Shown here: positions 1-64,000 of the stretch, one piece after another | How the letters are laid out: every line of letters starts with the position of its first letter | How positions within the stretch are numbered: position 1 is the stretch's first letter | Origin: Vitis vinifera | Lineage: Eukaryota; Streptophyta; Magnoliopsida; Vitales; Vitaceae | NCBI RefSeq assembly: GCF_030704535.1 | Contig: NC_081822.1 | Span: forward strand, 33,277,501 to 33,341,500 | Reading direction: 5' to 3' | Length of the DNA stretch: 64,000 nucleotides | Notes under the pieces: model-generated | Told to the model about the DNA's origin: nothing | Databases searched by the model: none | What the model saw: only the letters and a program-made list of their open reading frames with translations | Program-made: the position numbers and the translations under genes

Positions 1-1519
1 CAGGACCTTTTAAACGGTAGATCTCGTTTCTTTTTCAGAAACTTGCCATTTATGCTTCTTCTATGTACTGATACTCTTTAGTTTATTTATTTAAAATAAT
101 ACTTATAATTAGGAATCTCTTTGTCACATCTGAATTGAGTCATCAATATGTCATAGATTTCTCAGTTCCAATGAAGTATAGGCACCATCAGAGAAGAACC
201 CTTCGTGTAAAATCTTAATGGGAAGCTATAACTGTAATGAGGAGGCCTGAATGCCTGTGTACAACGACTTTCTCTTTTTCCCTTTTCTTCTATTGAATGA
301 TAAATAAAAACAAAGAATGATGAAATGACGCAGAGTACCTTGACTGTCGGATTGTTGGTTATGCTTTCTATTAAAAGAATATAGAAAAATGGACTGAATG
401 TTGTTTGATTTGAGGGAGAAGAGAAAACTTGGAATCTTTTACTAGGCAGCTAATCCAGACCCAAGCTATTATACTGAGGTTTAAATTACTCATAGGAAAA
501 TCTTGTCTTGCCAGAGATGGAATGGGGCATGAAGGGAAACAGGCATCTAACCATTACTTTGTAGGCTAAGGGCTGTTTGGAAACTATTCTTGAAAACAAT
601 TTTCTGATTTAAAAAATGTGATTGACAATTTCTGATTGAAATAGCTTTTTGATAATCTGTTCTTATTGTTTTTATATTAAATTCAAGATATTTTCAGATT
701 TTTTTTTTATTTGTGTGATAAGAAAATTGAAAATACGAAGGATAAATTTTTTTGTATTAGACATGGTTATATACTACTGATTGGATGAGTAGTCTGGATT
801 GGGGAAGTAGTGAGCGTAGATATGGGAGTCCCTTTCAAAGGAGATTGGTTGTTTTCTTAGAAAGCTTGCTCTCTGAACTTGTGAGCAACTTGCCTAAAAT
901 CCCCGGAAAATCTTTTTCATTTTCCTGGAAAATGTTCAGTCATTTTCAGCAATGCCATTGGAACACAATATCTCCTGTAAGTTATTTTTTTGAGTCAGTG
1001 ATTTTTAGGTTTTGCTCAGCTTCGTTGTCATCTTCAAACCAATTTTCAGTAGCATGTTTCAAATACTTCCCATTTCCGGTGTGCTTGTGTCTGCAACTCT
1101 TGACATAAACTCACTTTCCAGTCACTAATACCAATATTGAAGTACAATCATGCATGAAGAAAGAACTGAACATTTCATTATATGGATTTATACGTATATA
1201 TAATGGCTTGGACTGAGCAACCCCTTTTTAGCTTTACAAATTGAATTCCACAACAAGAGAAATGCAGGTAAACCAACTAAAAACCCTTCTCCCACTCTAA
1301 TGAGATTGTTGGCACTGTTATACCACAGATGAAAAATCTCAGAATCCTGATTATGTATAAGCACATTCTTTCCCTCTGGTACTTTGTGGTAAACCAAAGG
1401 AGTCCCCTGGTGGGATGCTAGTTCCTTCTACTGGTAAGAATACCCCATCCAAGAAAAATCCAGTTTCAGTTCTTGACTGTCCTCCAACAGTTCTTCTGGG
1501 TTTGGACAGCTCATGTTAA
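1..1519. other. 3' flank of the kinase gene, no gene recognised
   Basis: No open frame here has family-like composition; the short frames look random. The part next to 1519 is presumably the 3' UTR of the minus-strand kinase that ends at 1520. Around 570-740 there is a stretch (GGGCTGTTTGG followed by AT-rich sequence) resembling the end of a degenerate MITE, but no matching second end was found. Confidence 0.4.
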
Positions 1520-4500
1520 TCACAGTTTTTGTTGGGTCTTGTCAATTCGTGCTTTGCGGACAGCCTCTTGGATCTGTCTCTCATGGTCTTTGAGCATTTC
1601 TTCAATGTTCCCTCCAGACGGCATCAGTGGTCCAGAGTAGTGCATCCTGTTTTTCTTGGGTACATAGCCCTAAAAAATTCACATTGTAAGGCAATTCAGT
1701 CATGCAGTTAACTAGGAATAGAAAAAATGGCATAGCAAAGTATTGCCATCACCAAAACAACAAAGAGATTAGTGTTCCTTAATGACGAGAATGCTACATT
1801 CTGTGGTTATGCATCAGATCACAATATTTTAGCATTACAGTTTTTATAGGATATTCAAAGATGTTTTGCCACAAAAGGAAATAGGAAAATAAACCCAGTC
1901 AGAGTCAGCTGCCAGCTGACTCCATACTTGCATGCAAATCAAATCAGAGTGATTCTAGGATGACTCAAGAATTTACAGAAGAAAATGAATTAACCAATGA
2001 CTTAATAATTTTTTCTAAGCCTACAACTAGACATGCTTCAAATAGAATATTCTTTCCTCTGTTCTAACAATCCATAAGTATCGCATGAGTCTGATCTAAC
2101 AACTCCAAGTCCTTCTGATTTGGGTAATCAGGATCAGCCCTCTCTTTCTCGCTCATCTCACTAGGTGAAGGGATTTTGTGTTAATAACTTGTTAGTTCTT
2201 ATTTCAGAGTAGCATTCTACTTCTCATTGTAATTTAGTTACATGCAGAAGAAACAATCAACTGGTGCAAGATTTTCCAGATATCAGTCTCAATTGCTTAC
2301 TGTGTCTCTGAAGTCTTGACCAGTATGGCTCAAGATGTTGCTATTGGGCAGACAATGGGTCTAAAGAATGCTTATTGAAATGACAAATCTGCTGTTAAAG
2401 TTCCTTCTAAACCATTTCAAAGCCTTATATTTCATTGGAGAAAGGCTAAAGATTGGTTATATTTGTGCTCATTATATCATGACTGCATTCTAGCTAGAAG
2501 AAATTCTCATTCTCCCAAACTCTTCTGTTAAAGAACATAGGCAAGTCAGAAAGATATAGTAGCTCCAGCTTAGGTATTTATGTCAATATTTGTCTTCACC
2601 ATATGGTCTTGAATTAAACAGTTTTCTAAAACCTTCTCTAACCATATCTTAATTCAAGATCCTATACCTTTTGCTATACCTTGCATAGAAAGTTCACCCA
2701 TCTCAACTCTCAGGTGGCTAAGGTTTGGAATGGGATGAGAGAGGTTCCAGGTTGGTTTCCATGTAGCTAAAAAGAAAAATGAAAATATATATATATATAT
2801 ATATATATTATCTATTGAAAGAAAACCCTATTGAAACAGGTTAATATGTCCCATAAGGAAAATTCATTGGTTGATGTTTAACATATGCATAAGCTAACAA
2901 TATAACTATACAGACAATCCTGAGGACCATTTAAGGACAGCATAATTTTCAACAACTGTAGGATCAAGGAATTGAAACAAAAGTTACTATCATCCGAAAA
3001 TTCATGCATTAGGCTTCAGTTAAACATTTCTAATCTCATAAAAATAGGAAATGTAATGGGAGGTGGGTAGAGAGTAAACCAATTATTAGATGGACACTTA
3101 CGGTAACAGATTCCTTGCCAGAGATCCTTTCGTCCTTCCTATGAGAGGAGTTTGACACACCTGCTGCTCCATGAGGCATGTGAGATCCATGGGTCCTCAA
3201 TTCTACTTTATTTCTTGAAGAGTCAAATGTATTTCCATAACCCAATTGGGCCTCATCCTCAACCTTCTTCTCTGATGATCCAACGGCATTTTGGTTAATC
3301 ATCAAAGTAGAATGAGACAAACCATTTGGCACAGTTCCTCTATGAGGTTCCATCCGAAAGTTGGACCCACTATCCTCTCCAGGTTTGTATTTTTCACTGA
3401 TGCATTTTGTGTTTGTCTGTCCCTGCTATACATGAGTTAGTCACAAAAGTAAAGCTGGAAATGCAAATTATGAAAGTAATAAGATACAGTTTCAGGCCAA
3501 AAATTACCTGCAAAGAGGCTTGTGCCTGAGGCTTAAATTCTGGTGTTGGCACATCCTTGGATTGTCTTGAACCCCTTCTAACAGATTCAGCTCCACGTCC
3601 TTTTACAGCCTCTGCCCTTTGCCTGGAATTAAGACATGAAATTCATATAAACAATAACATCGATTTAGAAATCTGATGGTGTCATGTCCTCACCAAAAAT
3701 AAACCTTAATAGAATTTTGGAAGTTGATTTCTGTATAAAGTTTTCATGATGAAAAATGTCGCCCAAGGTTTCTATACTAACATGAAACCAAGCGAAAGGT
3801 GGCTGCTGGTGTGCAAAATAAGTGGCAAACCCAATACATTCTATGGGACCATTTGGGATAGCTTTGAACTTCTACTTTTGGTGATCAAAGAAGCAGCAGC
3901 AAAAGTAATTACTTTTGCTATGCTATTAACTTTGTGCTTTGGAACTATATTTTAAAATGCCAATTTTAATGTTTAATAAGTTCTCTGGAATGCAGCTATA
4001 AGGTCACAAAGTTTCAAAGAACGACTCAAAGTTCTCCCAAAGTGGAATCACCTGATACTTGGAATGGAATAGATTCTGATCAAAATAGAAAAGTTTTCTC
4101 GAATATTCGTATAAGCCAAGTCATTTTAGACCCCAAGGATTTTAAAAGGACCAAACATTGCACCCAGGACCATGAGAACTTGATTCTCATGACCAATGGG
4201 AGAAAGATCTATGACAAACAAAATCTAATCTCATATCCATCATAAAATTTAATATAGTAAGTGTCATGAGTGTAAGTGAAGAGATTTACTATAGTTGCAT
4301 TTGCATATGTTGTCGAATAAATTGGCCCCAAGATATCATGTCACATTGAGCCAACCAGACTAAAATATCAAAGTAAATGTAATAAAAAAAAGAAAGAAAT
4401 AAGTTTTAGAAGTCTACAAGGAACAAAAAATAAATGTTGGGTCCTTGGGAGATGCTTTATTCATTTATCATGGCGTCTCATCTAGCAGCACAAAGTCGTG

Positions 4501-7500
4501 ATACATTTTGTTGATTCAAGGTCGAACTATCACCAGCACATTGCAAGGGATGTCAGGCTAGGTGCCCAAGTTTTAGAACCTTGTTTGTTGGCACATCTAC
4601 CACTTAGCATTAAGGTTTCATAGAAATACTCTCAACTAAAAGAGGTGGCATTATATACTCATGAAACCACTAATTTTCTTTCCCTTTTTATATCTATACT
4701 CCTGCTTCCTTCAATTTCACAGAGAGATGACAGATTCTAAAGATCAAAGAAATAAAGATTTTTTTTTGTTTTGTTTTTTTTTTTTTTTAAAAGAAATATT
4801 GATATGATAGAAGTCATCAAATAGCATACCTTCTTGCTTCCTCATTTCGGAGCTTGGCATCGTATTCTTTGCTTGGAACATATTTTGGCAAACTTGATGG
4901 ATCACAAGGGAGGGGCTTTGTTGTAAAGAACTGAAAAGAAAACTTGAAGTTAAAGACACAATTCCAATTTTTTAGTTTTTCAATATGATGCCAAATTCAG
5001 GATTCAGCAAGAGTATAGTTTGTGCCAGGTTAAATTTACAAATTGAGGAATTAGTCTGATTGTGAGGGGAAAAAAGTTAAGATTACTGGAAATAGCAAAC
5101 AAAAAAACACACACACACAATTTTGAAAACAATCGGGAGAAAAAAGAAAGAGAATCGCAAGCAACAAGGTCCCACAAACATCCCAACATAGAACCACATG
5201 AAATTATTCAGAATAATCAATTTATTAGTTTTAATTTTCAAATGGTTTAAAAAAGGTAATGAGTTATTCAACTAATGAACTGGCAAAACAGGTTATGCAT
5301 CCTTAATGAAGAGATCAACTGTAATTTGGAACCTTTCCAATATGGCCACTGTATTATTCATTAAAACCTTTGTGCTGTACTACAATTTGCTGAGAGAGTG
5401 GCAGCTAAAGATCTCTTGCAGAAAAAAGTGAACCTATCTGATGATCATTAGCAGCATGTAAGTGTTCTTGGACACCTAATCTTATACGCTAATTTTCTTC
5501 TTTCTTGGGGAACCCTAATGAGACTATGCTGTCAGATTCCAGACCCTACCTACCGAGTAAATTGTTTTTTCCATTGATATAGACATTTGTTTCCAAACAA
5601 AAACATTGCAGGAAACATTTTGATTTTTATAGAAGCTACTATTGATAACTATTAGAGAACCGATTTTCCTAGAAGCTTAAGCTTGTAGAATTTGGGTTCA
5701 TAATATATCATGCACTTGAACACCCTCCCTCATGTGAGGCTCTATACACACATGTGGAGAGACACATAGGCATACATAGGCCTGCCCATAAGATAAACAA
5801 ACCACAAGCAGCCTCCTTTGAGCTTAATAAAGTGGAAAATAAATATACAGTGAGGTTCGAGCACATGATTTTCCGTCAAACAAGACTCTAATACTATGTT
5901 AAGACAATCAATTTTCCTAAAAGTTAAAGCTATAGGATTTGGGCCCCTAATATATATCATGCACTCCAACAGTAACATTCTGAAATACAGTTCATACTGA
6001 ACTTGAAATTACCTCACTTTTGAGTGCAGAAGCAGCTGTTCCCCTTGCATCTGGCTCTACTGAAAGAAGCACATCAACGAGAGCCAAAGCTGAAGAAGGG
6101 AAATTTCTGAATGTCTCAGCTAGGCGGCGCTTGTAAGGATGTTGAGGTTTGAAACTGGATGCATGTGCCAATTTTGATTTCTGCCAGTATTCCTCAGAGG
6201 GTGAACCACAAAGCTTAAAGATTTTATGAATTTGCTCCACCTGTTGTTGGTCAGGATGATATCAAACACTAATTAAAAAAAAAACGCATGGTAAAAATAG
6301 AAATAGAAAAGCATATTGCACCTTACTTCAAGATATCATACACAGCTAAATTGGCAATTAATGCTTATAATTTCAATGTAATTCAAGTGCATCGTCATAA
6401 TGTATAATATAGGAAATGATCCTTATATCACAGGTACTGGCATCCCCAAACTCAATACATGAACTCAATATCAAAACAGGTCAACCATGTTTGTCAAACT
6501 AGTTAAAAGTTGAGAAGAGAGAAATGGTTAGGAGAAGAAAACAAACAAATGCCATCAGTCAGGATTCCAAGACTGTTAGAGCCCACTTGTATTTTCCCAG
6601 AGAAGACAATGGATGATTCTGGAACTATATATTATTCACTGTTGGGAAGGATTTAAAAATAAAACTAATTTAATGACCCGCTTCCTCCCATGTAGATATT
6701 GTCTACTTTGAGCCCAATGGACCCTTACAATTTTAAAACGCATCTACATGGTTAAGAGGAGCCCATAAATATAGTGTAAGAAACTTTTTCCCTTATCCGA
6801 TGTGAGATATCACAATCACTCCCCCATGGAGACACGACATCCTCGTCTTGTCCCATAGGATTGCGGGGCTAAATAGACAAATACACCTTGTAGGGTTGGA
6901 CAAACAAATGTCTACATCAAGGTCGGGGATTGACTCTGATACCATTTTGTAATGACTCACTCCCTTTCATGTAAATATTGTTTGCTCTAAGTCCAATTAG
7001 CTTTCATGACTTTAAAACACATTTACATGGTTAAATGAATCCAATGCATATGTAGTGCTAGGAATGTTTTCCCTTATCCGATGTGGGGTATGACAACTAA
7101 TATCATGAAAAAGAATTCAGTCATAGTAGATAAATTTTGGTAAAGAGGCATAATAATATTGAGAAAATAAATCAAGAAGGAAAAGAGAATAGAGGGCATC
7201 AAAGAGAGAGAGACAGTAAAAAACAAATCATATTTCAGTCTAGAATTGTTTGGAATAAATCAGGAATAATTCCTAGTATTGGCAAAACTAATGAATAATT
7301 TGTGAATTACTGAACTATGTGAATTAAATATTCTTATCAGAACAAGAAATGACACCAATAAGATGTGTGTCATTGCATTCAGATGTTATTACAACAGAAA
7401 AAATTGCCAGTCAGGAGTTTGAAACCATGGAGGAAGAACATGAGCAGTTGAGTTTCAACATAAGTCGGAACATGATGATCTTACACGAGTGCCCATTTTT

Positions 7501-10500
7501 GAAAGTGACTATAATCTAATATTTTAAAGTGATGGACCTTCGCTAAGACTGGCCAGCATGAATAATTATTCAACAGAAAAAATGTCATTCAGGAGTTCAA
7601 AACCATGGAGGAAGAACATGTGTAGTTGAGTTTCAACATAAGTTGGAACATGATCTTACACTAGTGCCCATTTTTGAAAGTGACTATAATCTGAGATTTT
7701 AAAAGTCATGGATGTTTGCTAAGACTGGTCAGAAGGAATAATTATTCAACTGTCCCTTGTGATAGAATCTAAAATTAGTCTACATTGTTTCTTGTGGCAT
7801 TTGAAATAAACCCATTCCATATTATTCATAATCCTTTTGATGGTTTGAGGATTTCACAATATGTCTTGTGACATATTTTGGCAACATATCTTGTGAGGCT
7901 CGTCATTTTAGAAATCTTCACTTTCTGAGAGTTAGAAAAATCATCATATGCATTTTTTCAGTTAGAGAGATTGTCACAATTTTTAGCAACATGTCTTGTG
8001 ATGCTCAGCATTTTAATTTTTGTTCTGCACTGCCCACATGTTGTTTTGCAATCGTAATACTGAAAAGGATAAATAGTTTAGCTTCACTGCTACAGTAACA
8101 CAAACTGAATGTTCACTTTGACATTGGATATGCAAATGCTCCCTAGACTATTCATGTGGTTGGAAAAGCATTTTTCAAGGGGATAGAAGACCAAAATGTT
8201 TTCCAAGCAAAATAAACATACAAGGATGCTACCTCCGTACTTCCAGGCATGATAGGACTCCCAGCAAACAGTTCTGCAATGATACAACCAGTGCTCCATA
8301 GATCCACAGAAGCTCCATACTTGGTAGCACCGAGCAAAAGCTCAGGAGGTCTGTACCACAGAGTTACAACACGACTAGTTAATGGTTGACTTGGATCAGA
8401 CCTAAAGCTTGCCAGACCAAAGTCTCCAATTTTGAGGACTCCTTTATTGTCAATTAGAAGATTTGAACCCTTGATGTCTCGATGCAGAACACCCCGACTA
8501 TGGCAGTGCTCAAGTCCACGAAGTAGTTGTTGCATGTAACACTTAATCTGCAAGTTCCGCAACAAATATCAAATAAGAATATGCTTCATTTTCATGACAG
8601 TAAATTACATGACCCAATTGCATGGAGAAAGAAAAAATGAAAACAGAAAACAGAAAGCTTTCAAGACCATCATCTGGCCAATCTTTTCCAGTCTATGAAG
8701 TTTAGAGACCAGAGCGACTGAACCAAGTCCAATTGAGCAGTAAATTAATTTACAACTCTCACATGATTTGGCACTCAAATTAATTTGTTTTGATAGCAAA
8801 AGAGTTCTTTTAGATATAGAAATGGAAAAGAAGTTGTTCAATATCTTGATCTCATTGAAATGATGTCCCCAGCCACACTTAATGTAATTATATCTCTCAG
8901 ATATGCTTCTTTGACGCTTCTTTCTGGTTGCATTTCTTCATTGATTAGACATTGTGTTTTCATTTTTCCACCTTTTGTCTAAGAAAATCATCATAGTATT
9001 TTCTACTGTTGAGCGAGAAACAGAAATAATGTTAAACACAGCAAAAGCCTAAGCTTTTAGCAAATATGTCAACAATATATATCAACTTGATACATGCAGC
9101 CCAATCCTTACATGGAGAGATAAACAACTAATCAAAGACAAACAAATAGGGGATAAAGAAACAAAAAGGCTTGAACTCTAACATTTTTAGAAAATAGGAA
9201 CTCGTTTGGGAACTGCTTTTAAAAACGTTTTTTTTGTTCTTAAAATAAAACTATTTTCAGACTCAAAAACGTGTTTGGTAATTGTTTTGACATAAAATAG
9301 TTTTTTGAGAACTTGAGAACCTATTTTAATTGTTTTCAGTCATTTTCACTTGTTTTCTGGGTGTTGTTTTCGAAAATGTTTCCAAAGAGAACCTAGAGCT
9401 TCAATACCATATTAAATCAAGAGCTACTCAAAATCTTAAGCTTTTGGCAAGTGGCATAAATAAAAGTATCAATGAATTTCAAATTACTAGTAGAAGGCAG
9501 GTACCTGTGGTTCAGTGAACTTGATACCAGGTGTTGCAGAAAGCCCAGCAAGATCATGCTCCATGTATTCAAATACAAGGTACAAGGTACCTGATGTCCT
9601 CGAAGTGATTAGGCCCTCAAGCTTCATAACATTTGGGTGGTCAAGTTTACGCAGAACATGGATTTCTCTAGCCATAAAACGAACACTTTCTGGATCCATA
9701 TTACCAAATCGCACTTTCTTCAATGCCACAATCTTACCACTGTCAAGGTCACGGGCCCTATATACAGTGCTGTAAGTTCCTTGTCCAATCTGCATAAAAT
9801 GAAAGCAAAGTGAAAAAAGAAAAATAAGACAGCAGAAAAAGTCATGTAACGGTCCATTTAGACCATCATAGTAAAACTATTAAACCACAGATGGAGAAAT
9901 CGTCCTACAAACCATTTATCCACCAAAAAAGGGGCCCAAAACACAAACTACTTCACCTAGTAGCTGATATACAGCTTCCACCTATATCAAAAGGAGGTTG
10001 GTAATTACACTTAGCTGCTAAACTTTCATCAATGCTTTGGTAATGATATTCTAACAGAAACTTCAACATTTCACCTTCAAGATTTTTTATATAGGCTAAT
10101 CAAGATGCAGCTTCCAAAGCATGTGCAGATTTTAAGAAGTATATCATGTTAAACTGAAAGGAAAAAAGCAAAAGAAATTTAATTTTGGTTTCCAATATTA
10201 TAAACATATTTTTAAAAAATTGATTTAGTGTCAAATCATGTAACTGTTGTAAAATTGGCAGAGTTTCTTATCTCTATATTGGCATTTGGCAGGAGTAAAG
10301 CCACTAAGTGCAGGATCTTTAGAATTTTTTGCAGCAAAAGCACCTCAAAACTAAAATATTTTTATTTTTATTTTTGGCAGATTTTAGGCAATCATCAATG
10401 TCAAAGATGATTTGCTTTCCCAGATCGTATTGAAGTAAGTTCTTTAAAGTATATAAAGCTTATTTCCCAGCTCGGCTCAAAGAAAACATTATTAAGGACT

Positions 10501-11533
10501 AATCCCCTTGGATCACGTGAAATGCTAACAATCAGAAAATTATTAAAGAACCATTCCTATAATGTTTCTCTTATGAATGCATCTCAGTCATGTTGATATT
10601 TCAGAAGCTAAAATTGATATAATGCACTTCATATGCATGTATCAGTTTGAAAATCCATCTTTGTAACTGGTGTATGTGATAAAAATCATGGTAAGGCAGG
10701 TCTTCACACTACTAAGATTATCATAATGCAGGACACCAAATAGATTTGAGTTTTATCATGAAAAACCATTATGAGCATATTGAAGGTTGAAAAAAAATGT
10801 GGAACAGCTTCTAAGTTCATGAAGATTAATTCAAAACACATGCATGTAAAGCTTAAAACAGAAAACATTATTCAAGATTTCAAGCCCATCATGACATAAG
10901 AAGTAATCAAAATCCTGAACAACACTAATTACAAGCAATATGCAAAAAGAGACCACAATTATGCACACAAATACAAACTGAACCATAATCAAATAAAACA
11001 TAAGTTGCATCAAAAGAGACAAACAAAGAAGCTAAATAAGAACTAACTTTGTCTAACTTCTCATATGACTCGGGCCTTAGAGGCACCCACCCTTGGATGG
11101 CTTCTCCAGCAACCGAAGATAACCATGATGGCCATCCAGCGACAATCTGTTCTCCTTTGGCACCATTGGGCATGCTAACTATACGAGACATTGGTGATGG
11201 CCCTACGTTGTTTTCCATATCTAATGTCAACCTTCTTTGATGAGAAGCCTTAGTTGGCCTATCAGCAGTCATTGCTTTTTTCTCTCCCTCCATGGCACGA
11301 ATAGGAGCAGACCCCACATTGCCCTGCAATGCAGACTTTGATATAGGATGAACAGACCCACCTGTCCTACCATGACCACCACCACCTCCTGGCCCCATTA
11401 CAAACTCCTCTCCCGTGGAGGGGGCAACCAACTGCACTGAATCCTTATTCAACTCTTTCCCTTTCTCCTTCTCTCTCTCATTATAATCCACATATTCATC
11501 AACGGAGGCTTCCTTTGAGCAAATGCACCCCAT
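1520..11533 (-). CDS. CDK-like Ser/Thr protein kinase (At1g54610-type, CMGC group), 8 exons
   Basis: Plant CDK-related kinase that should phosphorylate Ser/Thr and may sit at a membrane. Exons read from splice sites (minus): 11533-11048, 9789-9505, 8547-8233, 6240-6013, 4930-4830, 3622-3508, 3422-3102, 1669-1520; all junctions are GT-AG and keep frame, giving 666 residues. The start is MGCICSKE, a predicted N-myristoylation site with palmitoylatable Cys, typical of this subfamily; an in-frame Met 37 codons upstream lacks that logic. The kinase domain starts near residue 160: glycine loop IGQGTYSTV (163-171), catalytic Lys in VALKK (about 186), HRDIKGSN (Asp about 281), DFG (Asp about 299) and WYRPPELLLG. 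The conserved CRK tail TTKPLPCDPSSLPKY is in exon 5. The C-terminal half of the protein after it is low-complexity and ends in DKTQQKL. Introns are large; intron 3 carries a TRIM element. The gene looks intact. The subfamily call is strong; the exact orthologue is not determined. Confidence 0.93.
2784..2809. repeat. (AT)n microsatellite in the last kinase intron
   Basis: Uninterrupted AT dinucleotides, about 12-13 units, lying in the intron between kinase exons 7 and 8. No function implied. Confidence 0.8.
6669..7095 (-). mobile_element. TRIM (miniature LTR retroelement) with 5-bp target duplication, in kinase intron 3
   Basis: Two direct repeats, 6669-6814 and 6948-7095 (146 and 148 bp), flank about 133 bp of unique sequence. 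Read on the minus strand, the first repeat begins TGTCAT and ends ...CATTACA. It is followed within a few bases by TGGTATCAGAG (6934-6944), matching the initiator Met-tRNA primer-binding site of plant LTR elements. The second repeat begins TGTGATA and is preceded by a purine tract TGGGGGAGTGAT (6815-6826). ACTAA flanks both sides (6664-6668 and 7096-7100). It has no coding capacity. Those four features together define a terminal-repeat retrotransposon in miniature. It lies in the same orientation as the host gene. The repeats have diverged considerably, so the insertion is old. Confidence 0.87.
7392..7750. repeat. Tandem duplication, two units of about 179 bp, in kinase intron 3
   Basis: Units at 7392-7570 and 7571-7750 share long identical blocks (for example GAGTTTCAACATAAGT and CCCATTTTTGAAAGTGAC) with scattered substitutions and small indels. 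No coding content. Confidence 0.8.
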
Positions 11534-13413
11534 AATCTCAGTTGAAAAAAACCCAAAAACCTGCCAAAACTTTGAGCAATCACACCTTGCAAACCTCTTG
11601 GCGTTAAGCACAAGGGTGCAATTGCATTTTCCTCCGAAACCCAAATTCCACCGGCACTGCCAATTCCCACAATCAGCAGAGCATTTCTTGTAAAATTCTC
11701 AATCTGGGTATTCTTAGTTTTGATCAACCATCAACCAGGTTTCTTGAAAATCAGGATTTTGAACTCCGGATATTCATCTCAATTGATCATTAATACAGTT
11801 TGAAACGAATTCGAACAACCCCAACCCTTTTGATAATAAAAAAGGCCAACCAAAAGAGCAAAAAAAAAAAAAAAATCAGAGGGAAGAAGGATCAACAAAT
11901 ATTGAATTCAAAAGGCAATGCTGACAAATGCTTAAAAGAATAGCAAAAACCCAGAAAAAAACTTGGAGCAAACTGTAATTGCCCAAGACCCACTCCAGGG
12001 TTTCTGGGTTACAGCTTAAAAAACTATTTTCAAATGATTAAAATCAGTAAATAATAAGTCAAAACCCTTGCTTTTCTGAATATGGACAAAGGGATACAAA
12101 GCCAGATAGATTGGACATTAATGGAAAAAAAAAAAAAATTCAAATTCAAATTGAGGGTATTGAATTTTGGAGTGTGGGTCATGACCCAAATGGCGAGGGA
12201 GACAGAGAGGGTTTTGCGGATGTGGGTTTGCCTAGAAGTGAGGAGAGCCAAAAGGTTTCTACGGTTGTACAGGGTGGTTACAACTTACAACATAGAAGAA
12301 ACAGACTTGACCCAGCACATGTCTCCCTCTCTCTAGAAATTCTAGAGACGAGAAGGAGAAGAAGAAGAAGAAGAAGAAGACGAAGAGAAAATGGTGAGAG
12401 TTAAGAGGGAAGAGCAGAGAGCCGGGAAATGTTTGAAAATGGGCAACGTGCACTGCAGTATGTGGTGGATCCCACTTCTTCCTATGAAACATGCCAAATA
12501 TTCTCTGCAATTTTTCTATAAGATATTCTCATGTATCACATCCATATCCAAACTCCCAAAGGAGAATGATTTTGAGATTTGATTCCAGCGTTTCTGATAA
12601 AATTTCATTGTTGTTAAGAAATGTATGAATTCGATTGCTTACAATCAATTTTTTTTTTTAATTAAACAATTTAAAGATATATAAAATTTTAAATAATTTA
12701 TATTTGTTTCTTAATGTTTTTAATCATAAACAAATGCGAGAATATCATTTTTATTTACTTTTCACGATAGTTTACAAAGAGCAGATATGACCATTGAATA
12801 AATATGAAAGTTTGCAAGTATGACCATGGAAAAAATATGGAAGTTTTGGGTGTAGTTAATTGATCACATGCCTATACATATAGAGAGATGAAGAAAATCT
12901 AAGGAGAGATGGGGAAAATTTTGTGATGTTGATATGATTCAAATCTTTCTATACATAGGGGTCCTCACGACTTTAAAACTCGTCTATTTGGTTAAGATAA
13001 ATAAACTTTCTAATTAGATGTTAGTAGATGGATGGATCAAGTAAAAGTTTGTCATTGATGGAATTAAGATAAAGAAATTGTTTCATGGGAGATGTGGTTG
13101 GTTAGGGATGACAATAGGGCGGATTCAGGACAAGTTACTCCCATCGCAACCCCACCCCATTTATTCATAATAATTTTCATCATTGTCTCATTTAAAAAAT
13201 TAAACGGGGCTGGACGGGTAAGATAAATTCTCATATCCGCCCCGTCACTCCCCATTTTAATTTTTTTTTAATTTTAATTTTTTTTAAATTACTTTTAAAA
13301 ATTTTAATTACATTAAAATAAATATGTTTTATAAATAATTAAATTATTATATTTTTATAACTTATTTTATTAAAAATATTTTTAATTATCTATATATTAA
13401 AAATAGTAAAATA
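11534..13413. other. Kinase 5' flank: leader, (GAA)n tract and upstream region
   Basis: Directly upstream of the kinase start. The region 11534-12400 is probably leader and promoter. A GAA/GAAG tract lies at 12350-12386, read as a CTT-rich tract on the kinase strand, common in plant 5' UTRs. Around 13095-13250 is a G/C-rich patch (GGGCGGATTC, CCGCCCCGTC) that looks like a degenerate dispersed repeat. 13260-13400 is very AT-rich. No gene seen. Confidence 0.5.
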
Positions 13414-13609
13414 TGTTGTAAAATTATAAAGTGAAAGGAAAAGAAAACAAAAAAAGAGAAATTAGAGTGTAGGAAGAGAATAGAATGCACGAGAAAATTC
13501 TATTGAAATTCATTAGGGGTCTCTCCCTTTTATAGGGAATTACACAAGATATTTATGGATGATCATCCACAAGTTACCATAGTGGTACAAAATCTCATAT
13601 TTTATAACA
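13414..13609 (-). repeat. 3' LTR of the truncated copia element
   Basis: On the minus strand it begins TGTTATAAAAT at 13609, right after the purine tract, and ends ATTTTACAACA at 13414. The two ends are inverted repeats differing at one of 11 positions, which fixes the 196-bp LTR. It contains a TATA-like CCTATAAAAGG. No second LTR is visible, so a target duplication cannot be tested. Confidence 0.78.
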
Positions 13610-16114
13610 CTCCCCCTTGGATGATCATAAGAATATGCCTCATTAAAACCTTACTAGGAAAAACCCTATGGGAAAAACCCTAGTGAAGGAAAAAGAGTAC
13701 AATATTATTTTGGATTACTATAACTGCCTCATTAAAAACCTTGCCAATAAAACCAAATGGGACAAAAACCTGGATGAAGGAAAAAAGAGTGCACAGTATA
13801 TCCATATTATCATTCTCTCTCTCAGGTAAATATGATTATGATTTCTCCAACATTTCAAATGGTAGATCTCTCAATCTTCGCATTCCAATGTTATACCTTA
13901 ACTTTTTCAATGTGGTGGAAGGTAACGCCTTTGTGAATAGATCTGCTAGATTATTGCATGACCGAATTTGTTGAACATCAATCTCACATTTCTTTTGGAG
14001 CTCATGAGTATAGAAGAATTTAGGGGAAATATGCTTAGTTCTGTCACCTTTTATGAATCCTCCTTTAATTTGTGCAATACAAGCAACATTATCTTCATGT
14101 AACACGGTTGCATTGCCTCTAATAGAAGGTAGTCCACATGTTTCTTGTATATGTTGGATTATTGACCTTAGTCATACACATTCACGGCTTGCTTCGTGAA
14201 TTGCAAGAATTTCTGAATGGTTTGAAGATATGGTTACCATTGTTTGCTTGACTGATCTCCAAGATATTGTCGTTCTACCATAAGTAAAGACATATCCCGT
14301 TTGAGATCGAGCTTTATGAAGATCTGAAAGATATCCTGCATCTACATACCCAATTGTGATTTTGATTCTTTTGAATAATATAAACCCATGTCACTTGTTC
14401 CACGAAGGTATCGCAATATATGTTTAACCCCATTCCAATGCCTTTTAGTTGGGGCAGAACTGTATCTTGCTAGTAAGTTGACAGAGAATGCTATGTCTGA
14501 TCTAATACAATTTGCAAAATACATTAGTGCACCGATTGCACTGAGATATGGTACTTTTAGACCAAACGATTCTTCATTTTCTTCTTTAGGACGAAATGGG
14601 TCTTTGTTCATTTCAAGTGAACGAACAACCATAGGGGAATTGATTGGATGTGATTTTTCCATATAAAATCGTTTTAATACTTTCTCTATATATGTCGATT
14701 GATGGACTAATATGCCATTTGAATAATACTCGACTTGCAGGCCGAGGCAATGTCTTTTTTTCCCCAAGTCTTTCATGTCAAATTCCTTCTTTAAATAATT
14801 GGCTGCTTTTGTGAGCTCTTCAGGAGTTCCTATAAGGTTTAAATCATCTACATATATTGCAATTACTGTAAGCCCAAATTTTGATTTCTTGATAAAAACA
14901 CATGGGCAAATTGAATTATTTACATATCCTTCTTTTAACAAATACTCACTCAAATGATTATACCACATACGTCCAGATTGCTTTAATCCGTACAAAGACC
15001 TTTGTAGTTTGATTGAGTACATGTTTCAGGGCTTTGGATTAGTTGTTTCAGGCAATTTGAATCCTTCAGGGATTTTCATATATATGTCAGTATCTATAGA
15101 CTCATATAAATAGGCTGTAACAACATCCATAAGATGCTTATCTAGTCCTTCAGAGACTGTTAAACTTATCAAGTATCGAAATGTGATTGCATCCATTATG
15201 GGGGAATAAGTTTCCTCATAGTCTATACCAGGTCTTTGAGAGAAGCCTTGAGCAACAAGTCGTGTTTTATATCTTATGATTTCATCATTCTCATTTCGTT
15301 TTTTCACAAAGACCCATTTATATCCAACATGCTTTATGTTTCTAGGTGTTTGAACTATAGGTCCAAATACCTCTCATTTTGTTAACGAGTTTAGCTCTAT
15401 TTGGATTGCTTCTTTCCATTTTGGCCAATCTTTCATTTTTCGACATTCATTCATAGTTTGTGGTTCTTGATATTCATCATTTCTCATGATGTCCATAGCC
15501 ACTTGGAATGCGAATATATTATCTATGATAATGTCACCACGGTCCTTGGTTTCTCCCGTGTGACTCATTGAGATCTCTTCAATTCTAGATATCGGTATTT
15601 GATCAATTTGTGCTTCTTCAGGAGCTAACTGTTTGTCAAGTTGGGTTTCATCATTTGACCCTTTCATATTTGTGAACTCTTCAGGATCAGTACTAAGTTT
15701 TTCATATGTTGTACCTTTTCTTTTTCTAGGAATTAAATCCTTTGAGCCAATAGGTCTTCCATGCTTCAAGCGTGTCTTTGATTCATTTGCTATGACATTC
15801 TCCAATTGTCCTTCAGGGACATCAATACGTGTTGAGGCATTCACAACTGGCACGTGTGACTTTGTTACTTTCTTTATATCTGTGAAAACATCAGGTAATT
15901 GATTTGCAAGTCCTTGCAAATGAACAATCCTTTGAACTTCTAATTCACATTGTCTTGTGCAAGGATCAAGATGAGACAAGGAGGGTACATACCATGTAAT
16001 GTCTAGCCATTCTTTTGGCTTGTCTCCCCCTAACGGCAGGAAAACATTTTCATCAAAATGACAATCTATAAAGTGGGCAGTAAAAACATCACAACCTTGG
16101 TAATGGAAGGACAT
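13414..16114 (-). mobile_element. 5'-truncated, degenerate Ty1/copia retrotransposon
   Basis: Minus-strand pol remnants in order: linker and region upstream of RT (16114-15374, with LPLGGDK and a KR-rich patch), RT N-terminal part (15307-15026, KTRLVAQGFSQ), RT core (15022-14342, with SLYGLKQSGRMW and intact YVDD in AIYVDDLNLIG), and the RNase H end (14105-13836, DLFTKALP). Frameshifts and stops separate them, so it is not autonomous. Nothing upstream of 16114 resembles gag, protease, integrase core or a 5' LTR. A purine tract CAAGGGGGAG (13610-13619) precedes the 3' LTR. Just inside it, two related blocks of about 85-90 bp (around 13637 and 13726, both starting CCTCATTAAAA) form a short direct repeat. 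Confidence 0.9.
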
Positions 16115-18001
16115 GTTTGGAGCATTAAAAAAGATAAAAATAAAAACTGATCATATGAATATAATGTTTATTTTAATAAAATTAAATGCATTTATGTTAG
16201 GTTATATAATCCAAACCTACTCTTGTCAAATATGAATGTAAAAAATCATTATAATTTTTCAAATTTTGTTTTAAAATTTTAATTTTGAAAAAAAAAAGTT
16301 TATCAAACATGTTTCAGAACTTATTTTTTACTTTTTAATTTTAAATTTGATAAAAAATTTTAAAAAGGGTTAAATGCACAAACATCGATTAAAAAACTAA
16401 ATATCATGTTATTTTGTTATTAAATTTTATGCAAAGTGTTCAATAGGTGTAAGGCTTATAATAATACTACTCCCAAGAAATGATGATCACTATAGTTTCA
16501 CTCTTGATGATCACCATAGTTTCAAGCGTAAATACAATCTTCGGCTAATATGATTCATTGGCAAACACAAGTACAAACTTACTCTTTTATACAATCAACT
16601 TCAAAACCAGGTTAAGTGTTTAAGTCACAAAATATCATATCGAAGGAAGAACTATTAGGTTTGCAAATGATGCCAATCACCCCTCGTGATTGTATTAGCT
16701 CGAGAGATTATGTGTCTTTGGTATTCTATTGGCCTAAGGTTTGCATTTATCTTTGAAAATGTGTTTGCCTTTCAAAATATATATGTTAGCTCAAGATTGT
16801 GTTTACCCTTAAAACTATATTGAGTTAGGATTCAACTATAAAGTAAAGAATTATGTTAAGTTAAAGTCCTAATTAATCCATGATGCTAAAAATTTATTTT
16901 TGATGATTATAATAATGGGTATTTCAACAAAAAAAAAGGGGTAAAAATGAGTAAAGAAGACAACAATAATGAGCTCAAGGTGGCTCTTTGGGTTCCCTCT
17001 GATAACAGTAGTGTATAATTTTCTCCCTTATGTGTGATCTAAAAAGAAAAAGGGGATAAAAGGAACTCAAATGTACAAAATGATTTTCCTCTTTTGGTTT
17101 TTTTGTTTTGTTTTGTTTTTGTCTCTCTCTCCTCTATCTATAGATCTCTTAATTAAATATTTTCAAAATATAAAATAATAATAATAACAATAATACTAAT
17201 CTTTCCTTAATCAAATATATTTTTTCCTTAAAAGGGAAATGTATCTTTTTCATTATATATATTTTTACATATTTTTATTTAATAAACAAAATAAAGGAAA
17301 GAGTCCTATTACAATACTAAGTTGGTATGTACCAAAAAGTAGGATCAATCACAATATGATATGCAGATAATTTGGTTTCAATACTATATACCCAACTTGC
17401 ATCCATTGTTTTGTACCATAGTCACATTAGTTTGTATTTTAGTTTTATTAATTTATTTATAACATGATTCTATATATTTGTACTTTTATCTAAGCGTGGA
17501 GACAAGCTAATCTAACTTAGAAAAACACCCAAGAGGGGGTGAATTAGGTGTCGATTAATTTTTGAAAACTTTCATTAATTTTCAATTAGTAAATAAGACG
17601 ATAGCAATGCAATATGTAAAGCGAGTAATAAATGAAGATAGAAGGGAGAATAAGTTGCAAATAGAACTTATGGTAGTTCCATTAACCATCTACATCAACT
17701 TCCTTTACTTAATGTCAAGCAAAGAGGTAATCCACTATGTTTTAAGAACTCTTTCAACCAAAGCATTTTTTTTTTAACACCTGGATTTTCTATATTCTAA
17801 CAGACTTTTATAATGCTCCAATGAGTATCCCTCAACTCCTTTCACATTCTCTCACTAAGACCTAGATGATACAAAAATGAGTTCACAGGAAGGTGATTTT
17901 ACAAAACTTTGCACTTCAATAGTTTTAAGTATAATGAAAATCATGGCTAGGATTTCAAGTTGCAATAAAATATTTGCAAGTTTTGAAATAAATGCACTCT
18001 A
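16115..18001. other. AT-rich intergenic DNA with repeat-like segments
   Basis: No gene recognised. From about 17505 a sequence beginning ACTTAGAAAAACACCCAAG followed by AGGGGGTGAATTAGG resembles a dispersed plant repeat that appears to continue beyond the solo LTR at 18002-18817. Its class is not determined. 17100-17300 is polypyrimidine and AT-rich. Confidence 0.4.
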
Positions 18002-18817
18002 TGTAGGGACCCCTCCCTCTGGGAAACACGTGGCACGCACCTCACAGTGACACGTGGCACGCATCATCATCCGAACCACCACCATCCGGATTCCCCTAAA
18101 GATATGCATAAGGCAGTTCTCCTATCCGGATCACCTCAAGGAAAGGCAAAAGACGTTTCAACTTCTCCTATCCAAGGAAGAGCAAACGTCGCTGGCAAAG
18201 CACAGACATCCGGACAACCTTCATAGTGCATCTGCTCCACAATACATCCGGGCAATAAGCATGTGCCACCCGGATATAATCATCCGGATCATCAATCAAA
18301 GTAAAGCAAGTCTTACACGCTATCACGACAGCCAGCTATGGCCCACATCCCATCACCTGCAGAATGAGAAGACAAGAGGAAGTGACAGCAAGTCACTTCC
18401 CACGATCATTCTACATAATCACTTCCCACGATCTCTGACAGCCGCATCACCTACCATGGTCTCTGACAGCCATTCGTAGGGTGATAATACTCCTACTGAC
18501 ACCTATTATCATCATCACAACATAAAATATCTCCTCACCATTAATGAAAGGAACAGTACCCCTGAAGCTGTATATATATGCCTTCGCACGAAGAAGAAGG
18601 GGATCCCTTGGTAACCTCTTGATACCTAGTAAAAGGCCAACTGATTTATATCTCTCTCTTACCATGACTAACAATATCATCGGAGGGGGCGTCCGGACAC
18701 CCTGTCCGGATGCCTTCTTGCAGGAATGACGACTGGATCAAGAACCTTTATGAGTTGAGATCACGCGTCTATCCATCTGTCAACTACCTGGATCACCTAA
18801 GACGTGAGACATCAACA
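18002..18817 (+). mobile_element. Solo LTR, 816 bp, with CTCTA target duplication
   Basis: Starts TGTAGGGACC and ends ATCAACA. The 5-bp sequence CTCTA lies immediately before (17997-18001) and after (18818-18822), a perfect target-site duplication. Base composition rises sharply against the AT-rich flanks, and CCGGA-type motifs recur (TCCGGAT, TCCGGAC). A TATA-like TGTATATATATG near 18569 suggests plus orientation. There is no internal domain, so this is a recombination product of a full element. The size is close to that of some large gypsy LTRs in grape, but I cannot assign a family from sequence alone. Confidence 0.87.
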
Positions 18818-20153
18818 CTCTATAATTGTTTGTCGATTCTTATAATAAGTATAATTGAATGCTAGGTCCGTGGAAGAACACATGTGTGACTTAAGAGACC
18901 TTTTTATATGAAATAAAAGTCAATTAGCCGTTAGAAACAAATTTCCTAAAGTTTCAATCAAACACTTGGTTGATTTATTAGGGAGTTAGTTGTTATGCAT
19001 TTAATGCACTACGTGTATGTGATCATCAAGAAGCAGGAAGGCACAATAAGTTAACCATGCAATTGAGTTGATTTACTCAAGACAACTTACCATTAGATGA
19101 GTGCATTTTTTAAGCATTCAGGGGCACCATTAGCCACATCGAGTAATCAGTCAATAAAGTCATCAATTGATCAGCAACCCCAAGGTCCAATTTCTCATTT
19201 GCTTAAATTTTGATCCTTTAAACAAATTTATAATGTTGAACATTAACACACTTGATATTGCATATATTTGAAAACCTTTTTAAATTGAACGACATTTATA
19301 GAGATTTTTTGGTTTTCAAAAATATTTTACAATGGAATCTTTCAAAATGATGTTTTAATGAAAAACATAATTTAAATCTATCTTTGATATATAATTTGAG
19401 TGCCATGGAAAAGTTTGAAGGATTTACCTATTATTGATAGCACCTTTTCCTAGTTTTACATGACATTAATTTTAAATTTAAACTAAAATATAACCCCATC
19501 TTGATATCTTGATATTTCATGTATGGTCTTCTTGATTTCAAGCCCTTTAAGATCACTTTTTTTTAAAGGGTTTCATTGAAATCATTGAATTTGAATTCAA
19601 TGTTTTGTTATCATCAAGGCTTTTGAGTAATTGCCTTAGGAAAAACCTTGGGCAACACAATGGCCTAGACTTTAGTACAACCTTTTCAATAGTTGAGATT
19701 GTAACATCCATAGTGGGCAAACCAATACCCTATAGTTTTCATAAAGGAAATTAAAGAGCATGAGATAAAATCATTAAAGCATGAAAATCTATTACCATAT
19801 CTTAAATGTTTGTGTATTTGGATTCTATAAAGTGTGAAAGAAAGCAAAAAAGGAAAGAAAATAAAAGGGAAAATGTAAGGGAAAAAAAAAAGGAAAAAAA
19901 AAATTACAGTGAATTAAAATCACCCCACCAACAAGAAGCTTTCATCCCTTTGTGTGCTGAGCCTTCATTCAAATGTGAAATGACAAAATTCAAAGCAGAC
20001 CCCACAAGCATTAATGGATAAGAGACCAAAAGCAAAGTATATCTCAAATGGGGTTATCGTCAGTTGATCACAAAGCTTCAAACACTGCTCACGTCTGGAT
20101 GCAAGACCTTCCAAAACCACCTCCATCCGTCACAAAACTAAGCCTCCAAGCCT

Positions 20154-20161
20154 ACACGTGG
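20154..20161 (+). promoter_or_regulatory. G-box/ABRE-like ACACGTGG upstream of the HSD-like gene
   Basis: ACACGTGG contains the ACGTG core bound by plant bZIP (ABI5/ABF-type) factors. It lies about 185 bp before the ATG of a steroleosin-type gene, whose family is often ABA- and seed-regulated. The functional link is inference. Confidence 0.4.
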
Positions 20162-20234
20162 TCTCTTCACCCACTGCATGAGCCCATGGTCTGTTGATGT
20201 TTCAGCACTACAGGCCAAATCCAGAGCCCCTTTC

Positions 20235-20259
20235 CTCTCTCTCTCTCTCTCTCTATAGA
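20235..20259 (+). promoter_or_regulatory. (CT)n tract running into a TATA-like CTATAGA
   Basis: About ten CT units end in CTCTATAGATC. CT tracts near the transcription start are common in plant core promoters. It lies about 90 bp before the ATG. Whether CTATAGA is the working TATA box is a guess. Confidence 0.35.
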
Positions 20260-20345
20260 TCTCTCTTCTGTTACATTCACATTTTCACTACTCCACCCAC
20301 TCACCCACCCACCCTCCTGCAGGCCCTTCATTCTTCTTACTAGAG

Positions 20346-20684
20346 ATGGATCTGATCAACTCTCTGTTGAATCTGGTGGTGCCTCCAGCGAGCTTGGTGA
20401 TGCTGGCATTTGCATGGCCTGCCTTGTCCTTCATCAATGCCTGTGAGTGGGTTTACAACACCCTTTACAGTGAAAACATGGAGGACAAAGTAGTTATCAT
20501 CACTGGTGCTTCTTCTGGGATTGGAGAGGTACTGATCACTCCTCTTTAATTAATTGCCCTTTTTGTCTCCAATTTTTTTCTTTTGGGTGTTGTAGTATAT
20601 GAAAATGATTTGTTTCTGGAACACATTCATCATGTCAATGACTTCTGATTTTGTGGAAATCAAGGCATTTTCTTGTGATGAATT

Positions 20685-20739
<55 letters not shown>

Positions 20740-23059
20740 TGTTTATGGATTTTCAAAATGATGAAATTAGGGTCTGACTATTGATGGATACAACTAGTTT
20801 TAGGCTGCATCATTGGCCACTTGAATTAGATACAAAATTGAATAGTTGAGATGATGATCAAATTTCTGGTGTAAGAGGTGAGTTTAAGACACTCAAACCA
20901 CTGAAAAACATCAAATACTTCAACTAAAATAGCATTTTTGAGAGCTTATCAAACCACCAGCAAACAAAATTGGCAACAAAACAAGAAATATCTGTAAATT
21001 AACCTGCAAACACCCACCTCCCAATACGTTGATTCATGTGAGCTGATATCAGTTATGTTCAGATCACAAAACCCCATGTATGTGATGAAATTTGTGTTTG
21101 TAATATTCTCAGCAAGTTGCATATGAGTATGCAAAGAAGGGGGCGAAACTTGTGTTGGTTGCGAGGAGAGAGAACAGGCTACTAGGAATTGGTGAGAATG
21201 CAAGGCAGCTAGGGGCGAAACATGTTATGATCATGGCTGCAGATGTCGTTAAGCTAGATGATTGTAGGCGATTCGTCACCGAAACCGTCAATTACTATGG
21301 CCGCGGTTAGTCTCATCCTCACATACTTCATCTCCAATGGTGTCAATGCTGATATCTATGAATTCGACAATTGCAGTACTGGCACCATTCATTTGATAAG
21401 TTATTCTGATATGCATTGATGACTTAAACAATACTTCATGATCGAATTGAGATTATAAGTATGGTCTTTATAGGATTTTGTGCCTGGATTGTAATTGTTT
21501 TTGTGTTTAATTCTGCAGTGGATCATCTAGTGAACACGGCAAGTTTGGGGCACACCTTCTACTTTGAGGAAGCTATAGACACATCCGTGTTTCCCCCTTT
21601 GATGGTAAGGACTAAATGCTGGTTTAGAACTCCAATATATTGCAGAAAGTTGCCTTGAATTGTTCTAATTTGATTCTCTTTTATGTCTGTTTTGCTCATG
21701 TATATTTGTAGGACATAAATTTTTGGGGAAATGTTTATCCAACGTACGTCGCTTTGCCTTTCCTACGACAGAGCAATGGCCGAGTCATTGTTAACGCATC
21801 GGTGGAGAACTGGTTGCCTCTGCCAAGAATGAGTTTATATGCAGTAAGTATACATCCATTGGATGAGTTGATTTTCATGCTTAGTTTTTTAATCTTGGCT
21901 GAGGGCACTTTTTCTTAGTAAGCAAACAAAAATTTAGTGGTTTCTAATTGTTATTGCAATATATATTTCTGAATGTGAACTAGGCTGCGAAGGCGGCTTT
22001 GATAAACTTCTATGAGACGTTGAGATTCGAAGCGAAAGAGGTTGGAATTACCATTGCAACACATGGTTGGATAGGGAGTGACATGACTAGAGGGAAATTC
22101 ATGTTGGAGGATGGTGCTGAGATGCAGTGGAAGGAAGAAAGGGAAGTAAGTCTTTTTCTTTGATATCTACCACTTTTTATGCCAGTCCATGATTCCCTAT
22201 TTTTTCATCACTCTTGTTTTTCTTTATATGCCTAGAAAACAGAGGAAAAGCAAAGAAAATTAATTAGAAAAATGCTATACCAAAGATAGGCTAACTGCAT
22301 TAGTAGGTATTCCTCCTTGAACTTGCTTTGAAACATACATACTCTAATACATGGCATACAATTTTTATCTTTCTCTAGCCCGATCGAAAACCCTAATCAC
22401 TTCTCAAGTCTTACCAGCAATGGCATGTAATTCTTATGAAATCATTGAGACCCAGATCATGTATAGTTAACCTTGTGAAATATACTATGAATGCATACTT
22501 AGCGCCAACTGAATATTTTCAAAAACCCGGGTAATAATTTCACATGGCATGTCTCATTGTTCTATATTTTTGCTAATACACCAAAACTCACATAGAAAAT
22601 CATCCAATCAACTCAAAATTCATCTATGCAGGTTGATGTATATAAATATTTTTGAGAGTATTCATTGTCCTCCTCACATACTACTACAACAGTGTGATTA
22701 ATTGCCATGAAAGCTTTGCATGCTTATCACTACTGCCTTTTTCGTGTTAGGTACAGGTGACCGGTGGACCGGTGGAGGAGTTTGCAAGGTTGATGGTGGC
22801 GGGGGCCTGTCGTGGAGATGCATACGTGAAGTACCCGAGCTGGTATGATATCTTCCTCCTTTACAGGGTGTTTGCACCTAATGTTCTTGGGTGGACATTC
22901 AGGCTGCTGCTCTCAACGAATGGAGCTAGACGGTCCACCTCCCTCATCGGTACTGGAAGGCCTCTTCTGGAATCAATTCCTCCTCCAAAGCTCCTCACAG
23001 GTGGTCCTTTTACATTTCCCCAACACAATCCTCAACAGCATCAGCAGAAAATGGAGTAG
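20346..23059 (+). CDS. 11-beta-hydroxysteroid dehydrogenase-like SDR (steroleosin type, HSD4/5/6-like), 6 exons
   Basis: NAD(P)-dependent short-chain dehydrogenase of the plant HSD/steroleosin group, usually at oil bodies or ER. Exons: 20346-20528, 21113-21305, 21519-21604, 21712-21843, 21984-22145, 22751-23059; all GT-AG, 354 residues, against about 350 for the family. The N terminus has a hydrophobic segment rich in Pro (VVPPASLVMLAFAWP), like the steroleosin oil-body anchor. TGASSGIG (53-60) is the cofactor motif. Catalytic residues are Ser about 184 (in VNASVENW), Tyr197 and Lys201 (YAAAK). The usual NNAG is NTAS here, and the usual PG motif after the active site is HG (IATHGWIG); both are my recollection of this HSD subgroup rather than damage. 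For the last exon I chose the acceptor TTAG at 22747-22750, giving REVQVTGGP; an alternative AG six bases later would drop two residues. The gene looks intact. Confidence 0.92.
20687..20737. repeat. (TA)n microsatellite, about 25 units, in HSD intron 1
   Basis: 51 bp of uninterrupted TA in the first intron. Likely to vary in length between accessions. Confidence 0.9.
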
Positions 23060-25019
23060 TGAAGATGGGATTTTCTTGGGACATTTAATTTTCTCTATGT
23101 TTTGTGTTGTGGTTGATGTGTTTGGTTTAATTCACAGGTCATGTGGGATATTTGTTATGATCTCAAACTGTGATGAATGGGGTGTACAAACATTTGGGTT
23201 GGCCTCTCTTGGGAATTGAATAATGTCTAGTGAAGAGTTTGAGGAATGAGGAATAATAACTTAGCCATTCTATTTGGACCAGGCTTTGTCCAAATAGATA
23301 TACCCATTTTTTATTTTCGATTTGAAATAGTACAAGGCATGTGATCAGGAGGAAAATTGCACCTCTTCATCAACCTTTATGCCTACAACATGCATGCAAA
23401 AGCCCTAATTCTAATCTCTTATTCTACTTCCCTTTCCCCCCTCTCCCAATCTCATTTGGCCATGGCCATTTGCTGCTGCAATTGGAGCAACATGATGTAA
23501 GGTCATGGCACTTCCCCTTTTTATTTTATTTATTATTCACTATTATTATTTTGCTATCTTAAAGTGGAAAAGAAGATGGGATGAATAAAAGAGAAAGAAG
23601 AAAAAAAAAAATGGGGAGAGGGAGAGGGAGAGGAAGAATTTAACTTTAGAGATTAAAATTAGGATTTAGGATGGGTTTAAGGTTTTTGGAGATATGGGTG
23701 AGGGTTGAAGAGGAGATGGTTTCAAATTTTTTTTAAAAAAACTTTGTAATTAATAAATTAAAAGAAAAAATAAATGGTGGGTGGAGTTTATTTTCTTGGG
23801 CAGGACTTGAGGACAGATAGATTTTGTACCTATATAATTGAAATAAATTTAATATGGATATGATACAAATCATTATCTAAAGGTTTCAACCACAAAAATA
23901 AATGATAATTAAATTAATCAACTAAACTTAGTAATGTGACCAAACCGACATGTCATTTTCAATTACTATATTTTATCTACCGACAATATCATGTGCATTC
24001 ATTAATTTCACATCCTCAACTTTCAATCAAACTTTCACATTTAATCTTCTAAATGCATTAATTTTGTATATAAGATTAGTTGAAGATTAATTAATGTTGA
24101 TGGGTATTGAATGTTCACATGGCATCAATGCATGTCTTGATCGACTCCCCTAACTTTTGAAGTTTTCAAAGAGTCTAGCTAATACCCACTTTGGAAAATT
24201 TTCTCAGTAGCCAAACAGATACTTTCCCGTGATAATTGACTGGTTTTTAATTTTACGATTTTGGTTACTCATTGAAATATTACCTAATTATCCATTTATT
24301 TATCAATTTTGTTCAATTCCATTCTTATATTTAAAGTCAACTGGTAGTGAATGTTTGGTAAACCAAATTAGTAAATTAAAGTAACTTAATAATTTAATTT
24401 AAATTATTAAATAAATTAAATATATTTAATAAAATAATTTAATGGTATGACTTAAAATTAGAAACAATTTTAAATTATAAGAATAAATATATAAATTTGA
24501 TAGTTTAAAATAAATTTTAAATTAATTTTATTAAATAATTTTAATATTTAAAATAAGAATTAAATAATAAGTTTTAAGTTAATAATTTAATTATATTTTA
24601 ATTTAATTTAATATTAATTTAAATTATTAAATAATAAATATTAAGTTTTATCCACCATCTTTAATAAATTTTATTTTTTATTTTTAAAAATTAAATATGA
24701 CTTAAAAAAAAAAAAACCTTATAGACGCTAGAAATAAAATTATGTTCAAATGATTGGAATATTCAATTTGAGATCAAGTGGGAGCCCTACTGTCAAAATT
24801 GAAAAATTAATTTGAATATTGAGAAAAAATAAAAAGGAAAAAGTCAATAATAATTGTGGATTCGAAATGAGAAGAAGTCGTCAAAAAGTGATTCAAAATA
24901 CAGCTAAAGATGAATCATGAATGGATTTGTGTGATACATAAAAAATTATAAGTTGGTCAAGGGGACCAGTCAGTGACTTTGACTTTGACGCGGCGAGGAC
25001 GGTGATGTAACTCTCCACC
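23060..25019. other. 3' region of the HSD-like gene and AT-rich spacer
   Basis: 23060-23350 is probably the 3' UTR. The rest has no recognisable gene. 24360-24700 is almost pure A/T (repeated AATTTAAATTATTAAAT-like sequence), perhaps a matrix-attachment-like region, but nothing specific can be claimed. Confidence 0.45.
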
Positions 25020-25394
25020 AGCAGCAGGGCTGCAATAGTAATTCACGTGCTCTCCTGACCACTCTGAAATAACGAAAATACCCTTGACCGTCGACATGGC
25101 ATTATACGATTCGCTGGACGGGGGAGAAAATTTGAACGAAACAGTAGCCGTTTGCTTCCACCAAAAGACACCATGAGCGCACATGGTGTGAAGACATAAC
25201 ATACCATTGTCCACCCGAAGCAGGCTACAATAGTAATTCACGTGGTCTCCTTACCACAATGAAATAACGAAAATACCCTTGAACAATCCACATGGCATTA
25301 TACGATTCGCTGGACGGGAGGAGAAAATTTGAACGAAATACTAGCCGTTTGCTTCCATCAAAAGACAACAAGAACACACAGGGTGTGAAAACAT
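25020..25394. repeat. Tandem duplication with 195-bp offset downstream of the ERF gene
   Basis: Segments 25020-25199 and 25215-25394 align at a constant 195-bp offset. They share GCATTATACGATTCGCTGGA, AATAACGAAAATACCCTTGA and GTAGCCGTTTGC/CTAGCCGTTTGC. Each copy carries a G-box: CACGTG at 25044-25049 and CACGTGG at 25239-25245. On the minus strand the ERF gene's transcript would run toward this block, so it may be 3' UTR or an independent regulatory segment. Confidence 0.85.
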
Positions 25395-25547
25395 CATCCC
25401 GTTTTCATTTCCATGACTTTTGTATTACAAACTAATATGCTATTTTTTTAAAAAAATTACAAAATATACCACTCTCTATCCAAATAAAACCGATCGGATA
25501 AAATTTTCTCGGGATATTATATGTACATTCTTATTATTGGTAGGATT

Positions 25548-26036
25548 TTAGAGGTAATCATCAATGGAGATGCTCAATGCCTCTTCTCCTCTGAACTCAC
25601 TCCCCTGCCGTGAAGCTCCATAATTATCATCCGCATTCCCCCAAACCTCCATCTGATCCCCACCCTGCGCTCTACTGCAGCCTCCGGCGCCATCCTCCGA
25701 TGACTTTTGGATCGCAAACTGAGCATCAATCGCCAGCCCAGCGTCGGACGCAGCCTTCTGCACCGACCTGGGGGACAGATCAGTCCTCACCTTGGAACTT
25801 ATCACGTGAGGAAAGTTAAGCCCGTCCAAGGACGTGCCCCCACGCAGGCAATACGATGCGATATCGTGGGCCACCGCGGCCGCCTCGGCGGTGGCGTAGG
25901 AGCCGAGCCAGAGGCGGTCCTGCGTGCCCGGGACCCTGATCTCTGACACCCACTTCCCCCATTTTCGCTGGCGAACGCCCCGGAACTTCTTCTTGACGGG
26001 TGAGCTTGAGCTTCCGAACTCCTCTGAGCTACTCAT
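25548..26036 (-). CDS. AP2/ERF transcription factor, ERF018/ERF019 type
   Basis: Single-exon transcription factor of 162 residues, expected in the nucleus, binding GCC-box or DRE-type sites. The AP2 domain spans about residues 18-75, with [15 protein letters not shown], the second-strand [16 protein letters not shown] and YCLRGG...[17 protein letters not shown] is the signature I associate with the ERF018/ERF019 branch of the DREB side of the family. The C terminus SISIDDYL resembles the conserved short tail of that branch. A Ser-rich N terminus and basic KKK precede the domain. The coding sequence is GC-rich against very AT-rich flanks, as is usual for intronless plant ERFs. The first ATG after a good TATA box was used. 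Upstream 150-350 bp contains several GTCAA-like motifs (26114, 26218, 26234) that could be W-box related, but this was not tested. Confidence 0.9.
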
Positions 26037-26088
26037 TCTGGAAGAAAAATTATCAAGGTGATGGTGCGAAAGGTGGGAGGAAGGTGGT

Positions 26089-26098
26089 TATTTATAAA
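26089..26098 (-). promoter_or_regulatory. TATA box of the ERF gene
   Basis: On the minus strand TTTATAAATA lies about 53 bp upstream of the ERF start codon, in a GC-moderate stretch. Position and sequence fit a core promoter with a short leader. Confidence 0.6.
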
Positions 26099-26530
26099 GG
26101 TTGAAGATGGAAAAAGTCAAAAGGGTTCAAGTGGGGTTTGGGGTTTTATGGTGAATATAATAATGTAGAAAGGGTTGACTGTTGAAAGGGATATTATGAT
26201 TTGTGAGTGAGGAGGAAAGTCAAGATTTTCAAAGGTCAAAGTAAGGGAGGGTGGTGGGTTTCTAGTAATAATCTTAAAGAAGAGTAGACGGTGGATATGG
26301 GAGATATGGACAAGTTGTGGAAATGTTCACGTTTTGGAAATCTTGGGTTCAATACGTGTTGAAAGGGTGTGGAATTTCCCACGTGCATTGTGGTTAAAAA
26401 AATATATATTTAATTTTGCACTTGTGTTTTTATGCCAAATTTCATTAATTTTTGCTAATTGCTTCTTATATTAATTAGATCATATAGTAAATTATATATG
26501 TTACATAAAATATTATATTATTTAAACATA

Positions 26531-26810
26531 TTTAGGCTAGGTATGGTTTAAAAAAATTTGAGAGAAAATATGAAGAAAAGAAAATATAAAAAAATAGATA
26601 AAAAATAAAAAATAGATTTAAATTATTTTTTTTATTTCTTTAAATTCATATGATTTATTTCTCTCTATTATATAAATATTAAATAATTTAAAAATATATA
26701 AATTTTGACAAATTTTAATTATATTTGATTTTTTTATTTTTCATAATGGAACCAAAAATTTTAAAAATATTTTTTTTCTTAATACTTTTTAAAAACCAAA
26801 CACAGCCTAA
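26531..26810. mobile_element. MITE-like element with imperfect inverted ends
   Basis: Left end TTTAGGCTAGGTATGGTTTA and right end AAACCAAACACAGCCTAA are imperfect inverted repeats about 280 bp apart with an A/T-rich, non-coding middle. No clean target duplication was found, so the class is uncertain. A related-looking segment starts near 30164 (TTTTAGGCTATATTTAAAAT). Confidence 0.4.
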
Positions 26811-29800
26811 AAAAAATCACCAGTCGGGGTTGAGGTTTATATAGTGATATTCTATACCATATAAATAAATTAATTTTAAATTGTGATTATATAAATAATA
26901 TTCTAAAAATAAAAAAAATGATCAAATTTATTGGCATGAAAATATAGTACAAATTTTGAGAAAAAATGGTGAATAAAAAAATAGTGTTCAATTAACGGAG
27001 AAGAGCGTCATGGAGTGTAAAAGGTAGATGATGATGATTAGACAATGCTTGATGTCACGTGCCCAAAGTGCATCTTCAAGGGTCAATCTCAAAGGATAAA
27101 AATTCCAGATGGTTTATGTACCTACCATATTTGACCACCCTTTCATGGCCTTGGAGGATCAAGTCAATAATTTTAAAGAGAAGGGATTTAAGAGTAATTA
27201 ATTAAGATTAATTATTAAATTATTATAATCAAAATTAAATTAAAAAATAATTTATTTTATATACTTTATTATGATATTAGAAAGAAAGAAATTAAGGACA
27301 TGTTTCCATGTATTTTTTATTTTAAAAATAAAAAAAAAATCTTATATAAAATATAAATTTTTTATACAAAACTTGAGAACGCTTTGTAAATTTTTAAAAT
27401 TTATTAAATATTTTTATTTTCTCATAATTTTTATATTTTGTACAAAAAATTATTTAAAAAATAAATAAAAAATAGAATGTATATCCAAATATTACCCAAA
27501 GTTTTCCCTTTAATCTATTGTAGGATAATAAATAAATTGGAACCAAAAATTTATTTTACATATTAAATTAAAAATGCTTCATATGTTTTTGTTTTGTAAA
27601 TTATTCCAACTTTGAGTCAAAGTAAAATCAATATAATTTTTTTTTTTTTAAAAAAAAAAGTTTGTGTTAATAGCTATCACCTGATACTCAAATCGAATAT
27701 GAGATAAAGTTATTAAGATTATATATGTATAAGTTTCTCTTAATTTTGTAAACACATTAGACTTATTTGAGCTTATAACAAACAATATTTACACAATTAA
27801 ATATAAGTCGTTACAAAATAGTATTAGAATTGATTATCGATCCCAATATAAGGAAACAATATATTTGTTTATTTGACTTCACAATCTTATGAGATACAAC
27901 GAGGACATTGTGTTGATATGGTGTTTGTAATATTTTATATCAAATATGAGAGAAAGTTATTTGGATTATACTTATCTTAATTTTGTAAGCACATTTTAAA
28001 ACTATGAGAGTCTGTTTTACCTTAAAGTATATAATATATTTGGCATGGATTGTTGCATATTGAATTATTTTAAATTTGTTAATACGAAAACATGGGTAAT
28101 GAAGAGGGGTCACTATCATTGAACTCTACCATTACCAAAAAAAGCATTTTTGAAAAACAAAATGCTTTTCCAAATCATTACAGCATCATAATAAATTGTA
28201 AGTGGGTGTAGATTCCCACAATAAAACCAACCCATATAAAAACATGCTTGTCAATTTTTGTTGTAATTATCATATATTAAAAAAAAAAAAAAATCTAAAA
28301 CGTGGTCTATGGACTAAGTTGACCATACAATAGTTGCATTGTGACAATATTGATTGCACTTGAAACTTAAATTTTTGTTCCCTTTTCTCTAGTGGACTCA
28401 ATCTTTTTTTATACTATAAATTGACCAATTGATGATGACGTGGGAAGGCTTGCTTGTGGCCCTAAAGTTAGTTTATTTTTATTGGTTACTTAAAAAGTTT
28501 GATAGTGAAATGGGAATGCTTGTAGTTGGAAAATATTAATCAACCATTAAAAAAAAGTTCAATTTTGTCATTTTTTTTTTTTTCCTTTTTTCAATTTTCT
28601 TCTTTGGACACACTTACTGATGATCATATGGGAATTTGTCTTGAAATTTTTGTGTACATATTTGGTTTATGAAAATATACATATATTGTGACAAAGAATT
28701 CATTCATTCATATATTATTATTATTATTATTATTATTATTATCTAAACTTTATATTTTTATTCTTTAAACCTTTTTTTTTACCTAAAATTTATATATTTG
28801 TATTATCTTGTAATGGGTCAAATTTAACTTTACATTAGAAATATCTAAATTTAGGTCATGCATGATGTCATGAATCACAATGGAAATTCAGAGTGGTCAA
28901 TTGACCATCCATTTTCATGGCTTCTATGCCCCTCAACTTTTCCATTATAGGCTATCATGTCAACAGTGGCCTCAAATCTAAAAGATAGGTTTTTTTTTTT
29001 TTTTAAAGGAAAAATATTTCAATATAATAATATCCTCTTCCCACAGGAAATAACTTTTTGTCTATTTTTTTTTTTCAAAAAAAAAAACACTCACCAAGGC
29101 TATAATGGACATTTCAACCTCTAATTTTATTTATTTATTTATTTATTTTTAAGCAATCTTTGTCACACTCAATTCACCAGTTGAAAAATGATATGGGGTT
29201 GGGGATGCTTCTCTTAGAATCCTAAATTTTTCCAATTTTTTAATTATTATTATTATTATTATTTTTTATACCAATGTTGAATATGTATGACCCAAATCTG
29301 AGGTTTTTTTTTTTGAGGGGGTTTCCATTTTTTTTTTCTAATTTTTTAAAAATATTAGTCAACCCTAGAATAAAGCTTAATAATAGTATTTTTTGAGTTC
29401 AAGCCTATTATTAAATTTAAATAAGCATCTATATGATCGGGATTTTATTTATTTTATCTCATTATTACCCTTAAAATTGGTTCATTTACTAAGATTAAGT
29501 CTCATTATTGAATGAGAACGCATGTGAAAATACGGGTCTAGATTTACCAAATATATATATATATTCATTTCAAAAATCATGGATTGACTATTAACAAACC
29601 AATATCAAAACATATATGTTTATGTATTTGATCTGAAAAACTATGTATATATCATTTAATAAATATTTTTGTAATATGAAAATATTTAGATGTATAAGAA
29701 ATATGTGTTCTTTTTTAAATTAAAGTAATGAAGATTTAATTAACATTTTAGTACATTAATATTAATCATTTTTAAATTTATTTTACATTTTTTGCATATT

Positions 29801-30767
29801 TGTTTCAAGTTTTTATACTATTTTTGCAAATAATTTAAATTCCCATAAATTGGTATCTTATCTTATGATGTAAATATCATTTTTTTTGAAGTATGCTTGA
29901 CTAGTAAACAATACAATGTAGTTATTAATAAATACAAATTATAATAATTTTTGAGCACAAAATTAAATACTCACCTAAAAATTGTATTCTTTAATAATTT
30001 TAATATTTTTTTCCCTCAACTTTTCCTTTTAACATCCAAATAAAATAAAATATTTTATAAATCTTCTTCCTTGTAATTTTTCTCACTATTTTTTTCCCTC
30101 TCAAACTTTCTAAATCCAAACATGCTCTTAATATTTATTTTTCTTTCTAGGAAAATATTTTAGGCTATATTTAAAATTGGGAGAAAATGAGAGGGTAAAA
30201 ATTAGGAAAAAAAAAAAGAAGAAAAAAATAAATTTAATGTTAATAATTTTTTTTTTTTTTTACATTTCTTCATCCTTATTTCACTCCTTTTTTTTTTTTT
30301 TCCTTTTATATATAAAGATCAAATAATTTTAAAATATATAAATGTTTAATTAATTTTAATTATTAAAATCTTTATTTTTATTAGTATTTCAATTTCTCAC
30401 ATTTTTTCATAACATGAAGAAAATTATTTTCTTTAGGTTTTTTTATTTTTTTATATTTTTTTGTGGTCTTTTAAGAAACAAACATAAATGAAAAGTTAGA
30501 TTTGACTATCAACAGCTACTTTTCCTACTTTTCAACGATTAAGGTGGTCTCCCAGACACCTTTGAAAGTAAAAGATTTCAAATCAACCTAAAAAGGTTGC
30601 TTACTAATTCACATGACCTCAAAAGTTTCCATTTGCTAAGTCTTAGAATGCCTTATAAATCATGTAAAAAGTAATGCAACCACCATACTTTTCCAGATTT
30701 CAACACTAGTACAAGTAAGGAAAAATGACATATTAACAAAGACCAGGATAGTATGACGGCAACTGAA

Positions 30768-30809
30768 GAACCATGAACCATGAACCATGAACCATGAATC
30801 ATGAACCAT
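30768..30809. repeat. Heptamer minisatellite (GAACCAT)x6
   Basis: Six head-to-tail copies of GAACCAT, the fifth being GAATCAT. The unit is 7 bp, so the array would shift frame if translated. No gene is associated with it. Confidence 0.9.
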
Positions 30810-32618
30810 TTTTCACTAGAGACTCACCCAAAAAAATTGGTGATGAAGTTCTTTAATGAGTGCCCAACAATGAAGACATCAACCTAAGCCTGAGAAATCC
30901 ACTCAGAGTTATATACAAGGTCTTCATAAACTACAGAGCTTGCACTCAAAGCTCATCAGTAGAGAGGCTTGATGGGTTTTCTCATATCCATGGCTTATGC
31001 ATGGAGAGTGGGACTCTTGGGATGACTAGTCACAGAACATGACTTTAGGACTGTTGAAAGAGACATGAACATATATGTCAAAGTTCAAAACATCTTTAAG
31101 GTGTACAAAGGTTGCTGGGATGCAGAGAAACAAGATTTGAGTTAACAGACAAATTTTGAACATTCAAACTTCTATTTGTCAAAGATCGTTTTATCTCCCA
31201 GGATTATGCTTCTTAATCATTTGGTCACAACAAGAAATGGAATCAAGAATTCAAATACTCGTGTACTGGCTTCTGAACTTTGAAACTTTAGAATCGTCGG
31301 ATATCGCTGTTCCCTCAAAAGACTGCTTCCAAGTTATTCTGGCTACAGAGACTAACGGGCATCTAACGGAATTGGGAAATTTGAAATACTGGTATAGCGG
31401 TCAAGGGCAAAATACCTATTCCAAGTTGAGAAATTTATTCTACAGTAGACAAGAGAAGCCTCACTAGAAGACTATTCAAATATTTGCATATTCATCTTTG
31501 ATTCACAGAATAACTATATACCAAAGGGCTTCTGAATTAGATAATACATCAAGATAACAGCTTATCTAAGCATCAAGTGTCTGTTGAATCAATAAAACAG
31601 TGGAAGAAGACAAAGGAAAAAACACACACACATACAAGCGCATAAATCATAAATGCACATCTCTTATCAAGAAATTTCCATCATACCAAGAGAGTGGCAA
31701 CTAATTTCTAGAGGTCCACATCTTCTGTGCATTTCAGCAAGTAAGCAGTATTAAAGAATAAACTCATAGAACAACACTCTGGGTGGTATTCAATGCATCG
31801 ATATTTTATTTCTTGTATACATACTATAAGCACGCCTGAGCAACGCCAGGATGTGGAGTGCACAGAGAACAGCACATATAAAGATACCCTCAAAACCAGA
31901 ATTCCTTTGGAGCTTGATTTACTTGTGTGTGAGTGCACAATTTTGAGCATATTAAAATGATTACCCCTAAAATTATCCACACCAAGTTTTCAGGCACAAA
32001 AATATAATAAAGCCTTCACCCTGACTTAATGAGGTTGTTTATATGAACCCTTTTTATTCATCAACATGGAGTGTGACTGTATGTTAGAAAATCACCACCT
32101 ATCACAAGATTCACAGCCCACCTTTTTCTATGCTTTGGAGCAGCTAGAAATGCAACACAACATGGTTGGGAAATAAGCTTACAATAGAGCAGCATGGCCA
32201 TTGTAGAAAGTGACGTTTGCCAGTCCAGAAATGTAGGTCATCGGCACTTAGAAATATATTGACAAAGTAGGATTACTGGGAACAATTAAGAATTTCAGCC
32301 AGCAAGGAATTCTCAGTTACAAGTTAAATAATCCAACTTAGAGTAGAGTACAAAATACGAGTTGTGAAAATGTCTAAACACATCCTGTGGTGGTTCCAAA
32401 CATTTGAACCATCAATACTTTGGACTGTGTGACGAAAGATATTTCTCAAAACATAAACAATGATTGACATGAGTTGATTTATAGAACCAACATAATTTAT
32501 ACAGTAAAACAAGAAAAAATGCAAAAGATAAAACATATAAGTATTGTCCGACTACACAAAGAAATTACCTCCATGTGGATCAGAAAAATTCTTTTCATCC
32601 CTAAGAGGAAGCTGAGGC

Positions 32619-35600
32619 CTACTTGAATGCATTTGAAACAGCATAAAGAAAGTCCAAGAAGCCTGTTCCCTTGAGAATGCCTTTACCAGTCAAGAGTTCA
32701 AAATCTAATAACAACAGGAAGCCAACTACAGCTGCCTTTCCATTTATCAATTCATTCTTCCCTGTGAAACCAAAACCCTCTTGATCCTCATCAACGATCA
32801 TTCTAACCTGGAACACAAGTTGGAAACCACAGGTTAAAACCAGAAGATGGAAAATATTGACTTTTTTTTCCCTAGTTTGTGACGGGTTTGAATTATCATT
32901 TGGCAAACTTCAAAAGGAAAAAATTACCTCCTCCACATTTACATCGGTTGCAGTTAAACCAGGTTGAGCCTTCCCACTGAAAACAATCTCTGCTGATGCA
33001 TCTGAACTTACACCTCCACTCATTCTGATGTAAATATTTTTATCATCAGTTTTCACAGGATAAATGAAGAGCGTCCTTAAGGCAGGTGTGAGAACTCTGA
33101 GCACAGGGTTTTTTGGATACCAATCCTTGATTTCTCCAGTCTGAAGATCAAATGTGCTATCAGTTGTTGGGCATACAATACAGCCATCCTGGAAAAAAAG
33201 AAATTCATCATCAGGTTTTACTTTTCATCATATCACTAGGCAGTGCATTTTATATATGAATGTTAGGATATGGTGTCCTTCAAATTGGCAGCACCAAAAT
33301 GTATCGTAAGTTCCTAACTAACTGGTACCGAGCATAGGTTTGCAGAATAATCCTACCATGCTGTCAATTTATTACTTGAATTCCAAGTTGCTTGTATGGA
33401 TTTTGGAGGTTAAATAAGGTTTATAAATTCCATATTGGTTTTGCATTTTCAATTCCTCTTACATAAAAACCCAATGTATGTGAAGATCTGGAACTGGTGA
33501 GTGTCTGGGCAATTCTATCAATAAAGAAAGGGAAAAAAAAGGAACCTACATATATCGAATTGAAAGTTTCCTCTTCCATCTCTTTAGAAATTGATTTAGA
33601 ACCTCTTAACTAGAATTTCTCTTCATGTAATAGTAGCATTTCACTGGATCATTTCTATTGAATGGAAACTTCTCTCAGGCCTGTTCTATCATGAGGGGTA
33701 ACCACAGTCTAATCCACTATACAAAGAAGCGGTATATATGTGTTCTTTATCTGCCCTTTCTGTGCTTCCAAAAGTAATCTTGTTTTTTTTTCCTTAAGAC
33801 ATATTGTGAGCAAGGGTGAAATAAAAATTTTAACACATTTCAGGCTTAGTCAAAATACATGATCTGATACAAGGATCAAAATAAGTAAATTTGCACATAA
33901 CCTGTATGCCTCTCTAGTTAGAACTACTCATAATGTAAGTTATAGTATAATTTCAACCCAACAATCTTTTATTTTATTAGGACGTTATACCTTCAAAATC
34001 ACTCCAAGATAAAGACACTGTTATTGTGTCCGATATGATCAACATTGTTGGCATCTCTACGGATGCATCAGTTTGTGATGTCAGCCCCTGAACTTTTTCA
34101 CTTCCTTGTTTGGTTGGTAACTTTTCAGTCTGTCTTTGATCACCATTGCAAGGTTCTGTTATGTGACTCCCACATTGTATATGTTCCCAAGATTGTTATA
34201 TAACAATTTGACGTCTAATTTTAATTGGACTCTAGGGACCTGCATATTTTTCTAAATTCACAAATCCTATTGATGAATTGATGAATTTGTCAAAATTTTG
34301 AGGAAAACCCATCGCATTCACTTTGAAAAACTCCATTTGGCAACAATCTTAAGAAGAGCTCATAAAGCATCCACAATGAATTGTCTTTACTGAAGTCTCT
34401 TTAGAGCTCCTCTTTAATATCTGAGTAATTTTTGTTAATTTTTAAATAACAAGCATTTAAAAAAGAAAAAGAAAAGAAAAAAGAACATATTTTAGATTCT
34501 TAAATAAGGACCGATAAGAAGTATGGAGGTATCGCCAATTTGGAGAAAGACGAAGAGAAGACATCTGCAACAGTTTGGTCGTGCACAACAGTTTCATTAT
34601 GTTTTAATTAGACTGAAAAAAGTATTTGAATTTATAAGGCTTAGTTCATAATGATTAAACAACAAAAACTACAACAAATTTTTTCAGATTTGTTTCTACT
34701 TTATCAACCAAACCTTTTTATGTGATAGTTATTAGTTACCCATCTAATATCCATGCATTGATTTATTATTGTCGCAATTCCGATCTCCACTGATGTATTA
34801 ACATTAAACAATTGACCATGTTTTCAAATCATTAACAAACATCTTGAATCTAAAAGACTTCTCATCAAAGCAACAAAATCTATGCTATTCATGATACTTC
34901 ATAAATTCCCAAATATCCCAAACATCATTAATTGCTCCTGAATTCAAGAAATACTCCCAATGTTAAAGAAATAACAACATACACCTCATTTTCCTAGCAT
35001 CACCACTAATCCCTTCACAATCACTCGAATACCAAATACTGCTTGGGTTCTTTTCCCATAATAACCCAAATCAATTCCCAACCTTTTGTCTTCTATATTT
35101 TTTAGCACTCCCACAACAAATAATAAAAACAACAAAAACAGTAATAACAACAACCACAGTAAGTGTCCCATATCCACTGTGCTTTATCATTGCTGCAACT
35201 CAAATCTCTACTCATATATCAACACCAATCAATTGAACTAAATTCTCAACTCATCAACAGAAATCTCAAATCCAAATAAAATTTTCATGAAACCATCAAA
35301 GCCCAAATTATTCAATGCATTCCAAAATATTCCAAACATTGCTAGCACTTCCTGAATCATACCCAAAACTCAAAAAGCTGTCTTCTGATTTTCCTACCAT
35401 TAACCATCAACCCATTCCGGAACCCTTCCAATAAGTGATGCCAAAGTCTTTTCTCGGGATACCCACATCAATACACAACTTTTCTCCTCTAAATTTACCA
35501 GCACTACCACAACCAACAACAACAACAGCAATAGTACTTCAACACGAAGAGAAGTGAGATTACTGATTTGTGGGATACACTTCTATGCAAATTCCTATTT

Positions 35601-36181
35601 TATTTTCAATCCTAACATTAATTGCAACAATGATGTAGGATCAATCAAATAATTCCATAGTTGGAAAATGTTCAATCTTCAAATACCAATTTGCATCTTC
35701 CCTTAATAACATTAACTAGTGAAATTGCTTACTTGCATTCATAACAAATGGATAGTAGCAATTATAAAAAGGCATTTGAAAATCAAACCTGGGTGAGCTT
35801 CGCATTAAGCAATCCCTCGGAATAAGCCCCTTCAGCCGGAGACCGATTCTCAATGGCGTAGACCTGATCCTTATACCACAACAACAGAATCGTCTCTCCG
35901 TCCTGTATTATCACGCGCCGCTCCCCCTTAGGCAATGCCGACAGCGGCACCACCGGCACCCAGTTCCCGCCATCGCCCGCAGCCGACGACTCCTCCGCCA
36001 CCGACACTTCCGTCGCCTTGCAAGTAATTCTCCGGCTAGAGAGTCCCAGTGTTAAGGCAGAAGAACGGTCATTCCGGGGCAGCGGCGGAGGGAGGTGGTG
36101 CAGCAGGGGTTTCCGGCGACGGAGGGGGGAGGAGAGAGAGAGGAGATGGGGCGTGAGCTTGGTGGCAGCGGCGGTGGCCAT
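32619..36181 (-). CDS. PSB33 / Rieske-like thylakoid protein, 3 exons
   Basis: Chloroplast thylakoid protein that in Arabidopsis (At1g71500, also called LIL8) supports photosystem II organisation. Exons (minus): 36181-35789, 33188-32928, 32807-32619; GT-AG, phase 0, 280 residues (Arabidopsis about 287). Residues 1 to about 55 are Ser/Arg/Pro-rich and fit a transit peptide. The Rieske fold follows (WVPVVPLSALPKGERRVII, then DGCIVCPTTDSTFDLQTG). The ligand pairs of a true Rieske cluster are missing: the first CxH box is replaced by ENRSPAEG, and in the second box only Cys remains with no His. This is known for PSB33, so no 2Fe-2S cluster is expected. The C terminus has a hydrophobic stretch (AAVVGFLLLLDFELLTGKG), a probable membrane segment related to light-harvesting-like proteins, then FLDFLYAVSNAFK. 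Intron 1 is about 2.6 kb. The gene looks intact; a fragment is duplicated near 56.8 kb. Confidence 0.93.
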
Positions 36182-38433
36182 GGAGAAGTGGGAGGTGAGA
36201 GAGAGAGAGGAGGTGAGGGGGGTGGAGTGAGAGGTGTGGGTGGAAAGTGGGGCAGAGAAAGAGAAGGGCTTTGCATGGCCACAAGAATTGGATAAAGCCT
36301 TTTGGTTGGTTCACATTTTATACCATGATTTTTTGTTCAGACCCTTAGGCTTCACGCACTGAACGTTTTGCAAATGGGGATTAGATACAAAGCCATAGGA
36401 CCCGAGAGCACACGCAGTACAAGGTTGAAGATGCTAAATTTTTCTTAGGACAGTGAGGAGGATGGAAGTAAGGGGAAGAGAATGATCATTTGCTAATTAT
36501 ACCTCTTTACTTAAACTTATGTCATGAAATATACAAGGGATAGCTTAGGTTTTGTTACCTAGACTGACCTAACAAATCAGAATAACAACAACCTTTTTAT
36601 GCTGAAAAATTCTACAGTGCCTCCGGAGGTATTATGCCTCCGTTTTGTTTCTATGCTTTATGGCGACTTTTTTTAGGTATAGGGTTTTCTTAGATAACAT
36701 TTAAAAAATAAATAAAAATAGTTCTTAAAAATATTGTATTGAAAAAGCAATTTTCTTGATTTGTTTTTCATGAAAATATTGTATAATGCAAAAATATTTA
36801 AAATATTCTTTACATTTTCAATTATTTCTTATAATATTTTAAGAAAACACCTTCAATATATTCTTAAAAAATATTATGTTTTAAGAATAAATTCTCCATA
36901 AAATTGTTTCGAATAATAAAATCTGTCAACTGAAAATTATTTCAGTTCCAAAGAACAAAAAATTTATTTTCAAGTTCCCAGCCTAACCATTACTATATGC
37001 TAGAATCCAGGTATTAGTATACTTTTCCCCTAATTTCACTTAAATTAATTTCATATATTTGGGCAAACATCCATGTACCGCCAAGTCTGATTTCTCTTTA
37101 ATCCAGAGCAGACCCAAGTTTTATATTTTCATGGGCAAGTTTTCCTAATTTCTGAACGTCATCATATTTGAAAAGTAAATTAAAGAAAGGTATTTATTGG
37201 CTAAACAAATTGAAAAATAAAACTCTTCTTTTCTCTATGTTTTCTCCATTGGTGATAGTTTGCCTGCATTATAAGACAACATTCTCGGTAGAAAATGAAG
37301 AAACAACCTAAGTTATAAGCAATATTTTCAAAACCGAATCGATTATTGAATTAGAAAAGTTACTAGTTTATGATTTACTAGTCGGACCATAATGACTGAT
37401 CATCAAACCCTTTTGGACTCAATCTGTTTCGACTTTTAATGGGTGATTGGTTGTGACGCCTATTGGGCTTCCACAACAAGTGCAAATTTGGCCTGGTTTT
37501 GGGCTTGACTACTCTTAGGAAGCCGGACAGTCCATCCAATTAGATGGTCCAACCATCGACTCGAGCAATTCAACATCGGTATAATATAAAAATGATTCCC
37601 TAGGGTAAACCAGACCGGCTCAAGCAGTTCAACACTGGCTTAATATGAAAACAGTTCCTTAGGGCAAATCAGACTAGAGAGATGGCTGATTGACGGTTCA
37701 ATCGGTTGGACGACTGGTCTGATTTTCAAAACATTGGCTACGAGTATCTTATACATCATTACTAACAAAATGAATGAAAAATGAGCCATGGATTACCTTA
37801 GAACCCATCAAGATGAAAGTACAAAATATGGTATAATATCAATGGAAGAATTTACAATTCTTACGAAGTAACCATTAACTGTAATAGCTCTATCATATTC
37901 AGATAAAAGAACATATCCCAAAAACAATGATCATGATCTGTTTCGTTCTAACATTGGAAGAGAACATATGCCCTTAAGGGTATATGTTTAGTACATGAGA
38001 ATAAGAATGAAAATGGGAATATGAACAGAGATGTATCACAATACCTTGTGCGAAAGAAAACCAAAATCTGTCAAGAGAGTTTGCTAAACAACTCAACATG
38101 TATCAAGGCAAACTTGAAGCAAAAACCAGTAACAACAACCCAACATGTATCAAACTCCAAAAACTAGTCAGCAACACCACTAATACACAACCCAAAAACT
38201 CCAACAGTTATGATGTTTCCAGAATACTAGAAAGTAAGGTATTTTGCTAAGCAACTCAAAGTCAGTTTCAGGAAAAGAAACAAAGGAAGCACACAACTCA
38301 CCAAGAGTTGTTATGGAAAGATTTGGGTGCAAATCAGGCATTTGTCTGGCTAGTTCCTCCTCATCAAGGGATGCTCTGATAATGGCTGCATTGCAAGTGT
38401 TTCTCTGGCCACATCTCTGATTGAGAGTGATCC
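36182..38433. other. Spacer between PSB33 and the TNL gene; source of the 56.7-59.2 kb duplication
   Basis: Contains the PSB33 leader (GA-rich, 36182-36260), AT-rich sequence (36650-37000) and the TNL 3' flank. No gene. Most of 35877-38765 has a diverged copy at 56742-59222 in the same orientation. Confidence 0.7.
37322..37740. mobile_element. Probable small inverted-repeat transposon
   Basis: Begins with CAATATTTTCAAAACCGAATCG and ends GGTCTGATTTTCAAAACATTGG. The ends form imperfect inverted repeats around CAAT(A/G)TTTT, with CGGTT- and GGTCC-type motifs inside. The non-coding length is about 415 bp. A related block lies in the duplicate around 57300-58240, with an extra insertion of about 500 bp there. 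No target duplication was resolved. Confidence 0.4.
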
Positions 38434-41400
38434 TTACAGCAGGGGTGCAGAGGGTTCCCCCTCATCAGCAGAATAGTAATCGGAGTTCTCTGATTCTGAG
38501 CCATCAATATTAGAGCTCCCACTTCCACTAGATCCCTCCCCATGGATTTCTTGAAGGACAACAGATGACTCATTAGGAGGAGGAGAGAAGGGAGAGTAAT
38601 TCAACTCTTCATTAACATACACTAGACCAATCCCACATTCCTTAATTACATTAAGGCGCATGAAGGTGGTTATTCTGAATGAAGCCTTGATGTGAGTGAC
38701 TTGCTGCCAATTGATGAAGTGGGGAAGCGGTACATAAACCAGCCACAAGTGATCTGACTCCACCTTTCCCTTAAGATGATTTGGATAAGTGTAAACATCA
38801 AAGGAGGAAGAAGCGTGACTGGATGTGGAATAGAACAAGGTACATGATCTCCAAAAAAGACCAAAAAAATCAGCAAGTGACACCAGCCTGGGAACAGTGA
38901 CAACACACAAAGCAAGACCCAGGAAGTTGGAATCAAACCAGTTTGGAGGTAGCTCTGCTTTTACTTCACTCCCTGAGCTCTGGTACCTTATCCAGTCTGG
39001 TATTCTACTCCCAAAAACAACTGCACTAAGTGCAGGAACTAAAAGTCCATCCTGTAGAATGAACATGATGAGGATGTTAGTAGAGATAGAAATTGCTTGC
39101 TGCTTTACCATCTTAAATCATTCGACATTTATTTTACACTACCACAAATGAAATTAAATTGTGCATTATTTAGTGGGAAATTGAATTATGATATACCGGA
39201 GGAAAATCTCACCCGATTTATTGGGCAATAGATATGTTCCTTCAATCTGACAGTCATTAGTAGGGAGCTAAATGATTGATTTGAGATTGTTTCCAATGAT
39301 GTGCAATTACGAGCCATTATACTACGTATGCTTGTTGGAAGCTCTGGCAGTGCTTGCAATCTTTTACAATTTTCCAACCCAAGCATTTTCAAGTGAGGAA
39401 GTCGGCTGATATTTGAAGGCAGAGTAACAAAGTTGTTCTCACTTAAATCTAAATCTTCCAGTGAAGATAAGAAGCCAAGACTATCAAGAGTTGCTCCATC
39501 TGATATATTGCAGGCACTTAGGCTTAGAGTTTTTAAGGAGCTTAAACTTGACAAAGGAGACAATACGAAATTACTGAAATTTGAACTTCTTCTTGGCAAC
39601 CACCATGAGGTAGATGGTGGTGGTCCTTTACATCTCTCAAAGGATAATATTTCAAGGTTTCTCAATAAAGAAAAAGAGGAGGGAAGTACCCTAATAGCAG
39701 TTCCATCCGCACAAAATTCCTTCAACATTTCTAAGTTCCCAAAATTCTCAGGTAACTCTTCAAATTTTGAGCAACCAGAAAGAATAAATACTTCAAGGCA
39801 TTTCAAATCACAAATGCAACTTGGAAGACTCTTCAGCATTTTGCAATTTTTCAAACTCAAGAAATTGAGTTTGTTCAAATCTCCAAGTGATGGGTGAACC
39901 TTATACAAAGATATACAACCTTTTAAAACTAACCGTTCAAGGTTGGTAACCCTTGAGAAATCCGGGGTTTCCGTTAAGAATTTGGAGTGCTTGAGATTCA
40001 TGAACTTCAAGTTTTCAAGAACCTGCAGTGAAAGAAACAAGGCTTAAGAAGATGATTTTTCATGAACGGTACATACAATCTAAATAAAATAACATGGATA
40101 AATCATAGCGATACCTTGGTCCCTTTCCAAAGTTGTTTTATTTGGCTATAAGGCATGCTGAGGTCAACAAGATTCTTGAGGTTAAAATCATTGGGCAGTG
40201 ATTTCAAAGGGTATTCATACCAATATAGGTGCCTCAGTTCTTCGCAGTGAAATTTAAAGCCTCGGGAAAAGTGCACTTTACACTTCTCTCTTTTGGAGTC
40301 CATGAGAAAATTCAATGTATAGACTTTGAGCAATCTGAGCCTATTCATCGGTGCAAAAGCTTCATTAGTGAAATTTATCTCTTTCAAACTGGACAAGTCA
40401 AGGGATATTCCTTCAACTTCTTCGGTTCCCTAGCAAAAAAGAGTAATGGATAAGTGAGTAAAATTATATACATACTAAACTACGCAATTAAACAAAGTTG
40501 GTACTTCCTAAGTTGCACTTTAGACCAACCTAATTACCTATATATATAAAAAAAGGGTTTATACATTTGTCTCTTACCGTTTTTTTTGTCAATACATGAT
40601 TTACATCATCATGAATCCACAACCTGCTGCGTTTTCCAGGTTCCTTAGGAGATGCTTCACGAACAATTTCCCGACCCATTTTTTGTAACAAATTGTGCAT
40701 CATCAATTTATTCTCAACAACAGATATAAGAGACTTCTCAATGAGAACTCTTATTCCAATATCAGGGAAGAAACCACAAGATCTGAATATTTCCATTACA
40801 TAATCTTTATCATGCCCTTGAAAGAAACATGCGATGTCCAAAAATATATCTCTCTCGTTATCTTCCAACCCATCAAAACTTACTCGAAGCACATCTTGAA
40901 TTTCCTTCTTAGGAATTTTTTTTAGTTTATCCAACTGACTTTCCCATTGCCGTTTGCTCTTATCAAATAAAAATGAACCTAAAACTCGAAGAGCTAATGG
41001 AAGGCCCTGAGCATAAACCACTATACATTGAGAGAGCTCCACATAATCATCTATAGGATGGGCTTTTTTAAAGGCATATCGACTGAAGAGCTCAACCGCA
41101 TTATCATCATTTAATTTTTCAGCCTGATAGACTTCATTCACCCCATGTGTAACTAGCAACTGCTTATTTCTTGTTGTTATGATGATTCTACTTCCGATAC
41201 CAAACCAACCATGCTTCCCAATCAAGTCTTCTAATATTTTTGAATTGTTCACATCATCAATGACAATGAGAACCTTTTTAGAACAAAGCAAAGCCTTTAT
41301 AGAGATGCATCCTTTTGTATTTAGATTTTCATCTTCCAATAGTTGAGAAAGATATTTCTTTTGCAAGCTAAGGAAATCTTGCTTTTCCAAATAATCACTG

Positions 41401-42281
41401 ACATTTTCAAGAAAGCAGCAAGCTTCAAATTGATGAGAGATTTGGTTATAAACAGCTCTGGCAAGGGTTGTTTTACCTATGCCGCCCATGCCCCAAATCC
41501 CCACCATGCGAACATCTAGAGACTCGGTAAATAGCAGGGATTTTATTTCTCGTATGCTAGATTCTATTCCAACTAGGTTCTGATCAGCATAATTTGAGGA
41601 TCTACTAAACAATTTATTCCAAATATAAGTGGCAATTCCCTTGATAAGCATAGGCTCATGCCTGCCAAATTTGAAGTATAAACATGAAATTAGTTCATCA
41701 CTCAAAAAGAGAAAGGTAAAATTAAAGTAAACAAGATAATTAATGAACAGATGCATATATTGAAATTAGTGATATGAGGATGAAGATGATGATGGGAAAG
41801 CTGTAGAGAATTACTTATTCCTGGAATCCCAACCGGATAAATTGGCAACTTGAGTGAGAGCATCCCTCCAAATCGGCACCCTCTCCATAGTTCTCAAATT
41901 TTCTTCATGTTTAGCCAGTGCTTCTCCAAATTTTCCGTTGTGCTGTCTTACATGCGAGGGATCCACATCGTAGAAAATGGGGAGAACCCTCTGTCCCATG
42001 GTTCTCATGCACTCTAGAATCTTCACCAGCTCCTCCAAACACCACCCGGAAGATGCATAATTTTCTGACAAAACAACGAGAGAAAACTTGGAGTTTTGAA
42101 TAGCCGCAACAAGCGCAGAAGAAATGACATCACCCCTCTCAAGCTTGTCATCGTCAATGAACGTGTTGATTCCTTTGGTGCGTAGCTCCTTATAGAGATG
42201 GGCAGTGAAGCTATTGCGGGTGTCTTCTCCTCTAAAGCTCAGGAACACATCATAGCTCCGTTGGAAAGAAGGATCAGCCAT
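38434..42281 (-). CDS. TIR-NBS-LRR (TNL) immune receptor, 5 exons
   Basis: Intracellular NLR receptor, likely for pathogen effectors. Exons (minus): 42281-41815 (TIR), 41661-40578 (NB-ARC), 40429-40115, 40022-39213 (LRRs), 39051-38434 (C-JID-like post-LRR domain); GT-AG, 1,097 residues. The start MADPSFQRSYDVFLSF was chosen over an in-frame Met 33 codons upstream because TIR N termini are short. The TIR domain has YDVFLSFRGEDTR and SSGWCLEEL with the catalytic-position Glu. NB-ARC: P-loop GMGGIGKTT (about 213), kinase-2 VLIVIDDVN, GSRIIITTRN, GLPLALRVLG and the TNL-type FLDIACFFQGH. The MHD position reads MHN (residues 477-479, codon 40694-40692). LRRs include LERLVLKGCISLYKVHPSLG and LEDLDLSENNFVTLP. 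The post-LRR region has VFGSRIPDWIRYQSSGSEV and an acidic C terminus. All frames are open, so it appears intact. The closest described class is N-like/RPV1-like TNLs. Confidence 0.94.
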
Positions 42282-42539
42282 TACGAGGCGGCAGAGAAGA
42301 TGGATTCTGAAATTTGAGTTGTGAAAGTCAAGTCTGAGCAAAACTCGCAGAGTGTAAGGAACAGGCAGTTTCTGCAACAAGTAAATTAAATGCCAGTGAG
42401 ATCATCGAAGACAAAGGGTCCTTGTTGACCCACCTGCTTTCTATAGACCATTATTTATTTATTTATTTATTTTGTCTCAACATGCTATAAGAGAATTTAT
42501 TTTTAAGTGAGGGATATTAAAATATTAATTTATTTTTCA

Positions 42540-43965
42540 AAAATCTTGCAATGGGCTCACTTCCCAGCCCACGCATTGCGCTCACTTTAAAGGTAAAACC
42601 TCGAGCTTGGGAAAACCATGTTTTACATTATAAACCGAACATATTTAATATATATGTTCATTCTCAGCATTACATATATAAGAGCCCGTTTGGTAGTGAT
42701 TCTAGTGGAAGTGTTTTTATTTGAAGTGTTTTCTACTGTAGTGTTTATGTGAAAAACACTTTTATGATAATCAGAAAAAATGATTCTAAAGTGTTTTTGA
42801 TAATATATTGTATAAATATAAAAACACTTTTAATATTAATAAATTACCAAAAAGGACATACAATTTTAATTAAAAAAAATGGTATGATAAACAAAAAAAC
42901 TTTTTATTAATGAAAAAACATCTAAATCACTAAAAAAATAACATTGAATAAAAGATAATTTTAAAATTAAAACAATATATGATTTTACCTATTAATTTCT
43001 AAAAAAGAAAAAGACTTTTCTAATTAAAAATAATAATTTTTTTATCACTATACTAAAATTTTAAAAAATATTTACAAAAAACATCTAAATCAATAAAAAA
43101 AAAAAAAACATTGAATAAAAGATAATTTTAAAAGTAAAACAATATATGACCACTGGGGGGCATTTTTGGAATATTTCAAAAAAATTGAAGTGTTTTTAAA
43201 AAAAAACACCTGTTAAGTGATTCTCTAAAAATCACTTTAAGTGTTTTTCCAGATTTTCAAAAGTGTTTTTTAAAATTTGCCAAACACTTTATTTTCATCC
43301 CAAAAACACTTAAAAGTGTTTTTAAGGGTAGAAACACTTTTAAAAATCACTGTCAAACGGGCTCTAAACCATATATCTATATAAACAAATATAATTATAT
43401 ATATAAATTAATTCAAATAAAATTATTATAAATAAATTAATTTTGATTACTGTGTTAAATACAAAATAAATATAAATTTATGAATAAAATTATCAAAATT
43501 TTAAAATAAAAAATACTTATACAAATTATCATTATTTCTTCTATATTATTAAGTACATTCAAATTTTTGACCCATCGACATTTTACGTCAAAATATCCGT
43601 ATCTATGATATATTCCTAAAATCAAAATATCAATATACTCATGATTATCGATATTTTTTTATCATTGGATTTTGAAATGGTGTGGAACAAAGTAAAGTCT
43701 TGAGTTGGGACTAAATTATTGTGTAATGTTTTATATTTATAAATATTTAAAAAATTAAAATAAATATAAATCCTAGTTAAAATTTATTTGTGAGATGATA
43801 AACATGAATATATTATTTGTGGGAAAAAAAAAGCAATAGTAATTTACAAGACGATAAAATGATGGAATGTATAACGGTTAAAGTTTGATAAATTTAAATG
43901 ATAAAATTTTATTTTATTTTTACATAAAAACTATTAAAGTTTTTATGCAAAAGACATTGTAGAAC
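42540..43965. repeat. TNL upstream flank, copy 1 of a local duplication
   Basis: Matches 46510-47400 in the same orientation. Shared stretches include CTTGCAATGGGCTC at the start, then AAACCGAACATATTTAAT/AAATCGAACATATTTAAT, and later TTTGTGAGATGATAAACATG and GCAATAGTAATTTACAAGAC. This copy carries the MITE at 42682-43364, absent from the other. Mostly AT-rich, non-coding. Confidence 0.8.
42682..43364. mobile_element. PIF/Harbinger-type (Tourist-like) MITE with TAA target duplication
   Basis: Terminal inverted repeats GAGCCCGTTTGGTAGTGATT and (reverse complement of the right end) GAGCCCGTTTGACAGTGATT differ at two of 20 positions. TAA lies directly outside both ends (42679-42681 and 43365-43367), the 3-bp target duplication typical of PIF/Harbinger elements. 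683 bp, AT-rich, with many GTGTTTTT-like internal motifs and no transposase. The paralogous flank at 46.6 kb lacks it. Confidence 0.88.
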
Positions 43966-44135
43966 TTAACATGTGTCATAGCAGCTTAAAACAACTTTGT
44001 GAAAATGACATGGTATGATGAGTGATTTTATTTTATTTTTTTCATGTTTCTTCTTTAGTTAATCTCTAAACTCCATGAAAGCTTATATACTAAAGTAATT
44101 ATTATTATTGGTTTTTCTTTTTTATTTTTGGTTAT

Positions 44136-44440
44136 AGCTTCTTCAACACCTAATTGAAATTCCAGACATCACATTTAGTGCGCCCAATCCGGAGAAACTA
44201 ATTCTTGATGGTTGTTCAAGTTTGCTTTAGGTCCACCCATCTATTGGAAAGCTTAGCAAGCTTATTTTATTGAGTTTGAAAAACTGCAAAAAGCTTAGCA
44301 ATTTTTAGAGCATCATCAAAATGGAAGCACTTGAAATTCTTAATTTCTTTGGCTGCTCAGGGCTCAAGAAGTTTCTAGATATTCAAGGTAAAATGGAACA
44401 TTTATTGGAGCTTTATTTGACTCCAACCGTGGAACTTATT
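44136..44440 (+). pseudogene. LRR remnant of a TNL-type receptor
   Basis: Conceptual translation shows leucine-rich repeats like those of the TNL at 38-42 kb: EKLILDGCSSL, then VHPSIGKLSKLILLSLKNCK and EALEILNFFGCSGLKK. Two in-frame stops (after CSSLL and after SNF) and the absence of any NB-ARC or TIR sequence upstream mark it as a relic. It lies on the opposite strand to the intact TNL. Directly downstream sits a copia fragment. Confidence 0.8.
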
Positions 44441-44482
44441 ACAAGAAAAGAATCAAGAATCTCATAATTTTAGGATAAGATT

Positions 44483-46390
44483 TGTTAATATGAGATTATT
44501 TTTTTGATTGATTGTAATTGATCTGTTTACACATAGTTTCCTATAATAGGCTAACTGATGTTTTATATATATGTATTTTTTTCTTTGTAAGTCAAAACAT
44601 TCAATATACTGAAGATTTCCAAAATATTCTGTTTTACTTTGTTTTTGACATGGTATCAAAGCACCAAACTTGGTGGCTTTGAATTCTTCCAAATATTTTT
44701 GCAACCTAATTCCTTGTTACAGTTGCTGCCATGGACATTAATAACAGAATGAGATTGTTGACATCGTCTAAGGCTACCATAGAAGCCTCACATTCCTTCT
44801 CTCTACACCACTCGAACCATCCGAGTATGGTACTCATCTCTAAGGTACTTGAAGGAGATAACTACAACACGTGGAGTCGGGGTATGAGAATTAGTTTGAG
44901 TACTAAAGATAAGATTGGATTTGTCATAGGTTCAATCAAGCTGACTCCAACTCCATTGACATATGATAGTTTTCCTTCTTAGCAATGATGCAATGATGCA
45001 ATGATATGGTGATCTCATGGTTATTGAATTTCATTCATCCAGACATAATCAACAGTGTGATTTATGTTGAAACTTCAACAAAAGTTAGGGTAGATCTAAA
45101 AGAATGCTTTTTTCAAGGAAATAATTCAAGAATTTATTAAAACAAACGAGAAATCATGGAACATAGGTGAGCCAACAATCAATTTCGGTTTACTACACAA
45201 AGCTTTAAGCTTTTTAGGATGAACTTTCATCCTATCATGAAGTGTTATCCTACTCTTGTGGAGGGTTGGAGAAACTCAAGGAAAAGGATGAGAAAGAAAG
45301 AGTTATGCAGTTTCTCATGGGATTGAATGATAGTTATGCTACCATTCATGGACAAATCTTATTGATATGCAACCTCTACCTGATACATGTCGAGTTTACT
45401 CACTTGTCCTTCAATAAGAAAAACAGGTTGAAGTTTATATCAAACATGGGAACATGAACCGTCATGCCATGCTTGCAGATTGGCACAACAAGGTGACTCC
45501 AGCACACTAGGTTTAAAGGTAAAAAACTTTGCTACATTGCTCTTATTGTGACGGTGATTATCATAACATTGAGAAGTGTTACTACCTATATTGCTTTCCA
45601 ATAGGTCACAGGCTTCATGGGAAGAACGTGAAGTCTCCCAATCAGTGTCACTAAAATGCAAACAATGTGAAGGTGGAAACAAACAAGGTCATGGAGATAA
45701 AAGCAAAATATCTTCCAACAAGTGACGGATTAAGGCTCACAACTGAGGAATATGACCAACTAATGGCCATGATTCAAAAAAACAATGATGGTAACTCACA
45801 ATATTTTGCAAATGCCACAAGTATAAATATATCATCCAAAATCATTCAAGATTACCTACACTCAGAAATATGTGTTGGATTATTGATAGTGGAGCCGCAA
45901 ATCATGTGACTTCTTCAACTGAATTACTAGATCTAAAAAATTTGCATAAGATAACCACCATTAGTTTGCCAGATGGTGGTCAAACACATATTAAGTCGAT
46001 TAGTTCATTGAATATTTCACCCCACATTAAACTTGATGAAGTACTCAAAGTTTCACAATTTCAAGTTAATTTACTATCATTTAGTAAACTAACATGGACA
46101 TTTAAATGTATAGTGATGTTCTTTTCCAATTTTTGTATTGTGTAAAACACTGCTACAAGGAAGACTATTGGCTTGGGCAAGCAACATAATGACCTCTACT
46201 ACCTAGCACAAGACCAAAATCTAGCCTTGGCTTATGCCATTTGTAAACATCCCAATCTTTGGCATTAGCATCTTGGGCACTCGTCATCCAGTTCTCTTCA
46301 AGTTCTTGCTAAAATTAATCTTGAAATTTATTTTGATTCCAAGCATGTTTGTGAAATCTACCCTTTAGCCAAACAAACTTGTTTATAAGA
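44483..46390 (+). mobile_element. Degenerate Ty1/copia fragment with primer-binding site, gag and protease remnants
   Basis: A primer-binding site TGGTATCAAAGC lies at 44651-44662. The preceding 168 bp, TGTTAATATG to TTTGACA, could be a 5' LTR. Then gag N terminus at 44731-44982 (HHSNHPSMVLISKVLEGDNY), a middle gag piece near 45242-45400 (VMQFLMGLNDSYATIHGQIL), and a protease site near 45880 (CWIIDSGAANHVTSS). Remnants of the GAG-pre-integrase domain occur to about 46390 (LAKQTC). Stops and frameshifts are frequent; integrase, RT, RNase H and 3' LTR are missing. gag is recognisably related to the element at 49931-54965, but the LTRs are not alike. Confidence 0.8.
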
Positions 46391-46509
46391 ATAGTAGATT
46401 AAATTGACCGATTGAGTTTTTTTTTTCTTGCCATTTTTCGCCGACATACGACTGATGCACCAATAATTTCAATGCCACATGATTCATTTTTTTTCTTTTT
46501 CTTTTCCTT

Positions 46510-46841
46510 TTTTTTTTTTTCAAACATCTTGCAATGGGCTCGCTTACCAGCCTACACATTGCGCTCATTTGAAAGGTAGAACCTCAAGTTGGGGAAAATC
46601 CCCCACCACCAGCCAACCAACCATGCTACATTATAAATCGAACATATTTAATGTATATATATGTTATAAATTAATTATAATAAAATTATTATAAATTAAT
46701 TAGTTTTGGTTATTGTGTGAAACAAAAAATTCTTCTACAAATTATTATCATTTCTTATATATTGTTAAATATATTCAAATTTGGTGTATATACATAAAAT
46801 ATGTTTTCAAGTTATAAACATTATTGTTAAATATCACAACT

Positions 46842-46891
<50 letters not shown>

Positions 46892-47400
46892 ATTTATTTT
46901 AACAAAACAATCTCAATATTTCTATTATTATTATTTTTATATCATTTTTTTTAGAGATTTTCATAATATTTTCATGAGTTTTGATCAATTTTTTATTCAT
47001 CGATATTTGTATGAAAATATTCGCATCTCTAATGTATCAGTAAAATTAAATAACTGATATATTCATAATTATCCATATTTTCATCCTTATTTTTTGAAAG
47101 CACATGGGGCAAGGTCATCCTTGCTTTTTGAAAGGATGTGGAGCAAGGTAAAGTTTAATGTTGTAAACTAAATTATTGTATTATGTTTTATATTTATAAA
47201 TATTTTAAAAATTAAAATAAATATAAATCCTAATTAAAATTTATTTGTGAGATGATAAACATGAATCTATTATTTGTGGGAAAAAAAATGCAATAGTAAT
47301 TTACAAGACATTAACATGATGGAATGTATAACAGTTAAAATGAGATAAATTTAAATGATAAAATTTTATTTTATTTTTACATGAAAACTATTAAAAATGT
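46510..47400. repeat. TNL upstream flank, copy 2
   Basis: Counterpart of 42540-43965 without the MITE, with a (TA)n expansion inside. Its right side diverges after about 47400. The LRR remnant and copia fragment lie between the two copies. Confidence 0.75.
46847..46889. repeat. (TA)n microsatellite
   Basis: About 21 TA units inside the second TNL-flank copy. Confidence 0.85.
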
Positions 47401-49033
47401 TGTACTATATCGTATTTTTAATGTATTTATGTTATAAATTCAATAGATAAATGTTGTACTTACATTTTGTAACAAATCTAATAGTATTAGAAACATTGCT
47501 TTATTCTATTATATTATTAACATCAATGCATTTTTTATTATATCTATAACTTGGATATAATATTATTTTATTAAAATATTAATAATATAAAACTAATATC
47601 TTAATAGCAATAATAAGAATAATAATAATAATAATTTAATTAATCTTAATATAACATATAAAGTATAAAATGAAAAAAAAAGAATAAATTTTTAATAAAG
47701 TTTACAAGTTCTAAGAACGAAAAAATATAAATTATCTTCTAAGGTTTCTTTGTAGTAGTAATAAAAATATAATAATATTATTTTTAATATAATATTAAAA
47801 ATATGAATAATAATCATAAAAATAATAAATAATATTAATAAGAATGATACTAATAATAATATGAAAATTTAAAATACTAATATCATAAATAATAATATTA
47901 AGAGTAGTATTAATATTTAATAATAATAATAATACAAAAGAAAAAAATAAAAAAATAAAGTTTAGATAGGATATAATTGAAAATTTCTTTCAAATGATTA
48001 CCCGAGGAGTAGAATTGGTCAACATGATGACTTTTAAAAAGGATTACCACTTTCCGCCCACCGTTTTGATAATTCTCTATTTTATATATATATATTTAAT
48101 GTTTCTGAAGTTTTGACTTTTTGAGTAGTAGCCTCTTGGGAGGAAAGATAAAAAACCTTTATCTTTGAATTATAAAAAAGACAACGGATGCTTAAATAGA
48201 TAAGATGGGTTGAATTTTAAAAACGGTGGGTGGGACCATGTATTTTGTAGTGAAGGCACTGAAGGAAATAAAACAAGGGAAAAGAGCACCAAAGGCACCG
48301 ACGTGGCCGAGAAATGGAGATTTGGACCATCTGGTCAAAGCGCAGTGGGTTGGAATTTGGGAACGGAAGCAAAGCAAACAAGGAAAAAGGACGCTGTCCC
48401 ACACAGCAGGCTGCGAGAGCCATAAAAGGAGTCTTGGCTTGGGAAGGCGAGATCCCAAACATTTGAGGGTCCTGCACCAGCCGGAAGCAAAGCAATCAAG
48501 CACCGATCCTCTGGATCCACACCCATCAACTGCACCAGAATGTCTATCGAACCCTATCATCTTGCAGGTATAGTTCCATCGGTTCACGCCCAGATGTTCG
48601 GGGTGCCATACAGGAATCTGATGATTTAGTAAACCACAACAGAGTTGGCGGTACCTTCAGGCGCCTCACTATCCAGGTAAGCTCGATCCATTTTCTAGAA
48701 CAACGGTTAATTTTAAAGATAAATAATTCAAAAACTTTTCTGCCCAAATAAAGCTGCTACCAGCAAATCAAGAATTGGTTACTCCATCTACTTGTCTATA
48801 AGCCGTCTTACAGTGTCACTCTTCTTATATTAATTCATTGTTCTACAAGAGTTACAGGATAAGATGTAGTTTGAATCAATAGTTGGTGTAACAGAAGAAA
48901 ATTATTGTTATGCATTGTACCACTTTTTGCTTCTCATTTTTCTCATAGAAAACTTCTCTCTCTATCTCACTTTGTACAGGATGAGCTTAATTTTGATTCT
49001 TGGTGGAGTTCGTTCTATAGTGGTGAGACTGAA
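47401..49033 (+). other. AT-rich spacer and 5' leader of the FAR1-type gene
   Basis: 47401-47960 is extremely AT-rich with ATA/AAT repeats. From about 48180 base composition becomes normal. A probable non-coding first exon ends CTATCCAG at 48676, followed by GTAAGC. The matching acceptor TTTGTACAG ends at 48979, so the leader seems to have one intron (48677-48979). A small upstream frame of 29 codons starts at 48540 (MSIEPYHLAG) within the first exon; it is not in frame with the main product. Confidence 0.5.
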
Positions 49034-49930
49034 ATGGCTATTAATGTAAATGGTGATGAGATTGGAACATTGGTTAATGTAAATGAGAAAAATCCTGAAG
49101 ACGATGATCAGATACCACGGAGAGGGATGGCGTTTTCTTCTGAGTTAGAAGCTGAAGAATTTTGTAAAAAGTATGCCAAGAGAATTGGTTTTACAGTAAG
49201 AAAAGGAAAGGTACAAAGGAAAGCAAATGGTACACTGAAAGGGCGATGCTTTCTTTGTTCATGTGAAGGCTTCCGGACCAAGAAGCATCCCAACCAGGGA
49301 ACAAAGTATCAGAGATCAGAAACAAGAACAGGTTGCAATGTCCAGATCCAAGTCAAACTTGACAATGGACAATGGGTGATCACAAAACTTCATCTTGAGC
49401 ATAATCACAGGTTGCAATGCCTAGATACACTTAATTGGCCTTCAGATGAAGTGGAAGGTGCTTCGGGAGCTGACAAGGTTTGTCAAAATTTTCAACTGAA
49501 ACTACCAAAATATTTTTCCTTGGGCACTTTTACATCAAAATTAATCTTTTTTGTTGGTTAATTCCAAGCACAAGTTCTATACTTTTCCTTCTCTTTTTTG
49601 GGCTTTAGGAGATCCAAACTTCCTTCGCTCCAACTGAAGCTGAGGACACAGACAAAACTCTCACAGATCCTAACACAGCTGCTGCAGGGCTTCTTGAGAT
49701 GGTTGAGGGATCTGGTGTAACTTCCAATACCAGGGAGTCGATTTGGCAGCAAATATGGACCAAATATGGAGACGTAACTGCCAATTGCTCCTTTACAGCA
49801 CCCCAGTTTGTAGAGATCATCAAAGGTTCCATACTGCAGATTGTGGAGCTGATGCAGAAGAATACTGCCTGTAGCCTGTCTGGTGCAGACACCTACTTCA
49901 TTGATAGAGCATTGAGTGATTTGGAGAGGG

Positions 49931-50140
49931 TGTTGGAAAGTCAATCTTCCTAAATCTTCCATATTAAGAATAGATTATCTGTATATGTTAGTTTTCCTAT
50001 TGTAATTCCTGACTTATAGTTGAATAGTCTAGAATATGGTAAGCTAATTCCTGACTTGTAGAAAAAGATCTCAAACCTCCTTGTATAGATACACACTTCA
50101 ACATCAATAATATTAATTCAGCCAATTCTTCTTCTTTTCA
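49931..50140 (+). repeat. 5' LTR of the 5.0-kb copia element
   Basis: 210 bp, TGTTGG...TTTTCA, immediately followed by the primer-binding site. TATA-like CTTGTATAGATAC near 50082. Confidence 0.93.
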
Positions 50141-50219
50141 TGGTATCAGAGCAGGACTAAAATCCTGATTTATTGCTACACTCTAATCTCTCGTATAGCA
50201 TCTCTTTTCTTCAATCATC

Positions 50220-53200
50220 ATGGCAAAATTAGAGATTCCTACGGATTTCTCAAAGGCAGATCTCTCCAATCCCTATTTCACTCACCATTCAGATCACCCA
50301 GGTTTGGTTTTGATTTCCAAATCTTTGAATGGAGACAATTATTCAGCTTGGAAAAGGGCTATGATTCTAGCTTTAAATTCCAAGAACAAATTGGGTTTTG
50401 TTAATGGCTCGATCAAGGCTCCTTCAGAAGAAATTGATCCTGAAGGTTATGCGACTTGGTCACGGTGTAACGACATGGTTCACTCCTGGATCGTCAATAC
50501 TCTCAATCCAGAAATTGCGGACAGTGTAATCTATTATTCTACTGCTCATGAAGTTTGGGAAGATCTCTGTGAGCGATTCTCTCAGAGCAATGCGCCTCGC
50601 ATCTTTGAAATTCAGCGAGATATTGCTTGTCTTTGAAAAGAGCAACTCTCTGTCTCTGCCTATTACACAAAATTGAAAGGCCTGTGGGATGAACTGGCTT
50701 CCTACAACGCTGCATCACATGGGGCACAACAAGATCAACAAAAATTGATGCAATTTCTGATGGGTTTGAATGAATCTTACAGTGCTATTCACGGGCAAAT
50801 CCTCCTGATGAATCCTCTTCCTTCTGTCCGCCAAGCATACTCCTCTGTCTCTCAAGAAGAAAAACAACGCCTCCTCACTTCGACGAACGCAGCAGCGGAA
50901 TCTGCCGCAAGTGCTGCTATGGCTGTGCGTAGCAACGACAAGTCTTCGGCAACTTGGAAGGATGGAATAGATCGATCGAACACAGGAAGGATGGAACCGA
51001 CTGATCACCCCTCTAGTTCTCAAAATTTCCGGGTGAATCGGTCTTCTCAGGGACAAGATGGCAGACCATTTTTTGATCAAGATTGGCGCCGCATGGGTTC
51101 TGGAAGAGGACGCCCCCAGTGCTCGTATTGTGGAGATATGGGTCATTGGGTCCAAAAGTGTTTTCAACTACATGGATACCCACCAGACCATCCAAAAGCA
51201 AGAATAAACTTAGGCTCAAACTCAAATCGAAATAAAAGTTTTTCTGCAGCTAACCAAGTTTCTGAGGCAGATGAAGGGAAACCTGCAGTTGCATTGTCAG
51301 AAGCCCAACTCAAGCAACTTTTGTCACTTCTTAATAACCAAGATGAAAACTCTAGTTCCAAAGTGAATGCTGTAACAAAGCCAGGTTTGTCCAAAGTCGC
51401 TTCTCGCAATTGGATTATTGATAGTGGGGCGACGGATCATATTACTTCATCCTCTAAGTTATTGCATAAAGATAAAAATTGCTCGTTACCGCTCGTATTG
51501 TTGCCTAGTGGAGAAAAAACGAATATTGTTACGAAAGGGACTTTGCCTCTGAATTCCGTCTATTATCTGCATGATGTCTTATCTGTGCCTACATTCAAAG
51601 TTGATTTAATATCAGTTAGTCGTTTGACAAGAGGTCTAAATTGTTCAGTGACGTGTTTCCCTTATTGGTGTATTTTGCAGGATCTGGCTACGAGGAGGAC
51701 GATTGGTTTGGGTAAACAACGTGACGGACTATACTATTTGGTGGCACTAGCGACGGAGAAATCTTTAACCAACCATTCCTCATCCACAAACCAACCAGCC
51801 TGCAATCTCGCCATCTCTTCCACCGATCTCTGGCACAGTTGCTTAGGCCATGTATCACCTTCTCGTTTGAGTTTCATTGCCAAGAATTTTTTGAATTTTT
51901 TTGTTCAGTCCAATAATGCTTGCCCTATATGTCCTTTGGCTAAGCAAAGTTGTTTACCTTTTGGTACTAGTGCTATTTCTTCTACAAAACCTTTTGAGAT
52001 TATTCATTGTGACATTTGGGGTCGTTATCGACACCGTTCTCTGTTTGGTGCCCATTACTTTCTCACTATTGTCGATGATTATACACGTTTCACTTGGATA
52101 TTTTTAATGCGATATAAAGATGAAGCACAATCACTTTTAAAACATTTCTTCAGCTATGTGTTCACACAATTTGAATTTCGCATTAAAACTTTTCGAAGTG
52201 ACAATGGTAGAGAATTTACCTCACTTCGTTCCTTTTTTTCAAGATAATGGTGTCATCTTTCAGCATTCTTGTGTTTACACGCCTTAACAAAATGGGGTTG
52301 TGGAACGCAAACATCGTCATATTTTACAAGTAGCCCGAGCTTTGAAATTCCATGCTCAAGTTCCCACTCAATTTTGGGGGGAGTGTGCTCTCATTGCCGT
52401 ACACATCATCAATCGGTTACCTTCACCAATATTGTCTTTCAAAACTCCTTTTGAATTGCTTTACTCAAAACCACCTTCTTACTCCATCTCCGTGTTTTCG
52501 GATGTTTAGCCTATGCCACCAATGTTCACACCTCTCACAAATTTGATTACCGTGCCATGCCATCCATCTTCATTGGTTATCCTGTTGGTCAGAAAGCATA
52601 CAAATTATTTGATTTATCAACCAAAAAGGTCTTTACTAGCCGAGATGTCAAATTTCATGAAGATATTTTTCCTTATGTCTCTCTCAAGCCCAACTCTACT
52701 CTCTCTTCGTTCACCCATAATTCTGGCCCAATCCCCTTGGTGGCCCACGACATCTCTTCCTCCCTTGACTCTACTTCTCACGCACTTTCCCCTCTTCTTT
52801 CCAACCACACAAGCACACTGTCTCCCACCACAGAAAATGACGACTTTTCCTCTCTTTCTCGACATTCCGAACTCATTATCGAACCTTCTTCTCAGATTGA
52901 TCCAAACCCTTCACCACCGCCTTCTACAACTCTAGTATCGCCTTCTCCGGTGCCACCGTTTGCATCCATCCCGTCCGTTCCTCCAGCCGAGACACACTCA
53001 CCCAAACCAGCCACTCCTCTTCGTCGCTCCAGCCGCCATATCGCCCCGCCAATCAAGCTCCACGATTATGTTTGTTCCCACGTTTCCTCCAATCAATCGT
53101 CTTTCTTGATTCCAGGTCCAACTAAAGGTACACATCCACTGGCCAATTATGTTTCTTATCACAGATATAAGCCTGCATATAGATCTTTTGTTGCTCAACA

Positions 53201-54748
53201 TAGTGCTGTCACAGAACCCAGGTCTTATTTAGAAGCAGCCGCTCATCCTGAGTGGCAGGAGGCAATGTGTTCTGAATTGCAGGCTCTCCAAGCTAATGAC
53301 ACTTGGTTTCTCACTCCACTTTCGGCCGGTAAGACAACGATTGGCTGTCGATGGGTGTATAAAATTAAACACCGTTCAGATGGGTCTATTGAGCGTTACA
53401 AAGCACGATTGGTAGCGAAAGGCTTTACTTAATTAGAAGGTGTCGATTATCAGAATACCTTTGCCCCCACCGCCAAGATCATATCTGTCCGCTGCTTGCT
53501 TGCATTGCCGCAGCCCGTGGCTGGTCTCTTCATCAAATGGATGTTAACAACGCTTTTCTTCATGGCAACTTACATGAGGAAATATATATGTCTCCGTCGC
53601 TAGGGCTTCGGCGACAGGGGGAGGAAAACTTGGTATGTCGCCTTCATAAATCACTCTATGGTCTGAAACAAGCTTCTCGCCAGTGGTTCGCCAAGTTCTC
53701 AGAAGCTATTCAATCCGTCGGTTATGCACAATCTCGAGTCGATTATTCTTTGTTCACCAGAAAACAAGGCAAGTCCTTTACTGCCCTCTTGATATATGTT
53801 GATAATATTCTGATTACTGGAAATGATCCTGTGAGCATTGCTACAACAAAAAAATTTCTACATAGTCATTTTCATCTCAAAGATCTGGGTGATTTAAAAT
53901 ACTTTCTTGGCATTGAGGTTTCTGTTTCTAAAAATGGGATTTTTATTTCCCAATGTAAGTATGCATTAGAGATTATTGAGGATGCAGGATTGTTGGGCGC
54001 TGCCCCTATTGATACACCTATGGAACGAGGATTGAAATTGTCTGATAAGAGCGATTTGCTCAAGGATCAAGGTCGTTATAGGAGATTGGTTGGAAGGTTA
54101 ATATATCTAACTATGTCGAGGCTAGATATCACTTATGCAGTTCATGTGTTAAGCTGGTTTATGCATCAACCGAGAAAGGCTCATATGGAAGCAGCGTTCA
54201 GAGTTGTACGTTATCTCAAGAATACACCTGGTCAGGGTCTGTTCTTCTCTTCGAATAATGATTTTAGATTGAGAGCCTACTGTGATTCTAATTGGGCAGG
54301 TTGTCCACTTACTAGAAGGTCCACTGTAGGCTACTGTGTATTCCTTGGACCTTTATTGATTTCTTGGAGATCAAAGCGACAGAAAACAGTGTCACTCTCT
54401 TCAACCGAAGCAGAGTATCGTGCAATGACAAGAGCTTGTTGTGAGTTGACATGGCTTCGGTACCTTTTGAAAGATTTGGTTGTTTTACATCAGGAACCTG
54501 CCTTGCTGTATTGTGACAACAAGGCAACGTTGCACATTGCAGCTAACCCTGTTTTCCATGAGCGTACTAGACATATTGAGATGGATTGTCACTATATTAG
54601 GGACAAGATCCAAGATGGTTCCATTATTACAAGACATGTGAGCTCAGCACACCAACTTGCAAACATTCTAACTAAACCATTGGGAAAGGAGATTTTTGCT
54701 CCTATGATTCGCAAGTTGGGAGTGCAGGATATCCACTCTCCAACTTGA
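50220..54748 (+). pseudogene. Degraded copia gag-pol polyprotein
   Basis: gag begins at 50220 with HHSDHPGLVLISKSLNGDNY. An in-frame TGA (50634-50636) interrupts it, then the same frame continues to 52247. That part holds the zinc knuckle CSYCGDMGHWVQKC, the protease site WIIDSGATDH, the pre-integrase box LWHSCLGH...CPICPLAKQ and the integrase core start (HCDIWG, TFRSDNGREF). A frameshift in a T run near 52235, a stop at about 52286 and another shift near 52505 break integrase. RT starts near 53209 (WQEAMCSELQAL), has a stop at 53430-53432 and a shift near 53500, then is open from 53537 to 54748. The RT active site reads YVDN instead of YVDD. RNase H (CDSNWAGCPLTRRST, SSTEAEYRA) and the C terminus are well preserved. 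Not autonomous. Confidence 0.88.
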
Positions 54749-54755
54749 GGGGGAG

Positions 54756-54965
54756 TGTTGGAAAGTCAATCTTCCTAAATCTTCCATATTAAGAATAGAT
54801 GATCTGTATATGTTAGTTTTCCTATTGTAATTCCTGACTTATAGCTGGATAGTCTAGAATATGGTAAGCTGATTTCTGATTTGTAGAAAAAGATCTCAAA
54901 CCTCCTTGTATAAATACACACTTCAACATCAATAATATTAATTCAGCTAATTCTTCTTCTTTTCA
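54756..54965 (+). repeat. 3' LTR of the 5.0-kb copia element
   Basis: 210 bp, preceded by the purine tract and followed by AGGG and the resumed host exon. Confidence 0.93.
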
Positions 54966-55008
54966 AGGGCGCGGGTTAAGGTTGATTGGTTAAGAAGCCC
55001 ATTTGTTG

Positions 55009-55270
55009 GAGTGCAACCTTTAGTTGAGTATGCACAAGCAGAGGGCAAGAGGGACGTGATTCGTAGGCGCTTGAATGAGAAGATAGCTGAAGTAGAGCAG
55101 CTTTATCTGGAGTTGGACCAAGCAGAGGCCAGTTTACAGGAGTGCAACCTTTAGTTGAGTATGCACAAGCAGAGGGCAAGAGGGACGTGATTCGTAGGCG
55201 CTTGAATGAGAAGATAGCTGAAGTAGAGCAGCTTTATCTGGAGCTGGACCAAGCAGAGGCCAGTTTACAG
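55009..55270 (+). repeat. 131-bp tandem duplication in the last exon of the FAR1-type gene
   Basis: 55009-55139 and 55140-55270 are identical except for one base (GAGTTGGACC versus GAGCTGGACC). 131 is not a multiple of three, so it shifts the frame. The repeat junction (CAG then GAGTGCAAC) resembles the natural downstream sequence (CAG then GAGCTGCAAC), suggesting slippage or microhomology-driven duplication. Confidence 0.95.
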
Positions 55271-55336
55271 GAGCTGCAACACCGAATACCAGACTGGCTT
55301 AGGATTGAAGATACACTTGGTAAACTATTATTGTAG

Positions 55337-56741
55337 GAAGTGGAAGGTTGGTTTTATTGATCTCTTCATATGTATCTGGACATGGTTTCCAAGTGATTGG
55401 AAACCCCACCAGTCGCACCATGCATGGAAGTTAATAACTTTTAGACTCATGTAGCAAAAAGTTATATATTGAACGATTTCATATAGAAATTAAATTTATA
55501 CCTAAAAGCCAAATATATGGAAAGTTATTGTGCATAGCCCAAAGTTATGCCAATGATGACCAAAAACTACCGAGAATATATTTAGATATTCTACTAGCAT
55601 GAAACTTTATTTTATATGATATTAGGGTTGGGATTTGAATATAGGGAACTCTCTATTACAAGCATAGATAAAAGAGCAATTAGAATATAATTAAATAAAT
55701 GATAAATCCAAATTTCTAATTATATCATGTAATGCTTTGTAGGATGATATCCTAACAATCTTCCATTAGCCCTCAAAACATAATGCTATAAAAGTAAATT
55801 AGGTGCATATTTGACACCTATATTGTCCCCGTTACAATCAAAGACTTTTCCTATAAGTGTTTTAGTATAAGAATCTATTAGGTTCTTTACAAAAGGTATC
55901 TTCTCAATTGGCATATCACCTTTTTGTACTATTTATGAATTAGGTGGTACTTCCTTTCAATATGTTTACTCTTCTAGTATTTTCATAATCTATTTCACAT
56001 ACATATAGATATATATCTATTTTGATGATAAAGATGTAATACCATGAACAAAATCATACTTATGGTTCAATCAAAAGTGGTTGATGCATAAATCAATTCA
56101 AAAATCGAGAAAGTCATTCACTTTATATATTAGCCATAAACATACATTGTATATAACATATTGAAAATTGATAAAATAAACTTTTATTATCATAAATTTC
56201 ATCACAATAACATCAAAAGTATTCATGTCACTTAATCAACATATGTCAGTGGTATTATATGCTCACCAATGAAACTCATAAGTAATTATTTAATTATGCA
56301 AATCAAATCCTAATTTTGTTTGAATCAAAATAGTCAAGGATTTTAGAATAATATGATTTTCACAATTCCATTATTGAGAAAAGACATACTTTTAATCCAT
56401 ATAGAAGTCTTAAAGAGATCAAACAATAAGCAAAGTAGAAACCGTGTTGTTCTTTCTTAACCCTTCTACTCTTAGGTTTTTTCTTATGTGTATTTGATCA
56501 AATAGAACATTTATTTTACAGGGTGAAGAGAAGATCAGATAAGGCGTACGCTTTCCATTAAAGTACCTTTAATTTAGGAAATTAACTTCTGGTAGTTTTA
56601 TTATTTATTTGACCATAATTTTTAATTTGATATTTAAATGAATATCACATAATAATATACACTAGGCCACATGAAATTCTTACATGGCTTGCATGAGCCT
56701 CAAAAGAGCCTTTCATTCTTCACATAAATTTCGTGTATAAT
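55337..56741. repeat. 3' UTR then TNL-upstream flank, copy X
   Basis: 55337-55850 is the likely 3' UTR and spacer. About 55860-56741 is homologous to 59245-59695 plus 62282-62825, the sequence leading into the TIR exon at 62965. Shared stretches include TTTTTGTACTATTTATGAAT, CAATCAAAAGTGGTTGATG and AGCCTCAAAAGAGCCTTTC. Homology stops abruptly at about 56735 (after ATAAATTTC), where the PSB33-derived block starts. Confidence 0.78.
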
Positions 56742-56905
56742 CACAACAACAGAATCGTCTCTCCGTCCTGTATAATCACGCGCCGCTCCCCCTTGGGCAA
56801 TGCCGACAGCGGCACCACTGGCACCCAGTTCTCGCCATCCCCCGCAGCCGACGGCTCCTCCGCCACCGACACTTCCGTCGCCTTGCAAGTAAGTCTCCGG
56901 CTAGA
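56742..56905 (-). pseudogene. PSB33 exon 1 fragment
   Basis: Corresponds to roughly residues 48-101 of PSB33 with a few substitutions. It has no start codon and no transit peptide: a deletion between two AGAG motifs fused the residue-48 region to the leader. The other exons are absent. Confidence 0.85.
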
Positions 56906-58922
56906 GAAAGACAAGGGCTTTGCATGGCCACAAGAATTGGATAAAGCCTTTTGGTTGGTTCACATTTTATACCATGATTTTTCGTTAAGACCCTTAGGCT
57001 TCACACACTGAACTTTTTGCAAATGGGGATTAGAAACAAAGCCATAGGACCCGAGAGCACGCGTGGTACAAGGTTGAAGATGCTAAATTTTTCCTAGGAC
57101 GGTGAGCAGGATGGAAGTAAGGGGAAGAGAATGATTATTTGCCAAATATACCTCTTTACTTAAAATTATGTCATGAAATATACAAGGGAGAGCTTAGGTT
57201 TTGTTACCAGTTACCAAAGGGGACTTCGATAGAGGAGGACTTATTCTATCTTTCCTTCCTTAACCTTCTCAAAGCAATAAATTACTTCCATTTGTAATAA
57301 TTAGAACCAGATCCGTTATTGGATTGAAAAAGTTATCGATTTGTGGTTTATTGATTGGATCGATGGTTGAACCACAATAGAATCAATGAAGTAATAATTA
57401 TATAATTTATATATTATATAAAATAAAAAAATAATTATAAAAAATTTAGAATATATAATAAAAATTTTAAATAATATTTCAATTTTATATTAGATATATC
57501 AAATTAAATTATAAAGATAAATGTAAATATATTAATATTTGAAACCTTATTAAATAGAATATGTATAATATTTAAATATAAAGTATTTAAGATGAAAATA
57601 AAATCATAGTATTTAATTTTATCTCGTTGTATTTTATTACTTTAAAATTATTATATTAATTATTTACATTATTTTCATAATTATTATTATACAAATAGAC
57701 ATGAACGTAAATATTTACATGAAAATATTTGAAAAAAAAACCATTAATCTTTCTATATATTTAGTTTTACAGCATTATTGTACATGGATGGCATATAGCT
57801 CAATGGCCTTGCCCTTGATTTTAAAGCTGACCTCAAATCCACCTGCAGCATGCACAACTTTTTTTCCTTACCACCTGGAATCAATCCCACATCGGATTGG
57901 GTTGGGCTTTGGCTCGTTTAAACCCTCTTGGGCTCAACCGGTTTGGGCTTTTAATGGATGATTGGCTGTAGAGCCTATTGGGCTTCTACAACAAGTGGAA
58001 GTTTGGCCCAGTTTTGGGCTTGACTGCTTCTTAGGAAGCCGAACGGTCCGTCCGGTTCAATGATCCAACCATGGCTCAAGCGGTTTAACACCGATTTAAT
58101 ATGAAAATAGTTCCCTGGTGCAAACCAGACCGACTTGAGCAGTTCAAGCCCGGTTTAATATGAAAATGGTTCCCTAGGGAAAACTCGACCTGAGAGATGG
58201 CCGATAACGGTTTAGTCCGGTTTTCAAAACATTGGCTGCAAGTATCTTATACATCATTACTAACAAAATGAAGATAAATGAGTCATGGATTACCTTAGAA
58301 TCCATCAAAATGAAACTACAAAATATGGTATAAAAATCAACCAAAGAATTTACAATTCTTACAAAGTAACCATGAACTGTTAACAGCTCTATCATATTCA
58401 GCCAAAAGAACCCATCCCCAAAAAAAAATTATCATGATCCTTTTTGTTCTAACATTAGAAGAGAACATATGCCCTTAAGGGTGTATGTTCAGTATATGAG
58501 AATAAGAATGAAAATAGGAATTTGAACAGAGATATATCACATTAGCATGTGGGAAAGAATAACCAAAATCTGTCAAGAGTGAGTTTGCTAAACAACTCAA
58601 CATGTATCAAGGCAAATTTAAAGCAAAAACCAGCAACAACCACCCAGCATGTATCAAACTTCAAAAGCTTGTCAGCAACACCACTACTGCACAACCCGAA
58701 AACTCCAATGGTTATGATGTTTCAAAAATATTAGAAACAAAGGAACAAAGTCAGTTTCAAGATAAGAAACAAAGGAAGCACACAGCTCACCAATAGTTGA
58801 TATCGGAAGATTTGGGTGCATATCAAGCATTTGTCTGCCCGGTTCCTCCTCGCCAAGGGATGCTCTGATAATGGCTGCATTGCAACCGTTGCTCTAGCTA
58901 CATCTCTGATTCAGAGTGATCC

Positions 58923-59222
58923 TTACAGTAGGGGTGCAGTGGGTTCCCCCTCATCAGCAGAATAGTAATCAGAGTTCAATATTAGAGCACCCGCTTGCAC
59001 TAGGTCCCTCCTCGTGGATTTCTTGAAGGACAACAGATGACTCATTAGGAGGAGTGAAGATAGAGTAATTCATCTCTTCATTAACATACACTATACCAAT
59101 TCCACATTCCTTAATTACATTAAGGCCCATCAAGGTGGTTATTCTGAATGAAGCTTTGATGTGAGTGACTTGACACCAATTGATGAAGCGGGGAAGCGGT
59201 ACACAAACCAGCCACAAGTGAT
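58923..59222 (-). pseudogene. 3' end fragment of a TNL (post-LRR domain)
   Basis: Matches the last exon of the TNL at 38434-39051 (LPRFINWCQVTHIKASFRIT, VIKECGIGIVYVNEEMNYS). A 16-bp loss near 58976 relative to the source shifts the frame before the C terminus. TIR, NB-ARC and LRR parts are missing; the fragment ends at the duplication edge. Confidence 0.88.
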
Positions 59223-59244
59223 GTGACGCCTATTAATGTTTTAT

Positions 59245-62200
59245 TAAAGAGATCCATTAGGTTCTTTCGTGGAAGGTATTTTCTCGACCACCATATCACC
59301 ATTTTGTACTATTTATGAATTAGGTAGTACTTCCTCTCGTTGGGTTTACCCTTCTAATATTTTCTTGGTTCTTTATATATAGTACATATATCGTTAAAAC
59401 ATTACTATCAAAGATACAAAATTCACTATTGACATAAATATATATATAACATAATCTATTTCACTTACATATAGAATCTATTGATGATAAAGATGCAACA
59501 ACATGAACAAAATCATATTTATGGTTCAATCAAAAGTGGTTGATGTATAAATCAATTCAATAAATTTCATGAATTAAGAAAGTCATTCACTTTATATATT
59601 AACCATAAACATACATTATATATAATATATCAAAAATTGATAAAGTCAAACTTTGATTATCATAAACTTCATCACAATAACATCAAAAGTATACATGGAT
59701 AGACCTCAAAATTTGTCTCATATTTATTTTTACATTGATTTTGAGCTTCATTTTATCTTTACATTCTAAACTTGATTACATCTATTTTTTTTTTGTCCAT
59801 AGACACTATTTAATTCTTAGTTTTATTATTTTGTAGAACATTTTATTATTATTATTATTATATTTTACATTTTTTCTTTTTCATTTTCTTCTTTTCTCTA
59901 TTTTATTTTATTTTATTTTTCTCTCTTCTCTCTCTTTCCACCTACCCCCACTTTCTCCCGTACCCCCCCACATCACGGAGACAACCCACTTTTAGAGATT
60001 GTACATGCCCTTCCCCATTTTTTTTTCTTTCTTTTTTTCCTACTTCTTTTCTTCTTTCTTTCTCTCTCACCACACTCACTCAACCTTCACTGTGGACAAC
60101 ACGGCCGGCCAATCGTCATTGGCAAGCCACTGTCGGTCAACCATCTCCTTTTCCCCTTTCTCATTTTCCCCTTCCCTCCCTTTCTCACCTCACCCATTTG
60201 CCTATTTTATTATTATTTTTTCCTTTTTTTCCTTTTCTTTCTCTCCTCAATTCCACTGCCATTTTTTTCTCTCCTATTCATTCTTGGTCTCCAAAAAAAT
60301 GTGTAAGTTTATTTTATGCATTATTTTATTTTATTTGTGAGATTTGAATTGGTGAATTAATATGGAATGTGAGCTTTGATGAATTAATACAAAATTTGGG
60401 TTTATTTGTTGTTAATGAAATTTGTTGGATGGATTTATAATTGATATGGATTTTGTTCATTTAAATTATTTGATTTGTTATGAGATAATTGTGGTATATT
60501 TTGGGTGTTACTTCAAGTTTGCATATTAAATTGAGTTGATTTTGGTTATGGATTTAGGTTTACATATTAAATTGGGTTAATTTCTTTTAGATTATGGGAT
60601 ATTAAATTTAGGTCTAATGGAATTTGTTTTAATTATCAAATTTTAGGTTTGGTTAATTGTGCTTGTATTTTAGTTATTAATTTGGAGATCTTGGACTAAG
60701 GCCTATAACATGTGGGTTATTTTTGTTGAGTTTTATTTACTAATTTGGGCCCTTTTTTAATTAGTAAAATTTATTTGACTAATTTGAAGTTTGAATTTAA
60801 GTTTAAATATTTATTTTGGACTTTGTACATTTCTAGATATTTACATTTGGTTTAATTTTGTTTTGAATGGGCTCCTTCCATTGAATATAGATCAATGACA
60901 AGTGGAAAATCGAATTTCATGGAAGGAAAGAAAGCTCAGGAAAACTATAAATGAAGCATTGAACTTGTTGTAGGCTTGTTGGGATATACGTTTTATTTTC
61001 CACTTCCATTTAGTTTTATTGTTATTGATTCCTGTAAATATTTTTATGTATATATTTATTGGGTGTGAACAAAATTGAACAATAACTTAGAAATTTTGTT
61101 TTAATAAAAATAAAGGTTCAGAAAATATATATTTTTTTATAAAATAAAGTTTTCTTGATAAAAATTCATAAAAATGCTTTCAGAAAAATCCAAAAAAATT
61201 TGTTTTTAAGAAAATTCGAAAAATTGTTTTTAATAATAATTGTCTGAAAATTTATGTTTAAAAAAAATTGTTCAGAAAACTAGCTTTTAAATAATATTTC
61301 TCAAAAGATTATTTTTTTTAATAAAATTGTCCAAAAAAATATATTTTTTAAATAAATTCTATTTCCTTAATTAGAATGAGATTAAAAGTAATTTTTGTAA
61401 ATGAAGGTCTTAAAATAACCTTTTAATGAGAATCAGAGGGGAGTCATTTTTGCAAATTCAAGTTGCAAAAACCATTTTCTTAATAAATTGGATCGAAAAT
61501 ATTTTTGTAAATAAAGCTTGTAAAGAAATGAATTCCTTTGTAAATAGAAATTAAATTGAAGGACTTTTTAAATAAAGTTGTAACTTTTTCTAGTAACAAG
61601 AAGTAAAAATAATTTTTATTGTCAAATTGAAATTTTGTATTAAATTCTTTTGATAAAATAAGTGTAAATAACTTTTTTGAAAATTGAATACAAATGAAAT
61701 TGAATCAAATCACTTGTTAAAAATATATTGAAACTTTTTTTTTTTTGTAAATAAACAAATTAAAATTATTAATTCAAAATTGTTTTTAATAAAATCCTTT
61801 GAAATTTCTTGAAAAACTAATTTTTGAAATATTTTTTTAATTAATTAGTTCAATAAATCATTTTTCATAATTCTCATATCATTTATCTTGTGCATTTTTG
61901 TAATTTGATTTTATAATTATTTTTGTGTATTTTGATTTGTGTCTTTAATTTCGGTATCTATAATTAATTAATTAATTATCACAATTCCCTTGATTCATTT
62001 AGTAGAGATCGTAGGTATATGGGTTTAGAGGAGTGTTATGGCTTATAAGTGTACCTTCTCCATAGGTAACCTGACCCTCATATCTAAACTCAATTTTTAT
62101 AGATTTGTCTTTCCCAAATAAGAAGTCACACATGGTTTTCTTTCTTATTTTGTTTTCATTTAAAAAAAACTAAAATAAGTGGCGACTCTAAGTCTTTTTC

Positions 62201-62964
62201 AAAAAATAAAATTTTCACTAAATAAAAAATGAGTCTCGTCGTTTGAGTGAGAACGCACGTGAAAAATGCGAGTCCACAACACGTTACTTAATCATCAACA
62301 TATGTCAATGGTATTATATGCTCACCAATTAAACTCTAAAGTAATGATTTAATTATGCAAATCAAACCCTAATTTTGCATAAATCATAATAGCTAAGGAT
62401 TTTAGAACACTATGATTTTTCACATTTCCATTATTGAGAAAAGATATACTTTTAATTTGTAGAGAATTCTTGAAGAGACCAAACAATAAACATAGTAGAA
62501 ATCGTGTTGTTCTCCCTTAACCCTTTTACCCTTAGGTTTTCTCTCATATATATTATTGATGGAATATAACATTTATTTTATAAGGTGAAGAGAAGATCAA
62601 TTTCCTTATAGAATAAGGAGTACATTTTCCATCAAAGTGCCTTTAATTTAGGAAACTAACTTCTTGAAAACTAACGAATAGGATTTTAACGTTATTATTT
62701 ATTCGACCATAATGTTTAATTTGATATTTAAATGTCACATAATAATATACACTGGGCCACTTAAAATTCTTACATGGCTTCCATGAGCCTCAAAAGAGCC
62801 TTTCATTCTTCACATAAATTTCATGCCTTCTTGATATCTTCCAAGATTAAAACTTCTTAGAAAATCACAAAAAGTAGCCTAGCTTCCTACATCACTTTAT
62901 TTCCCCCCTTAGAAAGGAGCTTAAATATCATTTACCCTATAATTTGGCCATAAACAACCTAACA
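59245..62964. repeat. TNL-upstream flank, copy X', split by a 2.6-kb insertion
   Basis: 59245-59695 and 62282-62825 together align with 55860-56735. Beyond that the sequence runs on into the TIR exon at 62965, so this copy keeps the original arrangement of a TNL promoter region. Confidence 0.75.
59696..62281. mobile_element. 2.6-kb insertion, possible large solo LTR
   Basis: Comparison with copy X shows that 59696-62281 is extra: flanking ...AAAAGTATACA joins CGTTACTTAATC, as in copy X. The insert starts TGGATAGACC and ends GAGTCCACAACA, so it has TG...CA ends. It contains a long C/T-rich tract (59870-60290), then T/G-rich and A/T-rich sequence, no coding frame, and near the end GTGGCGACTC and GAGAACGCACGTGAAAAATG, of a style I associate with ends of large gypsy LTRs. 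No clean target duplication was found, so the class is uncertain. Confidence 0.5.
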
Positions 62965-63296
62965 ATGGCTTCCATGAGTATGAAAAGAGTTTCTCCTTCT
63001 TCTCATACTATCGAATATTGGAGATATGATGTGCTTTTGAGTTTTAGAGGTGAAGACACTCATGATGGTTTCACCCATCATCTCTTCAAGGCATTGGGTC
63101 CAAAACACATTGACACCTTTAAAGATGACAAACTTCAGAGAGGAGAAATGATTGGATCACTCTTGAAAACAATTGAAGAATCAAGGGTGTGATCATTTAA
63201 AAAAAATATTATGCTCAATTGAAATGGTGTTTAGATGAATTGACCAAGATCATGGAGTGCATGAAAGAAAGAGGACAAATAGTTTTTCCAGTATTT
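62965..63296 (+). pseudogene. TIR exon of a TNL, broken by frameshift and retrotransposon
   Basis: Starts MASMSMKRVSPSS, then YDVLLSFRGEDTHDGFTHHL and DDKLQRGEMIGSLLKTIEES. A stop and frameshift follow at about 63190. A neighbouring frame continues with KWCLDELTKIMECMKERGQI and VFPVF, where the sequence meets the LTR start. The equivalent position in the intact TNL is PIFYDVDPS. The rest of the TIR and the receptor are not in the window, so they may lie beyond the retrotransposon. Confidence 0.85.
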
Positions 63297-64000
63297 TGTT
63301 AAGGTTGAAGTCATTCCACATCAGAAGAAAACAAAAAAGGGAGAACTTCCTTGTCCTATGAAAGAAGGCTTCCACCCCTTATACTATTCATCCTAAAAAA
63401 GGATTTCATTCTTTTGTAAGCTTTTATGTTCTTTCATTTTAATTGAGAGGGAGGTTGAAATTTTGTCTTCATATAATGGATATTTTTTTTATCTTGTCCC
63501 GTGGAAGTTTCCATTTTAATTAAGAAGGTTTTATCATGTAAGTATTTTTGTCCATTATTTTATTTATTGTTTTATCTATTGTTTTATTTATTATTCCATT
63601 TTTATTTTTTATTATTCTATTTTCAAATTATCGCTCTAGGTATCATTTCATTACAATGGTATTAGAGCTTTGGTTTAGGACAATAGATGGTTACTTGTGT
63701 GGTTAGTACATGTCTAGGAATGTTCTATCAAAAAGGGCAATTAGAGCCTAAGGAGAGTGGGACCACTATGACTTATCTACTTTCCTCGAGACTTTTTTGG
63801 TGTATTTAACACAACCACTTACTCCTATTCTGGGTTACTAATCACTATAAAAGTGAAACAAATGACGACAAAATTTGAAATAGAAAAATTCAATGGGAAC
63901 AATTTTGGGCTGTGGAAAATAAAAATGAAAGCCATCTTGAGGAAAGAAAATTAACTAGAAACAATTGGTGAAAGACCAAAAAATGTTGAAGATAAAAAGT
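63297..64000 (+). mobile_element. 5' part of a Ty1/copia element (Tnt1-like), cut by window end
   Basis: Probable 5' LTR 63297-63655 (359 bp, TGTTAAGG to TTACA). A primer-binding site TGGTATTAGAGC follows at 63658, then a gag start at 63862. The 3' LTR and target duplication lie outside the window; the base pairs before the LTR are TATTT. Confidence 0.75.
63862..64000 (+). pseudogene. copia gag N terminus, incomplete
   Basis: MTTKFEIEKFNGNNFGLWKI is the conserved start of Tnt1/Retrofit-type gag. A TAA at 63952-63954 interrupts the frame after about 30 codons. The remainder continues to the window edge. Confidence 0.75.

Follow-up and report, generated by a model that had tools for sequence, protein, structure and literature searches.

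A copia retrotransposon and a frame-shifting duplication in a Vitis vinifera gene that probably joined a FAR1 domain to a PEARLI-4-like region

Introduction

A FAR1-domain gene of Vitis vinifera carries two disabling lesions, namely the insertion of a copia element and a tandem duplication that shifts the frame. In this study, we analysed a stretch of 64 000 nucleotides (the window) and conclude, with a probability of about 0.86, that a gene encoding a FAR1 domain and a PEARLI-4-like region received a copia insertion in its second exon, was separately disrupted by the frame-shifting duplication and now yields a truncated protein at most. In the course of events that we propose, the ancestral gene product would have had a PEARLI-4-like helical region after its FAR1 DNA-binding domain. 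The PEARLI-4-coding part of the second exon would then have been hit by a copia LTR retrotransposon, with a short target-site duplication (TSD) as its trace, and this copy of the element probably decayed in place. Separately, 131 bp bordered by GGAG would have been duplicated in tandem and have shifted the frame further downstream. The present allele would thus give at most a truncated protein with an intact FAR1 domain and a seven-residue end supplied by the LTR, and the downstream part is probably silent. The insertion event itself is ordinary, as copia insertions in plant exons are well known; the ancestral architecture of a FAR1 domain and a PEARLI-4-like region is the most interesting part of this account and was not found in the literature searched. 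The features of the locus are as follows, with positions counted in the window.

48980..49033, + strand: possible in-frame upstream extension of exon 1 (DELNFDSWWSSFYSGETE), 5' UTR or coding (sequence)
49034..49477, + strand: coding exon 1, FAR1 DNA-binding domain at residues 42-128 (PF03101)
49478..49608, + strand: putative intron, GT...AG, phase 0 (sequence, composition)
49609..49930, + strand: exon 2 to the left of the element, coding for the first half of the PEARLI-4-like region (PF05278 only when joined to the right flank)
49927..49930, + strand: left target-site duplication, AGGG (sequence)
49931..50140, + strand: 5' LTR; the host frame reads in as VLESQSS, stop at 49951-49953 (sequence)
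50141..54755, + strand: copia internal region with gag, integrase and reverse transcriptase parts (Pfam of pieces; stops, motifs)
54756..54965, + strand: 3' LTR, differing from the 5' LTR at 8/210 positions
54966..54969, + strand: right target-site duplication, AGGG (sequence)
54970..55138, + strand: exon 2 downstream part, second half of the PEARLI-4-like region, containing the first duplication copy at 55008-55138 (sequence, Pfam)
55139..55269, + strand: second copy of the 131 bp duplication (one difference; frame shift)
55270..55336, + strand: probable former C-terminal coding end, closed by a stop at 55334-55336 that is in frame with the second duplication copy

The host gene

Exon 1 matches the FAR1 domain (PF03101) with 75.3 bits (E 6.4e-21, cut-off 28.1), and a Pfam scan of exon 1, the exon 2 pieces and the joined tail gave neither a MULE transposase nor a SWIM match. 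The original prediction of a host product with a FAR1 domain and without a transposase domain is thereby borne out. No MATH match was reported for these host pieces. DUF5575_N and Transglut_N also appeared on exon 1, both below cut-off. A PDB search with exon 1 returned no match at E up to 1. A search for relatives of exon 1 covered viral contigs (10 stretches matching the pattern, none confirmed) and one with the joined tail covered prokaryote genome contigs (62 matching stretches, none confirmed); both collections are uninformative on plants.

The model of a single gene with a FAR1 domain and a tail, together with its predicted splice sites, is drawn from the reading frame, the base composition and the intron borders. 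The GC content of the putative intron is 0.298, versus 0.408 and 0.472 in the adjoining exon parts. Translation may begin elsewhere than at the ATG at 49034: the extension at 48980..49033 follows an acceptor-like AG and is continuous in frame with this ATG, and the open frame, reaching upstream to the acceptor-like site at 48980, could join in phase to an ORF that runs up to a donor-like site at 48676. The sole Pfam match of that upstream ORF (48467-48676) is TRP_2, with 12.4 bits versus a cut-off of 27.

Insertion site and rejoined frame

The two LTRs are 210 bp each, have TG...CA ends and differ by seven transitions and one transversion, eight differences in all, as had been counted approximately before. 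When the host flanks are joined at 49930 and 54970, the sequence reads DLER-A-RVKVDWL in frame. It had been claimed that removing 49931-54969, the element plus one AGGG, leads from DLER to ARVKVDWL, and a direct re-reading of the join agrees. With the LTRs, the TSD and the copia domains in place, the interruption of a FAR1-domain gene by a copia element is likewise upheld, the exon hit being the second, the last that was recognised. Copia target-site duplications are usually 5 bp, and AGGG is one short of this; a 5 bp duplication that had lost one base would give the identical empty site, and the join is therefore independent of the length of the TSD.

When both strands of the window are counted, 7698 of 127 600 start positions (6%) have an open frame of at least 60 codons, so that openness of the frame by itself is weak evidence, and we rejected frame continuity as sole proof of the join. 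The stronger evidence is a profile match that runs over the junction. The joined tail (164 amino acids, taken to the end of the first duplication copy and without the last residues) matches the Pfam family PEARLI-4 (PF05278) with 26.0 bits and an E-value of 8.5e-6. This alignment is colinear over 117 residues, from protein positions 44-160 to profile positions 65-185, and junction codon 108 lies inside it. Together with the frame join, it supports the earlier claim that the downstream part belongs to the interrupted gene.

Single pieces (the left part, the left part with the LTR end, the right part and the part with the second copy) gave no PEARLI-4 match in the Pfam scan. HMMER filters hide weak matches, and this result is partly such an effect, since a control with the halves in swapped order scores 15.5 bits through 20 residues that belong to the left half. 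When the right half was shuffled, one of five joins matched PEARLI-4, with 12.1 bits, and none was reported for the other four; shuffling of the left half left no match in any of four joins. The colinear match thus exceeds its controls, with 26.0 bits against 15.5 for the swapped order and at most 12.1 among the nine half-shuffled joins. Its score lies under the Pfam gathering cut-off of 29.9 bits, and we name the region PEARLI-4-like because of this and because the filters mask weak matches. MerR, PV-1, YopE and AAA_25 were reported on C-terminal pieces below cut-off and were rejected for this, and MerR was reported in all four joins with a shuffled left half.

The copia element and the age of the insertion

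A primer-binding site opened by TGGTATCAGAGC, which we take to be of the tRNA-iMet type, and a purine tract before the 3' LTR are present. Four pieces of the element match, in copia order, copia gag, Pol_BBD, pre-integrase, integrase core, an SH3-like domain and RVT_2 in Pfam; PF14244, PF00665, PF25597 and PF07727 follow in that order on four separate pieces, with integrase before reverse transcriptase. Two LTRs with TG...CA ends, a 4 bp TSD, and gag and then integrase ahead of RVT_2 identify the element as a Ty1/copia LTR retrotransposon. The copy is non-autonomous, with stops and frame changes in place of intact open frames. In the gag frame, stops precede the reverse transcriptase at 50634, 52245, 52452 and 53430, and the stretch 52245-52457, inspected by eye, is not readable as integrase in that frame. 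Profile positions 1-43 of the RVT match are read in the gag frame and positions 62-243 in another, in the piece from 53393. The catalytic motif at 53795 is YVDN, YVDD being usual. The TATA-like motif differs between the two LTRs, with TATAGATA at 50084 in the 5' LTR and TATAAATA at 54909 in the 3' LTR; the latter is more canonical and adjoins the orphaned end of the gene.

The LTRs have diverged by a K2P distance of 0.039. With Poisson limits on the eight differences, this would correspond to 1.5 My (0.6-2.9) at 1.3e-8 substitutions per site per year, 2.8 My (1.2-5.4) at 7e-9 and 7.9 My (3.3-15.0) at 2.5e-9. The insertion had been described as recent; with this divergence, and with the element's own frames broken, that description is not supported. 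Empty alleles could nevertheless be segregating in a large population.

The tandem duplication

Downstream of the element lies a second lesion, absent from the earlier reading: a 131 bp tandem duplication, 55008-55138 and 55139-55269, whose copies have a single difference (55113 versus 55244) and whose match extends four bases further. GGAG occurs at both edges. The length of 131 bp is not divisible by three, so the frame is shifted and the rejoined host frame meets a TAG at 55152-55154. A different frame is used by the ORF that ends at 55336, and the claim that removing one segment brings the entire gene back into frame up to 55336 is not supported. Short near-identical tandem copies can come from assembly, but the copies here are not identical at 55113/55244, and having GGAG at both edges is in keeping with a genuine duplication; we hold an assembly artefact to be very improbable.

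Two disabling lesions in one exon raise the question of whether the duplication or a loss of expression had made the locus a pseudogene before the element landed, as a passenger. The two lesions differ in divergence, with 1/135 (or 1/131) differences between the copies versus 8/210 between the LTRs, and with a Fisher p of 0.096 (or 0.16) their order is not settled. The point estimate, however, would make the duplication the younger of the two, and the duplication alone alters only the end of the protein, so a passenger element seems rather unlikely to us.

Fate of the present allele

If the predicted splice is right, the product of the present allele has 262 residues with a complete FAR1 domain. 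Its frame stops at 49951-49953 after VLESQSS, seven residues read from the LTR, the first codon being shared with the host. A protein of this kind, a FAR1 domain with a tail ending in VLESQSS, might be expressed from a transcript that ends in the 5' LTR and might act as a small FRF-type regulator. The frame is open from 49034 to 49953 through the predicted splice and encodes all 262 residues, an AATAAT motif occurs late in the LTR at 50106 and FAR1-only FRF proteins are described in passages of PMC6000157. An open frame of 766 bp is nevertheless unsurprising at about 2% change since the insertion (an estimate, not a computed figure), and AATAAT is short and easily met by chance in AT-rich DNA. 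Expression of such a regulator appears unlikely, and the fuller scenario, in which an ancestral FAR1 and PEARLI-4 architecture was turned by the copia insertion into an FRF-like FAR1-only protein with both its stop and its transcript end supplied by the LTR, is a doubtful one. An LTR-terminated transcript could make an FRF-like protein; otherwise the locus would be a decaying pseudogene, its function presumably lost. Both a surviving truncated regulator and a passenger element refine the preferred explanation, a FAR1 and PEARLI-4-like gene broken by the insertion and the duplication, and are compatible with it.

The surrounding window

The window was compared with itself as DNA at E up to 1e-3 and as protein at E up to 1. 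At the DNA level, the LTR pair and the tandem duplication are the only matches, apart from self-matches, of the host pieces, the element pieces and the 5' LTR. At the protein level, matches of the element pieces also include two diverged copia relatives, one at 44767-46385 and the other at 13878-15172, the latter a diverged copia reverse transcriptase region on the minus strand, and a weak place at 63886-63951 (E 0.94). A direct repeat, 43661-43938 and 47117-47395 (90% over 280 bp), flanks the gag/integrase relative at 44767-46385; together they may represent a more ancient copia element a short way upstream of the FAR1 gene.

Three similar blocks (84-96%) are shared by 35877-38758 and 56742-59227, the second copy lying just downstream of the FAR1 gene, and two of them overlap a minus-strand ORF at 35783-36310 that has a Rieske-like domain. 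On the same strand, ORFs with TIR, NB-ARC and LRR domains follow in order at 39186-42401 and form a TNL-type disease resistance gene, and an AP2-domain ORF at 25548-26087 is probably an ERF-type transcription factor. With the FAR1 domain, these gene types by themselves point to a plant genome.

Comparison with known systems

As an exon insertion of a Ty1/copia element, the event has the expected LTRs, primer-binding site, purine tract, gag-integrase-reverse transcriptase order and TSD, and departs from known cases in nothing basic, although this copy is defective and its TSD is 4 bp. The one paper obtained for FHY3, FAR1-related genes and retrotransposon insertion deals, in the insertion passages seen, with the ages of LTR insertions in pineapple and with no insertion in an FRS gene (PMC8774480).

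The open literature searched held no paper on a FAR1 and PEARLI-4 architecture, an absence that weighs little as it comes from one library; the only paper returned for FAR1 with PEARLI deals with an Arabidopsis G-protein transcriptome (PMC6456573). FRFs, subgroup VI of the FRS/FRF family, carry the FAR1 domain only, without MULE transposase or SWIM, according to passages of PMC6000157, and the host gene resembles them in this respect. Most grape members of subgroup VI contain just the two FAR1-domain motifs, and the passages on this subgroup make no mention of PEARLI (PMC12112247). The ancestral product would differ from the FRFs by its PEARLI-4-like region after the FAR1 domain, which the passages on FRFs do not describe. 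It differs from full-length FRS proteins, as its scanned pieces gave neither a MULE transposase nor a SWIM match. With PEARLI-4 and MATH-PEARLI-4 proteins it shares the colinear PF05278 match of 117 residues. In the passages seen in these sources, the neighbour of PEARLI-4 is a MATH domain (PMC10218331), and about half of class IV, the class of AtRTM3, has the two together (PMC3664471); the partner here is FAR1, whereas theirs is MATH. If the proposed gene is real, the fusion of FAR1 to a PEARLI-4-like region would bring a new partner to a transposase-derived regulator family, and the truncated allele would offer a natural test of the function of the tail.
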